Positions 1 through 64,000 of a stretch of 64,000 bases of DNA are shown one piece after another. Within the stretch, counting starts at the first letter, position 1; every line of letters begins with the position of its first letter. A program made the translations under genes and the position numbers. This DNA is from Crocinitomicaceae bacterium (GTDB lineage Bacteria > Bacteroidota > Bacteroidia > Flavobacteriales_D > Crocinitomicaceae), in assembly GCA_022447665.1 (NCBI GenBank), contig JAKVAQ010000006.1:1-64000 (forward strand). Reading direction: 5' to 3'. The notes below the pieces were generated by a model. That model had not been told where the DNA came from. It ran no database searches and saw only the letters and a list, made by a program, of their open reading frames with translations.

Positions 1-146
1 ATTGGAGTTAATGGATACTAACATTAGCGCACTTAATGAAATAGTCGCGAAAAATAATAAGGGCTTCTTCATAGTTATTTCTGGTTTGCAATTACAATGT
101 ACTAAATATCAGAAGGAAAAATTTCACCTGAATAGGGTGAATACCC

Positions 147-154
147 TAACTTTG
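147..154 (+). promoter_or_regulatory. TAnnTTTG -7 promoter box before tadA
   Basis: TAACTTTG matches the Bacteroidota sigma-A -7 consensus TAnnTTTG exactly. No clear TTG -33 element lies at the usual distance. The box ends only four bases before the ATG at 159, so the mRNA would be leaderless or nearly so if this is the real promoter. Confidence 0.5.
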
Positions 155-158
155 CCAC

Positions 159-605
159 ATGATTGAGGTTCAGAATGATGAATACTTTATGCGTCAAGCA
201 CTTGTGCAAGCGCAAATGGCCTTTGAAAAAGATGAAATCCCGGTGGGTGTTGTAATTGTCGCCAAAAAACAAATAATTGCACGTGCTCATAACCTTACTG
301 AACAGTTGAATGATGTAACCGCTCATGCAGAAATGCAAGCAATTACTTCAGCGGCTGATTTTATAGGAGGAAAGTACCTAAAAGGCTGTACGATGTATGT
401 AACGTTAGAGCCATGTGTAATGTGCGCAGGCGCTCTATATTGGTCACAAATAGATCGTGTAGTTTATGCCTGTCCAGATGAAAAGCGTGGGGCTTTAAGT
501 GTAGGTCAAAACCTCTATCATCCAAAAACAAAAGTTGAACAAGGCCCGTTATTGAATGAATCGCAGGCTCTATTAAATGAGTTTTTTAAAAAACTAAGAA
601 AATAA
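159..605 (+). CDS. tadA: tRNA-specific adenosine deaminase TadA
   Basis: This cytosolic zinc enzyme deaminates adenosine 34 to inosine in tRNA-Arg(ACG), which is essential for decoding. The 148-residue product has the cytidine/adenosine deaminase zinc motifs: HAE at residues 56-58 (zinc His and catalytic Glu) and PCVMC at about 85-89 (two zinc Cys). The N-terminal stretch DEYFMRQAL and the later EIPVGVV are typical of TadA, which supports the ATG at 159 over the internal ATG at 189. The length is normal for the family. It stands alone, followed by a 46-base gap containing a 12-bp palindrome, and then the GLPGLI genes. A guanine-deaminase-like relative is the main alternative, but the motif spacing favours TadA. 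Confidence 0.93.
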   Translation: MIEVQNDEYFMRQALVQAQMAFEKDEIPVGVVIVAKKQIIARAHNLTEQLNDVTAHAEMQAITSAADFIGGKYLKGCTMYVTLEPCVMCAGALYWSQIDRVVYACPDEKRGALSVGQNLYHPKTKVEQGPLLNESQALLNEFFKKLRK

Positions 606-616
606 ATACGCGTATT
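605..616. promoter_or_regulatory. 12-bp perfect palindrome between tadA and the GLPGLI genes
   Basis: AATACGCGTATT overlaps the last base of the tadA stop codon. It is perfectly self-complementary and lies 36 bases before the ATG at 652, so it could be a small operator. No regulator can be assigned. Confidence 0.2.
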
Positions 617-651
617 AAACCTTTTTAAAATAGCATTGTCAAACCCACTTT

Positions 652-1419
652 ATGAAGCACATGAAAACTATTCTAGCGGTTATTTTCTTCACTCTTTTAA
701 CTGCGCAAGTGCAGGCGCAAATAACAGGTGAAGCCCTTTACACAACTACCATAAACATGCATATGGGTCTTCCAAATAATGAGAAGGGTCAACGCATGAA
801 AGAGTGGATTCCGGAATTCCAAGAGTTCAATACAAAGCTAATCTTTAGCACAACGCAAACCTTATATAAAAATATACATGAAGATGTTCCACCAGATTTG
901 GATGAGGAACAAAAGAAAAGCTATTGGATGAAAAGAAGAATGGCCCCACCAAACGATGTTATATTTTGCGATTTAGAAGAAGGAACAACTGTAGCTACCA
1001 AAGAATTCATGGATAAAACTTTTCTTATAAAAGACACCTTGAATCTAGCTTCTTGGAAAATAACGGGTGAACAGCAAGAGTTTGCAGGAATGAACTGTTT
1101 AAAGGCGTCTTACATTCCTGAAGAAGGAGATACTACAACAATAGATGTTTGGTTTACGCCAGAAATACCAATTTCTTCTGGGCCTGAAGGTTTTGGAGGC
1201 TTACCAGGTTTAATAGTTCACTTGAACATGAATGAAGGCCAAAAAATAATTGCCCTTACCAGTTTAATTCAACGCGAAATTGAAAAAGGAGAGATTGAAG
1301 AACCAACTAAAGGGAAAGTTATGACACTTGAGGAGTTCGAAGAGATGAGAAAGAAGAAAATGGAAGAGCGTAAGAAACAATGGGAAGGCAAAGGCGGATA
1401 CCGTGGAGGAAAACGTTAA
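652..1419 (+). CDS. GLPGLI family secreted protein (first copy)
   Basis: This 255-residue protein begins with a signal peptide (about residues 1-22, ending QVQAQ). It carries the family-defining motif GGLPGLI near residue 190, preceded by the usual WFTPEIPISSGPEGFGGLPG context. The function of GLPGLI proteins is unknown. They are exported and commonly sit beside TonB-dependent or related outer-membrane receptors, as here. The C-terminus is rich in Lys, Glu and Arg (residues about 215-255) and may be disordered. The gene lies in the same orientation as a second GLPGLI gene and a barrel protein, and probably forms one operon with them. A second Met three codons in leaves the exact start slightly open. 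Confidence 0.85.
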   Translation: MKHMKTILAVIFFTLLTAQVQAQITGEALYTTTINMHMGLPNNEKGQRMKEWIPEFQEFNTKLIFSTTQTLYKNIHEDVPPDLDEEQKKSYWMKRRMAPPNDVIFCDLEEGTTVATKEFMDKTFLIKDTLNLASWKITGEQQEFAGMNCLKASYIPEEGDTTTIDVWFTPEIPISSGPEGFGGLPGLIVHLNMNEGQKIIALTSLIQREIEKGEIEEPTKGKVMTLEEFEEMRKKKMEERKKQWEGKGGYRGGKR

Positions 1420-1478
1420 CCTTTTTTAACCTCGTTTAGATTTTCTTTAACCTTTAGAAGCTATAGTTTGAAATATGT

Positions 1479-1499
1479 TTGTGATGAACTAAATCACAA
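1479..1499. promoter_or_regulatory. Inverted repeat just upstream of the second GLPGLI start
   Basis: TTGTGAT and ATCACAA (7-bp arms, 7-base spacer) form a perfect inverted repeat four bases before the ATG at 1504. It resembles a Crp-type TGTGA/TCACA site, but the spacer is 9 bases instead of 6. It could therefore be an RNA hairpin near the start codon. Confidence 0.3.
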
Positions 1500-1503
1500 T
1501 AGA

Positions 1504-2265
1504 ATGAAGAACCTAAGTTTAATACTCGCATTATTATCAACCGTTTTTGGATTTGCCCAATCTGAAGGAGAGATTATTTATACCACAAAAATTGACATGT
1601 GGGCTGGATTACCAGATGATGAAAACGGCGCCATGATTCGTCAGTACATGCCACAATATCAAACCATGCAAAGTAGATTGTTGTTTAACGCAACTTCCTC
1701 TATTTATTCAAATGACATGGGAGAGAGTAAAAATGAACCAGATCTTAATAATACAGAAGAGGACAATGTTCAAATAGAAATTAGAATGGATAATCCATTG
1801 GAGATCATCTATTCAGATTTGGAAACAAACACGACTATTGAGCAGCGCGATTTAATGGACAAGAAATTTCTGATTAAAGACAGTATTCAAGCATCTAAAT
1901 GGAAAATTACGGCTGAAAGCAAAGAGGTATCTGGATATAACTGTTTAAAAGCGTTTTTAATCAATGATCAAGAAGATGAAATATTTGCCTGGTTTACACC
2001 GCAAATCCCCGTTTCAACAGGTCCCGGAGGAATGGGAGGTTTACCAGGACTAATTATGTATGTTAGCATGGATAGCGGAAGATATACCATTGCTGCAGAT
2101 AAGATCATCTTAAGAAAAATTGAAAAAGGAGAAATAGTCGCTCCTAAAAAAGGAAAAGAAATTACGCGTGCCAAGTTTGAGCGATTGGTAGAGAAGAAGC
2201 GCAAGCAACAAGAAAAAGAATATGGCGGAGAAGGCGGAATAATTATTCGCACGGAAGAACGCTAA
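1504..2265 (+). CDS. GLPGLI family secreted protein (second copy)
   Basis: This is a paralogue of the preceding gene. The best start is the ATG at 1504, which opens a clean signal peptide (MKNLSLILALLSTVFGFAQ). An upstream in-frame TTG at 1468 would add 12 polar residues and spoil it. The mature part aligns with its neighbour throughout: SEGEIIYTTKIDMWAGLP, IIYSDLETNTT, DLMDKKFLIKD, WFTPQIPVSTGPGGMGGLPGLI, and a basic/acidic tail. The biochemical role is unknown. The gene lies 14 bases before the outer-membrane barrel gene, so co-transcription is very likely. Confidence 0.85.
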   Translation: MKNLSLILALLSTVFGFAQSEGEIIYTTKIDMWAGLPDDENGAMIRQYMPQYQTMQSRLLFNATSSIYSNDMGESKNEPDLNNTEEDNVQIEIRMDNPLEIIYSDLETNTTIEQRDLMDKKFLIKDSIQASKWKITAESKEVSGYNCLKAFLINDQEDEIFAWFTPQIPVSTGPGGMGGLPGLIMYVSMDSGRYTIAADKIILRKIEKGEIVAPKKGKEITRAKFERLVEKKRKQQEKEYGGEGGIIIRTEER

Positions 2266-2279
2266 AACAACCCACATCC

Positions 2280-5006
2280 ATGAAAAACGGAATCTTATTA
2301 ATTGCCCTATTTATATCGGGCTTAAGCTTTGGACAGGCGAGTATTTATGGTAAATTGAATGACTCATTAAGTGGTCCAATTCCTGGCGCAAGTGTTATGC
2401 TAATTGGTGCACAAGATTCCATTTTAAAGTCCTTTGCGGTGACGGATGGAAATGGGATTTTCACCTTAAATAAAGTGAAACCAGGAAACTATATTTTAAA
2501 AGCTTCCTTTTTCGGATTTCAACCTTATTCTAAAAACGTAGATATTGCCGAGGGTCAAGAGGCATATGACGCCGGTGTAATTAATATGCAGCCAAAAGTA
2601 TTAGGAACCGTGACTGTTGATGCTCAATACATACCTATTGAAATTAAAGGAGACACTATTGAATACGATGCCCGGGCTTTTGAAGTGAAAGAGCAAGATA
2701 TGGTGGAAGACCTACTAGAACAGCTTCCTGGAGTTGAGGTTCAAGAAGATGGAAGTATTAAGGCGCAAGGAAAAGATGTAGAAAAAATTACCATTGATGG
2801 AGAAGAATTCTTTGCCAACGATCCTACAATTGCAACCAAAAACCTTCCTGCTAATGCAGTAGAAAAAGTTCAAGTTTTTGATGGTACCTCAGAAGAATCT
2901 GAATTTACGGGTGTAGATGATGGTGAAGAAACAACAACAATCAACATTAAGCTTAAAGAGGATCGAAAAAAGGGTTGGTTCGGAAACCTTGACCTGGCTG
3001 GAGGAATTGATATCCCGTATCAAAAGGGTGTTATACGCTACAAAGGAAAAGGGAATGTGCACTATTTCAAGAATAAATGGCAGGTTTCTTTAATTGGAAT
3101 GTCGAATAATGTGAATGAAACAGGTTTTAGTTTTGGGGATTATATGAGCTTTATGGGCGGTGCGCAAAACATGATGCGAAACGGAGGTTTTGACGGTGGC
3201 GTTGGAGGTTTTCCCCTTGCTGGAGGAGCCGATGATGGTTTTTTAAATACCCATTCTACAGGGGTTAATATTGGATTCAGACCTTCGAAACAAACAACGC
3301 TAACGTCTTCAATTTTCCTAAGCTCATTTGACAAAACTTATAGGAAGGAATTAGAAAGAACCACTTATTTCTCGGATTCTACTATTCAATCCAACGAAAT
3401 CAATGACCAAAATTCAAATAACCTTTCCAATAGAGCAGACTTAAAGTTTGAGCAACTTTTTGATAGTACACATAGATTAACATTTACCTTTTCAGGAAGA
3501 TGGAATCAAGCAGATTATTTTACTGGATCTTACCTTGAAAATTTTGATGGAAGAGACACCTTAGCGAATTCATTTAGTACAGATATTCGCCAAAGTAATT
3601 TCAATTATGAGGTTAGTGCTGGTCTTAAGTACAGAAAGAAATTCAATAAGGCTGGAAGGTTCACAGGTGGAGGAATTTCGTTTAGCCAAACTAATGCAGA
3701 TTTTACGACGAATTTGGACTATATAAATTCATTTTTTCTTGGAGGTGTGCCACTAACAAGTGAAGTGTATCAAAACCAATATAATGTTGAAAATACAGGT
3801 ATGATTAGTGGTAATTGGATGTATTCAGAGCCAATTTCAGATCGGATGTTATTACAGTTTCAGGTATCACATGTGAGAAACACTGAAGGGAGAGATCGTG
3901 ATGTTTTTGATGTTGTTTCTGATAATGAGGTGGCGAATTCATTCTTATCTGCCCAAGCTGATTATATCAACTTTACGAATAATGCTACCCTAACACACAA
4001 ATTTTTAGGGACTAAAGTGAACACTACGGTGAATGCTAAATTCCAAAACCTAAACTTGGCAGGTGACTCAATCTTTACAGAGAATAAGAGCTTCAATTTT
4101 ATTTTACCGAGTTTCCAAATGCGTTGGGATATCAATAAAAAAGCAGATATACGAATAAATTATAATACCAATGTAAATGCTCCATCTTTAAATCAACTTC
4201 AGCCTTTACCGGACAACACTAATCCAGCTGAGATCGTGCTAGGTAATACGGATCTTATTCCTGAATACCGTCATAACTTTAACCTCCGATTTAAGTCGTT
4301 CAATGAGTTTAACTTCACTTTCATTTTCGCCTCAATAGGAGGTAGTTTTACGCAAAACAATATCACTTATTCGCAGAGCATTAATGAGTTCTTTGTGCGT
4401 GAATTATTACCAGAAAACATAGGAAATGAAACCTCTTTAAATGGCTATTTAACTTATGGTTCTTCACTTTACCCTATTAAAACGAAGTTCAATATTTCAA
4501 ATACCGCTAATGTTTCAAATGGATTAATCAACTTAAACGGGGTTCAAGATCAGTATACTTCTTACTTTAATTCGGCACGAATTTCATTAGAGAACATAGG
4601 TAAAAAGGTAGTAAATCTACGTGGAGGATTTGGAGTAACTTATGGTAAAAACGTTTATCGCGAAAATGAGCTATTCAACAATAGTTATGTTAACTACGAT
4701 TACTATGTTGATTTTGAATTATTCTTGAAAGACCGTTGGGAATTTAGAGCAGACATGACCCATTATTTCTACCCTAGCTTCACAACAAATAACCAAATCA
4801 TGATTTTAAATACTTCATTAGGATTGAATCTACTAGAATCGAGAAAATTACAGGTTTTTGTTGCAGGATATGATCTATTAAATCAGAACACAGGAATCAA
4901 CCAATACTATGTACAAAACATTTACGAGCAAGAATTAACGCAAACACTTGCTAGATACGTAATGTTAGGAGTAAAATATTCATTCCAAAAGCTGTCTGCA
5001 AACTAG
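2280..5006 (+). CDS. Outer-membrane beta-barrel protein, TonB-receptor-like, with carboxypeptidase-regulatory domain
   Basis: The 908-residue protein has a signal peptide (to about residue 18), then a CarboxypepD_reg-like beta-sandwich (about 20-110), a plug-like region (about 120-225, including LLEQLPGVEVQEDGSI and the VEKVQVFDG stretch) and a long transmembrane barrel to the C-terminus. This is the architecture of the outer-membrane beta-barrel proteins related to TonB-dependent receptors in Bacteroidota. The substrate is unknown. Loops around residues 290-320 are Gly-rich. It follows two GLPGLI genes by 14 bases and is presumably their functional partner in the outer membrane. Its TAG stop falls in CTAG, shared with the stop of the convergent gene on the other strand. 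Confidence 0.87.
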   Translation: MKNGILLIALFISGLSFGQASIYGKLNDSLSGPIPGASVMLIGAQDSILKSFAVTDGNGIFTLNKVKPGNYILKASFFGFQPYSKNVDIAEGQEAYDAGVINMQPKVLGTVTVDAQYIPIEIKGDTIEYDARAFEVKEQDMVEDLLEQLPGVEVQEDGSIKAQGKDVEKITIDGEEFFANDPTIATKNLPANAVEKVQVFDGTSEESEFTGVDDGEETTTINIKLKEDRKKGWFGNLDLAGGIDIPYQKGVIRYKGKGNVHYFKNKWQVSLIGMSNNVNETGFSFGDYMSFMGGAQNMMRNGGFDGGVGGFPLAGGADDGFLNTHSTGVNIGFRPSKQTTLTSSIFLSSFDKTYRKELERTTYFSDSTIQSNEINDQNSNNLSNRADLKFEQLFDSTHRLTFTFSGRWNQADYFTGSYLENFDGRDTLANSFSTDIRQSNFNYEVSAGLKYRKKFNKAGRFTGGGISFSQTNADFTTNLDYINSFFLGGVPLTSEVYQNQYNVENTGMISGNWMYSEPISDRMLLQFQVSHVRNTEGRDRDVFDVVSDNEVANSFLSAQADYINFTNNATLTHKFLGTKVNTTVNAKFQNLNLAGDSIFTENKSFNFILPSFQMRWDINKKADIRINYNTNVNAPSLNQLQPLPDNTNPAEIVLGNTDLIPEYRHNFNLRFKSFNEFNFTFIFASIGGSFTQNNITYSQSINEFFVRELLPENIGNETSLNGYLTYGSSLYPIKTKFNISNTANVSNGLINLNGVQDQYTSYFNSARISLENIGKKVVNLRGGFGVTYGKNVYRENELFNNSYVNYDYYVDFELFLKDRWEFRADMTHYFYPSFTTNNQIMILNTSLGLNLLESRKLQVFVAGYDLLNQNTGINQYYVQNIYEQELTQTLARYVMLGVKYSFQKLSAN

Positions 5007-5515
5007 AAAAAGGTACTTCCTATAAATGTACCCATAACCACGCAGGAGAAGACAAAGACGAGGAATAAGAAAATGTATTTGGTACATCCAGAAAGCATTC
5101 CACCATTGAGAGCATCACTCAATTTATTGACTTGAGGATTATTGGGTAAATAAATGACTTCTCTCCCTTTAATTCGGCTTACCATTCCTGTTTCAAGCTC
5201 GTTCACGATTATTTTATCTGATCCTGAGATACTTTCTCCTCGCCTGGTTTTAAAAGTATAGTTCAACTTTACCATAGGGTTATTATTGATCCTCGTACCG
5301 GTTGATTTGTAGGCCGTGATATTTGCTATTGCCTTGGCTCCATGAAATTTAAGTTCATGAATTTGAGCAGGGTTATCTTTTTCTTTTACAATTCTCACTG
5401 AACGGAAGATCACGTAAACCAGAAGCAGAACAAAAAATTAAATTCCGCCTAGTAGGGGAACTGCTACATGTGTCTTCGTATTCATTAAACCCTCTAAACT
5501 TTCAACTGCTCCCAT
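5003..5515 (-). pseudogene. DUF3592-like membrane protein interrupted by an in-frame TAA
   Basis: The open part (GTG at 5413 to stop at 5003, 136 codons) begins in the middle of a hydrophobic segment. Reading further upstream in the same frame gives an ATG at 5515 and MGAVESLEGLMNTKTHVAVP, then LLGGI, a TAA at 5438-5440, then FFVLLLVYVIFRSV. The stop sits inside what would be the first transmembrane helix. The rest has a soluble beta-rich domain (about residues 60-140, with VIYLPNNPQ near its end) and a C-terminal helix, the layout of DUF3592-type proteins. It lies 23 bases after its upstream paralogue (5539-5946), in an apparent operon. Either the gene is inactive or it is expressed from the GTG without its first helix. 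Family assignment is tentative. Confidence 0.65.
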
Positions 5516-5538
5516 TCATAAATACACAAATAAGGCCA

Positions 5539-5946
5539 CTATGCACCTATAATTAAGAATTGAAATATTTTTACCGGAACATTGAACTTGTAAGTACTTC
5601 CCTCAATGCGAATAGGATTTTATGGGTGATCAGTAAGCACCAGGGAAATTCTATTGTCTTTCAAATAACGATTTTCCATGGGTTTAGAATCAATAAAAAT
5701 GAAAGATTGGGAAATCTGGGTACCCGCTAAATTTTCAAACGCCACCTTTATTTTTGTTCTCAACCTTTTTTTAGGAGAAGATTTAAAACTAGCATTGGAT
5801 TCTATAATTTTTCCTTCTCGATAAACTCCCGGAATATTTGCTAATTGCCTCTTTTTATAGGGCCGAATAGGGTCAATTTGCACCAGTTTCCAAAACCAGA
5901 AAACAACTATCATTGAAATAATTACAAGGCTGAAGATGGAGATCAT
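5539..5946 (-). pseudogene. DUF3592-like membrane protein interrupted by an in-frame TAA (paralogue)
   Basis: The first 108 codons from the ATG at 5946 encode an N-terminal transmembrane helix (IFSLVIISMIVVFWFW) and a beta-rich domain ending LVLTDHP, followed by TAA at 5620-5622. Beyond the stop the same frame continues with NPIRIEGSTYKFNV and a hydrophobic segment KIFQFLIIGA, to a natural TAG at 5539-5541. In the paralogue the matching place reads LPNNPQ, so the premature stop falls inside the conserved P-x-NP motif (CAA to TAA would restore Gln). The full frame ends 23 bases before the start of the neighbouring paralogue, as expected for an operon. Confidence 0.65.
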
Positions 5947-6019
5947 GCTCTAATATAGAACATAGTCTTTACAAATTCATGAAACCATAATTAACAATCT
6001 CAAGGTTTAGAGAAGATAC

Positions 6020-7324
6020 TTACATCTTTACTACTCTTTGAACAGAAGAGTTTCCATTTTCATCAATAACCTGAATCAAGTATATACCTTTATCATAATC
6101 GTAAAAATCAAGAGTTAGGCTGTAATCATTTAAATCGGAAATTTCATTAATGACCGAACCTGTATTTGAATAAACGATTACCCTAGAAATCCTAGTATTA
6201 GAATTTCCATTTACTGTTACATTATCCGTAGTTGGGTTAGGATAAACATTAAACTGAATATTGTTGACGGTCTTTTCTTCTGTTGATAGACCAAGATTAC
6301 AGTCTCCTACCAGCCTGGCTAAAAATTCCTCGCCGGCTTCACTTCCTGTGGTATTTATTCCAAAGGCAGTAATATTTGCAACTACTTCGGCGGATATAAT
6401 ACTTTCTGCAGCTTCGTAAAGGTATTTAGCATGTAAAGGATGATGTAACAAGTCATCACTCGGGTGAATGGCAGTGTTACCACTATTAATGTAAATAGCA
6501 GGGTCATCAGAGCTTAAATGGTATAACATATCTACATCCTGTCTGTATTGAATCAATTCAGGGTCATGCAAAATGTGATAATTGGAATCAATTCCTCCGT
6601 AAAAATCTGAGTACCTCTCAAAACCTAACAAGTTCACCATACTATCTACAGTGTAATTGCTTCCCATTCCGTCCCAGTCATTGAAAATGACACTCTCCCA
6701 TTTGTAAAGGTCATAGGTTGCTTGTCCGCCTATATAATAGACACCGCAGACTCTTGTTGATTCCCTTAAAACAGGATCAGAAGAGCTTGGTTCTGCCATA
6801 TCATCACGAGTAGCTAACCACATGCAAGTACCAGCACCAGCAGAACCACCCCTTAAACCTACTCTATGTTTATCAATAAATAAATCGTCTGCATGATAGC
6901 GCATAAATTGTAGCGATCTTTTCGAATCACTTAAGCATTTAATTACACCAACAGAGTCAACATATGTGGCTGTTTCTGGTGGAAGAATGCGGTAACCAAT
7001 TGTTGCAAAGGCAAATCCGTTTTCCAAATAATACTTCATAACCGCTTGCAAAGATGGATCTGTAAGAATCTGATCGCGCGAACCTCCTCTAAAACCACCT
7101 CCATGAATATGAATTATTAAAGGATAACTCTCAACTGTATCAGGCAGGAAAAGGTGAAAAGCTTGTTGACCAACATCAATTGTGTTGTACTCTATGTCCA
7201 GGGCATATACGGGATTCGTTGTGCCAACCCCATAACTTGCTGGAATTGGATTAAACGTTGGTGAAATTTGAGCATTATTTAAAAAACATGATAGAAATAA
7301 GATTAAGGCGAGAAGATTTTTCAT
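6020..7324 (-). CDS. Secreted alpha/beta-hydrolase (carboxylesterase type) with T9SS sorting domain
   Basis: This secreted esterase starts at the ATG at 7324, which opens a signal peptide (MKNLLALILFLSCFLNNAQ). An upstream ATG at 7348 would add eight residues and is less likely. The hydrolase part (about residues 40-320) has the oxyanion-hole motif HIHGGGFRGGS and the nucleophile elbow GGSAGAGTCMW, as in hormone-sensitive-lipase and carboxylesterase-B relatives. The last 80 residues are a T9SS type A sorting domain (FNVYPNPTTDNVTV to GIYLIQVIDENGNSSVQRVVK), so it is probably surface-attached or released through T9SS. It is homologous to the hydrolase at 17364-18572. It sits between broken genes but is itself intact. 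Confidence 0.85.
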   Translation of the reverse strand: MKNLLALILFLSCFLNNAQISPTFNPIPASYGVGTTNPVYALDIEYNTIDVGQQAFHLFLPDTVESYPLIIHIHGGGFRGGSRDQILTDPSLQAVMKYYLENGFAFATIGYRILPPETATYVDSVGVIKCLSDSKRSLQFMRYHADDLFIDKHRVGLRGGSAGAGTCMWLATRDDMAEPSSSDPVLRESTRVCGVYYIGGQATYDLYKWESVIFNDWDGMGSNYTVDSMVNLLGFERYSDFYGGIDSNYHILHDPELIQYRQDVDMLYHLSSDDPAIYINSGNTAIHPSDDLLHHPLHAKYLYEAAESIISAEVVANITAFGINTTGSEAGEEFLARLVGDCNLGLSTEEKTVNNIQFNVYPNPTTDNVTVNGNSNTRISRVIVYSNTGSVINEISDLNDYSLTLDFYDYDKGIYLIQVIDENGNSSVQRVVKM

Positions 7325-7393
7325 AAAATGAAGTTTTTGATAATTCAAATCTAAAGAGGTTGAGAGAGAAATAAATATTCATATGTATAGAAA

Positions 7394-7978
7394 TTAAGCA
7401 TTTAACCTCTTTTTTATTCGACTCAATGAATTTGGAGATATTCCAAGGTATGAAGCAAGGATTTTATTTGGAAGACGAGCAATCCATTCGGGATTATCAT
7501 CTATTATGCATTGATATCTTTCTTCGGGTTTCATTGTTATTAAACGAGATATTGTAGCATGGGCAAAAGAAAGACGATCAATTAAAATACCATTTATTAA
7601 AAGTTGAATAGAGGTAACATTTACTTGTGCTTTTATTAATTCATTGATATGTAACTTTACTAAAATGCTATTTTCTATGGTCTGAACCGCATAATTAGAA
7701 GGTATTTGTTTTAAATAGCTATCGTGAGATGTCAAAAACATTTCTTCAGTAAATAAATTACCCGTTATCTCAACACCCTTCGTAATATAAAAAAATCTAG
7801 CACTACCTTTAATAATGATATAGCAGTATTTCGCGTACTCACCGATTTCGATCAGTGTAGTTTTACTTTTTGCCTGGAACGGGTCTGAAAAGAGGTGTGC
7901 TCAGTATTCAAGTTCATTTTCGTTCATATTAACGTAACGTTTGATGACCTTTTTTATTAACTCCTTGCTCTTATTCAT
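7394..7978 (-). pseudogene. Crp/Fnr-family regulator interrupted by an in-frame TGA
   Basis: The open 3-prime part (ATG 7741 to 7394, 115 codons) covers the end of the cNMP-binding-like domain and a C-terminal helix-turn-helix (ILASYLGISPNSLSRIKKRL). The same frame extends upstream without further stops to an ATG at 7978 (MNKSKELIKKVIKRYVNMNE), apart from one TGA at 7901-7903. The text after it, AHLFSDPFQAKSKTTLIEIGE, is the usual start of the Crp/Fnr beta-roll. TGG to TGA would explain the lesion. The restored length (about 194 residues) is normal for the Bacteroidota Crp/Fnr group that often controls a neighbouring enzyme gene. It is probably inactive. The neighbouring esterase would be its obvious former target. 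Confidence 0.7.
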
Positions 7979-8088
7979 TTCTTTGGTTTCTTAATTTTAC
8001 GTAAAAAAATCCAACGGCCGGGCCATTTATTTTTCTTCAATATATTCTCCAGGAAAGCGATCCAATTAATTGAATTTATATTTGTTAC

Positions 8089-10893
8089 TTGTTCAGACAT
8101 TTTTTCATATCGTTATGCTTACTGGCATTTAATTCACTTCATGCCCAGTATCCCAATCGTTTTACCATTGGGAAAGAAGAATTAGAGGGAGCGCATGTCT
8201 ACAATATTTTTCAAGCTTCGGATGGTGTTTATTGGATAGCTACGTCACAAGGATTATATAAATATGACAGCTATGACTTTAAGAAACTTCCATCAAAAGG
8301 AATGGTTGTAGAGTCATACTTTAGTATTAAGGAAAATTATACTGGACAGGTTTTCTGTCATAATTTATCAGGTCAAATTGCAGTAGTAAATCAAGATACT
8401 GTTGATTTATTTTTTGAAATACCAGATTCCTTAAAAAACGCATATATGTTTTATGACTTTGATAAGGAAAACAATCTTGTTATTGGTTCAAAAGCCCTAT
8501 TCAAAGTTAAAGGCAACGAGGTCTCTGATATATGTGTCGACCTTAAGTTTCCTGCTTCATTTACAGATAATGTTCGCATGCCGAATGGAGATTTGATTGT
8601 GATAGGGAATTTTAATAACAAAATAACGATTACTCCTGATGAGTATACTATAAGTAAGATTGTTAGGAGTAGATTCCCGAGAGAGCAAGTTACACCAGTT
8701 TTATTTGAAAATGAGTTGTTATTCATTGGAAAATCGAATGGTGAAATAGTATCAGGAAAACAAAATAAAAACTGGAAAACCAAAGAGAAAGGCTCCACTT
8801 ATTTGTTCAACAACAATGAAGTTTTTGAGCTTGGATTAGTAACCGGCCTTGGAATTATTGGAGATGAAAAAAAGCTTATCGATGATGAGTTTGTATCGTA
8901 TGTTTTTCGAGATAAAGAAGGAAATGTATTAGCGGGAACATTTGGTAAGGGTATCATGGTAGTTCCAAATACAAAAATTCTCACCTGGAATAATTTGGGT
9001 AAAAGATCGCCCTTTCGAATAGAAACAATTTCCGATACTTCGGTGCTAGTTTTGTGCGACGACAAAAGCATATGGGAAATAACTGAAAAAGGAGAAACCA
9101 AAATTATTGAAGAGGCAACGAGTTCAATTACATTATTTGCCATTCCAAATTCCAATTGGATTCTAATTCACGAAAGCTCGAACGCCAAACTATTCAACTT
9201 AAAAACAAAAGAAAAAATAGTCCTCCATATAGGTTGTCCAAAGTCTTTTAAGCAAATTTCTAATAACCTGTTTTTATGTGCTAGTGAACTCGGGATGATT
9301 GAATTAAAATTAACACTGAATCAGGGCAAACTGGAAGTTGAAGACAAACATGTTTATGGTGTATACAGTAGAAGTTATTCTGGCTTTTTCAACAAAGAGA
9401 ATAATTATTTATATGCCGGTACGCGTTACGGTTTAAAAGTGGGCGATAATGATACGTTGATTGAGATAAAAATTGATGGACAAAGAATTTCTACAAAGGA
9501 TGCAATTTACTTCAATAATCAAGTTCTTTTGGGAACTGGAGCACATGGTATTCTGGTGCTTGAAGATGATAAAGTAGTGAAACGGATCAACGAATCCTCA
9601 GGATTATCTAATAATTGGGTGCGAAACTTTCAACCTTATGGAAATAAATTAATGTGCCTAACGGGACATGGTATTGACTTATTGAACAAAGACCATGAAG
9701 TAGTATGGTCAATTAATGAAATCAATGGTTTGGCAAGTAAGGGGTATTTAGATGCAGCCTTTACAAAAAATAAGTCCTGGTTTTTAGGTGCTGATTACGT
9801 TGAATGGTCTGATTTGGAGGAGTACCTGCAGCCTGTCCAATATCCAACACTAAGTGTCAACTACTATGGCATAGACAATGAAACCATCGATACTTCGACA
9901 CACGAGTTTTCATTCGACCAATCAGGTTTAAAAATTGAGTTTAGCGCCCCTTCAATAAAGCATAAAAAGTTCATTCAGTATGAATATAGAATGATTGGTT
10001 TAGATTCAGCATGGCGTAAAAAAACCGATTATTATGACAGGATAGTAGAATACGAGTTTTTACCAGAAGGTCATTATAGGTTTGAGGCCCGATTGAAAAT
10101 CAATTCTTATCAATCGGATGTTCAATCGTTTTCCTTTAAAATATTTCCACCGTTTTGGCGCACTTGGTGGTTCTATATTGGTATTGCCCTATCCATAGTG
10201 GTACTAATGTGGTTAGTGTTTAGATTTCAGTTAGGAAGACAGCGAAAAATTGCCAGAATTGAAAGAGATGCGGTAGCTTCTAAACTGAAGGCCGTTCAAT
10301 CGCAAATGAACCCTCATTTTATCTTTAACTCTCTCAACTCTATACAAGACTTAGTATTAGACAAGGAAGGTCAAAACGCTTATATTTATTTGAATAAGTT
10401 TTCATTTTTAATGCGTAGCGTCCTTGAATTTTCACAAAAAGAATTCATTCATATTGATAATGAGTTAGCCCTATTAGAAGTTTACCTTGACCTCGAAAAA
10501 CTGAGGTTCGAAGAAGATTTTAATTATACATTAGAATGCAATGTAGAAGAGGTTCAAGTGCCTCCAATGCTTATACAACCTTTTGTTGAAAACGCTATTA
10601 AGCATGGGCTTTTGCATAAGGAAGGTCAGAGAGATTTAAAAATTTCCATTGATTTAAAAGACGAAGTACTTTGGTGTAGAATTGAAGACAATGGAGTGGG
10701 GCGAAAACGTGCCGAGGAAATAAAAAAACGTAAAGGGGGCGATCATAAATCCTTTTCAGTTGCGGCAACTATGGATAGACTGGATGTTTTAAAATCAGTT
10801 TTTGACCAAGAATTCTTCATCGAGTATGAAGATTTGGAGAACGAAAAGGGCACAATAGTCCACATTCAAATGCCATTTAGAAGAAAATATTAG
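8089..10893 (+). CDS. Sensor histidine kinase, LytS type, with two-component beta-propeller
   Basis: The 934-residue membrane sensor has a signal peptide (residues 1-19, MFRHFFISLCLLAFNSLHAQ), a periplasmic seven-bladed propeller of the two-component-regulator type (about 25-570), a Y_Y_Y-like immunoglobulin domain (about 600-700), one transmembrane helix (about 702-725) and a cytoplasmic His_kinase domain. That domain has the phospho-acceptor motif QMNPHFIFNSLNSI (His near 742) and a HATPase with PFVENAIKHGL and EDNGVG. The start is TTG at 8089: it begins the signal peptide, and an in-frame stop lies just upstream. It probably phosphorylates the LytTR regulator encoded 73 bases downstream. 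The ligand is unknown. Confidence 0.9.
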   Translation: MFRHFFISLCLLAFNSLHAQYPNRFTIGKEELEGAHVYNIFQASDGVYWIATSQGLYKYDSYDFKKLPSKGMVVESYFSIKENYTGQVFCHNLSGQIAVVNQDTVDLFFEIPDSLKNAYMFYDFDKENNLVIGSKALFKVKGNEVSDICVDLKFPASFTDNVRMPNGDLIVIGNFNNKITITPDEYTISKIVRSRFPREQVTPVLFENELLFIGKSNGEIVSGKQNKNWKTKEKGSTYLFNNNEVFELGLVTGLGIIGDEKKLIDDEFVSYVFRDKEGNVLAGTFGKGIMVVPNTKILTWNNLGKRSPFRIETISDTSVLVLCDDKSIWEITEKGETKIIEEATSSITLFAIPNSNWILIHESSNAKLFNLKTKEKIVLHIGCPKSFKQISNNLFLCASELGMIELKLTLNQGKLEVEDKHVYGVYSRSYSGFFNKENNYLYAGTRYGLKVGDNDTLIEIKIDGQRISTKDAIYFNNQVLLGTGAHGILVLEDDKVVKRINESSGLSNNWVRNFQPYGNKLMCLTGHGIDLLNKDHEVVWSINEINGLASKGYLDAAFTKNKSWFLGADYVEWSDLEEYLQPVQYPTLSVNYYGIDNETIDTSTHEFSFDQSGLKIEFSAPSIKHKKFIQYEYRMIGLDSAWRKKTDYYDRIVEYEFLPEGHYRFEARLKINSYQSDVQSFSFKIFPPFWRTWWFYIGIALSIVVLMWLVFRFQLGRQRKIARIERDAVASKLKAVQSQMNPHFIFNSLNSIQDLVLDKEGQNAYIYLNKFSFLMRSVLEFSQKEFIHIDNELALLEVYLDLEKLRFEEDFNYTLECNVEEVQVPPMLIQPFVENAIKHGLLHKEGQRDLKISIDLKDEVLWCRIEDNGVGRKRAEEIKKRKGGDHKSFSVAATMDRLDVLKSVFDQEFFIEYEDLENEKGTIVHIQMPFRRKY

Positions 10894-10966
10894 TCATTGC
10901 TAAACAATAATTAACTATTCATAAATTTTTAGAGGAACAAAGGGTATTTAAAAAGATATTTGTTTT

Positions 10967-11704
10967 GTGAAAATTAAGAGTATCATCATCGATGACGAGA
11001 GAAGAGCAAGAGGAATTCTCAGAAAGCTCTTGGCTAGTAACGCTCCAAACGTTGAGGTTGTTGAGGAAGCTGGAAACTTAAAAGATGGCGTTGAACTCAT
11101 ACGTCAGTGTAATCCAGATGTAGTTTTCTTGGACATTGATATGCCGAATTATGCGGGTCATGAAATAGGAAAGTTTTTCGATAAAATTGATTTCGAAATT
11201 ATTTTCGTTACGGCTTATGATTCCTTTGCTATAAAGGCTTTCGAAATGGCCGCTATTGATTATTTGCTCAAGCCAATTGATATTTCAAGATTGAATGAAG
11301 CAGTGGATAAGCTAACATCAAAGTTAGAAACAAGAGAAAATGAACTCAATTATAAAGTCCTCCTCGACTCCCTTGAAAATAAGGAGAGTCAGACGATAGT
11401 GGTCTCGTTTAAAGGAAATAAAAAGGCGATTAAGCTCTCCGAAATTGTTGCCGTGGAGGCAAGTTCAGCCTATAGTATTATTCACACTAAATCAGGAGAA
11501 GAATATCTGTATAGTAGAAACTTGAAGTTCTTTGAAGATCTTTTTGAAGATATGGTAGAGTTCTTTCGATCACATAAATCTTGGATTATCAATACCAAAA
11601 GTGTTAGTTCCTTTTCAAAATCTAAGTTAATTATACAGCTTGACAGTGGAATAGAAGCCAAGCTTTCTAAGTTTAAAAAGGGCGAATTCATTAAGCTAGT
11701 GTAA
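10967..11704 (+). CDS. LytTR-family response regulator
   Basis: This 245-residue regulator has an N-terminal receiver domain (about 1-120) with acidic DDE residues near position 10, phospho-acceptor Asp in VVFLDIDMP (about 55), T in FVTAYD and K in YLLKPI. The C-terminal LytTR DNA-binding domain spans about 140-240 (AVEASSAYSIIHTKSGEEYLYSRNL, FFRSHKSWIIN). The start codon is GTG. It is paired with the LytS-type kinase upstream. LytTR proteins bind imperfect direct repeats about two helical turns apart, and such a repeat with 20-bp period begins eight bases after this stop codon. Confidence 0.92.
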   Translation: MKIKSIIIDDERRARGILRKLLASNAPNVEVVEEAGNLKDGVELIRQCNPDVVFLDIDMPNYAGHEIGKFFDKIDFEIIFVTAYDSFAIKAFEMAAIDYLLKPIDISRLNEAVDKLTSKLETRENELNYKVLLDSLENKESQTIVVSFKGNKKAIKLSEIVAVEASSAYSIIHTKSGEEYLYSRNLKFFEDLFEDMVEFFRSHKSWIINTKSVSSFSKSKLIIQLDSGIEAKLSKFKKGEFIKLV

Positions 11705-11711
11705 AAAACAG

Positions 11712-11746
11712 GGTCGTTCCTAAAAAAAATTGGTCATTCGTAAAAA
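11712..11746. promoter_or_regulatory. Imperfect direct repeat, 20-bp period: candidate LytTR operator
   Basis: GGTCGTTCCTAAAAA at 11712-11726 and GGTCATTCGTAAAAA at 11732-11746 match at 13 of 15 positions and repeat with a 20-bp period, about two helical turns. This is the geometry bound by LytTR domains. The repeat lies directly downstream of the LytTR gene and about 30 bases before the likely start of the structured RNA. Confidence 0.5.
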
Positions 11747-11774
11747 TTGAACGGCAAGAGCCTCTTCTTTGATG

Positions 11775-11940
11775 TATCATTGCCCCGATTTAAGTGCTAA
11801 GTGCATCTAACGCGGGGGCAAGATGCATGAAACTATATCTCGAGCAACCACTGGGATATAGATTGTTAATGAAGTAAGGGAGCTAGCTAACCGTTAAACC
11901 CTACATAAAAGAGAGAGTTCTGAAGAGTTCTCTCTTTTTT
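11775..11940 (+). ncRNA. Candidate structured small RNA with possible pseudoknot and terminator
   Basis: No reading frame explains this intergenic stretch, but it is dense in complementary segments. TTGCCCC (11780-11786) pairs with GGGGCAA (11815-11821). TGCATCT (11802-11808), inside that loop, pairs with AGATGCA (11821-11827), giving an H-type pseudoknot or two exclusive hairpins. CTATATCTC (11833-11841) pairs with GGGATATAG (11853-11861), with one U-G pair. AGGG (11877-11880) can pair with CCCT (11899-11902). A Rho-independent terminator closes the element at 11907-11940. A degenerate -7 box (TTTG at 11768-11771) would start the RNA near 11776. It matches no RNA family I can name. It could be a regulatory RNA controlled by the adjacent LytTR system. 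Confidence 0.5.
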
Positions 11941-11943
11941 ATT
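11907..11943. terminator. Rho-independent terminator
   Basis: AAAAGAGAGA pairs with TCTCTCTTTT across a loop that can itself pair partly, followed by a T-rich tail. The A-rich left flank lets it work on both strands, so it can end the rightward RNA and also the convergent gene ending at 11944. Confidence 0.75.
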
Positions 11944-12486
11944 TTAAGACTCTATTCTGTCCAAGTCATCAAAACCTATGGCATGATAAAGAACACTTAC
12001 AAGATGTAAAGTTTGATCACGTTGAGAACCCTGCCCCGACCTGGCAATAACCCAAACACCTAAAATTACAGCCAGTGTTATTGGGAAGCACCAAATCCAA
12101 GGAGTTTTAATTCCAAAACTCCACTGACTTAGTCCATATAAACCACCGAATACAGAAAGTACACTCAAGAAAGAGTAAATAAATACAAAAAGCATCCAAC
12201 CATTTCCTTGTGGACCAACAAGAACTCGAATTACAGTTTTACCAGGATAATCATATTCGTCCTTTTCAACAGTAATTCGCAATTCAGGCGACCAAAAAGT
12301 TCGGCCCTCATAATCGGGAATATCCAGGTAGTATTGATTTAGTACCTTTTTTCCGACTACCGTGCGGTCTTCATTGATAAAAGCCTTAAGTCGAGAAAAT
12401 ACTTCCTCTTCTTCTAAATCAGTTATTAATTTAAAGCGAGGATGTATTTCACTGTCCAAATGATGGTCTTTCTTATTAAATGGCAA
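11944..12486 (-). CDS. Hypothetical protein with two transmembrane helices
   Basis: I do not recognise this 180-residue protein. The N-terminal 95 residues are soluble and charged. A hydrophobic helix (about 97-118, GWMLFVFIYSFLSVLSVFGGL) and a second one (about 128-150, WIWCFPITLAVILGVWVIA) follow, joined by a short Gly/Trp-containing loop, then a 30-residue soluble tail. With an even number of helices both ends should lie on the same side of the inner membrane. It is transcribed convergently with the LytTR/RNA unit, separated by a bidirectional terminator, and lies divergent from the broken gene at 12636. A hairpin or operator at 12541-12562 lies in the divergent gap. Confidence 0.7.
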   Translation of the reverse strand: MPFNKKDHHLDSEIHPRFKLITDLEEEEVFSRLKAFINEDRTVVGKKVLNQYYLDIPDYEGRTFWSPELRITVEKDEYDYPGKTVIRVLVGPQGNGWMLFVFIYSFLSVLSVFGGLYGLSQWSFGIKTPWIWCFPITLAVILGVWVIARSGQGSQRDQTLHLVSVLYHAIGFDDLDRIES

Positions 12487-12540
12487 AGTCGGTACTTAAA
12501 CTCAGAATTTATTGATTCAATGAAACATGTAAAAATATGT

Positions 12541-12562
12541 AGACCTGATTTTGGTCAGGTCT
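12541..12562. promoter_or_regulatory. Perfect 8-bp-arm inverted repeat in a divergent intergenic region
   Basis: AGACCTGA and TCAGGTCT flank a six-base loop. The element sits between divergent genes starting at 12486 (minus) and 12636 (plus). It is not followed by a T-tract on the plus strand, which favours an operator over a terminator. Confidence 0.35.
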
Positions 12563-12635
12563 GTTCAAGGGTGTCTGCCTTTTATTCAAATAAGATTGAT
12601 AGAACAATAGAGGCTTAGTCCTGTTTATAATAAAC

Positions 12636-12902
12636 ATGAAAAAACTTCGCATACCAGTAATTCTCGTCACTTTATACCTCTGCTTGTACGCGGCAATACC
12701 TGAACTTGGTCTTCCAATGAATTTATTTTTCGTAATGTTTGGATTGTCCCCATTACTAGTAATAGGTTTGGTTTATCGGGTCCGTAAAAAAGGAGTAGCA
12801 TCTGAGCGCACATGGGAAGAAGGTTAGTTTTATGATGATGCGGAGCATATGCATAATATTCCCGACGAAGAAACAATGATGGATGAGATCCATGAAGATT
12901 AA
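12636..12902 (+). pseudogene. Small membrane protein interrupted by an in-frame TAG
   Basis: The frame opens at an ATG at 12636 with two hydrophobic helices (about residues 5-22 and 28-46, separated by PELGLPMN), then a basic stretch VYRVRKKG. It meets TAG at 12825-12827 after TWEEG. The same frame continues with a strongly acidic, protein-like tail (FYDDAEHMHNIPDEETMMDE) to TAA at 12900-12902. TGG or CAG to TAG would explain the stop. The restored protein is 88 residues. I do not recognise the family. The truncated 63-residue product still keeps both helices and might be functional. Confidence 0.6.
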
Positions 12903-12988
12903 ATGAGTTCTACTTCGTTTTAATCCGACTAAAAATTTAGGATAAATTAAGACTCATTTTATATCATTTCAACCCCTAACTTACGTTG

Positions 12989-12996
12989 TATATTTG
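12989..12996 (+). promoter_or_regulatory. Candidate -7 box of the mevalonate operon
   Basis: TATATTTG matches TAnnTTTG and lies about 80 bases before the HMG-CoA reductase ATG at 13076. No clear TTG -33 element stands at the normal spacing, so this is a candidate only. Confidence 0.4.
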
Positions 12997-13075
12997 AACA
13001 ATAGTTTACGAAAACTGTTTTCGCTGTAGAGACACATTGTGAAAATTGACTATTTTTACTATAGCATTCAACCTT

Positions 13076-14410
13076 ATGGAAGAAAAAATAAAAGGTTTTT
13101 CCAAGCTATCTAAGAATGGAAAAATAGAATGGCTGTTAAACAGCTACTTTGAAGGAGACGAATCAGTTCTAGATTTGTTAAAGTCATATTGGCATGTTAA
13201 TACTGATATTCAGAGAAGACATGATGACTTCATAGAAAACGCAGTTACTAACTTTTACATTCCTTTTGGGGTGGCGCCAAATTTCCGCATTAACGGAAAA
13301 AACTATTGTATTCCTTTTGCAATTGAGGAATCATCAGTAGTAGCTGCTTCGGCAAAGGCAGCTTCGTTCTGGTTCGATAGAGGCGGGTTTAAAAGTGAAG
13401 TAATAAGTACAAAAAAAATTGGACACGTACATTTTACATGGGACGCTGATAAATCTAAGATCCAAGAATTCTTCAATACTTTAAAAGAAGAACTTCATAG
13501 TGGAGCACAAGACCTAACGGCGAACATGCAAAAAAGGGGTGGAGGTATTTCAGACATTGAGCTGGTAGATAAAACGGCTGATGAGCCAAATTACTATCAA
13601 ATCAAAGGAACATTTGAAACACAAGACGCTATGGGGGCGAATTTTATCAATTCTATCCTTGAACGTTGGTCAAGTATTTGGAAAGAAAAAGCGGCTAAAT
13701 CTTCTCTTTTCACTGAGGAGGAAAAAGAAGGATTACTGATTGTAATGTGCATCCTTTCTAATTATACACCGGAGTGCATTGTGCGTTCAGAGGTTTCTTG
13801 TAAGGTGGAAGATTTATTCAATGATAAGTCAGAGTTTCCTTCGGAGCTGTTTGCAGAGAAGTTCAAGCAAGCAATTCGTATTGCGAACATTGAGCCATAC
13901 AGAGCAACAACACACAACAAAGGGATCATGAACGGTATTGATGCAGTAGTCATTGCTACTGGAAATGATTTTAGAGCAGTTGAGGCGTGTGCACATGCTT
14001 ATGCTTCAAGAGACGGACAATATCGAAGCTTGACGCAATGTGAGGTTAAAGACGGAGTTTTTAGATTCTGGATTGATTTACCAATTGCTGTAGGTACTGT
14101 AGGAGGAATTACTTCTCTTCACCCAATGGTTAAATTTGCCCATGACTTACTTGGTAAGCCAGATTCGAAGGAGTTAATGCAAATTATTTCTTGTGCTGGA
14201 TTAGCACAGAACTTCGGGGCTGTTGCTTCATTAGTGACAACGGGTATTCAAAAAGGACACATGAAAATGCACCTTAAGAACATCATGAATCAGCTTGAAG
14301 TAGCACCAGAAGATCAAGTTAAAATTGCTGCATATTTTGAAGACAGAGTGGTTAGTTTTAGTGAAGTAGAGAGTTATTACAACAAAATATGCGGGAGAAT
14401 CAATAAGTAA
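13076..14410 (+). CDS. Hydroxymethylglutaryl-CoA reductase, class II type
   Basis: This enzyme reduces HMG-CoA to mevalonate, the committed step of isoprenoid synthesis through the mevalonate pathway. The ATG at 13076 (MEEKIKGFSKLS) is preferred over the upstream in-frame codon at 13046, whose extension looks unrelated. Catalytic elements are all visible: Glu in IENAVTNFYIPFGVAP (about 54), the DAMGAN motif, Lys in HNKGIMNGIDAVV, Asp in ATGNDFRA, and His in GIQKGHMKM near the C-terminus. DAMGAN and the overall length of 444 residues fit the bacterial class II enzymes. It is the first gene of a four-gene operon, with the next start three bases after its stop. Confidence 0.93.
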   Translation: MEEKIKGFSKLSKNGKIEWLLNSYFEGDESVLDLLKSYWHVNTDIQRRHDDFIENAVTNFYIPFGVAPNFRINGKNYCIPFAIEESSVVAASAKAASFWFDRGGFKSEVISTKKIGHVHFTWDADKSKIQEFFNTLKEELHSGAQDLTANMQKRGGGISDIELVDKTADEPNYYQIKGTFETQDAMGANFINSILERWSSIWKEKAAKSSLFTEEEKEGLLIVMCILSNYTPECIVRSEVSCKVEDLFNDKSEFPSELFAEKFKQAIRIANIEPYRATTHNKGIMNGIDAVVIATGNDFRAVEACAHAYASRDGQYRSLTQCEVKDGVFRFWIDLPIAVGTVGGITSLHPMVKFAHDLLGKPDSKELMQIISCAGLAQNFGAVASLVTTGIQKGHMKMHLKNIMNQLEVAPEDQVKIAAYFEDRVVSFSEVESYYNKICGRINK

Positions 14411-14413
14411 GTA

Positions 14414-15352
14414 GTGGACACAGATAGGGAAACTTACTTTAAATCTCACGGAAAGCTTTTATTAACAGGAGAATACCTTGTCCTTAAGGGGGCTAAGGCC
14501 TTGGGTTTACGCGCTAATTTTGCTCAAAATTTTAGTGTTAAGGATAATAAATCTACCAAGGGCCAAATACATTGGCTGGCCAAAAATATTAAGGGTGAAA
14601 TCTGGTACGAAGGGAACTTTCACATTGAAGACGGTAAAGTTTTACCCTCTGAAGAAAGTCAAAATGATATTTCTCTAAAATTGGCGAAGGCGTTACAATT
14701 TGTAAATGATAAAACAGATTGCTTTTCTAATCAATCTTTCAACTTCACTTCAGAAGTTGAGTTTCCGAGGGAATGGGGTTTAGGAACAAGTTCAACTATG
14801 TTAGCAAACCTATCGAAATGGTCATCTGTTGATCCTTTTGAACTATTAAAAAACACATTTGGAGGAAGTGGTTATGATGTTGCAGTAGCTATGACCAATA
14901 GGCACATTCTTTACACTTTAAACCAAGATGAAAGAAATATAGAAACAGTAAGTTTTTCTCCTGCATTTAAAGAGCATATCTTTTTTGTTTATTTAAATGA
15001 GAAGAGAGATTCGCAAAATGCCGTAGCGTCTTTTAAGAAGTATGCTGAAAGTGAAAAAGTGATTGAGGCCATTGCTGAAATAAACGAAATAACAAAATTA
15101 GTTTCTGAGACCAATTCTTTGAAGGAGTTCGAAGATGCGTTGAAGAGACATGAACGAATTTTATCAGATATCCTCAATGAGGTTCCCGTGAAAGAAAGAC
15201 TTTTTTCGGATTACACAGGAGGTATCTGTAAATCCTTAGGAGCCTGGGGTGGTGACTTTATTATGGTTACTGGAAAAAAAGAAGATTTAAAGTACTTTAG
15301 TAACAAAGGCTACAATACAATTTTGAGTTTTAAAGAAATGATTTGCGAATGA
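14414..15352 (+). CDS. GYDIA-family GHMP kinase
   Basis: The 312-residue protein belongs to the GHMP kinase superfamily. It has an N-terminal GKLLLTGEYLVLKGA segment, the ATP-binding glycine loop GLGTSSTMLANL (about 120-130) and the eponymous GSGYDVAVA motif (about 155). Proteins of this type lie in flavobacterial mevalonate operons between HMG-CoA reductase and the decarboxylase. No ordinary phosphomevalonate kinase is encoded in this operon, so this protein is the natural candidate for that step, but that is inference. The start is GTG at 14414, and the stop overlaps the next ATG in ATGA. Confidence 0.85.
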   Translation: MDTDRETYFKSHGKLLLTGEYLVLKGAKALGLRANFAQNFSVKDNKSTKGQIHWLAKNIKGEIWYEGNFHIEDGKVLPSEESQNDISLKLAKALQFVNDKTDCFSNQSFNFTSEVEFPREWGLGTSSTMLANLSKWSSVDPFELLKNTFGGSGYDVAVAMTNRHILYTLNQDERNIETVSFSPAFKEHIFFVYLNEKRDSQNAVASFKKYAESEKVIEAIAEINEITKLVSETNSLKEFEDALKRHERILSDILNEVPVKERLFSDYTGGICKSLGAWGGDFIMVTGKKEDLKYFSNKGYNTILSFKEMICE

Positions 15353-16419
15353 GTGAAACGATATTAACAGTGAAAAAAGCGACAATTGAATATCAATCAC
15401 CAAGTAATATAGCTTTGGTGAAGTACTGGGGAAAAAAGGGAGTACAAATCCCTATGAACCCATCAATTTCCTTCACGCTCTCGAATTGTGCAACTACTAC
15501 TTCTGTTGAATTTGAGCATTCAACTGAAGAAGAAGAAGTAGCATTTGAGTTTTTGTTTGAAGGAGAGCCAAAGCCCTCATTTCATCCTAAACTAGCCAAG
15601 TTCTTTAGTTTGGTAACGCAGGATTTTCCAGAGTTAAAACAGTATCGTTTAACTATTAATTCTTCAAATTCTTTCCCACATAGTAGTGGTATCGCATCAT
15701 CGGCCTCGGCTATGTCAGCTTTAGCACTTTGTTTAGGAGATTTTGAGAAGAAGTTAAAAGAAGACAATTACCCTTATAACATACAAGAAAGAGTATCTCA
15801 TTGGGCCCGTTTAGGTTCCGGATCTGCTTGTAGATCTGTTTTTCCTGGTTTAGCACTTTGGGGAAAGACACCTGAAGTTGAAGGAAGTAGTGATGAATTT
15901 GCTATTGAAGTGGATGATGTTGCTCCTGTTTTTAAAGATTATTGTGACATCGTTTTATTGGTTGATAAGGGTAAAAAGAAGATATCAAGTACTGTTGGTC
16001 ATCAGCTAATGGATGGTCATCCGTATGCAAATGCACGAATAAATCACGCAAATGAGAACCTTGGAAGATTAATGAAAATCTTACAAAAAGGCGACGTTGA
16101 TGATTTTATAGAAGTGGTTGAAAATGAAGCGCTTACTCTACACGCGATGATGTTAGCATCCAATCCTGGATTCTTCCTTATTCACGATGGTACGTTGAAA
16201 ATAATTGAAAAAATCCGCTATTTTCGTGAACAAGAAGGTGTTAAATTGTGTTTCACTTTGGATGCTGGTGCGAATGTACATTTGCTTTACCCGAAAGAAG
16301 ACCATGACACAGTAACGGCATTTGTTATTGAAAATCTTTTGGAATATTGCGAAAATGAAGCGTACATTTGCGATAGTGTAGGAAGAGGGCCGAAAAGATT
16401 AAATGAAATTTATGAATAG
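15349..16419 (+). CDS. mvaD: Diphosphomevalonate decarboxylase family protein
   Basis: This enzyme performs the ATP-dependent decarboxylation of mevalonate diphosphate to isopentenyl diphosphate. Diagnostic segments are the N-terminal SNIALVKYWGKK, the ATP loop PHSSGIASSASAMSAL (about residues 105-120), GSGSACRSVFPGLALWG and the catalytic Asp in FTLDAGANVHLLY. The ATG at 15349 overlaps the stop of the upstream kinase by four bases, a sign of translational coupling. An upstream TTG at 15343 is less likely. The relatives include mevalonate 3,5-bisphosphate decarboxylases, but the conserved residues fit the usual bacterial and eukaryotic enzyme. Confidence 0.9.
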   Translation: MSETILTVKKATIEYQSPSNIALVKYWGKKGVQIPMNPSISFTLSNCATTTSVEFEHSTEEEEVAFEFLFEGEPKPSFHPKLAKFFSLVTQDFPELKQYRLTINSSNSFPHSSGIASSASAMSALALCLGDFEKKLKEDNYPYNIQERVSHWARLGSGSACRSVFPGLALWGKTPEVEGSSDEFAIEVDDVAPVFKDYCDIVLLVDKGKKKISSTVGHQLMDGHPYANARINHANENLGRLMKILQKGDVDDFIEVVENEALTLHAMMLASNPGFFLIHDGTLKIIEKIRYFREQEGVKLCFTLDAGANVHLLYPKEDHDTVTAFVIENLLEYCENEAYICDSVGRGPKRLNEIYE

Positions 16420-17353
16420 CGGTACGTTATACAATAGCAAGATTTTACTCTTTGGAGAGTACGGTATCATTGAGAATACCATGGGACTCTCTATACCTTA
16501 CGAGGAATTTAAGGGACACTTCATTTTTGAACCTGTAGAAGAGACTGAAGAACAAAGTAGTTCAAACACCGAACTTAAGAAGTTCGTGAACTATTTAGAG
16601 AAATTGGTAAAAGCAGGTGAATTATCATGCGACTTAGATATTAAAGCGTTAAAAAAGGACATTGAAAGAGGAATGTTCTTTAGCTCAAGTGTTCCAAGTG
16701 GTTTTGGAGTTGGTTCATCAGGAACAGTAGTTGCGGCAATCTACGGAAAGTACTGCCAAAACAAGATAGACGTTTCGGATGATATTGCCCCAGACGATAT
16801 TTTGAAATTAAAGAACATTTTCAGCGAAATGGAATCATATTTCCACGGGCGTAGCTCAGGATTAGATCCATTGATCTGTTATCTAAATATTCCTTTACTT
16901 ATTAAGTCTCAAACAGAGCTTGATAAAGTAGGATTACCGAAGTATAATTCAGGACAAGGAGCAGTTTTCTTGTTAGACACTGGTCAAATAGGTAAAACAG
17001 AACCGCTTGTACAGTACTTTTTAAATCGTTGTAAAGAAGAAGGGTTCAGAAATATGATTAAGCGTCGTCTTAAGAAGTATAACGATGCTGCAATTGAAGC
17101 TTTCTTGAACAACGATATAAATCCTTTAATGCATAACGTGAAGCACTTATCGGAGTTATTATTTGCGCATTTTAAGCCAATGATTCCAGACGTTTTTCAC
17201 CAATTATGGCAAGAAGGAATTGATTCCAATGCATATTACCTTAAGCTTTGTGGAAGTGGAGGTGGAGGATTCATTCTAGGATTCACGCACGACTTTGAGG
17301 CAGCTAAGGAAAAGCTAGGTAATTATGAGTTAAGAAGACTTTATTCGTTTTAA
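16403..17353 (+). CDS. Mevalonate kinase family protein
   Basis: This GHMP kinase of 316 residues is the last gene of the mevalonate operon and most likely phosphorylates mevalonate. Visible motifs are SKILLFGEYGIIENTMGLSIP at the N-terminus, the ATP loop SSSVPSGFGVGSSGTVVAAI (about 92-111), GRSSGLDPLICY with the conserved catalytic Asp, and the C-terminal LCGSGGGGFILGF. It overlaps the decarboxylase gene by 17 bases. A second in-frame ATG at 16412 is possible. A convergent gene ends only 10 bases after its stop, with no obvious terminator between them. Confidence 0.88.
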   Translation: MKFMNSGTLYNSKILLFGEYGIIENTMGLSIPYEEFKGHFIFEPVEETEEQSSSNTELKKFVNYLEKLVKAGELSCDLDIKALKKDIERGMFFSSSVPSGFGVGSSGTVVAAIYGKYCQNKIDVSDDIAPDDILKLKNIFSEMESYFHGRSSGLDPLICYLNIPLLIKSQTELDKVGLPKYNSGQGAVFLLDTGQIGKTEPLVQYFLNRCKEEGFRNMIKRRLKKYNDAAIEAFLNNDINPLMHNVKHLSELLFAHFKPMIPDVFHQLWQEGIDSNAYYLKLCGSGGGGFILGFTHDFEAAKEKLGNYELRRLYSF

Positions 17354-17363
17354 GAATAATACG

Positions 17364-18572
17364 CTAGTTCTTAACAAACCGAATCATCTCAATCTCTTGG
17401 TTTAACTCAATTTGTAGAAAGTAAATTCCTTTACTTAAAGCACTGATGTTTATACTTTCTTGGTTAGTGTATTGAACAATCAATTCACCCTTCACGCTGA
17501 AAATTGAAAAGTTTTCATTCCCGGTTAAACCTGTAATATTCAAGTCATCATTCGCCGGGTTGGGGTAAATGCTGTACTGTTTAGAATCTAAGTCTTCAAA
17601 TCCAGCCGTCGCTGTACAATTTGCAGGAATAGAGTCATTGGTATAAACATCTACACAGTCATCACAAAAGATGCTTTTGAAAAAGCAGCTTGTTTTAGAT
17701 GCACGAAAAATGGCACCGGTTAAATTCCTATAGATTCCGTGATCCGTAGATAAATCAACTGTGATATTAGAGCATATATCGTTGTCTAAAAGCGTATAGT
17801 GAATTGATCTGGATCCCATCAATAAAGCTGAGGTATCAATTTCAACTGTTGGGTCTCCGTCAGCATGGAAGGCAATTTGAGGAACCATCTGCGCTACATC
17901 CATGGTCGCAAGGGGTACAGCTCCCCAATTATTAAAGACTCCATTTATTTCAAAGGTATTTGTGAGATCGTTTCCTGAAGTGTCAATTAATCCCAATGAA
18001 GATTCCGCAGTAGGAACAATCGTATTCCATTCATCTTGATCTGTGTAAACAACATTATTGGCCGTAATGGCTCCAGCACTGCTTCCGCCAATAAACATCC
18101 AATCCGTATCAATATCATAATCGCCGGCGTTAGCACTTATATAACGCAAGGCTGCATGAGCATCTTGGTGAGCACGGTAAATCGCCAGTAATTGTGTACT
18201 TGGAATAAGCGTATTCCATCCTAAACGGTAGCTCATTGTAGCGGTCACATAGCCTCTTTGGGCAAGCGCGATACATTCTCCCTTTCTATCATTTTTATTT
18301 CCTGTTTGGAAACCACCTCCGTGAATCATTAAAACAAAGGGTCTCTCCGATAGTGGGTCGGCACTTGCTTTTGGGTAGTAAAAGTCAATTAATAAATCGG
18401 TAGGAACATCAAATCTATCCAAGGCATTTCCATAAACTACGTTCGTTGTAGAGTCTATTTCTGAAAGTTCAAAATATTCAACCTCAGTAAAGCGCTCATC
18501 GGAAGTACAATATTGGGAGTACGCAGTGGTGATTGAAGAAATAACAAAGAGTAGAGGAAGTAAGAATTTCAT
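17364..18572 (-). CDS. Secreted alpha/beta-hydrolase with T9SS sorting domain (paralogue of 6020-7324)
   Basis: The ATG at 18572 opens a signal peptide (MKFLLPLLFVISSITTAYSQ). The upstream ATG at 18590 adds MHKFYS and is less likely. The hydrolase domain shows MIHGGGFQTGN (oxyanion hole), GGSSAGAITAN (nucleophile Ser) and a late DHGIYRN (possible catalytic His). The C-terminal 75 residues form a T9SS type A domain (YSIYPNPANDDLNITG to KGIYFLQIELNQEIEMIRFVK). It is homologous to the esterase at 6020-7324. The substrate is unknown. It is convergent with the mevalonate operon and divergent from the TPR/AraC regulator. Confidence 0.85.
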   Translation of the reverse strand: MKFLLPLLFVISSITTAYSQYCTSDERFTEVEYFELSEIDSTTNVVYGNALDRFDVPTDLLIDFYYPKASADPLSERPFVLMIHGGGFQTGNKNDRKGECIALAQRGYVTATMSYRLGWNTLIPSTQLLAIYRAHQDAHAALRYISANAGDYDIDTDWMFIGGSSAGAITANNVVYTDQDEWNTIVPTAESSLGLIDTSGNDLTNTFEINGVFNNWGAVPLATMDVAQMVPQIAFHADGDPTVEIDTSALLMGSRSIHYTLLDNDICSNITVDLSTDHGIYRNLTGAIFRASKTSCFFKSIFCDDCVDVYTNDSIPANCTATAGFEDLDSKQYSIYPNPANDDLNITGLTGNENFSIFSVKGELIVQYTNQESINISALSKGIYFLQIELNQEIEMIRFVKN

Positions 18573-18645
18573 TGAATAAAATTTATGCACTTAACGCAGT
18601 TAAGACAAGAATAAAGTCGAAAGGTTTAACCAAAAATATTTCCTT

Positions 18646-18653
18646 TATTTTTG
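18646..18653 (+). promoter_or_regulatory. -7 promoter box of the TPR/AraC regulator
   Basis: TATTTTTG matches TAnnTTTG and ends 17 bases before the TTG start codon at 18670. This gives a short leader and supports that unusual start. Confidence 0.5.
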
Positions 18654-18669
18654 AGTAAGCATATTTCAA

Positions 18670-20448
18670 TTGAACAGCGACCTTTCCATAGCAGTACTTC
18701 CCTTTAAGAACATGAGTTCGAATGAAGAGAATGAGTACTTCTGCGACGGAATAACCGAGGAGATTATAAACGCACTTGCGAAAATTGGATCCTTAAAGGT
18801 CACCTCAAGAACATCATCATTTCATTTTAAGAATAAAGAATTACCTATTTCTGAAATAGGAGAAACCCTTGGTGTTACTACAATTTTGGAAGGAAGTGCA
18901 CGACTAGCTGGAGGGGTGGTAAGAATCACTGCTCAGCTTATTCAGGCTGAAGATGATTTTCATTATTGGTCAGAAACATGGGACAGAAAGTTTGAGAATA
19001 TATTTGAAATACAAGATGAGGTAAGTCTATTAATAGCGGATAAAATCCGAGAAAATTTTGGACATTTTGAACTGGAAGATCACTTAATTCCTGCGGCAAC
19101 AAAGGATATAAATGCTTACGAATATTCTCTAAAAGGAAACTTTTACAAGAATAAATGGGGTGCCGACAATGCAAAAAAATCCCTTGAATATTATCAGAAA
19201 AGTTTGGAGCTAGATTCACAATTAGTTGATTCAATTATTGGCTTAGCAGATGTTTATAGTTTCTTAGGAATGGTAGGACAAATGCCGTTTCAAGAAGCAT
19301 GGATGAAGTGTAATGAGTTAATAGAAAAAACTCTAGAGCTTGATCCAAAGAATGCAAAAGCCTATTATCAAAAGGGACATAGTGCTTTCTTTACCGAGGT
19401 CAATTTTTCGAAAGCAATGGAGTTTGGTACCAAAGCAATTCAATTAAGCCCGAATTATGCTGAGGCACAGCAGTTCATGTCCTTCTTGCATGTCCTTTCT
19501 GGAAATGTAGAGGAGTCGAAAAAGCATTTGGACATAGCTATTGGATTGGATCCTTTAAATCGAGAGACCCTCTTTTTCAAGGCCTATTTTGATTACATGA
19601 CGCGGAATTATGGCCCTGCTATGGAGCAATTGGCCGCTTGTATTGAAGTAAATCCTGCAAATATTCCAGCCCATTCAGTCATGGTTCTTGCCTTGCTTAA
19701 GACAGGAGAATACGATAGAGTGATTCATTATTTTGATGACATTGATGAGGAGTTAGTGGAAGCTGAGAAAACCGGATCCATTGCATTGGCGCACGCCTTC
19801 AAAAAGGATGCAGAGAACATTGAGAAGTACAAGAAAATTCTTTTGGAACGATCTAAAACACCTGATGGCTTTACCTATGATTCATATGTGTTTATGATGC
19901 ACGCTGTTTGTGGAGAAATTGATCAAGCATTTGAATGGGTTGAAAATGGAATCAAAAACAAATCTTCCTTGTTAATGTTGCGCTATCCTGACCCCATGGT
20001 GGATATTTTAAGAGAAGATGATCGGTATCAAAAGCTGCATGAACAGATGTTTATCGCAACGGTTAAGGCGACTACTAAATCAGCGAAGAAGGCACTGCTA
20101 GATGAATCATCGGCTGAGGAATACAAGAAGAAATTGGTCGATTATATAGAAGATAATGAGGCGTTTTTAGATCCTGAATTAACCTTAAGGTCATTAGCAG
20201 ACCAAATCGAACTTCACCCCAACAAGCTTTCATGGCTCATTAATGAGATGCATGCGCAAAACTTTAACCAGTTCATTAATGCTTATCGCATTGAGCGGTT
20301 CAAGTTCTTGGCACTAAAACCGGATAGCTCCCAATTCAGTATTCTTGGATTGGCCTACGAAAGTGGATTCAATTCTAAAACCGTCTTTAACACTTACTTT
20401 AAAAAGAGTACAGGCCAATCTCCTAAGGCTTGGATTCAGGCGCAGTAG
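18670..20448 (+). CDS. Transcriptional regulator: TolB/FlgO-like domain, TPR repeats, AraC-type HTH
   Basis: The 592-residue cytosolic protein starts with a FlgO/TolB-N-like domain (about 5-135; SIAVLPFKNMSSNEENEYFCDGI, then ILEGSARLAGGVVRITAQLI). TPR repeats follow (about 150-440; for example LEYYQKSLELDSQLVDSIIGLADVY and MEFGTKAIQLSPNYAEAQ). It ends in an AraC-family DNA-binding domain (about 490-590; LRSLADQIELHPNKLSWLINE and ILGLAYESGFNSKTVFNTYFKK). No membrane segment is present. The start is TTG. It directly precedes an oxidoreductase operon whose promoter carries direct repeats suited to AraC proteins, so it is probably the local activator. Confidence 0.85.
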   Translation: MNSDLSIAVLPFKNMSSNEENEYFCDGITEEIINALAKIGSLKVTSRTSSFHFKNKELPISEIGETLGVTTILEGSARLAGGVVRITAQLIQAEDDFHYWSETWDRKFENIFEIQDEVSLLIADKIRENFGHFELEDHLIPAATKDINAYEYSLKGNFYKNKWGADNAKKSLEYYQKSLELDSQLVDSIIGLADVYSFLGMVGQMPFQEAWMKCNELIEKTLELDPKNAKAYYQKGHSAFFTEVNFSKAMEFGTKAIQLSPNYAEAQQFMSFLHVLSGNVEESKKHLDIAIGLDPLNRETLFFKAYFDYMTRNYGPAMEQLAACIEVNPANIPAHSVMVLALLKTGEYDRVIHYFDDIDEELVEAEKTGSIALAHAFKKDAENIEKYKKILLERSKTPDGFTYDSYVFMMHAVCGEIDQAFEWVENGIKNKSSLLMLRYPDPMVDILREDDRYQKLHEQMFIATVKATTKSAKKALLDESSAEEYKKKLVDYIEDNEAFLDPELTLRSLADQIELHPNKLSWLINEMHAQNFNQFINAYRIERFKFLALKPDSSQFSILGLAYESGFNSKTVFNTYFKKSTGQSPKAWIQAQ

Positions 20449-20479
20449 CCCTTCTTTGTCATTTGTTTTTTACTAAAAA

Positions 20480-20523
20480 GGTTCCGAATTATAATTCCGA
20501 ACCTCAAGCTTTTAATTCCGAAC
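20480..20523. promoter_or_regulatory. Operator array: inverted and direct AATTCCGAAC repeats
   Basis: AATTCCGAAC occurs at 20493-20502 and again at 20514-20523, exactly 21 bp apart (two helical turns). A third copy in inverted orientation (GGTTCCGAATT, 20480-20490) forms a near-perfect palindrome with the first. The array ends about 20 bp before the -7 box of the oxidoreductase operon, the usual place for an activator. The AraC-type regulator encoded just upstream is the natural ligand. Confidence 0.6.
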
Positions 20524-20544
20524 GTTTTAGCGTTTTACCTCCCG

Positions 20545-20552
20545 TAATTTTG
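20545..20552 (+). promoter_or_regulatory. -7 promoter box of the oxidoreductase operon
   Basis: TAATTTTG matches TAnnTTTG, 31 bases before the ATG at 20584. There is no good TTG -33 element, consistent with an activator-dependent promoter. Confidence 0.5.
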
Positions 20553-20583
20553 GTCTCAGAACAAATAACAAAAACGAATTAAG

Positions 20584-21558
20584 ATGAAATCAATTATTGT
20601 AAATGCTTACGGAGGACCAGAGGTAATGAAACTAGAAAATGTAGAAAAGCCTACTCCTAAATCGAACGAATTATTAATTAAGATTGAAGCTACTTCAGTT
20701 ACTGCGGCAACAACAATGATGCGCACAGGAACACCTTACTTCGGCCGTCTATTTTTAGGACTTACAAAACCAAAAGTAAAAACACCAGGAACAGATTTAG
20801 CTGGTACTGTTGAAGCTGTTGGCGCCGATGTTAAAGACTTCAAAGTAGGGGACAAAGTAATGGCTGCTACAGATTTAAAATGTGGGGCATATGCAGAATA
20901 TATTTGCATAGGCGAGGACGAATTAATCATTCACCAACCTGAAAACATTACTGCAAATGAAGCTACAGGAATTATAGACGGAGGGGTCACTGCTTTGGCT
21001 TTTTTCACTGATCAGGTAACAATAGAACCTGGCCAAAAGGTTTTAATCAATGGAGCATCAGGAAGTATTGGAACAGCGGCTATTCAATTAGCAAAAGAAT
21101 TTGGTGCTGAGGTAACGGCAGTGTGTAGTGGTAAAAATGCTGAATTGGTCAAAGAACTAGGCGCTAATCAAGTATTCGATTATACAAAGAATGAGCTAGA
21201 AAAGAGTGGTCAAACATTCGACATCATTTTCGATACTGTTGGAAAACTATCGTTTAGAAAATCAAAGAAATACTTAACGGCAAAAGGTGCGTTTTTAACT
21301 CCTGTGCTTGAAATGGGAGCATTAATGACAATGCTATTTATAAATCCATTTTCTAAAAAGAAATTGAAGTTTGCCGCAACAGGAATGCGCAAGCAAGATT
21401 TAAGAATGCGGGACCTATTAAAAATCAGAGATCTTTTAGCTACCAATAAATTAAAAACGGTGATTGATAAGGTTTACTCTTTGGAGGAAATGCAAGAAGC
21501 ACATAAGTATGTTGACTCCGGAAGAAAAAGAGGAAACGTAATCATCAAAGTTGCTTAA
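20584..21558 (+). CDS. NAD(P)-dependent zinc-less MDR oxidoreductase (quinone-oxidoreductase-like)
   Basis: This medium-chain dehydrogenase/reductase of 324 residues has a GroES-like N-terminal domain with GTDLAGTVEAVG (about 75-86) and GDKVMA. A Rossmann domain follows with GASGSIGTAAIQLAKEFGAEV (about 155-175) and a C-terminal VDSGRKRGNVIIKV signature. Zinc-binding cysteines are absent, as in the quinone oxidoreductase branch. It is the first gene of a four-gene operon with small membrane and secreted proteins and is preceded by a regulated-looking promoter. It is homologous to the enzyme at 31561-32484. The substrate is unknown, perhaps a reactive carbonyl or quinone. Confidence 0.88.
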   Translation: MKSIIVNAYGGPEVMKLENVEKPTPKSNELLIKIEATSVTAATTMMRTGTPYFGRLFLGLTKPKVKTPGTDLAGTVEAVGADVKDFKVGDKVMAATDLKCGAYAEYICIGEDELIIHQPENITANEATGIIDGGVTALAFFTDQVTIEPGQKVLINGASGSIGTAAIQLAKEFGAEVTAVCSGKNAELVKELGANQVFDYTKNELEKSGQTFDIIFDTVGKLSFRKSKKYLTAKGAFLTPVLEMGALMTMLFINPFSKKKLKFAATGMRKQDLRMRDLLKIRDLLATNKLKTVIDKVYSLEEMQEAHKYVDSGRKRGNVIIKVA

Positions 21559-21594
21559 GTAAAAGCAATTAAATACATCTAAAACGTTATAAAA

Positions 21595-21801
21595 ATGAAA
21601 GCAATTAACACAAATTTTTCAGGAGGAATGATCTTGTTTCTCCTTTCCATCAACTGGGCAGCAATTATTCTATTAACAGGATTTTTCTTGAAATATGAGG
21701 TAGAACCAACAACGAGTATTATTTCAACGCTGTCGGTCGGCTTCATCCTTCAGTTAGCCTTTATAAACGATCAATTAAAAAAGACAAAGAGGTTGAAATA
21801 A
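21595..21801 (+). CDS. Small two-helix membrane protein
   Basis: This 68-residue protein has two predicted helices (about 10-30, MILFLLSINWAAIILLTGFFL; about 42-58, IISTLSVGFILQLAFI) and a basic tail KKTKRLK, which suggests cytoplasmic N- and C-termini. The family is not recognised. It lies 36 bases after the oxidoreductase and 29 bases before the next gene, clearly in the same operon. A hairpin with arms at 21786-21793 and 21803-21810 overlaps its stop codon. Confidence 0.65.
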   Translation: MKAINTNFSGGMILFLLSINWAAIILLTGFFLKYEVEPTTSIISTLSVGFILQLAFINDQLKKTKRLK

Positions 21802-21810
21802 CACCTCTTT
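21786..21810 (+). other. Intra-operon hairpin at a stop codon
   Basis: AAAGAGGT and ACCTCTTT (8-bp arms, 9-base loop) enclose the TAA of the small membrane protein gene. The hairpin is followed only by a short pyrimidine-rich stretch, so it is more likely an mRNA stabiliser or attenuator than a full terminator. Confidence 0.35.
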
Positions 21811-21830
21811 CTAACCCTAAAAATTAAACA

Positions 21831-22145
21831 ATGAAAACAATATTAATGGCATTAGGATTAATGGTTTTAACGATTGGAAATGCGGCCAATAATCCATCAA
21901 TAATTAAGGAGATAGAAGAAAAGGTAAAACCTAACCTTGACGAATTTAACTTCAATCAAGAACATATGGATTTTGTAGTGGTAAGCTTTAAAGTTGAATC
22001 ACAACAAGTTCAGGTTGTTGAGATTATGGGATCAAGTGATGAGCTAATTCAAATCATTGGAAAAGAACTGGATATGCTTTGTCTAGACAAGATCTATCCT
22101 GAAGATGATGTCTACAACTTCAAATTCATATTTGATAAACAGTAA
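21831..22145 (+). CDS. Small secreted hypothetical protein
   Basis: The 104-residue protein has a short signal peptide (MKTILMALGLMVLTIGNAA) and an acidic mature part with IEEKVKPNLDEFNFNQEHMDFVVVSFKV and a C-terminal VYNFKFIFDK. The alternating beta-type sequence recalls the small periplasmic proteins common in Bacteroidota operons. I cannot name the family or assign a function. It is the third gene of the oxidoreductase operon. Confidence 0.65.
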   Translation: MKTILMALGLMVLTIGNAANNPSIIKEIEEKVKPNLDEFNFNQEHMDFVVVSFKVESQQVQVVEIMGSSDELIQIIGKELDMLCLDKIYPEDDVYNFKFIFDKQ

Positions 22146-22178
22146 AAAGAAGAAATGCTATTATCAAAATAGCGTAAA

Positions 22179-22853
22179 ATGAAAATTAGAATTATGAAAA
22201 TTAATGTAGCAAGAAGAGCGGGTTGGTTATATCTGCTTCTGATTCCGTTGGGTGTTTTCGGGATATTGTTCGTTCCAACCTATTTTATAGATCCGGGAAA
22301 TATTGAAAACACTATAAATAAAATCGCCAATGATGAGTTGTTATTTCGAATGAGCATTGTTAGTTCATTGCTTACACAAGTTGTTCAAATTTTTGTGGTA
22401 TTGGCTTTATACGAACTCTTTAAGGCAGTCAATAAGAAGATGGCGTTATTTATGGTTATTTCTATTATGGCAGCAGTTCCTATTGCCATGTTAAATGAGC
22501 TAAACTACTTTGCCCTCCTGGAGTCTTTAGGCAGTCCAAATCATGTGGATATGTATTTGAATTTACATGAATATGGGGTGTTTATAGCACAGATATTCTG
22601 GGGAATATGGCTTTTTCCAATGGGTTGGTTGGCATATAAATCAGGCTTCATTCCTAAGGTAATTGGGGTTTTATTGATTATTGCTTGTTTTGGTTATATA
22701 GTAGATTCATTTTTAGTATTCCTAAATGTAAATATTGGGGTAGTGTTCAGTGATTTTACTTTTTTGGGAGAGCCTGCAATTGTGTTGTGGCTTTTAATTA
22801 AAGGAACCGCGATAACTCAACATCTTAACAAGCTCACAACAAAAAATATTTGA
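22179..22853 (+). CDS. DUF4386 family membrane protein
   Basis: This 224-residue integral membrane protein has about six helices, beginning with the DUF4386-like N-terminus ARRAGWLYLLLIPLGVFG and containing ELFKAVNKKMALFMVISIMAAVPIAM, a loop LNLHEYGVFIAQIFWGIWLFPMGWL and KSGFIPKVIGVLLII. DUF4386 proteins have no established function. The start may be the ATG at 22179 or the one at 22194 (MKINVARRAG). It is the last gene of the operon, and a terminator follows at 22901. Confidence 0.8.
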   Translation: MKIRIMKINVARRAGWLYLLLIPLGVFGILFVPTYFIDPGNIENTINKIANDELLFRMSIVSSLLTQVVQIFVVLALYELFKAVNKKMALFMVISIMAAVPIAMLNELNYFALLESLGSPNHVDMYLNLHEYGVFIAQIFWGIWLFPMGWLAYKSGFIPKVIGVLLIIACFGYIVDSFLVFLNVNIGVVFSDFTFLGEPAIVLWLLIKGTAITQHLNKLTTKNI

Positions 22854-22900
22854 GTTAGGGTCTGACTCAAATTGTGAATAATAAATTCGCTTTTGTTAGG

Positions 22901-22928
22901 ACCGGTCGGTTTATGCTGGCCGGTTTTT
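22901..22928 (+). terminator. Rho-independent terminator
   Basis: ACCGGTC (22901-22907) pairs with GGCCGGT (22918-22924), with one T-G pair, followed by TTTTT. It closes the oxidoreductase operon. Confidence 0.75.
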
Positions 22929-22932
22929 ACAC

Positions 22933-22940
22933 TAACTTTG
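22933..22940 (+). promoter_or_regulatory. -7 promoter box of the serine hydrolase gene
   Basis: TAACTTTG matches TAnnTTTG and lies 14 bases before the ATG at 22955, directly after the preceding terminator. Confidence 0.5.
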
Positions 22941-22954
22941 CGAGCTTATAGGAA

Positions 22955-23962
22955 ATGAAGGTATATCTAAAAATAATAATCGGACTTTTTTTTTTGATTC
23001 AAGGTTGTCAGAAGGATATCCAGATTCCTGCAAATACAATTCAGGCAGAGTTGGACCGAAGCATTGAACACGGGTTTGATGGTATTATTGTCTACGTGAA
23101 TCAAGGAGGTAATTCTTCATTTTACAGTGCTGGCTGGAAGAACAGGCAAGATCAAATTCCTGCGGATCCTCATGCCTTATTCAAAATAGCCAGCATAAGT
23201 AAGTTGTATGAGGCCGCGGCCTTGGCTATGTTAGTTGCCGATGATCAGCTCTCATTGAGCAGTACATTGGTTGAGCTAATTCCAGAGGTAGATGGTAGAA
23301 TTGCGTATGCCGATCAGATTACCCTTCAAATGATAGTTCAGCACCGAAGCGGCATACCTGATTTTATTTATCATCCCGATTTTGGAGATAGTGATCCGGA
23401 TGAGTCATATATGACAACATTGGAGTTAATATATGATCAATCAGCTCAATTTGAACCTGATAAAGGTTATCATTATTCAAACACAAACTTCCTTTTGATA
23501 GGAGAGATAATGGATAGAACTTTAGGCTATTCTCACCATGATTACATCAAAAATGAAATCTTAAATCCGCACAACTTATTCAATACTTATAGTTTGTACA
23601 GAGATGCTGATTCCAACGACGTAATGAGCGGTTATTATAAGGGGTATGATCCAGACCTTAAATCGTCAGAATATACAAGACCAGGTGGAGCAATGGTTGC
23701 ATCTGCAGAAGATGTAGGCATGTTCCTGAGATATCTAATTGATGGCACTTTATTTACCGATGAAGAACAAGAAATTTATTCTTCGATTTACGAATATGAA
23801 CATACAGGCTGGTCACCAGGATACACGAGTATCGCAAGATATAATAGCGATATAGACGCCATTGTTGTTCAATTCGTTAGTACGGGTTATAATGCATTAT
23901 TTTGGTCCGAATTGGAAGGGCTTTATGAGCGAATTAATCGAATACTAGAAAAAGAAAATTAA
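22955..23962 (+). CDS. Lipoprotein serine hydrolase, beta-lactamase class C/PBP4* type
   Basis: The 335-residue envelope protein has a lipoprotein signal ending FLIQGC (Cys 18) and a penicillin-binding/transpeptidase-like fold. The three active-site elements are visible: SISK (Ser 80, Lys 83), YSN in YHYSNTNFLLIGEI, and HTG in EHTGWSPGY near residue 275. Such proteins include D-aminopeptidases, esterases and peptidoglycan-related enzymes. The sequence does not suggest a true antibiotic-degrading beta-lactamase. A gene for an outer-membrane protein follows after four bases, probably in the same operon. Confidence 0.85.
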   Translation: MKVYLKIIIGLFFLIQGCQKDIQIPANTIQAELDRSIEHGFDGIIVYVNQGGNSSFYSAGWKNRQDQIPADPHALFKIASISKLYEAAALAMLVADDQLSLSSTLVELIPEVDGRIAYADQITLQMIVQHRSGIPDFIYHPDFGDSDPDESYMTTLELIYDQSAQFEPDKGYHYSNTNFLLIGEIMDRTLGYSHHDYIKNEILNPHNLFNTYSLYRDADSNDVMSGYYKGYDPDLKSSEYTRPGGAMVASAEDVGMFLRYLIDGTLFTDEEQEIYSSIYEYEHTGWSPGYTSIARYNSDIDAIVVQFVSTGYNALFWSELEGLYERINRILEKEN

Positions 23963-23966
23963 AGAA

Positions 23967-24512
23967 ATGAGACATTTAATCTTAACCTTGATTTTTGGAT
24001 TGCTTCCTATTTTAGTTTCTGCTCAAACTGATGCAGAGAAGGGACAATTTGGCTTTGCTTTGAACTCTAGTATGAATGGTGAAATTTATCCTATTCGACT
24101 GGTGCCAAGCGTAACCTATTTTAACAAGAACAGCCAATTTGAACTGGGCTTTGGTATTCATCCTTTTATCCGAAAAGATCAAAATATTTATAGTGGAGAA
24201 TTTAATTATAAGTTCTTTCCAAACGGAACCGGGAACAAATTTAATATGTATGTTATTGGTCGCTTTTCATACATTCATAACCCTCGCGACACCTATTATC
24301 CAACAACATATAATTACCTTTTCTTAAATGGAGGTTACGGCTTTCAATTGGTGCCATTTAAAAATGCCTATATGGGTACAAATATTAGCATCGGAACTTT
24401 CACCTACAATAAAAGGTCTGAGATACCCTACGATGGTTTTACCGAAAAGAACCTATTTGACTCCTTTGGATTTAACCTGGCCTTTCAATTTAATTTCGGA
24501 TATAGGTTTTGA
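23967..24512 (+). CDS. Outer-membrane beta-barrel-like hypothetical protein
   Basis: The 181-residue protein has a signal peptide (MRHLILTLIFGLLPILVSAQ) and alternating aromatic and hydrophobic strands typical of a small eight-stranded barrel (FELGFGIHPFI, YVIGRFSYIHNP, YLFLNGGYGFQLVPF), ending FNLAFQFNFGYRF with the C-terminal aromatic residue usual in outer-membrane proteins. The function is unknown. It starts four bases after the serine hydrolase gene and is convergent with the glycosyl hydrolase gene. Confidence 0.7.
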   Translation: MRHLILTLIFGLLPILVSAQTDAEKGQFGFALNSSMNGEIYPIRLVPSVTYFNKNSQFELGFGIHPFIRKDQNIYSGEFNYKFFPNGTGNKFNMYVIGRFSYIHNPRDTYYPTTYNYLFLNGGYGFQLVPFKNAYMGTNISIGTFTYNKRSEIPYDGFTEKNLFDSFGFNLAFQFNFGYRF

Positions 24513-24522
24513 TTTCTAAATC

Positions 24523-26637
24523 TTATTCTTCTGAACCATTAAATTCGGCATATAACATCTTCATTAGATCGCGCTGTTTCTCCGATAAGTTATCTGCCTG
24601 AAATATAGCAATACCCGAGGCTCCGTTTTCGTAAGAATTACGAATAGCTCCCTCTAACGCTTCAACGGTTTTCAATCCAGGAATGTAGAGCCCCGAATGA
24701 ACAGGAAAGTCAACTTTATTTACATCTGCTTTTGTTGCAAAACCTATCCAATCCACGCTTTCGTTATAGAAGTTTTGATAGAGCATTGGGTATGCAGCAT
24801 TTAAGTTCCAGTCGTCCCAAGCTTGTCTAACCATATGTCTTGACATCTCAGGAAATGGAAAAACTGCAGCCGTAACATGGATGTTTTTTGCGTGAGCAAT
24901 CTCAATACATTCATTCACCAAACTCGTAATGGCGTCTAGCCTAAATTGTCTCCATTCCGCGCTCAATTCTGGATGATCCAAATCTAGAGGGTCATAACCA
25001 AAAATTGCCTTGAACTTTTCGCGTGCTATGGGATGATAGCCGTAATCGAATTCAGGCATTTCTGTTTCTTGTACAAGATTGTATTTGGGTTGAAGCTGGG
25101 CTCCTAATATAACGTCAACATAGCGCACATAATCCAAATGAATAGATGCCAATCCTTCGAGCTGCGTCAGTTTTTCTACATTCGATTTAATGTATTCACG
25201 CACTTCTGGATGGAAGGGAGAGAGCCACTGATAATAGTCAACATAAGCACGGTATTCCAATGAGTTTTTCCCGTTTCGATTTACCGCATACCATTCAGGG
25301 TGCTGCATAGCAGTGCTGTCATTAGGACGATTTAAGGTCCACATCCAAGCATGAATTTTCATGTCTTTTTCAGCGGCTAATTCAATTAATGGTTGCAAGA
25401 ATTCTGGACTTCCTCCCACCAACACTTCTGTAATGCCAATGGCTTTATAGCTGTCTAACTTTTCATTCCATTTTTGGGCATCGAATTCTTTCCCTCCATG
25501 CGCCCAAGTAGCAAAAGTAAATACTGGTTTTTCGCTTGAAATTTGCACAAATTGCCCCATTTCATTAATGGTGAACAGATTCAAGGAAACAGGATCTTTT
25601 AAACTGTATTCAAAGCCCATTACGGTGCGCAAAAATTCTATTTCATAAAAGAAATTTGCTGTAGGTTGAATGGTGAAGCTTTTACGATAAGCTGTATGGC
25701 TGTTTAATAAGGCTTTCATTGACCCGAATCTTGTTTCGCGGTAAAGGGCAAAAAGGCCTTGCTTAATCCATAAAAATGGATCGGTAATTTTGGTTACGGG
25801 ACCTTTTGACTTTTCAGAAAACTGGATATAGCCCCACATTTCAGGCCGATGCATGTCTATTGCTTTTTGGCTTGACCAGCTCCAATTTTCCTCACCCATA
25901 CTGGCGTTCTTTACTTTTTTGCGCTGATATTTTCCGTCAATTATTTCATGTTGCCATTGAACTCTTGAGAAATTTAAGCGCCATAACTCACCTTCTTTAG
26001 GCAACGATTTTGGTCTGTTTTTTAATGGGATCAAAGACTTCATGGGAATAGCCATTTCCACCGTCCATTTTTGATCTTCTTTCTTTGGATCGTTTAATGA
26101 GCCATCAACATATACAGCAGTTTTTAACTCATTTAAATTCCAATCAAAATTCGGTTTACCTCCTGCTCTATAGGGTTTGTCAAGAAACAAATCCCAAACT
26201 GTATTTAATGCATTGATTTCAATTTCGCCATAGTTTCGGGTGTCTCCGGAAGGGTCAATAAAGACTTCAAAATCATTATTGTAATAAATAACTTGATCAC
26301 GTTTTTCAATATCTCCCCATACATGAGGTGCTTCTAGTTCTGCGTATATGTATAGATAAGCGTCATCCCACAATAACTTCGCAGCGGTTTTATATTTTGG
26401 AGTAATTGTACCAGTAATATCACCAAAGTCGGCCGTGAAAGGAGCGTTATTCCAGGCATCTTCATTAGCTTTTCCGTCGATTTCTAATGGAGCAGAGGTC
26501 TTGTAAACAATATAATGTTCTGGGTTTACAGTGAATGCTGTTAAATCAACTGTGTCAGGAGATTGTTCAATTTGAGCCTTTATCTGGAAAACAGAAAAAG
26601 AAAAAATTACTATAATGATTCGTGTCAGATTGAACAT
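24523..26637 (-). CDS. Secreted CBM9-like plus family 10-like glycosyl hydrolase
   Basis: The 704-residue protein has a signal peptide (to about residue 22, KAQ). A CBM9-like carbohydrate-binding domain follows (about 40-275; KTSAPLEIDGKANEDAWNNAPF, then LWDDAYLYIYAELEAPHVWG), then a linker region and a TIM-barrel domain of the GHL10/DUF187 type (about 375-700; KAIGITEVLVGGSPEFLQPLIELAAEKDMKIHAWMW, then IHLDYVRY with a likely catalytic Asp). It presumably acts on an extracellular glycan or peptidoglycan-derived substrate. No sorting domain is visible, so it is probably periplasmic or secreted by another route. No polysaccharide-utilisation genes surround it. Confidence 0.82.
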   Translation of the reverse strand: MFNLTRIIIVIFSFSVFQIKAQIEQSPDTVDLTAFTVNPEHYIVYKTSAPLEIDGKANEDAWNNAPFTADFGDITGTITPKYKTAAKLLWDDAYLYIYAELEAPHVWGDIEKRDQVIYYNNDFEVFIDPSGDTRNYGEIEINALNTVWDLFLDKPYRAGGKPNFDWNLNELKTAVYVDGSLNDPKKEDQKWTVEMAIPMKSLIPLKNRPKSLPKEGELWRLNFSRVQWQHEIIDGKYQRKKVKNASMGEENWSWSSQKAIDMHRPEMWGYIQFSEKSKGPVTKITDPFLWIKQGLFALYRETRFGSMKALLNSHTAYRKSFTIQPTANFFYEIEFLRTVMGFEYSLKDPVSLNLFTINEMGQFVQISSEKPVFTFATWAHGGKEFDAQKWNEKLDSYKAIGITEVLVGGSPEFLQPLIELAAEKDMKIHAWMWTLNRPNDSTAMQHPEWYAVNRNGKNSLEYRAYVDYYQWLSPFHPEVREYIKSNVEKLTQLEGLASIHLDYVRYVDVILGAQLQPKYNLVQETEMPEFDYGYHPIAREKFKAIFGYDPLDLDHPELSAEWRQFRLDAITSLVNECIEIAHAKNIHVTAAVFPFPEMSRHMVRQAWDDWNLNAAYPMLYQNFYNESVDWIGFATKADVNKVDFPVHSGLYIPGLKTVEALEGAIRNSYENGASGIAIFQADNLSEKQRDLMKMLYAEFNGSEE

Positions 26638-26703
26638 GGAAAATTACTTTCTTCAAATTTACTCAATAGGAAAGAATGGAAAATGGATGGATTACAGAAG
26701 AGT

Positions 26704-27375
26704 TTATTTGGCCAGTTTAAGTTCTAGCTTTTCTGAACTTCGAAACGGATCATAATTGGTTTGATAAAGAATGGGAAAGAACAATCCATCTCCTTCATTG
26801 GTCCATTCACCTAATAAATGTAGGTTACTACTGGTCAATTCTTTGATTACAAAAACTTTTGAATTCTGACCATCAGAGTAATTTCCTTCATACTGGAGCG
26901 CCGCTTCTTCCCAGTAATAATCTCTTAAAACGGAGATTATTATACGTTCGTTTTTTTCAAATTCGCCTTTAGTTTTACCGACGAATGACCAAGTTCCAGA
27001 TTTCTTGGTTTTTACATTATATGGCGTTATTCCACCTTCTTGAATATAATAATACTCAATGGTCATTTCCCAAGTACCATTCTCTGATATTACCATAGAA
27101 CTAAGTAGAATGTTTATGGACTGATCAGTTGAATATATTGAGGAACCCCCATCATACCAGGTTTCATTGATATTGCCCGTTGCTCCTAGAATATGAGTTG
27201 TTGTATTAATATCCACATTGGTGATATAATTAATACCATGATGGTCAGATGTATATTCTTCAATAGAGTAGTTGCCTGCCAATAACGAGTTGGTATATTT
27301 TCTAGGGTTTGCCCCATCTTTATTACATGCGGCTATTGGAAGAACGAAAAGCAATATGTAAATCAATTTTTTCAT
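26704..27375 (-). CDS. Lipoprotein, hypothetical (first of a tandem pair)
   Basis: The 223-residue protein starts with a clear lipoprotein signal (MKKLIYILLFVLPIAACNKD; Cys 17). The body is beta-rich, with GNYSIEEYTSDHHG, a long ENGTWEMTIEYYYI strand and KKSGTWSFVGK, and ends FRSSEKLELKLAK. The motifs TWEM and GTWSFV recur in the upstream neighbour, so the two are paralogues of lipocalin-like character. The start overlaps the neighbour's stop by four bases. The function is unknown. Confidence 0.75.
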   Translation of the reverse strand: MKKLIYILLFVLPIAACNKDGANPRKYTNSLLAGNYSIEEYTSDHHGINYITNVDINTTTHILGATGNINETWYDGGSSIYSTDQSINILLSSMVISENGTWEMTIEYYYIQEGGITPYNVKTKKSGTWSFVGKTKGEFEKNERIIISVLRDYYWEEAALQYEGNYSDGQNSKVFVIKELTSSNLHLLGEWTNEGDGLFFPILYQTNYDPFRSSEKLELKLAK

Positions 27376-28133
27376 TTCGCTTTTTTCAAAATCATTGTAA
27401 AGTCATCCGTAAATTCATGATCAGATGGATCACTTCCAAAAGGCGAATATTCGATTATATTATGAACTCCAGCTCCTGATTTTTTGAATATAATTTCTCT
27501 GCTTTTCAACTGATCGATATCATAAACAGCTCCAGATTGTCCAATTTCATAAGTGTTATTGTCGTAATCTATATATGTTGAAGCAGATAAGGTGCTTCCG
27601 AATTGGTAGCCGTAGTTTGTGGTAGTGATAGTTTTATTGTTTTTTGTAAAATCAAATAGTACTCGTTCCTTATTTTCGTAGTTTTCACTTTCTGCTACAA
27701 AGGACCAATTTCCGGCTTGTTCGTAAATGATATTTTGCACTTTTACGGTGGAATCTGGCCAACCTCCTCCGGCTTCTGTCCAAGTGCTTTCAGTTTCCAA
27801 ATTCATTTCCCAAGTACCGTCTCTCTTTATTACAAAAGAAGAAGTGATAAGTTTCAATTTTTTATTCGTGACTATAGTCCAACCTCCATAATTGGTGAAT
27901 GTTGTATTATCAAAGCCTTCTTCTGCAGTTAAATAATAATTCCAATCATTCACGGAGCCAGCCCAACCAACCTCGTTATAATGAAGGTCAAAGTGTATTT
28001 CTTTAATTTCAAAATTACCACATAGTCTAGCCTTACGACTAAGGACTGAAAAAGCAGGATCGTTTTCACCTTTCTTGCATGAGATTGAGGTAATAGCAAT
28101 GACACCTAGGAATATGTAAAGGCTAATTTTAAT
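27372..28133 (-). pseudogene. Lipoprotein, hypothetical, apparently lacking a normal start codon
   Basis: The obvious open part begins at a GTG at 27953 (193 codons), but the frame stays open upstream and encodes a complete lipoprotein signal: IKISLYIFLGVIAITSISC followed by KKGENDPAF. The codon where ATG is expected is ATT (28131-28133), and a TAA lies six codons before it. The body carries RDGTWEMNLETES and AGNWSFVAES, matching the neighbour at 26704-27375. Either the rare ATT start is used or the start codon has been lost by mutation. The function is unknown. Translation from the GTG would lack the export signal. Confidence 0.6.
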
Positions 28134-28248
28134 TTGATTCGGTTTAGTTTATGAAAGGTTTACGTTTTAATTGAACGATAGGTGAGTGGAATTCGTATAA
28201 ATCTTTTGTATTGCAGGCATCACTGTCTTGTGCACTTTTTCAAGATCC

Positions 28249-28791
28249 CTAATTAGTTCTGGTTTTTTTTGGTCTAAAAGGCTTAATCACGTCTTCATTA
28301 CACTCCAAATAAGGACCTTCCATTAAATCGATACAATAAGGAATAGCTGGAAAAACGGCATCTAAACATTCGCGAATAGACTTTGGTTTCCCGGGCAGGT
28401 TTACAATTAAACTACTTCCTCTAAGCCCTGCTGTTTGTCTTGATAATATGGCGGTTGGCACATATTTCAACGATTCAGCCCGCATTAATTCTCCAAAACC
28501 AGGCATCATTCTATCACAAACCGCCTCAGTTGCTTCGGGTGTAACATCTCTTTTTGCAGGACCAGTTCCTCCTGTAGTCACTACCAAGCAACAATCATGA
28601 TGGTCAATCATATCAATAATTGTTTGCTCAATTACTTCATGTTCGTCGGGTACAACCTCATAAAATTCTTCCCACTCAGAGGTTAAATATTCATTCAAAG
28701 TATCTTTAATTGCTTTTCCACTGAGGTCTTCATATACACCAGCACTAGCGCGATCGCTTACTGTTACAATACCTATTTTTACTATTGACAA
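28249..28791 (-). CDS. mogA: MogA/MoaB family molybdopterin adenylyltransferase
   Basis: This cytosolic enzyme activates molybdopterin with ATP before molybdenum insertion during cofactor synthesis. The 180-residue protein has the signature region CLVVTTGGTGPAKRDVTPEAT (about residues 68-88) and SLIVNLPGKPKSIRECLDAVFPAIPYCID in the C-terminal half, including the PGxP motif. Length and motifs favour the MogA form. No other molybdenum-cofactor gene lies in the window, so it is an isolated copy. Confidence 0.88.
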   Translation of the reverse strand: MSIVKIGIVTVSDRASAGVYEDLSGKAIKDTLNEYLTSEWEEFYEVVPDEHEVIEQTIIDMIDHHDCCLVVTTGGTGPAKRDVTPEATEAVCDRMMPGFGELMRAESLKYVPTAILSRQTAGLRGSSLIVNLPGKPKSIRECLDAVFPAIPYCIDLMEGPYLECNEDVIKPFRPKKTRTN

Positions 28792-28847
28792 AATGAGTGT
28801 TTTAGAATTTACTCTAAGTTAAGAAATTATATCAGACTCAATTTTCT

Positions 28848-29949
28848 CTACTTTGAATCAAGTAACATAAGAATTGATTCTTTTTGAGAGTAATTCTTAG
28901 GATACTTGTCTTTATTATCTGCTACATTTGGGTCGGCTCCATACTTCATCAATAATCCTATGGCAGATTCATTCTCTGCATGCGCTGCTAAACAAAGCAA
29001 TGTTGTTTTTTGTCTTTAGTAGCTTCTGTTATCCCTGGGTAGATCACCCATTCATGAAATGTAAAAGTTGCATTGATATCGAATTCAGTTTCCACATTTT
29101 TCATGTGTTCTAACACACGTTCAAAAATTCTTTCTTCCTTGGTAAGTCTTTCGTCCTAGTTCTCATTACAAGGAAAAATTGTTGCAATTAGGATAAAATT
29201 GAATAGATACTCGGCTCTCCAACTGTTTCCCCAATTTGATCATCAACGCTCGAAAAATCTACACCAGCATCTATTAACGGATTAAAGGCATCAACGGTAT
29301 TTAAAGACATGGCCGTTTCTTTATCCATTTCAGCTCCTATTGATAATAAATATTCGGCTAAATAAAACTCAGTATTGTACAAGGCATAGCTTAAGCGTGT
29401 GGTATACCATTCTACACCCATAGCGCGTTTTGCATTCACATCCATCCCTTTTCCTAATAGGTATTGTACTATTTTCTCATTGTCTGGATGTATGTACCAT
29501 ACCGGTTGGAATTCATTGATATCAACTCCTTGTTCTACATAATACTCTTGAATGTCAAGGTATTTTCCATTGAAGGCTGGACCTACTGGACACATATAAT
29601 AATCGAACTCTCCCGCACTTGCCGAAATGTCTGCACCATTTTCTACTAGGAGCTTTACCATTTCCAGGGAGCCATTTTCTGAAGCTGTAATCAAAGGAGT
29701 TTTATATTCCCAACTGGGTTGAGCATTGACATCAGCACCTTGCTCTATGAGAGATTTAAGTTCATTAGGCCCTTCTTCATCTATGGTGTAAATGATATCA
29801 TCATATGAAGGAACTTCTGACTCCATTCCAGAATTCACAGAAACTTCATCGTATTCTGATGATTCATTTTCTTCACTTTCTTCCGAGCATGCTGAGAAAA
29901 GTAGAATAGAAATAAGAAGAATTGGAAATTTCGAAAAGTAGTTAATCAT
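28848..29949 (-). pseudogene. Ankyrin-repeat lipoprotein, decayed at its C-terminus
   Basis: The intact part (ATG 29949 to TAA 29188) has a lipoprotein signal (MINYFSKFPILLISILLFSAC), an acidic linker and ankyrin repeats (ELKSLIEQGADVNAQ, TPLITASENGSLEMVKLLVENGADI, KIVQYLLGKGMDVNA). Downstream, other frames continue the same protein: a segment reading DERLTKEERIFERVLEHMKN, preceded by a TAG, then LLCLAAHAENESAIGLLMKYGADPN, a clear ankyrin repeat, ending at TAG 28848-28850. Joining them needs one frameshift near 29190, repair of one TAG, and another frameshift in the A-run near 28999-29010. The gene is therefore probably inactive, or truncated to its first 254 residues. Confidence 0.65.
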
Positions 29950-30009
29950 ATCGCCCGACAAAAGTTACGATCAAAAATAGCACTTGAAAATAGAGTAGAC
30001 AAATGAGAT

Positions 30010-31464
30010 TTACGTCCCACAAAAGGTCTGATAACAAGAATCAAACTCTTCTGGAATGGGTTGATATTTTAGTTCATCTGAATGATTACCATAGGGATTT
30101 GCTAAGACCTCTAGTAATTCTGAAAAAGGTTCTAAATTTCCTGTTTTGGCCTCATCCAAAGCATTTTCAACCCAATGATTTCTTGGAATAACACGTGGAT
30201 TATTTTTGCGCATCAATGCAACACTCGCTTCTTTATCTTCCCTAAGGTTTTCCCATTTCTCTTTCCAGGCTTTAAACTCTTCAGATGAATATAACGTTCC
30301 TTCTAATTCTCGTTCTTCCTCCAAGGCCAAGAAGGTTTGTGTGTAATCTGATTTATGGGTCTGCATCATAGCTAAAAGATCATTCACCAATACTCTATCT
30401 TCTTCTTTTGGATTGAGAATTCCGAGCTTGGCGAACATCATGGCATAATATCGTTCAGTGAACTTGAATTGATATCCGTCCACCGATTTTTGAGCCAATT
30501 TAATTGCTTCTTCTTGGTCTTCTGCAACAGCGGGTAGAAGAGCGTTTGCAAATGCGGTAAGATTCCAGTGACCGACATGCTGTTGATTTCCGAACGCATA
30601 ACGCCCATTTCTGTCAATAGAACTGAACACTGTTTTTGGATCATAAGCATTCATAAATGCACAAGGACCATAATCAATGGTTTCTCCTGCAATGTGCATA
30701 TTATCCGTATTCATAACACCGTGAATAAATCCAACGCGCAGCCAGTTTATTATAAGGTCAATTTGCTCGTGCATTACCGCTGTGAAAAGAGCAATAGCCG
30801 GATTCTCCATATTATTCTTTTCTGGAAAATGCCTTTCAAGCGCATAATTTATGAGTGTATGGAGGTCTTCGATTGAACCGTATGCTCTGGCGTATTCAAA
30901 GGTTCCCACACGTAAATGACTTTTCGCTATTCGAGTTAAAACAGCTCCTTCATTTACTTCTTCACGATAAACCTTTTCACCGGTTGCCACTACAGCAAGA
31001 CTTCTAGTGGTAGGTATTTTTAGGTGAAACATCGCTTCAGAAATCAAGTATTCACGTAGCATAGAATATAATGTTGCTCTTCCGTCCCCTCTTCTTGAGT
31101 AAGGTGTTCTTCCAGACCCCTTCAATTGAATATCGAATCGATTTCCTTCAGGATCTATGCCTTCTCCTAAGAGAATTGCTCGTCCATCACCTAACATCGT
31201 AAACCCACCAAATTGATGGCCGGCATAAGCTTGTGCTAAAGGAGTTGCTCCATCTGGAATTTCATTACCCGAGAAATAATCGTGTAATTTTTCTTTCTCC
31301 TGGTTCAGAAAATCCAAGCCTAAATCTTGGGCCAATTTTTCATTGAAAAATACAGTAGCTGGTTTTGCAACAGGAACTGGATTTTGTTTGGTATAAAAGA
31401 TGGAAGGAAGCTCTAAATAAGAGCTTTCAAAATTCCAATTGAGTTTTTTGTCTGTTTTAGGCAT
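30010..31464 (-). CDS. selO: Protein adenylyltransferase SelO
   Basis: SelO is a pseudokinase-fold enzyme that transfers AMP to protein hydroxyl groups and is linked to the oxidative stress response. The 484-residue protein shows the family landmarks: PLAQAYAGHQFGGFTMLGDGRA (about residues 75-97), QLKGSGRTPYSRRGDGRATL, GVMNTDNMHI (the metal and catalytic loop) and DYGPCAFMNAYDP. The C-terminus ends CYQTFCGT, with Cys in the region where animal homologues carry selenocysteine. The length is in the normal range. The gene stands alone, with 95 bases to the upstream oxidoreductase gene. Confidence 0.92.
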   Translation of the reverse strand: MPKTDKKLNWNFESSYLELPSIFYTKQNPVPVAKPATVFFNEKLAQDLGLDFLNQEKEKLHDYFSGNEIPDGATPLAQAYAGHQFGGFTMLGDGRAILLGEGIDPEGNRFDIQLKGSGRTPYSRRGDGRATLYSMLREYLISEAMFHLKIPTTRSLAVVATGEKVYREEVNEGAVLTRIAKSHLRVGTFEYARAYGSIEDLHTLINYALERHFPEKNNMENPAIALFTAVMHEQIDLIINWLRVGFIHGVMNTDNMHIAGETIDYGPCAFMNAYDPKTVFSSIDRNGRYAFGNQQHVGHWNLTAFANALLPAVAEDQEEAIKLAQKSVDGYQFKFTERYYAMMFAKLGILNPKEEDRVLVNDLLAMMQTHKSDYTQTFLALEEERELEGTLYSSEEFKAWKEKWENLREDKEASVALMRKNNPRVIPRNHWVENALDEAKTGNLEPFSELLEVLANPYGNHSDELKYQPIPEEFDSCYQTFCGT

Positions 31465-31560
31465 AATTCTAAATAAAATTAACCCAAAATATCATGTTTC
31501 AGTTCGTTTTTAAAGTCGAAATTCTTCTTTAAATCTGATCTGTCTGAATGGAGACGTAGA

Positions 31561-32484
31561 TTATGAATTTATTACTTGGATTACAACGTTTCCTCTTTTT
31601 CTTCCGGAATCAACATAGGCATGAGCCTCTACTATATCACTCAGGTTAAACACTTTATCTATGAACGGAACTATGTCTCCACTTTCCGCAAATGATTTTA
31701 TTCTTGAAAAATGCTCGTCCGTTTCTTTAGTCATAGATTTTACTGTAATAAACTTGCCTTTAGGCTTAAGAACTCTTTTAGCAATAGATTTCTTTGTATA
31801 GCCTACGGCATCGAAAACTATATCGTATTTAGTGTTTTGGAGAGAATAATCTTCATTCTTGTAGTCAATGACTTTATCAGCACCAAGTGATTTTATCATC
31901 TCCATATTAGATTTACTACACACTCCAGTGACGAAAGCGTTTTTTTGTTTGGCAAGTTGAATAGCGTAACTTCCTACGCTACCAGATGCGCCATAAACAA
32001 GTACACTTTGATCGTCTCGATTACGTGCGTTTTCTAATAAATACATAGCCGTCATGGCTCCAATAGGCAATGCTGCGGCTTCCTGATGATTTAAGTTGTT
32101 TGGTTTTTTATTGATAACACCGCTTTTCCATGCTTCAGGTATACAAATGTACTCGGCATATGTTCCCCCTTTAAGCATTGTGGCAGTGCCAAAGACAGAA
32201 TCTCCCACTTTGAATCGGGTAATATCCTTACCGGTTTTTTCTACGATACCAGAAAATTCATGACCTAGAATTTTCTTCTTGGGCTTAAACAAACCGAAAA
32301 TCAGTCGTGCGGGTAACCAAAATGGAAATGGAAAATCAGAGCTTCGTAACCGCGTATCACCAGACGTAACAGTGGCAGCATGAATTTTTACCAATACTTC
32401 ATTATCTTTTGGTTGAGGTTTTTCGACCTCTGTCAACTCAAGAACTTCGGGCGGACCATATTTTTCGTAAACTACTGCTTTCAT
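31561..32484 (-). CDS. NAD(P)-dependent MDR oxidoreductase
   Basis: This 307-residue medium-chain reductase resembles zinc-less quinone oxidoreductases and is a paralogue of the enzyme at 20584-21558 (VVYEKYGPPEVLELTEVEKP at the N-terminus, VDSGRKRGNVVIQV at the end). GHEFSGIVEKTG lies in the GroES-like domain, and YGASGSVGSYAIQLAKQKNAFV (about 160-180) is the cofactor loop. The substrate is unknown. It is transcribed alone. Confidence 0.87.
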   Translation of the reverse strand: MKAVVYEKYGPPEVLELTEVEKPQPKDNEVLVKIHAATVTSGDTRLRSSDFPFPFWLPARLIFGLFKPKKKILGHEFSGIVEKTGKDITRFKVGDSVFGTATMLKGGTYAEYICIPEAWKSGVINKKPNNLNHQEAAALPIGAMTAMYLLENARNRDDQSVLVYGASGSVGSYAIQLAKQKNAFVTGVCSKSNMEMIKSLGADKVIDYKNEDYSLQNTKYDIVFDAVGYTKKSIAKRVLKPKGKFITVKSMTKETDEHFSRIKSFAESGDIVPFIDKVFNLSDIVEAHAYVDSGRKRGNVVIQVINS

Positions 32485-32549
32485 ATTCGCATGTAGGACG
32501 TTTGGGTTAACTATTAGTTACAGCCAATGCCGTTTTATTCGAGAGATTT

Positions 32550-33899
32550 TTAGTTAACGATAAACTTTTTAGAATATGTTTGATCATTTTGTTGAACCAT
32601 TAGGAAGTATATACCCCTTTCTTGATCTTCTAAACTTATATCTCTAATGAATTGACCGGAAAAATCTTGATTGGATTCTGTGTAAACCAATTTTCCATCA
32701 GCGCTGTAAATTCGAATCTCTAAACTTCCTTCAACAGGCGATTCAAAATTCAAACTAAAGACCCCATTGTTGGGATTAGGAAAAAGAGTGATATTATTAA
32801 TTTCAAGGTCGTTTTCTAATGGCATTTCGATTCCTTCATCTTCCATCATTTCTTCAGCTTCATCCTCAGAAACATTCTCAAATGCAATGGTTTCAATTTC
32901 TTCTTTATGGCTCAAATGACCGAAGGCGTGTAAGAACTCATCCGCGTTTACCTCAAGTTCAGTAATGCTATTAACAGATGATTCTCCCTCCTCAATGAGG
33001 TCTTCTTTAATAATGATATAGTCATCTGATTTTATAATTATTTCAGGATAGTCTAAATCATCGTAATTCGCAATTTCAGGTCCCTCGACAAGCACATAAA
33101 ATCCTTCAGTCACCATTGAAGTAATGTTGTCTCCTTCAATTAATTTGATCATTGTGCTCCCGTTCATTTGTTCTAAAAAAAGAGTGCCACGTTCTTCTTC
33201 AAATTCTTTTGCTAAAATTGGTTCATCTCCATGATCAACGGCGATGGCATAACGATCAAAAGTTTTATCCGTCGACTCGCGATAGAACACAATGTGCAAA
33301 GAATCACCCGTTGGCGTATTGTCTAACGCTGTGCTTAGGTCGGTCCAGTCTATGATTGGATTATCATTGATTGACAAAATAATATCATTAGAACGCATGC
33401 CGATTTCAGAAGCAGTTGTCGAGTGAATTACATGGCTTACCCGCGTTCCTTGAATTTCATCCGGCACATTTTTATGACTCTGATAAACTCCTAAATAAGC
33501 GTTGTTATCTTCGTACATGTAATTGGTTTCTTCTGGCCAATTCGTTACTTGAGCTGTAATGGATTGAACTTCACCTTTTCGAATGAGTTTGAATTCAGCT
33601 TCATCTCCCGGAGCAATTTCTTCCATTTGATCCGAAAACGAATTATCTGGGGTAAATTCTTCATTGTTAATCCCAATAATATAATCAAAAGCCTGAATTC
33701 CAGAAGCTTCAGCCGCTGAACCTTGGGTAATTTTGGTCACATATGCACCTTGTGTAGTCTCGAAACCAAGCTTTTCTGCTTTGTCTTCTGATACATGATG
33801 ATAGCTAACCCCTAAATAAGCTTCATCTGAATCTTTTTGTGCGAAGCTGCTTGCAGCGATTAATAATGAACATAAAATGGTAGTTTGTCTTAAGAACAT
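32550..33899 (-). CDS. Secreted tandem-PDZ protein with T9SS sorting domain
   Basis: The ATG at 33899 opens a signal peptide (MFLRQTTILCSLLIAASSFAQ). The upstream ATG at 33938 would bury it. Two PDZ domains follow: about 25-100 (AYLGVSYHHVS, then GSAAEASGIQAFDYIIGIN) and about 120-205 (AYLGVYQSHKNV, then TTASEIGMRSNDIILSIND). A long acidic region (about 205-365; many Glu and Asp) carries no recognisable enzyme domain, and the last 75 residues are a T9SS type A sorting domain (ITLFPNPNNGVFSLNF to GIYFLMVQQNDQTYSKKFIV). No protease triad is visible, so a scaffolding or inhibitor role is possible. Confidence 0.82.
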   Translation of the reverse strand: MFLRQTTILCSLLIAASSFAQKDSDEAYLGVSYHHVSEDKAEKLGFETTQGAYVTKITQGSAAEASGIQAFDYIIGINNEEFTPDNSFSDQMEEIAPGDEAEFKLIRKGEVQSITAQVTNWPEETNYMYEDNNAYLGVYQSHKNVPDEIQGTRVSHVIHSTTASEIGMRSNDIILSINDNPIIDWTDLSTALDNTPTGDSLHIVFYRESTDKTFDRYAIAVDHGDEPILAKEFEEERGTLFLEQMNGSTMIKLIEGDNITSMVTEGFYVLVEGPEIANYDDLDYPEIIIKSDDYIIIKEDLIEEGESSVNSITELEVNADEFLHAFGHLSHKEEIETIAFENVSEDEAEEMMEDEGIEMPLENDLEINNITLFPNPNNGVFSLNFESPVEGSLEIRIYSADGKLVYTESNQDFSGQFIRDISLEDQERGIYFLMVQQNDQTYSKKFIVN

Positions 33900-33994
33900 A
33901 GTGTTTGGATTTAATGGTTTTGCAGAATCATCCTGCAACCACTAAACAAAGTCACTGTCTCTTAGTTTTCTGAAGAAGAGAGATTTAACAATCC

Positions 33995-34756
33995 TTAACG
34001 GAGTAAGGGAATTCCTTTCAGGGCTTGAACTAACACAAATATTGCTAAACCAGCATAAAGCGTTGCCGCCACAAAAGTCAGCGGGACATTTTTGAAAACG
34101 AAATAAGCAAGTAGAGGAATAACTTGTAAACCATGCATTCCAATGAAGTGTGCAATACGTAAATCGCCATGTGAAATACTCCAGTTTAAAAACTTAATTC
34201 CAGCCCCTCTATCTTCGCCACCAGCAGTGTGCGCTAGTCTGCTTCCCATAGCAAAACCTTCAAAAGAGAAAACCACGAAAATGATGATACCCAAACGTAT
34301 TCCTCAAAGAAGATAACTAGGCATTTCGGGTAAAGAAGTTGTAAAGAATTTAATACCAATATAGGCTACGGCGAGCGTTGCCACTGTTGCTCCTACGGCC
34401 ATTAAAGTATACATACTTGAATACAAAGGAGTACTCATATTATAATGTGAGGCTTGACCTTTAGCTGCTTGAAAAGTGATGTATATAATTTCAAAACCTA
34501 ATGAAATCACGAAGATCCAATTGAACCATTTTATACCAGTGGTTTGAGGTAAATATCCTGTAAGCCAACCCATAGAAAAAGAAAGTATGGCAGTGGAAAG
34601 GGTGAATTTAATTGGTTTGTACCACGCACTAGTTCCACCGAACTCGACCGGCACTAGCCAACTTAGAATGATTAATACAATGGCTAGTATAAAGTTGGCC
34701 AGACCAAACCAAAATAAAAGTTGAATTCTATCTTTTAATTCTAAAATGAGTTCCAT
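33995..34756 (-). pseudogene. Integral membrane protein interrupted by an in-frame TGA
   Basis: Two adjacent open segments lie in the same frame, separated only by a TGA at 34304-34306. The first (150 codons from the ATG at 34756) encodes about four helices and ends LPEMPSYLL. The text after the stop runs GIRLGIIIFVVFSFEGFAMG, then SRLAHTAGGEDRGAGIKFLNW and further helices, ending GIPLLR. TGG to TGA would restore a single protein of 253 residues with about seven helices. The family is not recognised. The histidine-bearing loop AHFIGMHGLQV is notable and could bind haem or metal. It is probably inactive. Confidence 0.65.
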
Positions 34757-34819
34757 ATCACTTGATTTTTATTTGGTACAAGTATATGGTGAGATCAAGC
34801 CTTAAAGCGATAACATATG

Positions 34820-36190
34820 TTAAGAGTTTGCTACCGACGGTATTTCCCTTTGGTTAAACTCAATGGCTCTTCCGCGTGCTTCTTCATTAAAAGTACCGTT
34901 GTCAAAGACAAGATTACCATTTACGAAAGTTTGTGTTACACTTGAGTGAAAAGTAGTGCCTTCTAGAGGTGACCAACCACATTTATATAGAATGTTTTCT
35001 TTCGAAACGGTCCATTCTGTGTTGAGGTCCACCAAGGTAAGGTCTGCATAATATCCTTCACGAATGTATCCTCTTTTGGTCATTCTATAAAGTTTGGCTG
35101 GGTTATGGCACATTTTTTCTACTATCTTTTCTAAAGATATTTTACCATCTCTATGGAACTCAAGCATACAGTTCAATGAGTGTTGAATTAATGGTGCTCC
35201 AGACATTGACTTAAAATATGTCTGTTGTTTTTCTTCTAAAGTATGAGGAGCGTGATCGGTAGTAATTAAATCAATTCTATCGTCAAGTAGAGCTTTCAAC
35301 AAACCGTCTTTGTCTTCCTGAGATTTTATGGCAGGATTCCACTTGATCAACATACCCAAACGGTCATAATCTTTGTCCGTGAACCATAAGTGGTGTACCG
35401 ACACTTCCGTGGTGATTTTCTTCTCTTCTAAAGGAATATCGTTTCTAAAAAGAACCGTTTCATCATTGGTAGTCAAGTGAAGAATGTGCAATCGTGCGCC
35501 ATGCTTTTCAGCCAATTTAATTGCACGTTCTGTTGCTTCGTAACATCCTCTAGCATTGCGTATTACAGGGTGGTATTTCGCAGGAACTTCTTCGCCAAAT
35601 TTTTCTTTGTAGATTTTTTCGTTCTCTTCTACAATGGTTTCTTTTTCAGAGTGGATAGCAATGATCGACTCACAATTAGCAAATAGCTTCTCTAATGTGT
35701 CTGGATTGTCTGCAAGGATATTCCCTTTCCCACTGAAATAAAGTCCATCATCAGACACACCTATGAATTTTGTAGTATCTAACTTGATAACATCATCTAC
35801 ATTAGCGCCACTTACCCCAAGGAAAAACGAATAGTTTGCCAAGGATTTTTTCGAGGCGATTTCATATTTCTCTTCTAATAGCTCTTCTGTTAAGATATTA
35901 GGAAGCGTATTCGGCATATCAATAAATGAAGTCACTCCTCCAGCAACAGCAGCTTTTGTTTCGGTGTATAAATCGCCCTTATGTGTTAAACCTGGATCTC
36001 TAAAATGCACTTGTCCGTCAATGATTCCAGGAAATAAGTGTTTTCCTGTTCCGTCAATTACCTTATCAGCATCTACTGCCGAAACATTTCCAACTTTCTC
36101 AATCAATCCGTTAGCGATGAGAACATCTCCTTCAAATGATTTTCCTTCGTTAACTATAGTTGCATTTTTGATTAAAATCCTTTCACTCAT
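34820..36190 (-). CDS. pyrC: Dihydroorotase
   Basis: This cytosolic enzyme cyclises carbamoyl-aspartate to dihydroorotate in pyrimidine synthesis. The 456-residue amidohydrolase shows LFPGIIDGQVHFRDPGLTHKGD (about residues 53-74), GVTSFIDMPNT, AIHSEKE, RLHILHLTT and TTDHAPH with the catalytic Asp. The usual HxH metal motif reads QVH, so the first His is replaced by Gln, which I recall as a feature of Bacteroidota dihydroorotases. The other metal ligands are present. It follows the response regulator-reductase gene by 15 bases, so it may be the last gene of that operon. Confidence 0.9.
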   Translation of the reverse strand: MSERILIKNATIVNEGKSFEGDVLIANGLIEKVGNVSAVDADKVIDGTGKHLFPGIIDGQVHFRDPGLTHKGDLYTETKAAVAGGVTSFIDMPNTLPNILTEELLEEKYEIASKKSLANYSFFLGVSGANVDDVIKLDTTKFIGVSDDGLYFSGKGNILADNPDTLEKLFANCESIIAIHSEKETIVEENEKIYKEKFGEEVPAKYHPVIRNARGCYEATERAIKLAEKHGARLHILHLTTNDETVLFRNDIPLEEKKITTEVSVHHLWFTDKDYDRLGMLIKWNPAIKSQEDKDGLLKALLDDRIDLITTDHAPHTLEEKQQTYFKSMSGAPLIQHSLNCMLEFHRDGKISLEKIVEKMCHNPAKLYRMTKRGYIREGYYADLTLVDLNTEWTVSKENILYKCGWSPLEGTTFHSSVTQTFVNGNLVFDNGTFNEEARGRAIEFNQREIPSVANS

Positions 36191-36205
36191 GATTTATTAT
36201 ATTCT

Positions 36206-37867
36206 TTAGTGTTCTGCCAAATATTCGTGGACAAATTTAATCGCCATCGATCCTTCACCTACTGCTGATGCGACTCTGTTCATAGCACCTGCTCTAACAT
36301 CCCCTGCTGCAAATATACCCGGAACACAGGTTTCTAATAGGAAAGGTTCACGATCAATTTTCCACACGTTTTTAAAATTCTTGTATCGCGTTAGAGTGTT
36401 CCCGGTTTCTAAGAACCCTTTTTCGTCTTTTAATAGGTCGATTGATAGCCACTCGGTAATTGGTTTGGTGCCTATAAAAATGAACAGTGCCCTTGCTTTC
36501 GCCTTTCGTGTATAACTGTCTTGGTTGTTTTTTAATTCAACCTCTTCCAATTTATCTTCACCAGCTACAGAAGTGATTTCTGTATGTGGAAGGAGTGTGA
36601 TATTTTCAGTTCCAGCGATTTGATCAATCAAGTATTGAGACATACTCGAACTTAAATCAGGCTTTCTAATTACTATAAATACGTTTTTAGCGAATTTGGA
36701 TAGGTACATAGCAGCCTGTCCTGCACTGTTTCCTCCTCCTACAATGTAAACGTCTTCATCTTTACACGCGTAAGCCTCAGTAGTTGCCGCCCCGTAATAC
36801 ACACCTCTTCCAGTAAAGTCTTCAATGCCATCTGCAGGATGCTTTCTGTAATCTACACCAGTTGTAATGATGATGCTTTTTGTATTAACCGTTGTACCGT
36901 CTTTTAGAGAAATGATTTTGTATCCATCTTGTAATTTGATTCCTGTTACCTCTTGGGGAGATAAGAATTCGATACCAAAACGGGTAGCCTGGGTAATTGC
37001 TCTTCTAGATAAATCAGCTCCACTCAATCCTTTTGGAAAGCCCAGGTAATTTTCAATTCTAGAACTTGTTCCTGCTTGGCCTCCTGGGGCTCTTTTTTCT
37101 ATTAATAAAGTATTTAGTCCTTCTGAACCACCATATACTCCTGCTGCTAAACCTGCAGGACCAGCACCAATAATGGTAACATCGTACATCGTTTGTTTTG
37201 CAGTAGAGCTCATTCCTATTTTTTCTCCGATGGAAGTGAGCTCGGGGTTTTTCAATAAATCTCCGTTTTCAAGAATAACAACCGGATAATCCTTCTCGGT
37301 AATATCATTGAGTTCGGCAAAGGATTTTCCTTCTTCTGAAATCTCAATGTCCATCCATTGATAAGGAATGAGATTTCCTGATAAGAAATCTTTAATATGA
37401 TGTGATTTTGGAGACCATTGATAGCCTAAAATTCGAATACCATCAAAACCAGGACGGTAGTTGCCTTGCCATTCTTCTAGTTGATCTGAAATTACAGGAT
37501 AAAGCTTCTCCTCTGGCGGATCCCAAGGCTTCATCAAGTAATAGTCTAGCTGAACATCGTTTATGGCTTTAATAGCGGCATCTGTATCTGAATAAGCGGT
37601 CAATAAAACGCGTTTTGCTTCTGGAAATACTTCTTTGGCCTTCTCCAAAAATTCAACACCTAACATTTCTGGCATTCGTTGATCCGAGATAAACAAGGCC
37701 ACTACATCACCTTTATTTTTAAGTGTAACTAATGATTCTAATGCTTCATTTGCTGATTGGGTAGATAAAATTCTATACTCTTTTCTGTACTGAGCTTTAA
37801 CGTCACGAACCACAGCTTTTAATACTGAAGGATCGTCGTCGACTAAAAATATGATTGGTTTTTTCAT
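36206..37867 (-). CDS. Response regulator fused to a thioredoxin-reductase-like flavoprotein
   Basis: The 553-residue protein has three parts. The first is a receiver domain (about 1-130) with DDD at 10-12, phospho-acceptor Asp 62 in FISDQRMPEM and Lys 113 in LMKPWDPP. The second is a glutaredoxin/thioredoxin-like linker domain (about 140-215; RILGYQWSPKSHHIKDFLSGN) without cysteines. The third is a two-Rossmann flavoprotein (about 225-550) with GAGPAGLAAGVYGG, IVGGGNSAGQAAMYL and GIFAAGDVR. The redox-active CxxC of thioredoxin reductase is missing, since the corresponding stretch is YYGAATTEAYAC. It is translated with its kinase from one operon (3-base gap). The most likely job is a phospho-controlled flavoprotein sensor or reductase acting on an unknown acceptor. 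Confidence 0.87.
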   Translation of the reverse strand: MKKPIIFLVDDDPSVLKAVVRDVKAQYRKEYRILSTQSANEALESLVTLKNKGDVVALFISDQRMPEMLGVEFLEKAKEVFPEAKRVLLTAYSDTDAAIKAINDVQLDYYLMKPWDPPEEKLYPVISDQLEEWQGNYRPGFDGIRILGYQWSPKSHHIKDFLSGNLIPYQWMDIEISEEGKSFAELNDITEKDYPVVILENGDLLKNPELTSIGEKIGMSSTAKQTMYDVTIIGAGPAGLAAGVYGGSEGLNTLLIEKRAPGGQAGTSSRIENYLGFPKGLSGADLSRRAITQATRFGIEFLSPQEVTGIKLQDGYKIISLKDGTTVNTKSIIITTGVDYRKHPADGIEDFTGRGVYYGAATTEAYACKDEDVYIVGGGNSAGQAAMYLSKFAKNVFIVIRKPDLSSSMSQYLIDQIAGTENITLLPHTEITSVAGEDKLEEVELKNNQDSYTRKAKARALFIFIGTKPITEWLSIDLLKDEKGFLETGNTLTRYKNFKNVWKIDREPFLLETCVPGIFAAGDVRAGAMNRVASAVGEGSMAIKFVHEYLAEH

Positions 37868-37870
37868 GGA

Positions 37871-39268
37871 TTAATTTGAATTAACGGGTAGGCAAACTTT
37901 AAATTCTGTTTTTCCTGGTTCAGAGGTGAATGTGATAGCACCGTTATGTTGCCTTTTAATGATTCTTTGCACTACCTCCATTCCTAGTCCAGTTCCTTTT
38001 CCAACTTCTTTTGTTGTGAAGAAAGGATCAAATATTTTGTCTTGAATATCTTGAGGGATTCCACTTCCAGAATCACCTATGATGACGTTCACGAACTCAC
38101 GATCTTTAAACGTTCTAATCGTAAGAATTTTTTTCTCTGCACCATCCATAGCATCAACAGCGTTGTCGATTAGGTTGGTCCAAACCTGATTCATTTCACT
38201 TGCTAAAATCTCTGGTTGAGGAAGTCCATCTTCAAAGTCTTTTTGAATTTCAATTCCTGCACCATTAATTTTATGGTTAAGCATGGTAAGTGTATTATTG
38301 ATACCAATATGAATATCAGTCGCAGCTTTTTCTGGCGCCTGGTCCATATGGGTATAACTTTTAATAGAAGTCACAAGCTTATTGATGCGCTGTGATGCTT
38401 CTTCAATTTCACCTATTAAACGGTTGGTAGTAATGGTTTGATTAATCCACTTAATAACCGCGGGTAAACTATTTTCAGATATCTCATCCTTCATGTCATC
38501 AAGGTCGTCAACTTCATATCCGAACTCAACGAGGTTTTCGGATATTGTGTCGCTATCATCGATTTCATTATCGTCTAACCAATCCAGAAGATCATCTTCT
38601 TTTTCTGAGCGCTCCATCATGTTTAGGTCACGTATACCTCCTTGTACTTTTTCGAAAAGGACTTGATTAACAAAATCGGCTTGCTCTTCAGTAATGTCTA
38701 TGGTAAGAAGTTTTTTGAATCCTTCCGGTAATATTCTTAAATGATCGCCTAAAGATCTTGCACTTCGTACAATGGCTGCTGAGGGGTTATTGAGCTCGTG
38801 AGCCAATCCGGCGGAGAGCTTTCCCAGCGACATCATTTTATCATTAAGCTGTTGCGATTTTGTAAACTCACGAATACGTGTACTCATATGATGAACCAAA
38901 GCCGTTGTGAGTTCATCTTGTGTTTGAATCATCTCACGCATTTTGGCTTTTGGAAATACAAAAATCTTCATGGGCTCTGTTGCATCTGCAGTAGCTTGAG
39001 CAGTTTGAGCTCTAGAATAGGGGAGGTATCCAGTTAAATCCAAAGGGTTTAATTCTCCCATTACACGGTATTGATTTCCTTGTTGGATTTTGAAAACAGC
39101 GCGACCTTCTAAACCAATAATTAAACGATCAATAGGGTCGCCTGGTCTAAAAATCGGATCACCTTCTTCAAAATTTAATACTTCACCATTATCAATTAAC
39201 CACTGAAGTTGTTCATCAGGAACGTCTTTTAAGGTTTCAATTTCTTTGATTTTGCTAAGTAAATCCAT
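37871..39268 (-). CDS. Cyclic-nucleotide-domain sensor histidine kinase
   Basis: The 465-residue cytosolic kinase begins with a cNMP-binding beta-roll (about 10-125; FEEGDPIFRPGDPIDRLIIGLEGRAVF). A coiled or linker region with an H-box (LSAGLAHELNNPSAAIVRSA, His about 159) follows, then an acidic helical insert (about 210-270) and a HATPase domain with NLIDNAVDAM, GDSGSGIP and GKGTGLGMEVV. No membrane segment is present. It directly precedes, and probably phosphorylates, the response regulator-reductase fusion. Whether the domain binds cAMP or another ligand cannot be told from the sequence. Confidence 0.88.
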   Translation of the reverse strand: MDLLSKIKEIETLKDVPDEQLQWLIDNGEVLNFEEGDPIFRPGDPIDRLIIGLEGRAVFKIQQGNQYRVMGELNPLDLTGYLPYSRAQTAQATADATEPMKIFVFPKAKMREMIQTQDELTTALVHHMSTRIREFTKSQQLNDKMMSLGKLSAGLAHELNNPSAAIVRSARSLGDHLRILPEGFKKLLTIDITEEQADFVNQVLFEKVQGGIRDLNMMERSEKEDDLLDWLDDNEIDDSDTISENLVEFGYEVDDLDDMKDEISENSLPAVIKWINQTITTNRLIGEIEEASQRINKLVTSIKSYTHMDQAPEKAATDIHIGINNTLTMLNHKINGAGIEIQKDFEDGLPQPEILASEMNQVWTNLIDNAVDAMDGAEKKILTIRTFKDREFVNVIIGDSGSGIPQDIQDKIFDPFFTTKEVGKGTGLGMEVVQRIIKRQHNGAITFTSEPGKTEFKVCLPVNSN

Positions 39269-39370
39269 GTGCGGGGTTGTTAAAGGTTAAACTTAATTGA
39301 AAGGATTTAATTGGACGTGATTAATCCATTAAAATTACATTAGTTCTAGGGATCATTGTTGAATGTGAAC

Positions 39371-39944
39371 TTAAATCTGGTTCATGTATGCATAAGGAAT
39401 GACATCTGCAAATCCAAGCGCAAGTGCACCCAGAATATAAGCATTTTTTCTTTCCATTTTAAACGCTACAGCCATTCCTTCAGCAATTATCCATAATACC
39501 CAAACGCTTATCAGAATAAAAAATAAAAGAGAAAACTCTGGAAAGAAATGAATCCCAGTGATGTAAAAGAATCTAGGAAAAAACGCAATTGTCACAATAC
39601 TGAGAAAGTCAATGTATTCCCTGTTTTCATCGAAAAACATCCTTCCAAAAACCTTCATTGCGATCGCCAAGCCAAAGGTAGAACGAACAGCATAAACAAT
39701 AACCAAAGCAAAATTATCTTCTGCAATTAGAGTTTCTCCTGTGTCTTCAATAAAGTAAGTTCTTGTTAGCCCACCGTAAATCACAAAACGCAATAAGAAG
39801 TACCAAGCAAAAGAGATTCCTAGAAAGGTGTAGACTTCTATTTTGGAAGTGGTAATGAAGAAAATAGAATCATAGGGTTTTTTTTGGTAAAAACCCGGAC
39901 GTGAAATGAGTTTTTAAACCTTGAGTAAACCTAGATTCTTGCAT
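39371..39944 (-). pseudogene. Integral membrane protein with N-terminal frameshift
   Basis: The open frame ending at 39371 begins inside a protein: its first possible normal start is TTG at 39793, but coding-like sequence extends upstream in the same frame (LISRPGFYQKKPYDSIFFIT, then SKIEVYTFLGISFAWYFLLR) to a TAA. An ATG at 39942-39944 in the neighbouring frame gives MQESRFTQGLK and leads into this text if one A is removed from the five-A run (T-run 39911-39915 on the plus strand). The restored protein has about 190 residues and four to five helices. The family is not recognised. A single homopolymer insertion is the simplest explanation, so a sequencing error is possible. Confidence 0.6.
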
Positions 39945-40026
39945 TGAATATTGCTTTTCAACCTCTAAAAATAAAGAATTGAAAAGTTTAACACCTACTA
40001 CGAAAGGTTCATAAAGTATGCCTGGG

Positions 40027-40824
40027 TTATATTCCCTCCACTTTGCGCAGAAAATCCAGACAAATTTTATTGAACTTTTGGGCTTTTTCAATACTCACTA
40101 CGTGTCCACAACCTTGAATGACCTTAATATCTGCGTTTGCGTGTACACCTGCATATTCAATGGCTGGTTTTAAAAACAAATGGTCTTGACTACCCATAAT
40201 AAGAAGATGCGGAATGGTGGACTTGGCTTTAAAGAAATCCCTCAAAATTTTATTCAAGTCTCTATACAGGGCGGTCCACTTTTTAAATTCTGCAATGGTT
40301 AGTGCTTTTGACTCTCGAATAAATATATTTCGCGATCTCTTATGATTCTTGCGTGGCAGCATTATACGTGCACTCAAATTGTAAAAGTTGCGGTACCCAA
40401 TTACTTTCGCTGCTGTTAGACTAACTCCCGCCAATACTTTTAGTTTTCGACTCAACTTTACTATGGCTCCCGGCATGATTATGGAAAGTAAACGATTGGG
40501 CTGTAACTGTCGCATTTGTAGACAAATGATAGTTCCTAAAGACACACCAACTGCATGTAACTTTTCAATTTGCAGATGATCCACCACTTCCCATACTTTA
40601 TTCGCGATAAACTTGAAAGAGTATGTAGGAAAAAGAGTAGAGATGGTTTGATTTTCACCATGACCTGGAAGGTCGATAACTAAGAGGTTATAGTCTTTTC
40701 CAAAATCATCGATTTGTCGCTTCCATGTGCGCGTGCTTCCACCAGCTCCATGAATAAGAAGTAACCATTCTTGACTTGTTGAATGTCGATGTGTGATAAA
40801 ATTTAGTAATGCCTTGTTTTCCAT
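40027..40824 (-). CDS. Alpha/beta-hydrolase
   Basis: The 265-residue cytosolic hydrolase has the oxyanion segment LIHGAGGSTRTWKRQID (about residues 22-38), VIDLPGHGENQ, the nucleophile elbow GVSLGTIICL (Ser about 96), a late Asp in LLIMGSQDHLF and the catalytic His in GCGHVVSIEKAQKFN. The triad is therefore complete. The substrate is unknown. Similar enzymes include haloperoxidase-like and ester hydrolases. There is no signal peptide. Confidence 0.85.
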   Translation of the reverse strand: MENKALLNFITHRHSTSQEWLLLIHGAGGSTRTWKRQIDDFGKDYNLLVIDLPGHGENQTISTLFPTYSFKFIANKVWEVVDHLQIEKLHAVGVSLGTIICLQMRQLQPNRLLSIIMPGAIVKLSRKLKVLAGVSLTAAKVIGYRNFYNLSARIMLPRKNHKRSRNIFIRESKALTIAEFKKWTALYRDLNKILRDFFKAKSTIPHLLIMGSQDHLFLKPAIEYAGVHANADIKVIQGCGHVVSIEKAQKFNKICLDFLRKVEGI

Positions 40825-40894
40825 GTCTATAACTAAGTCCAGTTATAAAACAATTTGGAATTGTCAAAAGTTCAAGGTCTATTGGGCTAAAGGA

Positions 40895-41257
40895 CTACCA
40901 TTTACCGTAGACTACGGTCCAGTTTCTAGCGGTGCGTTCTAAATAAGTCAGGTAATATTGATTAAAGTGAATAGAGTCTGGAACGGCAGATTCTAATGAA
41001 TAAATACTTCCATTATAATCACTTTTAGTGCTTTCTTCTATGAACAAATAATAAGGATGGTTGGGTATAAACTTTACCGCATTAGACTCATCAAAAAGCA
41101 CAGAGTCTACCTCACCTGTTTTTTGATATTTTAAGACGAGTTCTTCTCCTATGGCTCTGTTGAATTCATGATGGGAATATACCCATGGAATATTGAAAAC
41201 AACAAGGAAAACCACAGCCGTCGCTAGAATGAGGATAATTAACTGTTTGTGCCACAT
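40895..41257 (-). CDS. Hypothetical membrane-anchored protein
   Basis: The 120-residue protein has one N-terminal helix (about 5-25, LIILILATAVVFLVVFNIPWV) that could be an uncleaved anchor, followed by a soluble domain with ELVLKYQKTGEVDSVLFDE and YYLTYLERTARNWTVVYGKW. I do not recognise the family. It lies between lysS and the alpha/beta-hydrolase on the same strand, 70 bases from the hydrolase start. Confidence 0.65.
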   Translation of the reverse strand: MWHKQLIILILATAVVFLVVFNIPWVYSHHEFNRAIGEELVLKYQKTGEVDSVLFDESNAVKFIPNHPYYLFIEESTKSDYNGSIYSLESAVPDSIHFNQYYLTYLERTARNWTVVYGKW

Positions 41258-41319
41258 AAGGTTGAGGTAAAGTTATGCAAATTGTTGATTGCACAAAATG
41301 CATTTAAATAAACAACATC

Positions 41320-43032
41320 CTAATCTACAACCTCAACAGTCAAAGCATCATCAGTCTTTGTTACTTTGGTTAATCCGTGCTTCCCAAGACCTTTTATCCC
41401 TTTATCCCATTGCTTGTTGGAAAGACCAGCAGCTTCCTTTAGTGCACCTAAATCCATGCTTCCTTCTTTCGAAAGAATATCGAAAATGATTTTTTCATTA
41501 TCAGTTAACTCAGGCCCTGCTGGAGCATCCCATTTTTCTGGACGCATTTGAGGGAAGAAAAGAATCTCTTGGATCGATTGGTTATTGGTCAAGTACATTA
41601 ATAAACGATCCATTCCAATCCCTAATCCAGATGTTGGAGGCATACCATATTCTAATGCTCTCAAGAAGTCTTGGTCAATAAACATTGCCTCATCATCACC
41701 TTTTTCCGAAAGCTTTAATTGCTCTTCGAATCTCTCTCTCTGGTCAATTGGGTCGTTCAACTCAGAGTAGGCATTGGCAATCTCTTTACCACATACCATT
41801 AGCTCAAAACGTTCGGTCAATTCTGGATTATCGCGATGCGCTTTACAAAGAGGAGACATTTCTTTCGGATAGTCTATAATAAAAGTTGGCTGGATGTAGT
41901 TTGGCTCACATTTCTCTCCAAAAATCTCATCAATTAACTTTCCTTTTCCCATCGTTTCATCTACCTCAACGCCTAAGCTTTTTGCGCCTTCTCTCAATTC
42001 TTCTTCCGATTTTCCATGGATGTCAAATCCAGTAAAATCTAGAATTGATTGGCGCATAGTAACCCTTTTATAAGGAGCCTTGAAATCAACTTCATGCTCT
42101 CCAAAAACTGCTTTTGTTGTTCCATTTACTGAAGTCGCACAATGTTCAAGTAGCTTCTCCGTGAAGTCCATCATCCAGTTGTAGTCTTTGTACGAAACAT
42201 AAATTTCCATGGCAGTGAACTCAGGATTATGCGTTCTATCCATTCCTTCATTTCTGAAGTTTTTCGAAAATTCATAAACGCCATCAAAACCACCACAAAT
42301 CAATCTTTTCAAGTAAAGCTCATTGGCAATACGCATGTACAGGGGAATATCTAATGCGTTATGATGCGTCACAAAAGGACGTGCCGCAGCTCCTCCTGGT
42401 ATTGGCTGTAAAATTGGTGTTTCTACTTCTAAGTAACCTGCGTTATTGAAATACTCACGCATAGCATTAAAAAGTTTCGTTCTTTTTACAAAAACATCTT
42501 TTACATGAGGGTTAACCACTAGGTCAACATAACGCTGTCGGTAACGCAATTCTGGATCTGTAAAGGCATCATGAACAGTTCCATCTTCATCTGTTTTTGG
42601 CAACGGTAATGGCTTTAACGACTTAGAAAGAACAGTAAATTTTTCCACTTTCACGGTTGGCTCTCCAACTTGTGTTCTAAAAAGTTCACCTTCAATACCA
42701 ACGAAATCACCTATACCTAATAGTTTCTTATACACGTCATTATACATGGTTTTATCTTCACCAGGACAAATTTCATCTCGGTTAAAATAAACTTGAACAC
42801 GACCAGCGCTGTCCTGAAGTTCACCAAAAGAGGCCTTCCCTTGAATTCTTCGTGCCATTAACCGACCAGCGATAACGACCTTTTTCCCTTCTTCAAAGTT
42901 TTCCTTAATCTTGTCACTTAAATGATTTACAGGATAAAGAGCTGCAGGATAAGGCTCTATGCCCATCTCCCTTAATTTTAGCATGGCCTCACGGCGTTGA
43001 ACTTCTTGTTCAGAAAGCTGAGAATTACTCAT
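41320..43032 (-). CDS. lysS: Lysyl-tRNA synthetase, class II
   Basis: This essential enzyme charges tRNA-Lys. The ATG at 43032 ([20 protein letters not shown]) is chosen over the ATG at 43071 because a TAnnTTTG box on the minus strand (43058-43051) lies between them. The anticodon-binding OB domain (about 55-160) and the class II core follow, with motif 1 ([26 protein letters not shown]), motif 2 ([20 protein letters not shown]) and motif 3 ([13 protein letters not shown]). After the core, about 70 extra residues form a helical domain ([21 protein letters not shown]), a C-terminal extension beyond the standard enzyme. Confidence 0.95.
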
Positions 43033-43050
43033 AGTGTATAATTTGGGGCA

Positions 43051-43058
43051 CAAAGATA
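43051..43058 (-). promoter_or_regulatory. -7 promoter box of lysS
   Basis: On the minus strand TATCTTTG matches TAnnTTTG and lies 18 bases before the lysS ATG at 43032. Confidence 0.5.
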
Positions 43059-43221
43059 ATAGAGCTGGCATTAATATGGGCTTTACATCCTAATTTCAAG
43101 GGTTTTTTTACATATTCCTTTTGCTTTGTTTAGGAATCCAATTCGACAACTAAAAAATTAGATTTTTATGAGGCATCCCTTCAAAACTTCGTGCGTTTAA
43201 CTTCCCAAACAAACACTTAAA

Positions 43222-44469
43222 ATGAAAAAAGTACTTTTTATTTTAACCTTAGCCCTTACCCCCGTTTTTGGGCAAACTACGAAAAGAGCTATTTTCCTAG
43301 GGAATAGCTACACTGCATTCAACAACCTTCCAAATTTGGTTAGCGAATGTGCAACATCTACTGGAGATGAGCTAATTTACTCTTCAAATACGCCAGGTGG
43401 TTATACACTAGAAGGTCATTCTACAAATGCTACATCCCAAAGTTTGATTAAGTCTACGGAGTGGGATTATCTTATTTTACAAGATCAAAGTCAGCGCCCT
43501 TCTTTTCCGGATGCTCAGGTAGCCGTAGAGGTTTTTCCTTTTGCCGAAGCATTAAACGATACATTTAAATTATACAATGAACGCGGACAAACACTTTTCT
43601 ATATGACCTGGGGTAGACAAAATGGTGATGCTGGAAACTGTCCTGTTTGGCCACCAGTATGTACCTATGAAGGTATGGATAGCCTTTTGAATTTAAGATA
43701 CAGAACAATGGCTGCCGACAATGAAGCAGAGGTTTCTCCTGTCGGTGCTGTATGGAGGTATATTCGAGAAAATCATCCATCAATAGATTTATATACGGCA
43801 GACGAGAGTCACCCGTCAGCTGCTGGTTCTTACGTTGCTGCCGTAACATTCTACACAGCAATTTTCAAGAAAGATCCTACATTAATTACATACGACTTCA
43901 CGCTTTCTGCGGAGGATGCAGAAGATATTCGCGAGGCAGCTAAGGTTATTGTTTTTGATGATATGCTCGAATGGCATATTGGAGAGTATGATGTCACTCC
44001 AGCTTGGTCTGTTACCTATGATACTGGTTACACGTATGATTTCACGAATGAATCATTAAATTCTACAAGTGTTGAATGGGAGATTGATGGTACAGTTTAT
44101 ACTACCGATAATCCAACGCATACTTTCCCTTCCGACGGGTATTTTGATGTAATTCTGACCGCCATGAATGAGAGTGATACAATTGTCTTAATCGACAGTG
44201 TTGCAATTGCAGCAGCAGGTTTGAATCAGATTGACGATATGAATATTAGCATCTTTCCGAATCCGGTAGAGAATGATTTATATATTTCTTTTGGGGAACC
44301 AGTGAATGGTACTGTTATTTTATTTTCTGTTGATGGAAAAATTTTATTCGAGCAAGTTGCTGAACAGCAAACAATTATAGAGGTAGATTTTCTTTCTCCA
44401 GGACCATATCTAATTGCATACATGGAAGAAAATGGAACTGTTGTTAAAAGGCAATTCATTAAAGAGTAG
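43222..44469 (+). CDS. Secreted SGNH-like hydrolase with PKD-like domain and T9SS sorting domain
   Basis: The 415-residue protein has a signal peptide (MKKVLFILTLALTPVFGQ), then an SGNH/GDSL-like hydrolase domain (about 20-250). The block I motif is FLGNSYTAFN (Ser 29), DYLILQDQSQ supplies the oxyanion Gln/Asn region, and DESHPSAAGSYVAA gives the Asp/His block. A PKD-like domain (about 265-330; VEWEIDGTVYTTDNPTHTFPSDGYFDV) and a T9SS type A sorting domain (about 340-415; ISIFPNPVENDLYISF to VVKRQFIKE) follow. It is probably a surface esterase or deacetylase. Its stop lies 12 bases before one arm of the 16-bp inverted repeat that reaches the next gene. Confidence 0.83.
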   Translation: MKKVLFILTLALTPVFGQTTKRAIFLGNSYTAFNNLPNLVSECATSTGDELIYSSNTPGGYTLEGHSTNATSQSLIKSTEWDYLILQDQSQRPSFPDAQVAVEVFPFAEALNDTFKLYNERGQTLFYMTWGRQNGDAGNCPVWPPVCTYEGMDSLLNLRYRTMAADNEAEVSPVGAVWRYIRENHPSIDLYTADESHPSAAGSYVAAVTFYTAIFKKDPTLITYDFTLSAEDAEDIREAAKVIVFDDMLEWHIGEYDVTPAWSVTYDTGYTYDFTNESLNSTSVEWEIDGTVYTTDNPTHTFPSDGYFDVILTAMNESDTIVLIDSVAIAAAGLNQIDDMNISIFPNPVENDLYISFGEPVNGTVILFSVDGKILFEQVAEQQTIIEVDFLSPGPYLIAYMEENGTVVKRQFIKE

Positions 44470-44480
44470 AAAAATCAAAA

Positions 44481-44549
44481 CATTTCAGCCATTTTCGCGT
44501 ACACGAAAATTGACCATACTCAAAATTAAGTAGGAAAATGGCTGAAATG
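44481..44549 (+). promoter_or_regulatory. 16-bp perfect inverted repeat covering the start codon of the isomerase gene, with an alternative hairpin
   Basis: CATTTCAGCCATTTTC (44481-44496) is the exact reverse complement of GAAAATGGCTGAAATG (44534-44549), which contains the isomerase start codon at 44538-44540. In RNA the 16-bp stem would bury the ribosome-binding region and AUG. The first arm can instead form a local hairpin, ATTTTCG (44491-44497) with CGAAAAT (44504-44510), which would free the start. The two folds exclude each other, as in a translational switch. Confidence 0.6.
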
Positions 44550-45527
44550 AAAGATTTAATAGCAGGAAAAATTGATCAAATCAATGATGCAATAAGGATT
44601 GGTGAGTCTGCTAATTTCAAACAATATTCTAAAAATTTCTCTGCTATTCTCTTAGTGGGAATGGGGGGTTCAGGAATTGGAGGAAGAATTGTAAGTCAAC
44701 TTTTTAAGGATGAGTTAGAAATTCCGTTCTTAACTCATCATGGTTATGGTGTTCCAAATTTTGTTGATGATAAAACTCTAGTCATTGCATCATCTTATTC
44801 AGGGAATACAGAAGAAACAATAAATTCTGTTCTGGAAATAAAAGCTCGGGGTGCTGAAATTATAGTTATCTCGTCAGGAGGTAATTTGCTGGAAATGGCA
44901 CAGCTAAAAGGATGGAATTATTTTCAAGTACCTGGTGGTGAACAACCGAGAGCGATGTTAGCATATTCAATTGTTCAACAAGTATATGCATTAACTTATG
45001 CCGGTTTAATTTCTGAATTTGCAGTAAAAAGCTTAATTCAATTACCAGAATTAATAGAAGCCTCTGAGGTTTCTACGAAGCTAGCGGCAAGAACCATTGC
45101 TGAAAAATGTTTAGGTAAAACTCCCATTATTTATGCTGGAGAGCAATTTGAAGGTGTTGCAACAAGGTTCAGACAGCAACTAAACGAGAATGCCAAGATT
45201 CTCTGCTGGCATCATGTTTTGCCAGAATTAACGCACAATGAGCTCGTTGGCTGGGCCGGAGGCTCAGATCAATACAATGTCATCTATTTGAATTCTGAGT
45301 TCTATCATGAGAAGACTCATACAAGATGGGCCTTTATGAAAGACAAAATTCAAAACTCTGCCGATTCTGTGATGTCAATTGAAGCGAAAGGTCGTGATTT
45401 ACTAATGCAGACTTTTTATTTAATTCATTTTACGGACTGGGTATCGTATTATTTATCAGAACTTAGAGAGGTAGATCCGAATGAGGTAGACGTGATAATT
45501 GAACTTAAAAAGCATATAGGCGAGTAA
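44538..45527 (+). CDS. Bifunctional phosphoglucose/phosphomannose isomerase
   Basis: The 329-residue protein has two SIS domains in the arrangement of the archaeal-type PGI/PMI enzymes, which interconvert glucose-6-phosphate or mannose-6-phosphate with fructose-6-phosphate. Visible segments are VGMGGSGIGGRIV (about residues 36-48), ASSYSGNTEETINSVLEIKARG (sugar-phosphate loop), VISSGGNL, FRQQLNENAKILCW and the conserved LTHNELVGW with catalytic Glu and His. It is shorter than classical PGI, as expected. Its start codon lies in the second arm of a perfect inverted repeat, suggesting translational control. Confidence 0.9.
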   Translation: MAEMKDLIAGKIDQINDAIRIGESANFKQYSKNFSAILLVGMGGSGIGGRIVSQLFKDELEIPFLTHHGYGVPNFVDDKTLVIASSYSGNTEETINSVLEIKARGAEIIVISSGGNLLEMAQLKGWNYFQVPGGEQPRAMLAYSIVQQVYALTYAGLISEFAVKSLIQLPELIEASEVSTKLAARTIAEKCLGKTPIIYAGEQFEGVATRFRQQLNENAKILCWHHVLPELTHNELVGWAGGSDQYNVIYLNSEFYHEKTHTRWAFMKDKIQNSADSVMSIEAKGRDLLMQTFYLIHFTDWVSYYLSELREVDPNEVDVIIELKKHIGE

Positions 45528-45675
45528 TTTTAGTCGAAATTCTATTACCGTTAAGCGCCCTAAATCGATTAATTAGAGATTTTTTCCAAAAAAATCAGAA
45601 ATTATAGGTAATTTATCAACAACTTTTGAATACTCTATATGTATATAGATTACTCATTTAAATTTTGTTGGTACC

Positions 45676-48600
45676 ATGAAACAACTTTTTTCACGTATAA
45701 CGATGGTCTTTTTGGCGTTACTACCTTTTGCTGGATTAGCCCAGTTAGACACTAAGCATTATGTTCCACCAATGTTCGGTCGTGAAGACTTAGGAACTCA
45801 TTATATCGTATTAAGTACGCCAGAAGCAATTCCTTTTGATGTAACCATTACGGATGGTTCAGGAACCTTAATCACGACTGAAACTATTTCAAGTGCTGCT
45901 TCTAGTTCTTACACTTTGGGCGCAGGTACTGCCACACCATTCTTGGTTACAGAGGCAGAATTAAACACTGCTCTCACAGGAAAAGGGCTTGTACTTGAGG
46001 CAGATAAGCCTTTCTTTGTTAACATACGTGTTGTTGCTGGCCCTCAAGCAGGTTCTTTAACTTCTAAAGGTGTAAAAGCCGCTCTAGGTAAAGAATTTAG
46101 AACAGGTCACCTCTTTAACAATACAGGCGATTCATTCAGAAAAAGTTCAACGTTCAGTATCATGGCTACAGAAGATGGTACTACAGTTACCATTGACGAT
46201 ATTCGACCTGGTGTAATCTTCAGAGGAACAACTCCTTCGGGTGCTCCTTTAACTTCACCAAGTGTAACGGTGACCTTGAATGAGGGAGAAACTTACGTCG
46301 TTGCGGCTTATATGGATGAGGCAAGTGCAACGGAAAATGTCAACGGTATTAACGGTACACGTATTACTTCGGATAAAGATATTGTTGTGAATACTGGCCA
46401 GTGGTTAGGAGGAAATGCTTTAGTGGGAGGTACTCCTGCAGCAGGACGTGACTTAGGTATTGACCAAATTGTACCAGTAGATAAAATTGGAAACGAATAT
46501 GTTGTAATCAAAGGTGAAGGTATTGATAACGAAAAAGTTATTGTTGTTGCCACTCAGGATGGAACGGACATTATGTTAGATGGTGTGGTAGCGCCAGTTG
46601 CTACTATCGATGCTGGGGATTATTACGTAATCGATGGTACCGCATTTTCAGCGAATGATAACTTGTTTATTCAGACATCAGAAGATGTATATGTGTATCA
46701 ATCTGCAAACGGTGGCGATGGCGCAACAGATGATAATGAGCGGCAAGTAGGCTTAAACTTCCTACCACCAATTGGTTGTTCTGGGTCGAAATCTGTGAAC
46801 TTACCTGAAGTTGATTTCATTGGTACGGCATACATCAATATTATAGCAAATACAGGTGCTACTGTAGTTGTAGATGGAGTTCCTTTAGGAGCAGGTGATG
46901 CCGTTACGGGAACAGGTGATTATGTTACCTATAAATTAACAAGTGGTTATTCGGGCGATATCACGATTACTTCCGATGACCTAATTCGTGTTGCTCTCAT
47001 CAACCTTAGCGGTAATATTGGAGCAGCAGGTTATTTTTCTGGATTTACGAAGGATGTATCTGTATTAACAGAGACAGTCCTTGCCGACGGTATTGCTTTA
47101 GAAGGATGTATTCCTGCTACTTTCACCTTTGGTATTGACGGGGCATCAGCTACAGATACTGAAATCACATACACTATAGGTGGTACCGCAACGAATGGCA
47201 TTGACTATTCTTACATTGATTCCTCTTTAATTATACCTGCTGGTTCTACTGAAGCGACAATTATTGTCAACGCTATTGCAGATGGATTCCCTGAAGGACC
47301 TGAAACCGTTTTTATCATTTATCAACCAGATGCTTGTTCGGAGTTGGATACTGCAGTTCTTACAATTAACGACGCGGTGCCAATTGAGTTTGAGTTAGAT
47401 GGAACAGACCTTTCATGTTTTGAAGATTTTTCTGGTGAAATAGACATTCCAACAACTGGTGGTACCGCTCCTTATACTTATGAGGTAACTACTGATGCCG
47501 GTGCGGGAACCACTACAACGTATACTTCAATGCCAATTACAGGCTTACCAGCTGGAGAATATTCAGTAGCAGTTTTTGATGCTTATGGTTGTACTGCAGA
47601 TGCATTAGTAATTGGTGGAATTTTTGATGCCGACACTACCTTCCTTCCAGATGGTACCGGAGACACTTACACTACTACAATTGATATTTCAGGTTTCGGT
47701 GCCGGTGAAACTCTTGACGATATGAGTCAGCTTCAACAGATTTGTATGACCATGGAGCACTCTTACATGGGTGATCTTGAAATGAAGATTATTGCGCCGT
47801 CTGGCGAGGAAGTTATATTAAAACAATATCCTGGGGGTGGTTCAACTGACCTGGGTGAACCATTCGCTGCGGCACCAGTTGATGGTGCTTCGTCAACACT
47901 CACTGATCCAGGAGTTGGATTCGAGTACTGTTTCAACGACATGCCAATTTTTGGAACAATGGTAGACGAATCGGGTACGTATACACATACTATTCCTTCA
48001 TCTACTGGTGGAACATATACGGATACCTACTTGCCTTCAGGTTCTTATGAATCATTCGAAAACTTAGATGGTTTATTGGGAGCTACACTAGATGGTACGT
48101 GGACTTTAGAAGTTACGGATAACTTGGCATTAGATAACGGATATATATTTACATGGAATATCTCCTTAATATCTGATCTTCCAGACACGTTAGTTACCCT
48201 TCACGAGCCTGATGAAATTGTAATTGATGGTTTTGTTACTGAAGCAACCTGTGGAGTAGCAAATGGATCGATCAATATATCTGCATCCGGAGCATTCCCA
48301 CCATATACCTATTTATGGTCCAATGGAGAAACAACTGAAGATATAACTGGTTTAGATGCAGGTTCATACACGGTATATGTAACCGATGATAATGGATGTA
48401 CAGACTCATCAACATTCATTGTAAACAATACTTCTTCTATTAATATCACTACTACCGTGGTCAATGCTTCTTGTGTTGGATCGTCTGATGGATCAATTGA
48501 TGTGGTTACCTCTGGGGGAACACCTCCTTACACCTTCTCTTGGTCATCAGGAGAAACAACAGAAGACCTTTCTTCTCTAGAAGCTGGCGCTTACACCATT

Positions 48601-51600
48601 ACCGTTACAGATGATGAAGGGTGTATCTATTCAGAAGAGATCATTGTTAACTCTTTACCGCCGATTGTAATTTCTCTTGTTTCTTTAGACAATGAAGAAT
48701 GTGGTACTGGTAATGGAGCTATTGATATTTCCGTAACTGGAGGTACAGGATCTTATGGATATTCCTGGTCATCTGGGGCAACTACAGAAGACATATCAGG
48801 TCTTTCATCAGGAGACTATACAATTACAGTAACAGATGCTAGTGGATGTACAGCTGATGAAACTTACTCATTAATCAATGATGTTTCGGCTTGTTCTGAG
48901 TTCTGTTTCTTGGATGCAGATGCCGTAGTAACGAATGAAGAATGTGGAAACGGTGCTGGAGCATTGGATGTAACTATCACAGATGTGGCATTCCCTTATA
49001 CCGTAGTTTGGTCATCAGGAGAAACAACAGAAGATATTTCAGGTCTTTCGGCTGGTGATTATACCATTACTATTAATGATGCTGATGGTTGTGAACACAT
49101 CGAAACATTCACTGTGGCAAACGAAACTTATTCGCTTGACTTGTCGGCATTTTCAGTTGTGAATGAAAATTGTGGAAATGCTGATGGATCAATCGACATT
49201 ACCGTAGTTGGTGGTTCAATGCCTTATTCATATTCTTGGTCATCGGGCGAAACAACAGAAGATATTTCTGCTCTTTCAGCTGGCGATTATGAAGTAACCA
49301 TAACCGATGCATCGGGATGTGAGTTAACGACAAGTTTCACAGTTGAAAACAATGTTGGAACATTAGAAGTTTCAGAAGTCATTTCAAATGAAGTTTGTGG
49401 CGGAGGAAATGGATCAATCAACATTACTGTTTCTGGAGGAACCGCACCATATACTTATTTATGGTCATCAGGAGAAACTACTCAAGACATTTCTGGTTTA
49501 AGTGCTGGAACATACTCATGCACAATTACAGATGCAACAGGATGTACCTTTACAACAGATGATTACACGGTAATTGACGGAGCAGGAACATTAAACATTT
49601 TTGCCATTGCGAATGAAAATGAGCAATGCGATAATAACTTAGGTTTCATTGATATCTCGGTTACGGGTGGTTCTGCACCTTACGATTTTCTTTGGTCGTC
49701 TGGGGAAACAACGGAAGATATTGCAGGTTTATCAGAAGGAACCTATTCATGTACAATTACTGACGATATAGGATGTGTGTTAACTACAGGAGACATTATT
49801 ATTTACAATGATGGAGGAGACTTAGAGGTAACTACAGATCTTGTAAATGATGAGATTTGCGGAAACGGAGAGGGTTCAATATTTGTTGCAACTACTGGAG
49901 GAACAGCTCCATTCACGTATGACTGGAGTGACGGTTCAACCTCTGAAGATAATACCAACTTAACTGCAGGTGATTATACTTTAATTGTAACAGATGCTGT
50001 TGGTTGTGAGAATGGAGTAACTGAAACTGTAAATAACACAGCGGGAACTCTAGCCATTGAAGGAGCAATTACTATTGACGAAATCTGTGGAAATGGAGCC
50101 GGTTCAATTGATGTAACAATCTCTGGCGGAACAGCGCCAATTGTTTATTCTTGGGATTCAGGGGAAACAACAGAAGATCTTTCTTCATTGAGTGCTGGAA
50201 CATATGTGATTACCGTTACAGATGCAAATGGTTGTGAGGCAACGGAATCTTACACTATAACAAACGATGCTGGTGATCTAGCTGTGTCATCAGCATTAAC
50301 AGCAGAGATTTGTTCTGGTGCAAATGGTGCGATTGATGTAACCGTTACAGGCGGTTCAACACCGTACACCTTTGCTTGGTCATCTGGAGCAACAACAGAA
50401 GATTTAACCGGATTATCAGCTGGAATCTATTCTTCTGTTATTACGGATAATGCTGGATGTTCTGTTTCTACAGGAGATCTTTCTATCGTAAATAATCCAG
50501 GAACTATGACTTCTTCAACAGTGGTTGGGGATGAGACCTGTGGTGATGGTTCAGGAGCAATTGATTTAACAATTACAGATGGAACAGCACCAATTACTTA
50601 TTTATGGTCTACAGGAGCAACAACTGAAGATATTTCTGGTTTATCAGCTGGGATTTACACCTATACAGCCACTGATGCTTCTGGATGTGTGATTAGTGAA
50701 GATATAACGATTATTAACAACTCAGGTACCTTGAGTATTGATGATATTTCAATAACTAATGAGAGTTGTGATGATGATGCGGGCGCTATTGATGTTACTA
50801 TTTCTGGCGGTACAGCACCTTTAGTTTATGCATGGTCATCAGGAGAAACAACAGAAGACATTACCGGATTATCTGAGGGAGATTTCGATTTAACAGTGAC
50901 TGATGCTTCGGGTTGTTCAGTTTCTACAGGCACTATTACAGTTGATAACGATCCTGGTACATTAACAGTAACTGAAGTTATAGTGGTGGATGAAAATTGT
51001 GGAAACGGTGTTGGATCAGTGGATATTACTGTTGGTGGTGGAGTAGCTCCTCTCTCATACTTATGGTCAAACGGTGCAACAACAGAAGACATTAACTTAC
51101 TTTCTGAAGGCACATACACTTGTACGATAACTGATGCTGCTGGATGTAGCATTGATGTTTTGGCCACTGTATTAAATGATGCAGGTGACTTAAGTTTGTT
51201 CTCTTCAACGGTTACGGATGAAACATGTGGAGATGGTTCAGGAGCAATTGACATTACAATTGCTGGTGGAACTACTCCTTATTCTTATGCATGGGCGCAC
51301 GGGCCAACTTCTGAAGATTTAATAGGATTATCTTCTGGTAATTATACTGTATTTGTTACTGATGCTAGTGGATGTTCTACATCAGCCGATTTCACGCTTG
51401 ATAATAGCGGCGGTGATTTGGCCATTTCTTCATTTACTATGAGTGAAGAGAATTGTGGAGATGCTTCAGGAGCTCTTGACATTACGTTCACTGGTGGGGA
51501 GTCTCCTTATACCTTCTCATGGGATAATGGAGCTACTACCGAAGACATTTCAGGATTAGAAGCCGGAGATTATGAGTTGACCATTACAGACATTAACGGC

Positions 51601-54600
51601 TGTTCAATTACTCAAATTTTCACGGTGACCGAGAATGTTGGGGACTTAGCATTAGTATCAGCAGTTGTTACAGATGAGGCTTGTGGTGATGGCGCTGGAG
51701 CAATCGATATTACATTTACTGGAGGTGATGCACCTTTTGTGTTTGATTGGGATTCAGGAGAAACAACAGAAGATATTTCTGGTTTATCGGAAGGAGATTA
51801 TACACTAGTAATTACGGATGCTTTTGGATGTGAAATCACAACGACTGAAACTGTAGTAAATATCTCTGGAGGCTTTGATGCATCGTTCGCTTCCGTTACA
51901 GACGAAACTTGCGGTGATGCTGCTGGTTCAATAGATGTTGATGTTGTTGGAGGAACACCGCCTTATACTTATTCATGGTCGTCTGGAGAAACAACTGAAG
52001 ATCTGTCAGGCTTAAGTGCAGGAGATTACGAATTAACGGTAACCGATGCAGTGGGTTGCGTTCTAACAATTTCTACAACTGTAAATAATAACACAGGTAC
52101 TTTAGCGCTTACAGGTGCGACCGTAGAAGATGAAGATTGTGCAGATGGAACGGGGTTTATTGATATAACCATTACTGGGGGCGCTACACCGTATACCTAT
52201 TTATGGAGTACGGGAGCTATAACCGAGGATATTTCAGGACTCTCTGAAGGAACGTACACTTGTGTAATTACTGATAATGCAGGTTGTGTTCTTAACTATT
52301 CTGGTGATGTTGGAAACTCCGGTGGTGGAATCACTACAGATGTTGTTATTACTCCAGACCAATGTGGAGCAGGTAACGGATCTATCTTAGTAACTGCAAC
52401 TGGAGGAATTAACCCTTATGATTTCTCATGGACAGGTGGCACACCAACAACATGTTGTACATGGACATTAGAAATGTTTGATTCTAGTACGTCTTGGAAT
52501 ACAGCAACAGTTGATGTAATTATCGATGGTGTATCGATTGGAGAATTCACTGTAACTGGTGGAGGATACAACCTTGAAACATTTGAAATTTGTGATGGTT
52601 CTTCATTAGAACTAGTTTGGAACCCAGGCTTCTTTGATGATGAGGTTTCGTTTGACTTATATGATGCTGATGGTGTATTAGTGTTCTCGCAAGGACCTTC
52701 TCCAACACCAGGTACATTATTTACAACTACTGCAACTTGTCCAGGAGCAGGACCAACTTCAACAATTCTTACTGGATTAACTGCTGGAGACTATGAGCTG
52801 ACTATTACTGATGATGTTGGATGTTCTATCACTGAAACATACACTGTTGAACCATTAGAAAGCGATATTGTAATTACAGTAGTTGATGTCACTGATGAAA
52901 CGTGTGGGAACAACAATGGTGTTATTGAGTATACATTATCTGGTGGAACCGCTCCTTTTGTTACTACGGCAAATGGCTTTACTGATGGCCCTCCTGTAGG
53001 ATTATTAGAAAATCTATACGCAGACACATGGGAGATTATTACCGTAGATGATAACGGATGTACGGATACCTTGGATGTGATTGTTGACAACATCGCTACA
53101 TTCACAACTACTGCAGTATTAACGAATGACTTCTGTTCAGGTGGTATTGGTGCTATCGATATTACTGTAACAGGTGAGTCAGGAACACTAGATTTTGATT
53201 GGGATTCTGGGGAAACTACTGAAGATCTAACAGGATTAACAGCGGGTACTTACACGGTAACAATTACAGATAATGTATTCGGACCTGGTGATTGTGAGGA
53301 TGAGGTAGAATTCACAATAATTGATACTACCGACGTATTGCTTTCTGCAACATCCATTGATGATTTATGTTCTGGTGGAACAGGTTCTATTGATCTTTCT
53401 TTGGATGACGAAACTGATGTGACGATTTTATGGAGCACAGGTGAAACGACAGAAGACATCTCAGGTCTTTCAGAGGGTACTTATTCTGTAACAGTTACTT
53501 CGAATGTAACAGGCTGTGAAGAGACATTAGATATTGAAATATTTAATGCATCGGACTTCACATTCTTAACGGCGGTAACGGATGATGTTTGTAATGACTC
53601 TATTGGAGCAATTGACTTAACGATCATTGGAGGAACAGACATGGTATTCGAATGGAGTAATGGTGAAACAACAGAAGACTTAACTGATATTCCTGAGGGA
53701 ACTTATAAAGTCATTATGACCAATAATACAACTGGATGTGTTGACTCGACAGAAGTAACGGTGGGTAACTCAACTTCTGGAATTGATGGTACAATTGTAG
53801 TTACAGATGAGTATTGTGATGGAGATAACGGTGCGCTTGATCTAACTGTAACAGGTGCAATTGGAACACCTTCATTTGAATGGAGCACAGGAGAGATGAC
53901 AGAAGACATTTCTGGATTGACTTCAGGTGACTATTCGGTAATAATTACAGATGATGCCGACGGATGTCAAGCAATTGTTTTTGCTACAGTTGATTCACTA
54001 AATACTGACCTTGCCGGTTCAATAGTCGCCACGGACGAGCTCTGTGGAGATGGAACAGGTGCGTTAGACCTAACTGTTACGGATGCTATAGGAACATTGA
54101 CATATGATTGGTCTACTGGTGAGACAACAGAGGATATTTCTGGATTAAATGCTGGTACGTATTCAGTAACAGTTACGGATGATGCTTATGGTTGTCAGAT
54201 TACCTTGGATGGAGTAGTTAACAACGAAACTACTTTCGAAGCTGTGTTGGTAGATGTTGTTGATGCCATATGTGCAACTTGTCCTACAGGATCTATTGAT
54301 ATTACGATAAATGAATTCGTAGGAGATGGTCCTTACACGTTTGATTGGAGTAATGGTGAAACAACAGAAGATATTTCTGACTTAGTGCCTGGAATATATG
54401 AAGTTGTGGTAACTAGTGCTTCAGGATGTACAGACACACTTGAAATTGAAGTAGGAAATTCTCAATCAGTAGGAATTTACGACCTTCCAGAATGGGAACT
54501 GAATTTATATCCTAATCCTTCATTAAATGACTTTACATTAGATTATAACTTTAATTCTAATGAACCTGTCTTGATGACTATGGTAGACTTATCAGGTAAA

Positions 54601-54738
54601 ACTGTTTATGTAACTACCCTTGAGGATGTAGAAGGGAAGATTCAAGTAGGAACAAGTCATCTAGAAGGAGGAGTTTATTATATAAGATTCCAGAGCAAGG
54701 ATGAGCAACAGATTCTGAAGTTTACTTTAGTACGATAA
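45676..54738 (+). CDS. Giant SprB-repeat surface adhesin with T9SS sorting domain
   Basis: The 3020-residue exported protein has a signal peptide (MKQLFSRITMVFLALLPFAGLAQ) and an N-terminal IgGFc-binding-like beta region (about 30-460). A Calx-beta-like segment (about 480-570; GGTATNGIDYSYIDSSLIIPAGS), one early SprB repeat (about 570-650) and a proprotein-convertase P domain (about 655-840; MEHSYMGDLEMKIIAPSG) follow. Then come about 26 SprB repeats of roughly 75 residues (about 850-2930), each with a WSSGETTEDISGLSAG core and usually two Cys. A different domain of about 100 residues is inserted in repeat 19. The protein ends in a T9SS type A domain (LNLYPNPSLNDFTL). SprB relatives are mobile gliding adhesins, so this is probably a surface adhesin. 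Confidence 0.92.
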   Translation: MKQLFSRITMVFLALLPFAGLAQLDTKHYVPPMFGREDLGTHYIVLSTPEAIPFDVTITDGSGTLITTETISSAASSSYTLGAGTATPFLVTEAELNTALTGKGLVLEADKPFFVNIRVVAGPQAGSLTSKGVKAALGKEFRTGHLFNNTGDSFRKSSTFSIMATEDGTTVTIDDIRPGVIFRGTTPSGAPLTSPSVTVTLNEGETYVVAAYMDEASATENVNGINGTRITSDKDIVVNTGQWLGGNALVGGTPAAGRDLGIDQIVPVDKIGNEYVVIKGEGIDNEKVIVVATQDGTDIMLDGVVAPVATIDAGDYYVIDGTAFSANDNLFIQTSEDVYVYQSANGGDGATDDNERQVGLNFLPPIGCSGSKSVNLPEVDFIGTAYINIIANTGATVVVDGVPLGAGDAVTGTGDYVTYKLTSGYSGDITITSDDLIRVALINLSGNIGAAGYFSGFTKDVSVLTETVLADGIALEGCIPATFTFGIDGASATDTEITYTIGGTATNGIDYSYIDSSLIIPAGSTEATIIVNAIADGFPEGPETVFIIYQPDACSELDTAVLTINDAVPIEFELDGTDLSCFEDFSGEIDIPTTGGTAPYTYEVTTDAGAGTTTTYTSMPITGLPAGEYSVAVFDAYGCTADALVIGGIFDADTTFLPDGTGDTYTTTIDISGFGAGETLDDMSQLQQICMTMEHSYMGDLEMKIIAPSGEEVILKQYPGGGSTDLGEPFAAAPVDGASSTLTDPGVGFEYCFNDMPIFGTMVDESGTYTHTIPSSTGGTYTDTYLPSGSYESFENLDGLLGATLDGTWTLEVTDNLALDNGYIFTWNISLISDLPDTLVTLHEPDEIVIDGFVTEATCGVANGSINISASGAFPPYTYLWSNGETTEDITGLDAGSYTVYVTDDNGCTDSSTFIVNNTSSINITTTVVNASCVGSSDGSIDVVTSGGTPPYTFSWSSGETTEDLSSLEAGAYTITVTDDEGCIYSEEIIVNSLPPIVISLVSLDNEECGTGNGAIDISVTGGTGSYGYSWSSGATTEDISGLSSGDYTITVTDASGCTADETYSLINDVSACSEFCFLDADAVVTNEECGNGAGALDVTITDVAFPYTVVWSSGETTEDISGLSAGDYTITINDADGCEHIETFTVANETYSLDLSAFSVVNENCGNADGSIDITVVGGSMPYSYSWSSGETTEDISALSAGDYEVTITDASGCELTTSFTVENNVGTLEVSEVISNEVCGGGNGSINITVSGGTAPYTYLWSSGETTQDISGLSAGTYSCTITDATGCTFTTDDYTVIDGAGTLNIFAIANENEQCDNNLGFIDISVTGGSAPYDFLWSSGETTEDIAGLSEGTYSCTITDDIGCVLTTGDIIIYNDGGDLEVTTDLVNDEICGNGEGSIFVATTGGTAPFTYDWSDGSTSEDNTNLTAGDYTLIVTDAVGCENGVTETVNNTAGTLAIEGAITIDEICGNGAGSIDVTISGGTAPIVYSWDSGETTEDLSSLSAGTYVITVTDANGCEATESYTITNDAGDLAVSSALTAEICSGANGAIDVTVTGGSTPYTFAWSSGATTEDLTGLSAGIYSSVITDNAGCSVSTGDLSIVNNPGTMTSSTVVGDETCGDGSGAIDLTITDGTAPITYLWSTGATTEDISGLSAGIYTYTATDASGCVISEDITIINNSGTLSIDDISITNESCDDDAGAIDVTISGGTAPLVYAWSSGETTEDITGLSEGDFDLTVTDASGCSVSTGTITVDNDPGTLTVTEVIVVDENCGNGVGSVDITVGGGVAPLSYLWSNGATTEDINLLSEGTYTCTITDAAGCSIDVLATVLNDAGDLSLFSSTVTDETCGDGSGAIDITIAGGTTPYSYAWAHGPTSEDLIGLSSGNYTVFVTDASGCSTSADFTLDNSGGDLAISSFTMSEENCGDASGALDITFTGGESPYTFSWDNGATTEDISGLEAGDYELTITDINGCSITQIFTVTENVGDLALVSAVVTDEACGDGAGAIDITFTGGDAPFVFDWDSGETTEDISGLSEGDYTLVITDAFGCEITTTETVVNISGGFDASFASVTDETCGDAAGSIDVDVVGGTPPYTYSWSSGETTEDLSGLSAGDYELTVTDAVGCVLTISTTVNNNTGTLALTGATVEDEDCADGTGFIDITITGGATPYTYLWSTGAITEDISGLSEGTYTCVITDNAGCVLNYSGDVGNSGGGITTDVVITPDQCGAGNGSILVTATGGINPYDFSWTGGTPTTCCTWTLEMFDSSTSWNTATVDVIIDGVSIGEFTVTGGGYNLETFEICDGSSLELVWNPGFFDDEVSFDLYDADGVLVFSQGPSPTPGTLFTTTATCPGAGPTSTILTGLTAGDYELTITDDVGCSITETYTVEPLESDIVITVVDVTDETCGNNNGVIEYTLSGGTAPFVTTANGFTDGPPVGLLENLYADTWEIITVDDNGCTDTLDVIVDNIATFTTTAVLTNDFCSGGIGAIDITVTGESGTLDFDWDSGETTEDLTGLTAGTYTVTITDNVFGPGDCEDEVEFTIIDTTDVLLSATSIDDLCSGGTGSIDLSLDDETDVTILWSTGETTEDISGLSEGTYSVTVTSNVTGCEETLDIEIFNASDFTFLTAVTDDVCNDSIGAIDLTIIGGTDMVFEWSNGETTEDLTDIPEGTYKVIMTNNTTGCVDSTEVTVGNSTSGIDGTIVVTDEYCDGDNGALDLTVTGAIGTPSFEWSTGEMTEDISGLTSGDYSVIITDDADGCQAIVFATVDSLNTDLAGSIVATDELCGDGTGALDLTVTDAIGTLTYDWSTGETTEDISGLNAGTYSVTVTDDAYGCQITLDGVVNNETTFEAVLVDVVDAICATCPTGSIDITINEFVGDGPYTFDWSNGETTEDISDLVPGIYEVVVTSASGCTDTLEIEVGNSQSVGIYDLPEWELNLYPNPSLNDFTLDYNFNSNEPVLMTMVDLSGKTVYVTTLEDVEGKIQVGTSHLEGGVYYIRFQSKDEQQILKFTLVR
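48225..54475 (+). repeat. About 26 tandem SprB repeats within the adhesin gene
   Basis: The unit is about 225 bases. Protein cores are strongly conserved (YxWSSGETTEDISGLSxGxYxxTITDxxGC). At DNA level short blocks such as TCAGGAGAAACAACAGAAGA recur almost unchanged many times, while flanks differ. Unit number may therefore vary by recombination between strains, and the region is prone to assembly collapse. Confidence 0.9.
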
Positions 54739-54755
54739 TATATTGACCAAAATGT

Positions 54756-54789
54756 AAAAAGCCTTCTCAGAAATGGGGAGGCTTTTTTT
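54756..54789. terminator. Rho-independent terminator after the adhesin gene
   Basis: AAAAAGCCT (54756-54764) pairs with AGGCTTTTT (54779-54787), with further pairing inside, and a T-tract follows. Confidence 0.85.
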
Positions 54790-54817
54790 GTATCTTGTTT
54801 CTGGTTAAAACGATGTT

Positions 54818-55195
54818 ATGCTAAAACTAAGATTTGAAACAGAGAATGCTTCTCATGGATTAACAAGGACAAAAGGGTTTGCATGGCATGATGCTGAGGG
54901 TATTCACTTCGAACATCAAGTTTCAGACACTATATTAGAAGTTTACAAAGGAGATGTAAAAGATAGCAGTATCCCTTACGATCAAATTCAAGAAATTAAG
55001 TATAAGAATTCTTGGTTTAGCGGTGGCTCTGTAATCATTGTTTTAAGCAGCTTCAAGAGTGCAGAGGAACTTCCTTTTGTGCAAAACGGAGAAGTGGTTT
55101 TGTCTTTAAAAAGAGCCCAAAAATCACGAGGAAAAGAGTTCGCGATAAATGCTCAATTAGATTTGGACAATTACCGAATAAATAATATGGTTTAG
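54818..55195 (+). CDS. Hypothetical PH-like domain protein
   Basis: The 125-residue cytosolic protein has no signal or helix segment. It is rich in short beta strands ([57 protein letters not shown]) in the pattern of small bacterial PH-like domains, in which a Y-x-x-I-x-x-I core is common. That assignment is a guess from strand pattern only. Its stop codon overlaps the convergent DUF2256 gene by four bases. Confidence 0.65.
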
Positions 55196-55347
55196 CTTAC
55201 AGGGTTTCTTTTTGATTGTCTTCGACAACGTTCGCTGCAATACTTTACCTCCTCCCAATTCTTTTCCCACTTTTTACGCCAAGAGAATGGTCTTTTACAA
55301 ACAGGACAAACCTTCTCAGGAAGATTGCTTTTCTTAACTCCTTTCAC
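55192..55347 (-). CDS. DUF2256 family small zinc-ribbon-like protein
   Basis: This gene is too short for simple ORF listings but clear. From the GTG at 55347 it encodes 51 residues with four Cys in two pairs: [20 protein letters not shown], then [14 protein letters not shown]. That is the DUF2256 signature, a small treble-clef or zinc-ribbon protein. It overlaps the end of the photolyase-family gene by 14 bases, and the two appear translationally coupled. DUF2256 genes are known as neighbours of photolyase/cryptochrome genes. The function is unknown, possibly nucleic-acid binding. Confidence 0.85.
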
Positions 55348-56431
55348 GCACTAAAACCTTTTTCGCTTTTTTCCAATACCCAAAGAAAGAGGTGAAGTAT
55401 CCTGTTACCTCTGGCACTAACCAATCTCTGGATTCTTCTATTCCTTCATAATTATTTAGCGGATGTTCTTTATAGATAATCTTTTCGGTTTCGACTTTGG
55501 TCTTCAATTCCTCAAACTCACCTACAAATAATTGTATTCCAGGTATGTTCTCACTTAGTTTAAGCGCAAAGTCAATGCACTTTTGTGATATAGGAAAACG
55601 TTCAAAAATCGAGGGCTCGAGAAGGAAAATACGTTGCACATCTTCATCCTTATGCCAATTCGGGTCTAGATTGTAGTAGTTATAGATTAAGGTGGTTTTA
55701 TCCCGATTTATTTGGATGTCTATGAACTCTGGAAGAGCGATTTGCAGTTCAAATGAGCTTAGCGCAACTAGCTCTTCGGGAATCTCGAGTTGTCCAAATT
55801 TCTCGTAACCTACATCCAAGAATGTATCACGCTGATCAGAGTTAAAGAACTTATTGATGTTATCCTGATTCGCATAGTACTTTTTATTAGCATTGCTACC
55901 TGCCACCCATTGCCAACTTAAGGTATTACTTGCTAAGTCGCCATCTAGTAAATGGGCGTACATCCATTGAGAGGGAATATTCCAATGACTTTCTCCCATG
56001 TTACAAGCAATGGCTGCTACATACATTCGCATGTGATTGTGCATGTATCCACTTTCGTACAATTCCTGGATAGCATTGTCCACAGCTTCTATTTTGGTAG
56101 TTCCATTTATTATAGAAGAAGGGATTTTATAATTAGAAACAGGTTCTTGAGGCCGTCGTAAGTCTTCGAAGATCGCTTTACCTTTTCCAATCCACGCCTG
56201 CTGCCAGTAATCTCTCCAAGCGAGTTCCTGGACTAGTTTTTCAGTGGCATCCCATGAAAGTTTTAATGATAGAATATGATCAAAAACCTGACGTGTAGAA
56301 ATAACCCCTCGTGAAATGTACGGACTTAATTTTGTCACTGCCCCGTCATGAAAGTTTCTAGTTTTCGCGTATCGAATAGGATCAATTTCTTCTATTCGTT
56401 GCAGGATATCTGAATAATCTGTAGGAAACAT
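55334..56431 (-). CDS. Photolyase/cryptochrome-family FAD-binding protein with C-terminal alpha/beta-like domain
   Basis: The 365-residue protein starts directly with the helical FAD-binding domain of photolyases (about 1-230): [47 protein letters not shown], and [27 protein letters not shown]. The usual N-terminal antenna-binding alpha/beta domain is absent from its place. The C-terminal part (about 235-330) resembles such a domain ([56 protein letters not shown]). The order is thus reversed relative to classical photolyases. FAD-binding residues look intact. DNA repair or light sensing are both possible. It is followed by DUF2256. Confidence 0.8.
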
Positions 56432-56522
56432 TTTAAGCCTTTATGAAAGAACAGATGAGCAGAGGCTTTGTTTCTTCAAGCAAAGGGGTTTTAAGTATCC
56501 GTTTTGATAAAATACAACCTAA

Positions 56523-56894
56523 TTATTCATCAAGTATGAGTCTGCCTTCGGTTTCGGCCTTATTTCTACCCCATTTAGCAATACTTTCTACCACTGGCAT
56601 CATGGATTTACCCTCTTCAGATAATTCATATTCAACGCGAGGAGGAACCTCTGCGAACACTTTTCTCGTGACCAATCCATCCTCTTCCAAAGCTTTCAAT
56701 TGAAGTGAGAGCATCTTGTCTGTAATATCAGGAATCTGCTTTTTCAATTCTCCAAATCGCTTTTTACCGTTGCGCAAATACCAGAGCACCACAACTTTCC
56801 ATTTACCTCCGATAAAATGCATGGTAACTGATAATGCACAATGAAAGTCTTCGTTCAACATGCGATATTTATATTTCTTTCCGTCGATAATCAT
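56523..56894 (-). CDS. HxlR-family transcriptional regulator
   Basis: The winged-helix regulator has the HxlR core: CALSVTMHFIGGKWKVVVLWYL (about residues 19-40), RFGELKKQIPDITDKMLSLQLKALEEDGLV and the wing RVEYELSEEGKSMMPVVESIAKWG. The ATG at 56894 (MIIDGKKYKYRMLNEDF) is preferred to an upstream start at 56915. No redox Cys beyond Cys 19 is obvious. It is divergent from the F420-reductase-like gene and probably represses it through the palindrome at 56966-56984. A half-site TACTATCA (56907-56914) in front of its own gene suggests autoregulation. Confidence 0.9.
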   Translation of the reverse strand: MIIDGKKYKYRMLNEDFHCALSVTMHFIGGKWKVVVLWYLRNGKKRFGELKKQIPDITDKMLSLQLKALEEDGLVTRKVFAEVPPRVEYELSEEGKSMMPVVESIAKWGRNKAETEGRLILDE

Positions 56895-56947
56895 TGCTAA
56901 TCTTAATACTATCAATAATGAAAGTGGCTTTCATTTATGACATGTTA

Positions 56948-56978
56948 TTGGTCTGATAACAAATATACTATACTTTTG
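56948..56978 (+). promoter_or_regulatory. Promoter of the F420-reductase-like gene
   Basis: TTG (56948-56950) and TACTTTTG (56971-56978) match the Bacteroidota -33 and -7 elements with a 20-base spacer. Transcription would start near 56985. Confidence 0.6.
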
Positions 56979-56984
56979 ATAGTA
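56966..56984. promoter_or_regulatory. Palindromic operator over the -7 box
   Basis: TACTAT and ATAGTA flank seven bases and straddle the -7 box, so a bound repressor would block RNA polymerase. The divergent HxlR gene is the obvious source of the repressor. Removal of the inducing signal would shut the promoter. Confidence 0.6.
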
Positions 56985-57005
56985 GATATTAAAATTATAG
57001 TAAAA

Positions 57006-57671
57006 ATAAAAATAGCAGTATTAGGAACAGGAATAGTAGGTCGTACAATTGCTGAAAAACTGGACCAATTAGGACATGATGTAACAATAGGAACAAGAGA
57101 CGTCCAGAAGACAATGCAAGAAAATGAAGCTTATGCAGCTTGGGCTTCTTCACATTCTAATGTACATACGATGCCTTTTGTGGAGGGCGCTGCAAATGCC
57201 GATTTGCTCTTTAATTGTATTGGAGGAATGGTTACCATGGATGCATTGAATGGAATTGGTGAAAAAACTTTGGGCAATAAAGTACTCGTTGACCTTTCTA
57301 ATCCTTTAGACTTTAGCAATGGAATGCCTCCTTCTTTAGGTGTAGTTAATACAGATTCAATAGGTGAACAAATACAGCGTGGCTTTCCTAACTTGAAAGT
57401 TGTAAAGTCTTTGAATACGATGAATACAGCATTAATGGTAAATCCAGGTATGTTGAAAGGCGACCATAATGTTTTTGTTTGTGGGAATGACGAAGCCTCA
57501 AAAAATACTACCCTTGATCTATTGAAATCTTTTGGTTGGCGAGAAGACTTAATCATTGACCTAGGCGACATAACCAATTCTCGTGGTACGGAAATGATTC
57601 TTCCCATATGGTTGAGGTTATGGGGAGCTTTAGGTACGGCAGAGTTCAATTTTCATATTCAGAAGAACTAG
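57006..57671 (+). CDS. NADPH-dependent F420-reductase-like/NAD(P)-binding protein (unusual start)
   Basis: The protein opens with a Rossmann loop, KIAVLGTGIVGRTIAEKLDQLGHDV, followed by TIGTRD. Later come LLFNCIGGMVTMDAL and KVVKSLNTMNTALMVNP, as in NADPH:F420 oxidoreductase-like and NAD-binding domain 2 proteins (about 222 residues). The expected ATG before KIAVLG is ATA (57006-57008). The only in-frame ATG lies at 56937, upstream of the well-placed promoter, and TTG at 56976 lies within the -7 box. The gene therefore uses AUA or has lost its start codon. It is divergent from an HxlR regulator, the typical setting for a stress-induced reductase. Confidence 0.75.
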   Translation: MKIAVLGTGIVGRTIAEKLDQLGHDVTIGTRDVQKTMQENEAYAAWASSHSNVHTMPFVEGAANADLLFNCIGGMVTMDALNGIGEKTLGNKVLVDLSNPLDFSNGMPPSLGVVNTDSIGEQIQRGFPNLKVVKSLNTMNTALMVNPGMLKGDHNVFVCGNDEASKNTTLDLLKSFGWREDLIIDLGDITNSRGTEMILPIWLRLWGALGTAEFNFHIQKN

Positions 57672-57692
57672 GAATTTCAGTTCAATAAGAAG

Positions 57693-57716
57693 AAGGCGTC
57701 TAAATGACGCCTTTTT
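57693..57716 (+). terminator. Rho-independent terminator
   Basis: AAGGCGTC and GACGCCTT form a perfect 8-bp stem with a TAAAT loop and a T-tract. It separates the convergent reductase and esterase genes. Confidence 0.85.
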
Positions 57717-57722
57717 CAAGAA

Positions 57723-58613
57723 TTACATTAATCCGTTAATGTCATATTTTGACAAAAAGTTCCAGATAAGTTGGCCTGCATTTTGGCTCGAATAAGTATT
57801 CGTAAACCAAACATGATCACCTCCAACGTATTTATAGTGTTCTACAGATACGCTGCTGTCTCCGGAGTCATATAAATAATGTTCTATGGTTAAACCACTT
57901 CCTGTTTCAGAATTCACCGTAGGAGATGTAACCGTATTATTAAAGTTGATCCAATGATCCAAAACGGCTTGAGCACTTGAGTAATCAGAACTACCATTAT
58001 ACGGAATTACACCGTCAGACGTTCCATGTAAATGTATAACCGGCATTGGATGTGTTGTCGGTCCATCAAAATCCAACATTGTTCCTGAAACCGATGCTAC
58101 TCCCGCTACTAACTCACTTTTATAGTTAGCAAGGCCGTAGGCAAACATGCCTCCATTAGAATATCCGCAGGCATAAATACGTTCAGAATCGACATTGTAT
58201 TCGAGGGAAATTTGGCTCAACATGGCCTCTACAAACCCAAAGTCATCTGCTGTACTTTTATTATCTCCTCCCAATAAACTTGTATTCCAATGTGAAGAGC
58301 CGTTAAGACATGTTCCTTGGGGATAAACCAAAATGAAATTTTCTGCATCGGCTAAAGAACGCATGTCTGCATAATCCATGTATTCAGACGCCAAACCACC
58401 AAAGCCGTGAAAATTCATAACTAATGGAGTAGCGTTGGAAGAGTTATAAGAGGTTGGAATATACAAAAGGTATTCTCTGACTAAGCCGTCATGAGTTATA
58501 GTAAGAGCTCCACTATTTGAACCACAAGAATCGTCTTCTTTACTGCTTATTTCTTTATTACAACTTGCTATAAAACAAACCGACGTTATTGCAATGATCC
58601 ATATATTTTTCAT
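57723..58613 (-). CDS. Lipoprotein esterase, PHB-depolymerase/LpqC family
   Basis: The 296-residue lipoprotein (signal ending VCFIASC, Cys 18) is an alpha/beta-hydrolase of the poly(3-hydroxybutyrate) depolymerase/feruloyl esterase group: PLVMNFHGFGGLASEYMDYADM (oxyanion region, about residues 63-84), ACGYSNGGMFAYGL (nucleophile Ser), HGTSDGVIPYNG (Asp) and YVGGDHVWF (His). The triad is complete. The probable substrates are feruloyl, acetyl or polyester bonds, so the depolymerase name should not be taken literally. It stands between a terminator and a divergent transporter gene. Confidence 0.86.
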   Translation of the reverse strand: MKNIWIIAITSVCFIASCNKEISSKEDDSCGSNSGALTITHDGLVREYLLYIPTSYNSSNATPLVMNFHGFGGLASEYMDYADMRSLADAENFILVYPQGTCLNGSSHWNTSLLGGDNKSTADDFGFVEAMLSQISLEYNVDSERIYACGYSNGGMFAYGLANYKSELVAGVASVSGTMLDFDGPTTHPMPVIHLHGTSDGVIPYNGSSDYSSAQAVLDHWINFNNTVTSPTVNSETGSGLTIEHYLYDSGDSSVSVEHYKYVGGDHVWFTNTYSSQNAGQLIWNFLSKYDINGLM

Positions 58614-58701
58614 ATTCTAAAGTTAGTAAAATCGTATTTATATTAATTAGTCGATAAGTTAGAGATAACCCCTATTTTTACTTCATACAGAATTTTGATC
58701 T

Positions 58702-60204
58702 GTGACAAAATCAGAAAAAAAAAGGAAAAAAAATGCTCTCCAACATAAGCTAGTAAAGGGCGGAATAGGTGTTCTTATAGCCTTGATTCTATATGTTCTT
58801 GTGCCAGGAGATCAATATGAGAAAGCACCTTTAATGGCTGCTGTTGTTGGACTCATGGCCGCATGGTGGGTAATGGAAGTAATACCAATTGGGTTAACAT
58901 CTTTGATTCCAATTGTTGTACTGCCATTCTTAGGTATCGGTTCATTCATGGAATTTCTGCCGTATTACTACAAGGAGATGATTTTCTTATTTCTGGGTGG
59001 ATATTTACTTGCTTTAGGATTACAGGCTTCAGATTTACACAATAGAATTGCTCTGTATGTGGTGTTAAAAATAGGTAGTACTCCTAGTCGGTTGATTTTA
59101 GGATTCATGCTAACTACTGGTTTTCTAAGCATGTGGATTGCCAACACTGCCTCAGTTGTAGTAATGCTTCCAATTGGAATGTCCATTTTGGAGGGGGTTC
59201 AAAGAGTATCCAACGACAATAAATTCGTAAAACGTTTTGGAATCGCTTTAATGTTGGGAATTGCTTATGCAGCAGACATTGGAGGAATGGCAACTTTAGT
59301 AGGTACTCCGCCGAACATTGTTTTTGCAGAAAATTATAGCACCTTATTCCCTGAAGCACCCGCTATTGGTTTTGTGGACTGGATGGTGCTTTGTATGCCA
59401 TTTAGTGTGATATTTCTATTTCTAGGATGGTTATTTATGACTCGCGTGGTGATAAGAATGCCAAGGACTAAAATTTATGAGGATAATTCTGCCATTCGTA
59501 AAAAGTTAGAAGCCTTGGGCAAAATGACGCGGGATGAAAAATTTGCTGGATTAATATTTGGTTCGGCCGCAGTATTATGGTTGACCGGTTCAGATATTCA
59601 ATTGAGTGATAATTTCACATTCCATGGTTGGCGTTATTGGTTGGGACTCGAAGCTATATCGGACGCCATTGTTGCAATGATATGTGCCGTCTTGTTATTC
59701 TTAGTTCCTTCTAGTGAGAAAAAAGGTAAAATGCTCCTGCCCTTTAAAACATATAAGCAAATCCCAGTAGGAATATTATTGTTGTTTGGAGGTGGTTTTG
59801 CCATTGCAGGAGGTTTTAAAATGTCAGGGTTGGATGAGGTGATTAAGCAGATTTTCGAATCAATGCCGGAACTTGCACCAATGTTAATAGTAGGAATTAT
59901 TTGTTTGATAGTGACTTTCCTAACGGAGCTAACTTCAAATACTGCTATAACAAACCTTATTCTTCCAATTCTTGCAAGTGCCACGGTAGTATTAGATATG
60001 GACCCAAGACTAATGATGATCCCAGCCACGCTTTCTGCCAGTTGTGCTTTTATGATGCCGATTGCTTCACCAACCCAGGCTATCGCGTATGGTTCAGGTT
60101 ATGTAACGATTCCAGAAATGATGAGAACAGGTGTATGGTTTAACCTATTAGGCGTATTGATAGTGACCGTGTTTTTCGCAATAGTCACCACTTTTGTGTG
60201 GTAA
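58702..60204 (+). CDS. DASS/SLC13 family sodium:dicarboxylate (or sulfate) symporter
   Basis: This inner-membrane carrier has 500 residues and about 11 to 12 helices. Family features are MAAWWVMEVIPIGLTSLIPIVVLPFLG (about 53-80), the first SNT-type motif WIANTASVVVMLPIGMSI (about 145-160), GTPPNIVFA and the C-terminal LTSNTAITNLILPILAS (SNT motif). These Ser-Asn/Thr-Thr motifs bind sodium and the carboxylate. The start is GTG at 58702, giving a basic N-terminus (KSEKKRKKN). It imports C4-dicarboxylates, citrate or sulfate, and the sequence does not decide which. Confidence 0.9.
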   Translation: MTKSEKKRKKNALQHKLVKGGIGVLIALILYVLVPGDQYEKAPLMAAVVGLMAAWWVMEVIPIGLTSLIPIVVLPFLGIGSFMEFLPYYYKEMIFLFLGGYLLALGLQASDLHNRIALYVVLKIGSTPSRLILGFMLTTGFLSMWIANTASVVVMLPIGMSILEGVQRVSNDNKFVKRFGIALMLGIAYAADIGGMATLVGTPPNIVFAENYSTLFPEAPAIGFVDWMVLCMPFSVIFLFLGWLFMTRVVIRMPRTKIYEDNSAIRKKLEALGKMTRDEKFAGLIFGSAAVLWLTGSDIQLSDNFTFHGWRYWLGLEAISDAIVAMICAVLLFLVPSSEKKGKMLLPFKTYKQIPVGILLLFGGGFAIAGGFKMSGLDEVIKQIFESMPELAPMLIVGIICLIVTFLTELTSNTAITNLILPILASATVVLDMDPRLMMIPATLSASCAFMMPIASPTQAIAYGSGYVTIPEMMRTGVWFNLLGVLIVTVFFAIVTTFVW

Positions 60205-60208
60205 GATG

Positions 60209-60739
60209 TTATTCATCTTCTCCAACGAAACTTGCATAGAAAAATGTAATTGCAGTAATTATACCTCCTGTAATCATTAGGATATGTGCACCAGGCCAAT
60301 GCATCATCCTAAAGAAATTTCCAATTACTAAAACACTGAACCCACCAATATATCCAATTCGAATTATTGGAGAATTCTCGGCTTCAACGGAATCATCCTT
60401 AGTAAAAACCGCATAAAGTGTTAACCCTAGCCAAACTAAAAATCCTGATCCCGCCAATGGAATTAAAACAGATCGGTACTCTTTGTAGAAAATAAGACCA
60501 GATAACCCACAAATACCCCAAACAAATACTGCTAGCACTTTGGCAACATCAATTTTGGTTCTTTTTTCTTTAAGTAAAATTAGTTTTGGATAGGAGAGTA
60601 ATACTGCAGCATACCCTAAAGTAATTAGTATTCCGGCTGGTGGCCAATGCATTATTTTGAACATGAACCCTATCCCAAAAGAACAGAAGCCTAAAACAAT
60701 GATAATATTTAGAAATGATTTAAGTGTTTTGGGTTTCAT
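60209..60739 (-). CDS. GldL-like membrane protein with a duplicated helix hairpin
   Basis: The 176-residue protein has about six helices. Two segments resemble the N-terminal helix pair of the T9SS/gliding motor protein GldL: FGIGFMFKIMHWPPAGILITLG (about 22-43) and VIGNFFRMMHWPGAHILMITGG (about 137-158). Each carries the F-K/R-(I/M)-M-H-W-P-G/P-A/G motif. The second helix of each pair lacks the conserved Glu needed for proton flow in GldL, and there is no long cytoplasmic C-terminal domain. It is thus a relative rather than the motor subunit. Function is unknown. It is convergent with the transporter gene (5-base gap). Confidence 0.75.
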   Translation of the reverse strand: MKPKTLKSFLNIIIVLGFCSFGIGFMFKIMHWPPAGILITLGYAAVLLSYPKLILLKEKRTKIDVAKVLAVFVWGICGLSGLIFYKEYRSVLIPLAGSGFLVWLGLTLYAVFTKDDSVEAENSPIIRIGYIGGFSVLVIGNFFRMMHWPGAHILMITGGIITAITFFYASFVGEDE

Positions 60740-60760
60740 AACACTAAGCTACAAAAACTA

Positions 60761-60802
60761 AAGCCCTCTTCACTTCTAAACTGCACGAAGTTCTGAGGGC
60801 TT
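60761..60802 (-). terminator. Rho-independent terminator (minus strand)
   Basis: AAGCCCTC (60761-60768) pairs with GAGGGCTT (60795-60802), with an inner ACTTC/GAAGT stem. On the minus strand it is followed by a T-rich tail (TTTAGTTTTT). It would end transcripts coming from the GNAT operon at 61017. Confidence 0.7.
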
Positions 60803-60946
60803 ACTAGCTAACTGAACGAAAACATTATACTAGTTTTCGGATATCCTTGGTGTAAAGTTCTGGAATAACTGAGGCTCTTAAGAGCACGAAATACTGAATT
60901 CAAAACACTATTTACTGAAAACTTGAGGACATTGAGCTGCGCTGTG

Positions 60947-61020
60947 TTGAGCTCGTCGAAATATCGAAATGCCGGAAATATGAAAGTCATTACAAATGGA
61001 TGTGACTTCGACAGTCTCAG
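60947..61020. repeat. REP-like inverted element
   Basis: TTGAGCTCGTCGAA (60947-60960) and TTCGACAGTCTCAG (61007-61020) are imperfect inverted arms. They resemble the dispersed TTCGACnnGCTCA-type intergenic repeats found in many Bacteroidota genomes. The right arm overlaps the last codon and stop of the GNAT gene. The rest of 60803-61016 holds no gene. Confidence 0.4.
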
Positions 61021-61574
61021 CCACCACTCTGCTGAAAATATTCTTCTCTTAATAGGGCGAAGATCAAACTGTCAAGAGGTGTATCATCATAGACGAAATG
61101 TTGCTTTAAACGACCCTCCTCTGTAAATCCATGTTTCTTTACAACTCGAAGTGAGGGTTCATTTGTAGGGCCAATAAAAGCTTCAATTCTATTGAGATTC
61201 ATTTTATTAAATCCGTAATCTAAAAGTGCCGGCATAGCTTCGCGCATATACCCGTGCCCACGATAGTTTTCTTTAAAAATCGCATAACCTAATTCAGCTC
61301 TCTTGTGAACATGATACCAATTATGAAAGCCACACCTTCCAATGGCAATATCTCCTTCTTTGATCACCATAATAAAACCTAATATTTTGCGGTCATAGGT
61401 TACAAAACCACCATCACTTTTTGCCTTATCCGCTAAATACTCTTCTCTTGTGCTAAACCCCAATAATTTCATTGCTTCTTCTTCATCGCAAGTAGCATAA
61501 ATTTCGGCAAGTTTATTAGCGTCAACTGCTTTTAGAAGCAAACGATTGGTTTCTATGGATTCAAATGAAATCAT
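61017..61574 (-). CDS. GNAT family N-acetyltransferase (RimJ/RimL type)
   Basis: The 185-residue acetyl-CoA-dependent transferase has TNRLLLKAVDANKLAEIY at the N-terminus, the acetyl-CoA loop YRGHGYMREAMPALLDYGF (Q/R-x-x-G-x-G form, about residues 120-138) and the C-terminal IEAFIGPTNEPSLRVVKKHGFTEEGRLK, all typical of RimJ/RimL-like enzymes. The acceptor could be a ribosomal protein, an amino group of a small molecule, or an antibiotic. Nothing in the sequence decides. It abuts the next gene upstream (61575) with no gap. Confidence 0.9.
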   Translation of the reverse strand: MISFESIETNRLLLKAVDANKLAEIYATCDEEEAMKLLGFSTREEYLADKAKSDGGFVTYDRKILGFIMVIKEGDIAIGRCGFHNWYHVHKRAELGYAIFKENYRGHGYMREAMPALLDYGFNKMNLNRIEAFIGPTNEPSLRVVKKHGFTEEGRLKQHFVYDDTPLDSLIFALLREEYFQQSGG

Positions 61575-62078
61575 TTATCTTACTCTCAACGTATCCGTGT
61601 TGTACTTTTGACGATCAACGAAACGAGTAATTGGGTTCTCGTCGTGATTTAAAAAGTCGAGTAAAGTTATGAAGTCTTTTTCAATGATGTTCGAAGGTGA
61701 AAATTGCTGAATTGGACAGTAAATATTTATTGGCTCTTTGCTGACCTGTAATGAAGGAATTTGTGATTGTAATATCCACAACGTGTAAACAGTGGGCTCT
61801 TCTTTTTGAATAGGAAATTCAAACTTCTGAACTTGCCCTATAGCTTTAAATTTATCTTCCTGAGAAAAGATATAAATCCAAAAATTATTATCGTCGTGAA
61901 TAATATGACTGAGTTCTGAAGCATTAAGCAATACCCAGTAATATTGTTTTCCATTGTAGGTAAATGGATTTTCTTTTCCTTTTTCTGCCCGACCTAACCA
62001 TATCACAACGTCCTCAAAGGGCTCAACTTCCCCTCTTGAGCGCTGCCAATGCACACGTTGTATTAAGTCTGGTTTCAT
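61575..62078 (-). CDS. Hypothetical protein
   Basis: I do not recognise this 167-residue cytosolic protein. It is rich in aromatic residues and beta-type strands (EDVVIWLGRAEKGKENPFTY, GKQYYWVLLNASELSHIIHDDNNFWIYIFS) and ends FVDRQKYNTDTLRVR. No signal peptide or helix. Its stop directly abuts the GNAT start and it lies 16 bases after a secreted DUF6624-like gene, so the three are probably one operon. Confidence 0.65.
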   Translation of the reverse strand: MKPDLIQRVHWQRSRGEVEPFEDVVIWLGRAEKGKENPFTYNGKQYYWVLLNASELSHIIHDDNNFWIYIFSQEDKFKAIGQVQKFEFPIQKEEPTVYTLWILQSQIPSLQVSKEPINIYCPIQQFSPSNIIEKDFITLLDFLNHDENPITRFVDRQKYNTDTLRVR

Positions 62079-62094
62079 ATAATATAAACTTAAT

Positions 62095-62724
62095 TTAAGG
62101 ACAAATATTTTTCTTCAACTTCTTCAAACCTATTTTTTCTCTAGCACGATTTGTTTCTTCTAAACTTGTTACACAAGGCGTATAGGTATTATATTCTCCA
62201 TATAATTGAGCTTGACCAGTTATGAGTAAATATCTATCATACCAGCTTGCATATGATTTAGGAGATAAATTGCCTTTTTCTACTTCTTGAATTAATAGAG
62301 TATCTAAAATGCAGAATTCATCATCATGCATCATGTGCAGTATAATCGTATTCAAATATCCCACTCCAATTCTCTTTTTAGATAAAAAGCCGTATTCTTT
62401 CAAAAGCGAAACAAGATGTTCAAAATTCAAAGAATCATTAATACTTTGGAGGTTCCACAGAGAGTCCATTGTGGCTTGCGGTAAACTTGTTTGCGATGTT
62501 ATGATTTTATATCGTTTTTTGAAGCTAAGGCTTTGGATAGAATCTATTTTTAAAGTGTCTGTAGTACGCCAAAGCATAAATTTTCTGTATTTCTGATCAC
62601 GCTCATACATTTCTGAAACAACAATTGCTAGGCTGTCCTTTACATTCTTTTCCAATTTTTGAGATAAACCAAAATGATGATTGAAGATGAATAAAAAGAG
62701 CGCCCCGATTCTTATATAAATCAT
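62095..62724 (-). CDS. Secreted DUF6624-like protein
   Basis: The 209-residue protein has a signal-like N-terminus (MIYIRIGALFLFIFNHHFGLSQ) and a helical body with EMYERDQKYRKF (about residues 38-50), WNLQSINDSLNFEHLVSLLKEYGFLSKKRIGVGYLNTIILHMMHDDEF and KGNLSPKSYASWYDRY. The DQ-YR, YGF and late-His pattern is that of DUF6624 proteins, whose role is unknown. It starts four bases before the peroxidase gene ends, in the same orientation. Confidence 0.7.
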   Translation of the reverse strand: MIYIRIGALFLFIFNHHFGLSQKLEKNVKDSLAIVVSEMYERDQKYRKFMLWRTTDTLKIDSIQSLSFKKRYKIITSQTSLPQATMDSLWNLQSINDSLNFEHLVSLLKEYGFLSKKRIGVGYLNTIILHMMHDDEFCILDTLLIQEVEKGNLSPKSYASWYDRYLLITGQAQLYGEYNTYTPCVTSLEETNRAREKIGLKKLKKNICP

Positions 62725-62728
62725 AACG

Positions 62729-63811
62729 CTACCAAGGATTCGAATGAGCCGGATTCGCGTTAAAAGAAGAGTCGGATAAAGAGATCAAGAACATTTTTAA
62801 GAAGTACTTTTTCTCCGGTGTTAGCTGAACACCTCCATTATCAACCTCTTTCATATTCGGATCTATTGTCGACGAATGAACTACTCCTTCGCTGTAATGG
62901 TCAATAACCTCATCAAGTGTTTCAAAACGACCATCATGCATGTAGGGTGCTGTAAATACTAATTGACGTAATGAAGGTGTTTTGAATTTACCGTCGTCAT
63001 TTGGATTTCCAGTTACTGCTCCTAGGCCTCTGTCTGTGAATACAGCGTCAAGCCCATTATTTCTAAACTGATTATCTGTCCACAGTGGATTGAATGCATC
63101 ACCATGACAATGAAAACAGTCAGCGCCTCCGGCTGTTGATTCCATATTAAATAATGCAAAACCTTGATAGGCCGCCAACTCATCGGCTGCGCTCCACCCC
63201 GTGCTTCCGGTTAGTAAATACCTATCAAAAGGAGCGTTACCTACAATTAGCGTTCTTTCAAACTGTGCTATGGCATAAACCACCATGGTTGAATCAATTT
63301 TGGCGGTTCCAAATACTTGTTCAAACATTAATGGATAATCAGGATCATCTTGCAATTTCGCAACAGCTTGTGGCCAAGTTTCATGCATTTCGATAGGATC
63401 AACAACTGGTACGAAAGCTTGCTCTTCCAGTGTTTCAGAACGCCCGTCCCAAAAGAATTTATTAGCCCAAGCTAAATTAAAGAGTGGCATGGCATTTCGA
63501 GTTCCTTCAAAACCTTCTGACCCTTCACTGTAACGCATGGTGTCCGAAAAGCTCTTGGTCAAGAAATGACACGAAGCGCATGATTGATTATTATTGATGG
63601 ATAGCCGCGTATCATAGAATAGTTTTCTTCCTAACTCTACCCCTTCTTCTGTCATCGGATTATCAATAGGAGCAACAATTGGTGGTAAATATTGCTGCAT
63701 GATTTCTGGATAATCAAAGGTGTATGGAGTGGTATCTGCAGGACCGAAAACTGGATCTTTCCTACAAGAAGCGAATGCAATAATAACTGCCATTACAACT
63801 AATCCTCTCAC
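62729..63811 (-). CDS. Di-haem cytochrome c peroxidase (MauG/CcpA family) lipoprotein
   Basis: This periplasmic or outer-membrane lipoprotein (signal ending IAFASC) carries two covalent haem motifs, CASCH (about residue 77-81) and CFHCH (about 231-235), in the arrangement of bacterial di-haem peroxidases that reduce hydrogen peroxide or oxidise proteins. Other family segments are LGRKLFYDTRLSINNNQSCASC, FWDGRSETLEEQA and FKTPSLRQLVFTAPYMHDGRFETLDEVIDHY, with His as a distal ligand. The start is GTG at 63811. The length (360) is normal. It is the first gene of the cluster that runs to the GNAT gene. Confidence 0.92.
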   Translation of the reverse strand: MRGLVVMAVIIAFASCRKDPVFGPADTTPYTFDYPEIMQQYLPPIVAPIDNPMTEEGVELGRKLFYDTRLSINNNQSCASCHFLTKSFSDTMRYSEGSEGFEGTRNAMPLFNLAWANKFFWDGRSETLEEQAFVPVVDPIEMHETWPQAVAKLQDDPDYPLMFEQVFGTAKIDSTMVVYAIAQFERTLIVGNAPFDRYLLTGSTGWSAADELAAYQGFALFNMESTAGGADCFHCHGDAFNPLWTDNQFRNNGLDAVFTDRGLGAVTGNPNDDGKFKTPSLRQLVFTAPYMHDGRFETLDEVIDHYSEGVVHSSTIDPNMKEVDNGGVQLTPEKKYFLKMFLISLSDSSFNANPAHSNPW

Positions 63812-63871
63812 ATTATAAAGTTACGAACTCTATTTAATTAACGCGAGTTTCAGTGGATTGTTGGGTCGGAT

Positions 63872-64000
63872 TTAATCTATTTTTAAAGGTTCTACGAAAT
63901 ACTCGTAGTTTTTAGTTTTCCCGTTAACGACTACACCTGTGATTTTCACAGTGATTTTTTTGTTCAGATACCCTTTTTCTTCGAGCTTGTTTTCCGCATA
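63872..64000 (-). CDS. Partial gene at the window edge (C-terminus only)
   Basis: The minus strand is open from the edge to a TAA at 63872-63874 and encodes 42 residues, YAENKLEEKGYLNKKITVKI then TGVVVNGKTKNYEYFVEPLKID. The strand-rich text looks like a protein end. The N-terminus lies outside the window, and the family cannot be named. Confidence 0.45.
   Translation of the reverse strand, partial: YAENKLEEKGYLNKKITVKITGVVVNGKTKNYEYFVEPLKID

Follow-up and report, generated by a model that had tools for sequence, protein, structure and literature searches.

LytTR-controlled regulatory RNAs are known mainly from Firmicutes. In E. coli, the LytS/LytTR pairs YpdA/YpdB and BtsS/BtsR have transporter genes as their main targets, and we know of no RNA target, and of no autoregulatory site of the kind described below, for either pair. 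In Staphylococcus aureus, the LytTR regulator AgrA binds direct repeats arranged in pairs and activates its own operon together with the adjacent regulatory RNA, RNAIII (PMC7602753), and in Clostridium perfringens, the regulon of the kinase/regulator pair that includes VirR contains a regulatory RNA, VR-RNA, alongside secreted proteins (PMC7602753). According to a work cited in PMC4847170, VirR likewise binds imperfect direct repeats. A LytTR operator is defined as two repeats of 9 to 11 nt that lie ~11 to 13 nt apart upstream of a promoter (PMC4847170).

Here we describe a locus from a Crocinitomicaceae bacterium (Bacteroidota), contained in a 64,000-nucleotide stretch of contig JAKVAQ010000006.1 that is referred to as the window. 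We consider it rather likely that a sensor kinase encoded here acts through a LytTR regulator on the regulator's own gene and on a noncoding regulatory RNA. The kinase and regulator genes lie in tandem (Table 1); Pfam assigns a His_kinase domain (PF06580) to the first and a receiver and a LytTR domain to the second, and the motifs PHFIFNSLN and PFVENAIKHG are visible in the kinase sequence. A preliminary description of this DNA had named the two genes as a LytS kinase and a LytTR regulator, and the Pfam assignments bear this out. The kinase mRNA appears to be leaderless, as the predicted transcription start at 8089 coincides with the TTG start codon; the box TATATTTG ends 4 nt before it. On the minus strand, a 115-amino-acid ORF without a Pfam match (7394-7741) has a C terminus, LASYLGISPNSLSRIKKRLN, that resembles the DNA-binding helix-turn-helix of Crp-type regulators, and it is perhaps a truncated regulator.

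Table 1. Features of the locus and of related transcription units (positions in the window unless a locus is given)
Feature	Position	Strand	Basis or location
Kinase-gene -7 box TATATTTG	8077-8084	+	Consensus position -12 to -5 (PMC9723704)
Sensor kinase, LytS/YehU type (Reg_prop and Y_Y_Y sensor, TM segment, His_kinase)	8089-10893	+	Pfam
Predicted autoregulatory LytTR promoter (half-sites 10894-10904 and 10915-10925, period 21)	10894-10962	+	Scan, matrix
-7 box GATATTTG of upstream (regulator-gene) promoter	10955-10962	+	Scan, matrix
LytTR response regulator (Response_reg and LytTR domains)	10967-11704	+	Pfam
Candidate LytTR operator, half-sites TCGTTCCTAAA (11714-11724) and TCATTCGTAAA (11734-11744)	11714-11744	+	Motif comparison, matrix
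-7 box TATCATTG, 41 bp past start of half-site 2	11775-11782	+	Composite pattern, matrix
Predicted LytTR-driven RNA, ~150-155 nt	11787-11940	+	Promoter geometry, terminator, no ORF >27 codons
Predicted hairpin H1 (GTGCATCT / AGATGCAT)	11801-11828	+	Folding
Predicted hairpin H2 (CTATATCTC / GGGATATAG)	11833-11861	+	Folding
Predicted intrinsic terminator, strong hairpin followed by T-rich tract	11907-11938	+	Terminator prediction
584-aa T9SS protein, LytTR-type promoter	L128:5275-7029		Own genome
Second short RNA unit (predicted), own terminator, LytTR-type promoter with TACCTTTG box	L128:7116-7275 (G000 C23 ~19115-19274)		Own genome
DUF6272 protein, LytTR-type promoter	L129:2660-3727	-	Own genome
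Third short RNA unit (predicted), other genus, roughly 85 nt, own terminator, LytTR-type promoter	L185:1500-1650 (G163 C14 ~28784-28934)		

The regulator gene is followed by a direct repeat (11712-11726 and 11732-11746) in which 13 of 15 positions are identical at a period of 20, and sequence comparison confirmed this repeat as it had originally been reported. The -7 box of the promoter that we assign to it has no mismatch to the composite pattern but one to TAnnTTTG; a first estimate of the box, CTTCTTTG (11764-11771), was dropped because relatives show a spacing of 39 to 41 bp. Since another such site precedes the regulator gene, this gene is probably autoregulated, with +1 predicted at 10967, where the GTG start codon of LytTR begins, as in a leaderless mRNA. 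The core repeats are 11 nt long with 9 to 10 nt between them, at the same period of 20 to 21, in agreement with the published operator definition. When both strands of the window (~128,000 positions) were scanned with a weight matrix built from 39 sites, none of them from this genome, the top score (34.2) fell on the copy at 11714-11782, with its second half-site at 11734, and the next (22.5) on the copy at 10894-10962, with its second half-site at 10915. The third-ranking score was only 7.2, and the maximum in three shuffled windows was 2.7. That a predicted operator flanks the regulator gene before and after is the best indication at hand of binding by the regulator, and the promoter after the regulator gene is very probably under the regulator's own control.

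Of 150 genomes from this family, 60 contain LytTR homologues (E ≤ 1e-40). The paired half-sites recur in relatives after the regulator stop codon (in L069 they read CCATTCCTGAA-N9-CTATTCCTGAA), and ~40 bp past the start of the second half-site a TAnnTTTG-like box is found, followed by a gene. Scanning of these loci for half-sites of the form YYRTTNNTRAA at a period of 20 or 21, with a TANNNTTG box at 39 to 41 bp, returned 46 rows, a few of which represent one promoter read twice. The sites fall into three classes, located directly before the LytTR gene, before other genes, or before short terminator-ended stretches. In the first class, the box usually lies 4 to 6 nt ahead of the start codon, and therefore +1 should be located ~5 nt after the box, a spacing expected for leaderless mRNAs, which seem to be common for lytTR genes in this family. 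This agrees with the position of -12 to -5 measured for the sigma-A box TAnnTTTG in F. psychrophilum (PMC9723704), and the two together place +1 of the downstream promoter at 11787. In the second class, which consists mostly of signal-peptide genes, the start codon follows 10 to 29 nt past the box. A site was found just upstream of the LytTR gene for 14 of 29 family homologues and just downstream for 12 of 29, with none found at L068, the nearest LytTR homologue (60% identity). Across the family, the repeats taken alone, with no -7 box required, were just moderately above a reversed control, and the strength of the putative operator signal is its combination with the -7 box and with position. 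On this comparative evidence, we take the repeat to be a LytTR operator.

These regularities bear on the idea that the region is nothing more than a structured 3' UTR belonging to the lytTR mRNA, with the repeats providing further autoregulation and with no RNA of its own starting at 11787. We consider this very improbable. In its favor, there is no terminator from the lytTR stop codon to 11907, and the stretch 11748-11905, which excludes the terminator, folds better than chance (z -4.25), but the -7 box sits at the conserved distance and the same promoter layout heads transcription units of their own in relatives.

Each of the 12 relatives that have a downstream site carries a protein gene behind it, and most of these genes encode a signal peptide. 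By contrast, the LytTR stop codon of the window is followed by ~200 bp without a gene and with a terminator at the end, and the predicted transcript holds no ORF of more than 27 codons. It is conceivable that a former secreted-protein gene has been lost and that a still active LytTR promoter drives a functionless leader into a neighboring terminator. The protein genes at this spot in the relatives and the restriction of the RNA to this genome favor such a remnant, and the terminator might be that of the convergent gene whose end is at 11944, which it may in any case also serve. No coding remnant is visible in any frame, however, two strong hairpins lie between start and terminator, and two more short RNAs have the same layout, with their own terminators.

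One of these RNAs was found in a search for sites across this genome, whose scores are bimodal among the loci examined: four score 1 to 4 and the remainder at least 9, with the autoregulatory site being additional. The list is a lower bound compiled from pattern searches and short stretches, with 30 of 130 half-site matches examined in context. The four sites precede the window RNA, a 584-amino-acid T9SS protein, a second short RNA, and a DUF6272 protein; for the last, the half-sites are weaker, the first one being weak, and the leader is ~90 to 100 nt. A T9SS sorting domain is present in three of four target proteins checked, namely, the 584-amino-acid protein, L083, and L085, and absent in L069. 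The second RNA unit is followed by a nitroreductase gene that starts at L128:7314 with its own TAAATTTG box just ahead. The third unit, from another genus, is immediately followed by another LytTR-type promoter, which serves a secreted protein. In both additional units, the promoter is preceded by a terminator hairpin distinct from the one that ends the unit after roughly 85 to 95 nt, and neither holds an open frame of useful length; by eye, the three RNAs have no clear mutual sequence similarity. The occurrence of RNA-type targets in more than one place speaks against a remnant, without excluding it, and we regard that explanation as rather unlikely. The earlier suggestion that the LytTR protein acts through the repeats on a downstream RNA is well supported on comparative genomic grounds by the operator and its spacing in relatives, the autoregulatory copy, and the two further RNA-type units.

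The promoter class otherwise drives proteins, and open frames do exist in the predicted transcript, one of 16 amino acids from the ATG at 11827 (MKLYLEQPLGYRLLMK) and one of 27 amino acids from the GTG at 11794. That the transcript is a small-peptide gene nevertheless seems improbable, as the ATG lies 44 nt past the -7 box compared with 10 to 29 nt in relatives and sits within hairpin H1, and no comparable frame is found in the other two short RNAs.

The element had also been described as a heavily structured, gene-free, terminator-ended region with two stems in a pseudoknot arrangement. The terminator and the stability of 11748-11943 hold (-68 kcal/mol; z about -5.5; 0 of 200 to 300 shuffles as stable), and when the window was coarsely tiled, a z of -4 or lower was obtained for 0.8% of the 160-nt tiles. 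The body of the predicted transcript (11786-11905), however, is overall not unusually folded (z -1.2), and much of the stability is due to the terminator and to sequence upstream of the predicted start. Hairpins H1 and H2 are strong, with a z of -4.0 for 11798-11870, a subregion picked after the fold was seen. The pseudoknot arms are complementary (TTGCCCC at 11780-11786 with GGGGGCAA at 11814-11821, and GTGCATCT at 11801-11808 with AGATGCAT at 11821-11828), but the arm TTGCCCC overlaps the -7 box and precedes the start at 11787, and hence its stem should not form in RNA initiated at this promoter. The pseudoknot is thus not supported for the predicted transcript, although a longer mRNA reading through from lytTR could contain the TTGCCCC stem. 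Elsewhere in the window, low z values were obtained for the 160-nt tiles 41948-42107 (+; -5.9), 38148-38307 (-; -5.0), and 56948-57107 (+; -4.6), with 20 shuffles each.

In Rfam 15, no covariance model matched the element above the gathering threshold, and at E values up to 10 just sub-threshold matches at the terminator region were obtained. No homologue of the RNA was found by blastn in 59 relatives, plasmids, and 239 other family genomes; a match in G031 (E 0.006) is 24 bases long. A covariance model of the RNA likewise found no homologue in the 239 other family genomes, and hence no covariation, and no RNA was seen by eye after the LytTR gene in eight distant homologues inspected. For the mRNAs of the kinase, LytTR, the secreted protein, and the DUF6272 protein, the predicted pairing was no better than that of shuffled RNA. 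The kinase mRNA initially ranked best of 54 as a pairing target, but the stretch used included untranscribed sequence, and with the predicted mRNA start the pairing fell to shuffle level.

Taken together, the comparisons support the predicted operator, its geometry, the regulon, and the lack of a sizeable ORF. For the system as a whole, we infer that the kinase phosphorylates the LytTR regulator, which would bind paired half-sites ~40 bp upstream of sigma-A-type -7 boxes and activate its own leaderless gene from 10894-10962. From the site at 11714-11782, it would activate the short terminator-ended RNA (~11787-11940), and the same promoter class in this genome would drive the T9SS-sorted secreted protein, the second short RNA, and probably the DUF6272 protein. 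The RNA itself would act as a noncoding regulator, probably through base-pairing; analogy to RNAIII and VR-RNA (PMC7602753) makes this the likeliest reading.

In the open-access papers searched, we found no description of a LytTR-controlled RNA or a LytTR operator from Bacteroidota. Tentatively, and with somewhat less confidence than even chances would warrant, we propose that in this family control by the LytTR pair extends to small regulatory RNAs in addition to T9SS-secreted proteins, an RNAIII-like layer of independent origin in Bacteroidota in which RNA genes have replaced protein genes behind a conserved operator. This work defines, for the family, how a LytTR operator and its promoter are laid out, predicts a small regulon, and provides three RNA candidates, and a vague likeness to agr has been turned into testable predictions of binding and start sites.

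With regard to the known systems, the sequence GGCATTTCAT, which E. coli YpdB binds as a direct repeat (PMC4847170), resembles GGTCATTCGT of the window. VR-RNA is 386 nt long and regulates many genes, and the VirR-VR-RNA system resembles that of the window in circuit logic but differs from it in sequence, sensor, and promoter. RNAIII is a 514-nt RNA that is divergent from its operon and encodes delta-hemolysin, and agr has a peptide signal, whereas the window system has a Reg_prop kinase sensor, a predicted codirectional RNA of ~155 nt, and a Bacteroidota-type promoter. The ORFs of at least 60 amino acids at 5000-16000, nine of which were analyzed with Pfam, include neither an AgrB-type enzyme nor an AgrD-type peptide gene, and no divergent P2/P3 pair was found, the promoters at 10894-10962 and 11714-11782 being codirectional. 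On this evidence, assignment of the locus to Agr is not supported, and the Agr-like label that it was first given applies only to the logic of the circuit, for which a likeness to AgrA-RNAIII is plausible.

Follow-up and report, generated by a model that had tools for sequence, protein, structure and literature searches.

The window analysed here, a 64,000-nucleotide stretch of a Crocinitomicaceae genome, contains a gene for a bifunctional phosphoglucose/phosphomannose isomerase whose start region forms one arm of a perfect inverted repeat. The genes and elements around it are as follows.

41320–43071, minus strand: lysS, with its own −7 box, TATCTTTG, at 43051–43058
43222–44469, plus strand: gene for a secreted protein (hydrolase), DUF4886-like, with a T9SS sorting tail, between lysS and the isomerase gene
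44481–44496, plus strand: arm 1, CATTTCAGCCATTTTC, likely the derived copy
44491–44510: near-palindrome ATTTTCGCGT/ACACGAAAAT, 20 bp as DNA with 9 of 10 pairs, including the local hairpin ATTTTCG/CGAAAAT; a possible operator
44494–44500, plus strand: TTCGCGT, corresponding to the family element TTCACGT and overlapping the end of arm 1 through TTTTC
44497–44533: spacer between the arms, 37 nt
44521–44528, minus strand: TAATTTTG, a strong Bacteroidota −7 box directed away from the isomerase gene
44534–44549, plus strand: arm 2, GAAAATGGCTGAAATG, the start region with ATG 44538 and ATG 44547, likely the source
44547–45527 (alternative start 44538), plus strand: the isomerase gene

Because its −7 box lies at 43051–43058, lysS probably has its true start near 43032. 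Adjoining the isomerase gene, 45676–54738 encodes a protein of 3020 residues in which an IgGFc-binding domain and a T9SS sorting tail accompany 20 SprB repeat stretches.

The identity first proposed for the isomerase gene is borne out by matches to PF10432 (E 1.6e-45), a SIS domain and PRK08674-type NCBIfam models. The classical PGI family PF00342 had no match in the nine genomes searched, the window's own included, and the window's isomerase protein had a single match (bact-PGI) in its own genome; this gene is therefore probably the sole glucose-6-phosphate isomerase. With relatives aligned on the GxGGSGI motif, an ATG stood exactly at the place of 44547 in 32 of 38 and within a few codons of it in the other six, and none of the 38 had an ATG at the place of 44538. 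ATG 44538 has A at −3 and −6, the type of start context described for Flavobacterium johnsoniae (PMC6847099, in excerpt), and ATG 44547 does not. The proposed sequestration of the start codon stands for either choice, since both lie inside arm 2, but 44538 itself is doubtful because the relatives align to 44547.

The two arms are complementary at 16 of 16 positions and lie 37 nt apart, just as originally described. Perfect repeats of at least 16 bp with spacers of 15–100 nt occurred four times in 811,189 sampled bases of the window's genome (about 20%): the one at the isomerase start, an 18-bp one, one within a repeated element and, judged by eye, one beside a tRNA-like sequence. Third-order Markov sequence of 4.06 Mb yielded none, with one repeat of 15 bp and two of 14 bp, and 400 kb scanned from a relative (G004) had a longest perfect repeat of 14 bp at these spacers. 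The empty Markov control against four in 811 kb of genome places the repeat above local chance, and the excess of perfect long-spacer repeats therefore agrees with a copying process. The claim that chance is very unlikely thus holds for the window but needs tempering, as such repeats recur in this genome; a scan across very many windows would still find a few.

The 121-nt leader was predicted to fold at −30.4 kcal/mol, which was equalled in 0 of 200 shuffles (z −5.64). In read-through mRNA the predicted probability that the codon is unpaired was 0.002 for 44538 and 0.005 for 44547, and in transcripts starting at 44497–44525 it was 0.60–0.95 and 0.39–0.48, respectively; by prediction, the start codon is buried in long transcripts and free in short ones. 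Such burial would be physically sound if arm 1 is transcribed, and if the main mRNA includes arm 1, the hairpin must act on that mRNA. Since the isomerase is probably the only one, native transcripts must escape the hairpin. The local hairpin ATTTTCG/CGAAAAT, earlier proposed as a competitor, is real and mutually exclusive with the long one but weak: with predicted energies of −24.0 kcal/mol for the long and −4.4 kcal/mol for the local hairpin there is no equilibrium competition and so no balanced switch, and in this model any role for the local hairpin would be confined to the time before arm 2 has been transcribed. The sequence after arm 2, AAAGATTTAA, has no T run, and we rejected an intrinsic-terminator reading for that reason. 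A search for intrinsic terminators (G+C-rich stem plus T run) likewise found no plus-strand site between the hydrolase and isomerase genes.

We compared the locus with 38 of 40 loci fetched from other genomes, leaving out L038, whose gene is cut by a contig end, and L039, which is archaeal; one relative set drew loci from the best 30 places only, the window's own genome among them. Sixteen close relatives (51–56% protein identity) comprise all those with E passing 1e-90 among 239 other genomes of the family, and a genus search returned only the window's own genome, a singleton. No comparable arm pairing occurred in any of the 38 relatives' leaders, where perfect matches of the start region to the 80 nt preceding it reached at most 5–8 nt and duplex energies were mostly shuffle-like. 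With the pairing missing from all 38 there is no covariation, and the repeat appears lineage-specific as far as is visible, the nearest compared species being about 56% identical in protein. Leaders are too diverged to align at family level, and the genus offers no second genome for the parental sequence lacking arm 1. The original prediction, an RNA switch for sugar phosphates, had put forward a comparison of leaders for compensatory changes as its check; the arms proved unconserved at family level, the outcome it had named as counting against it, and the switch claim falls with the absent pairing. No Rfam family reached its gathering score between 43000 and 45000. Three sub-threshold rows (E 0.18 to 0.78), one of them a miRNA-precursor family over the hairpin, lay far below gathering and were taken as chance. 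We therefore rejected a conserved RNA switch, which has neither a counterpart in the 38 relatives nor a gathering-score match in Rfam.

The gene order around the repeat is itself unusual. In all 16 close relatives lysS (73–84% identical) lies divergently and directly upstream of the isomerase gene, and none of the 16 has a hydrolase homologue between the two; within the family, hydrolase homologues occur in 210 of 240 genomes, the window's own counted. Upstream of the isomerase gene, 13 of the 16 carry TTCACGT, 76–78 bp from the lysS −7 box. The offset from TTCACGT to the isomerase −7 box, TAnnTTTG, is 17 nt in all eight close relatives that have both, although five others have TTCACGT without TAnnTTTG after it, so that the geometry is not universal. 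Both strands of 433 kb together contain 24 copies of TTTC[AG]CGT, from which about 0.002 occurrences would be expected in this gap. As arm 1 overlaps the element that precedes the −7 box in relatives, native transcription probably begins 3′ of arm 1; by homology, the window's own native transcript would probably lack it. The window's leader has no good −7 box facing the isomerase gene, its best score (1.88) being reached or exceeded by 90% of 296 leaders. An earlier alternative, that the hairpin silences read-through mRNA from the hydrolase gene, fits better than a switch, given the lysS synteny in 16 of 16 and the position of arm 1 over a promoter-side element; this effect may or may not be under selection.

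The explanation we prefer, at roughly even confidence, is that arm 1 was recently copied from the start region by a template switch and mutes read-through mRNA, whether incidentally or usefully. The hydrolase gene now separates lysS from the isomerase gene, a divergent pair in close relatives. A nascent strand ending in GAAAAT, the complement of the promoter-side TTTTC element, would have re-primed on the ATTTTC that lies opposite the start codon, been extended there by ten further bases (GGCTGAAATG) and then gone back to its original template, making arm 1 in one switch. In read-through mRNA from the hydrolase gene, arm 1 would then fold onto arm 2 and hide both AUGs, so that little isomerase is made, and mRNA from the isomerase gene's own promoter would start downstream of arm 1 and be translated. 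We infer the template-switch origin, the native start position and the silencing in the cell; overall, the repeat is probably a young mutational product with plausible read-through silencing, neither a demonstrated nor a conserved switch.

Several features of the arms point to such copying. Arm 1 is a perfect local reverse complement, nested on a short seed and absent in relatives. The seed ATTTTC (6 nt) is part of the family's TTTTCACGT-like element, and the other ten bases of arm 1 match the start region. One relative (L011) is identical over 23 nt that begin with CTGAA, include the ATG and extend into the coding sequence, and CTGAAATG was found in one of the 16 close relatives. Arm 2 therefore looks ancestral, as CTGAAATG and the coding bases that follow match L011 and arm 1 has no counterpart; the direction of copying is read from this 8-nt start-region match in one relative.

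Template switching has been reported to produce perfect stems in one event (PMC8794818, in excerpt), and in the yeast gene REG2 it reportedly lengthened a 5-bp repeat to 16 bp (available part of PMC8604942). Our case resembles these quasipalindrome mutations, both at REG2 and in RNA-gene stems, in having a short seed followed by a perfect reverse-complement arm; in the excerpts of those two reports, one event makes the arm and the product can resemble a functional hairpin, as it does here. It differs in its bacterial start-codon region and in its spacer. The spacers of template-switch repeats in yeast were shorter than those of other repeats, and the inverted ones measured 2–5 bp (PMC8604942, same excerpt), so the 37 nt found here count against a template-switch copy. 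If this origin is correct, it suggests that a rearranged promoter region may gain a start-codon-sequestering hairpin in a single step, with no prior selection for a switch. It also urges caution: perfect repeats should not be taken for riboswitches.

Next in standing, though unlikely in our estimate, is that selection has kept the hairpin for uncoupling the production of isomerase from the hydrolase gene newly placed upstream. A co-directional gene upstream of the sole isomerase gene, unlike the arrangement in close relatives, would give such a device a role, as would the lack of a terminator-like plus-strand site between the two genes, and the predicted burial of both AUGs in long transcripts only is what it requires. 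A recent copy, however, predicts the perfect pairing equally well. The nearest parallel is fold-back inhibition of transposase mRNAs of the IS10/IS50 type, in which the initiation region is paired with an inverted repeat lying upstream of it, in read-through transcripts only. The two are alike in leaving shorter native transcripts free (here by prediction); unlike those elements, our locus has no transposon ends and concerns a housekeeping gene. A literature search on read-through silencing returned nothing on point, IS10/IS50 fold-back included.

We think it quite unlikely that the repeat is a miniature invertible promoter, with the 37-bp spacer flipping between the arms. After a flip, the isomerase gene would be driven by TAATTTTG and have a 5′ leader of roughly 20–30 nt lacking arm 1; in the orientation sequenced, the promoter would point away and read-through mRNA would be silenced by the hairpin. 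By score, the repeats do flank a promoter that one of the two orientations would direct at the gene. Scoring of the spacer gave 11.46 reversed and 1.84 as sequenced; in the comparison with leaders, the flipped −7 score is 11.52 as against 1.88 for the present orientation, within the top 1.4% of the 296 leaders and matched by none of 297 coding controls, and antisense scores of at least 11 at −51 to −15 occurred in 0 of 249 leaders and 0 of 4000 random pieces. TAATTTTG also fits the F. johnsoniae consensus TAHHTTTG, and leaders in that species average 33 nt (both from the excerpt of PMC6847099). Weighing against these scores, the test was picked post hoc with the sequence already seen, 7 of 249 leaders had antisense scores of at least 8, start regions are rich in A, the spacer is short and the TTCGCGT element matches relatives better in its present orientation. 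Alignment of the spacer, in either orientation, to the leaders of the 16 relatives gave no score above shuffles that would decide which is ancestral.

The recombination machinery also argues against the flip. The genome search found neither an invertase nearby nor shared recombination sites: three tyrosine recombinases lie in the genome, none of them on the window's contig, together with one short resolvase match. The arms themselves were rejected as recombination sites, as a search allowing up to two mismatches found no third exact copy in the genome. Known Bacteroidota invertible promoters are alike in that inverted repeats of 10–40 nt flank a −7 box of the phylum's type, and they often lie near surface-modification genes (both from the part of PMC11892184 available), whereas here the spacer is 37 bp, no invertase gene is nearby and the gene is metabolic, the sole central isomerase. 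Template switching can invert spacers (PMC8604942, in excerpt), which makes it conceivable that a small switch works by flipping or that the spacer flipped once in the past. We hold it very unlikely that a 37-bp promoter is flipped through the hairpin by template switching rather than by an invertase, and give the same low credence to the double lock that would result, in which one state lets the −7 box drive the sole isomerase from a leader without arm 1 and the other shuts off read-through by start-codon pairing. If the spacer does flip, it would be an invertase-free phase switch, unusually small, on a central metabolic gene.

Improbable, too, is that a dimeric regulator binds the palindrome at 44491–44510, the longer repeat being incidental. 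The palindrome's 9 of 10 symmetric pairs sit atop the family element, but relatives' elements look less symmetric by eye, and TTTTCG-N6-CGAAAA occurs at only one other place in the genome; with one further site, a palindrome regulon was rejected. Less probable again is a translational switch through which the isomerase mRNA would respond to a ligand or to temperature: the stable fold (z −5.6) and the two mutually exclusive hairpins would suit it, but none of the 38 relatives has the pairing, the Rfam search yielded nothing at gathering score and −24.0 versus −4.4 kcal/mol leaves no balance. Plain coincidence among very many scanned windows is the least credible account, for while the Markov counts (one of 15 bp and two of 14 bp per 4.06 Mb) imply a few 16-bp repeats across many genomes, this genome has four in 811 kb and the present one is placed exactly over the start codons.

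Two other repeats were seen. One is a perfect inverted repeat of 18 bp (L062, 15320–15377; spacer 22 nt) that lies between divergent genes, about 75 nt ahead of a gene that by eye resembles one for a sensor kinase; it is a further candidate for a template-switch or regulatory hairpin. An imperfect inverted-repeat element of about 128 bp recurs at short intervals (L084, 5684–5811, and contigs C1, C5, C18, C53 and C58 of the window's genome), with 15 matches on both strands, and from its look we presume that it may represent attC-like sites of a chromosomal gene-cassette array.
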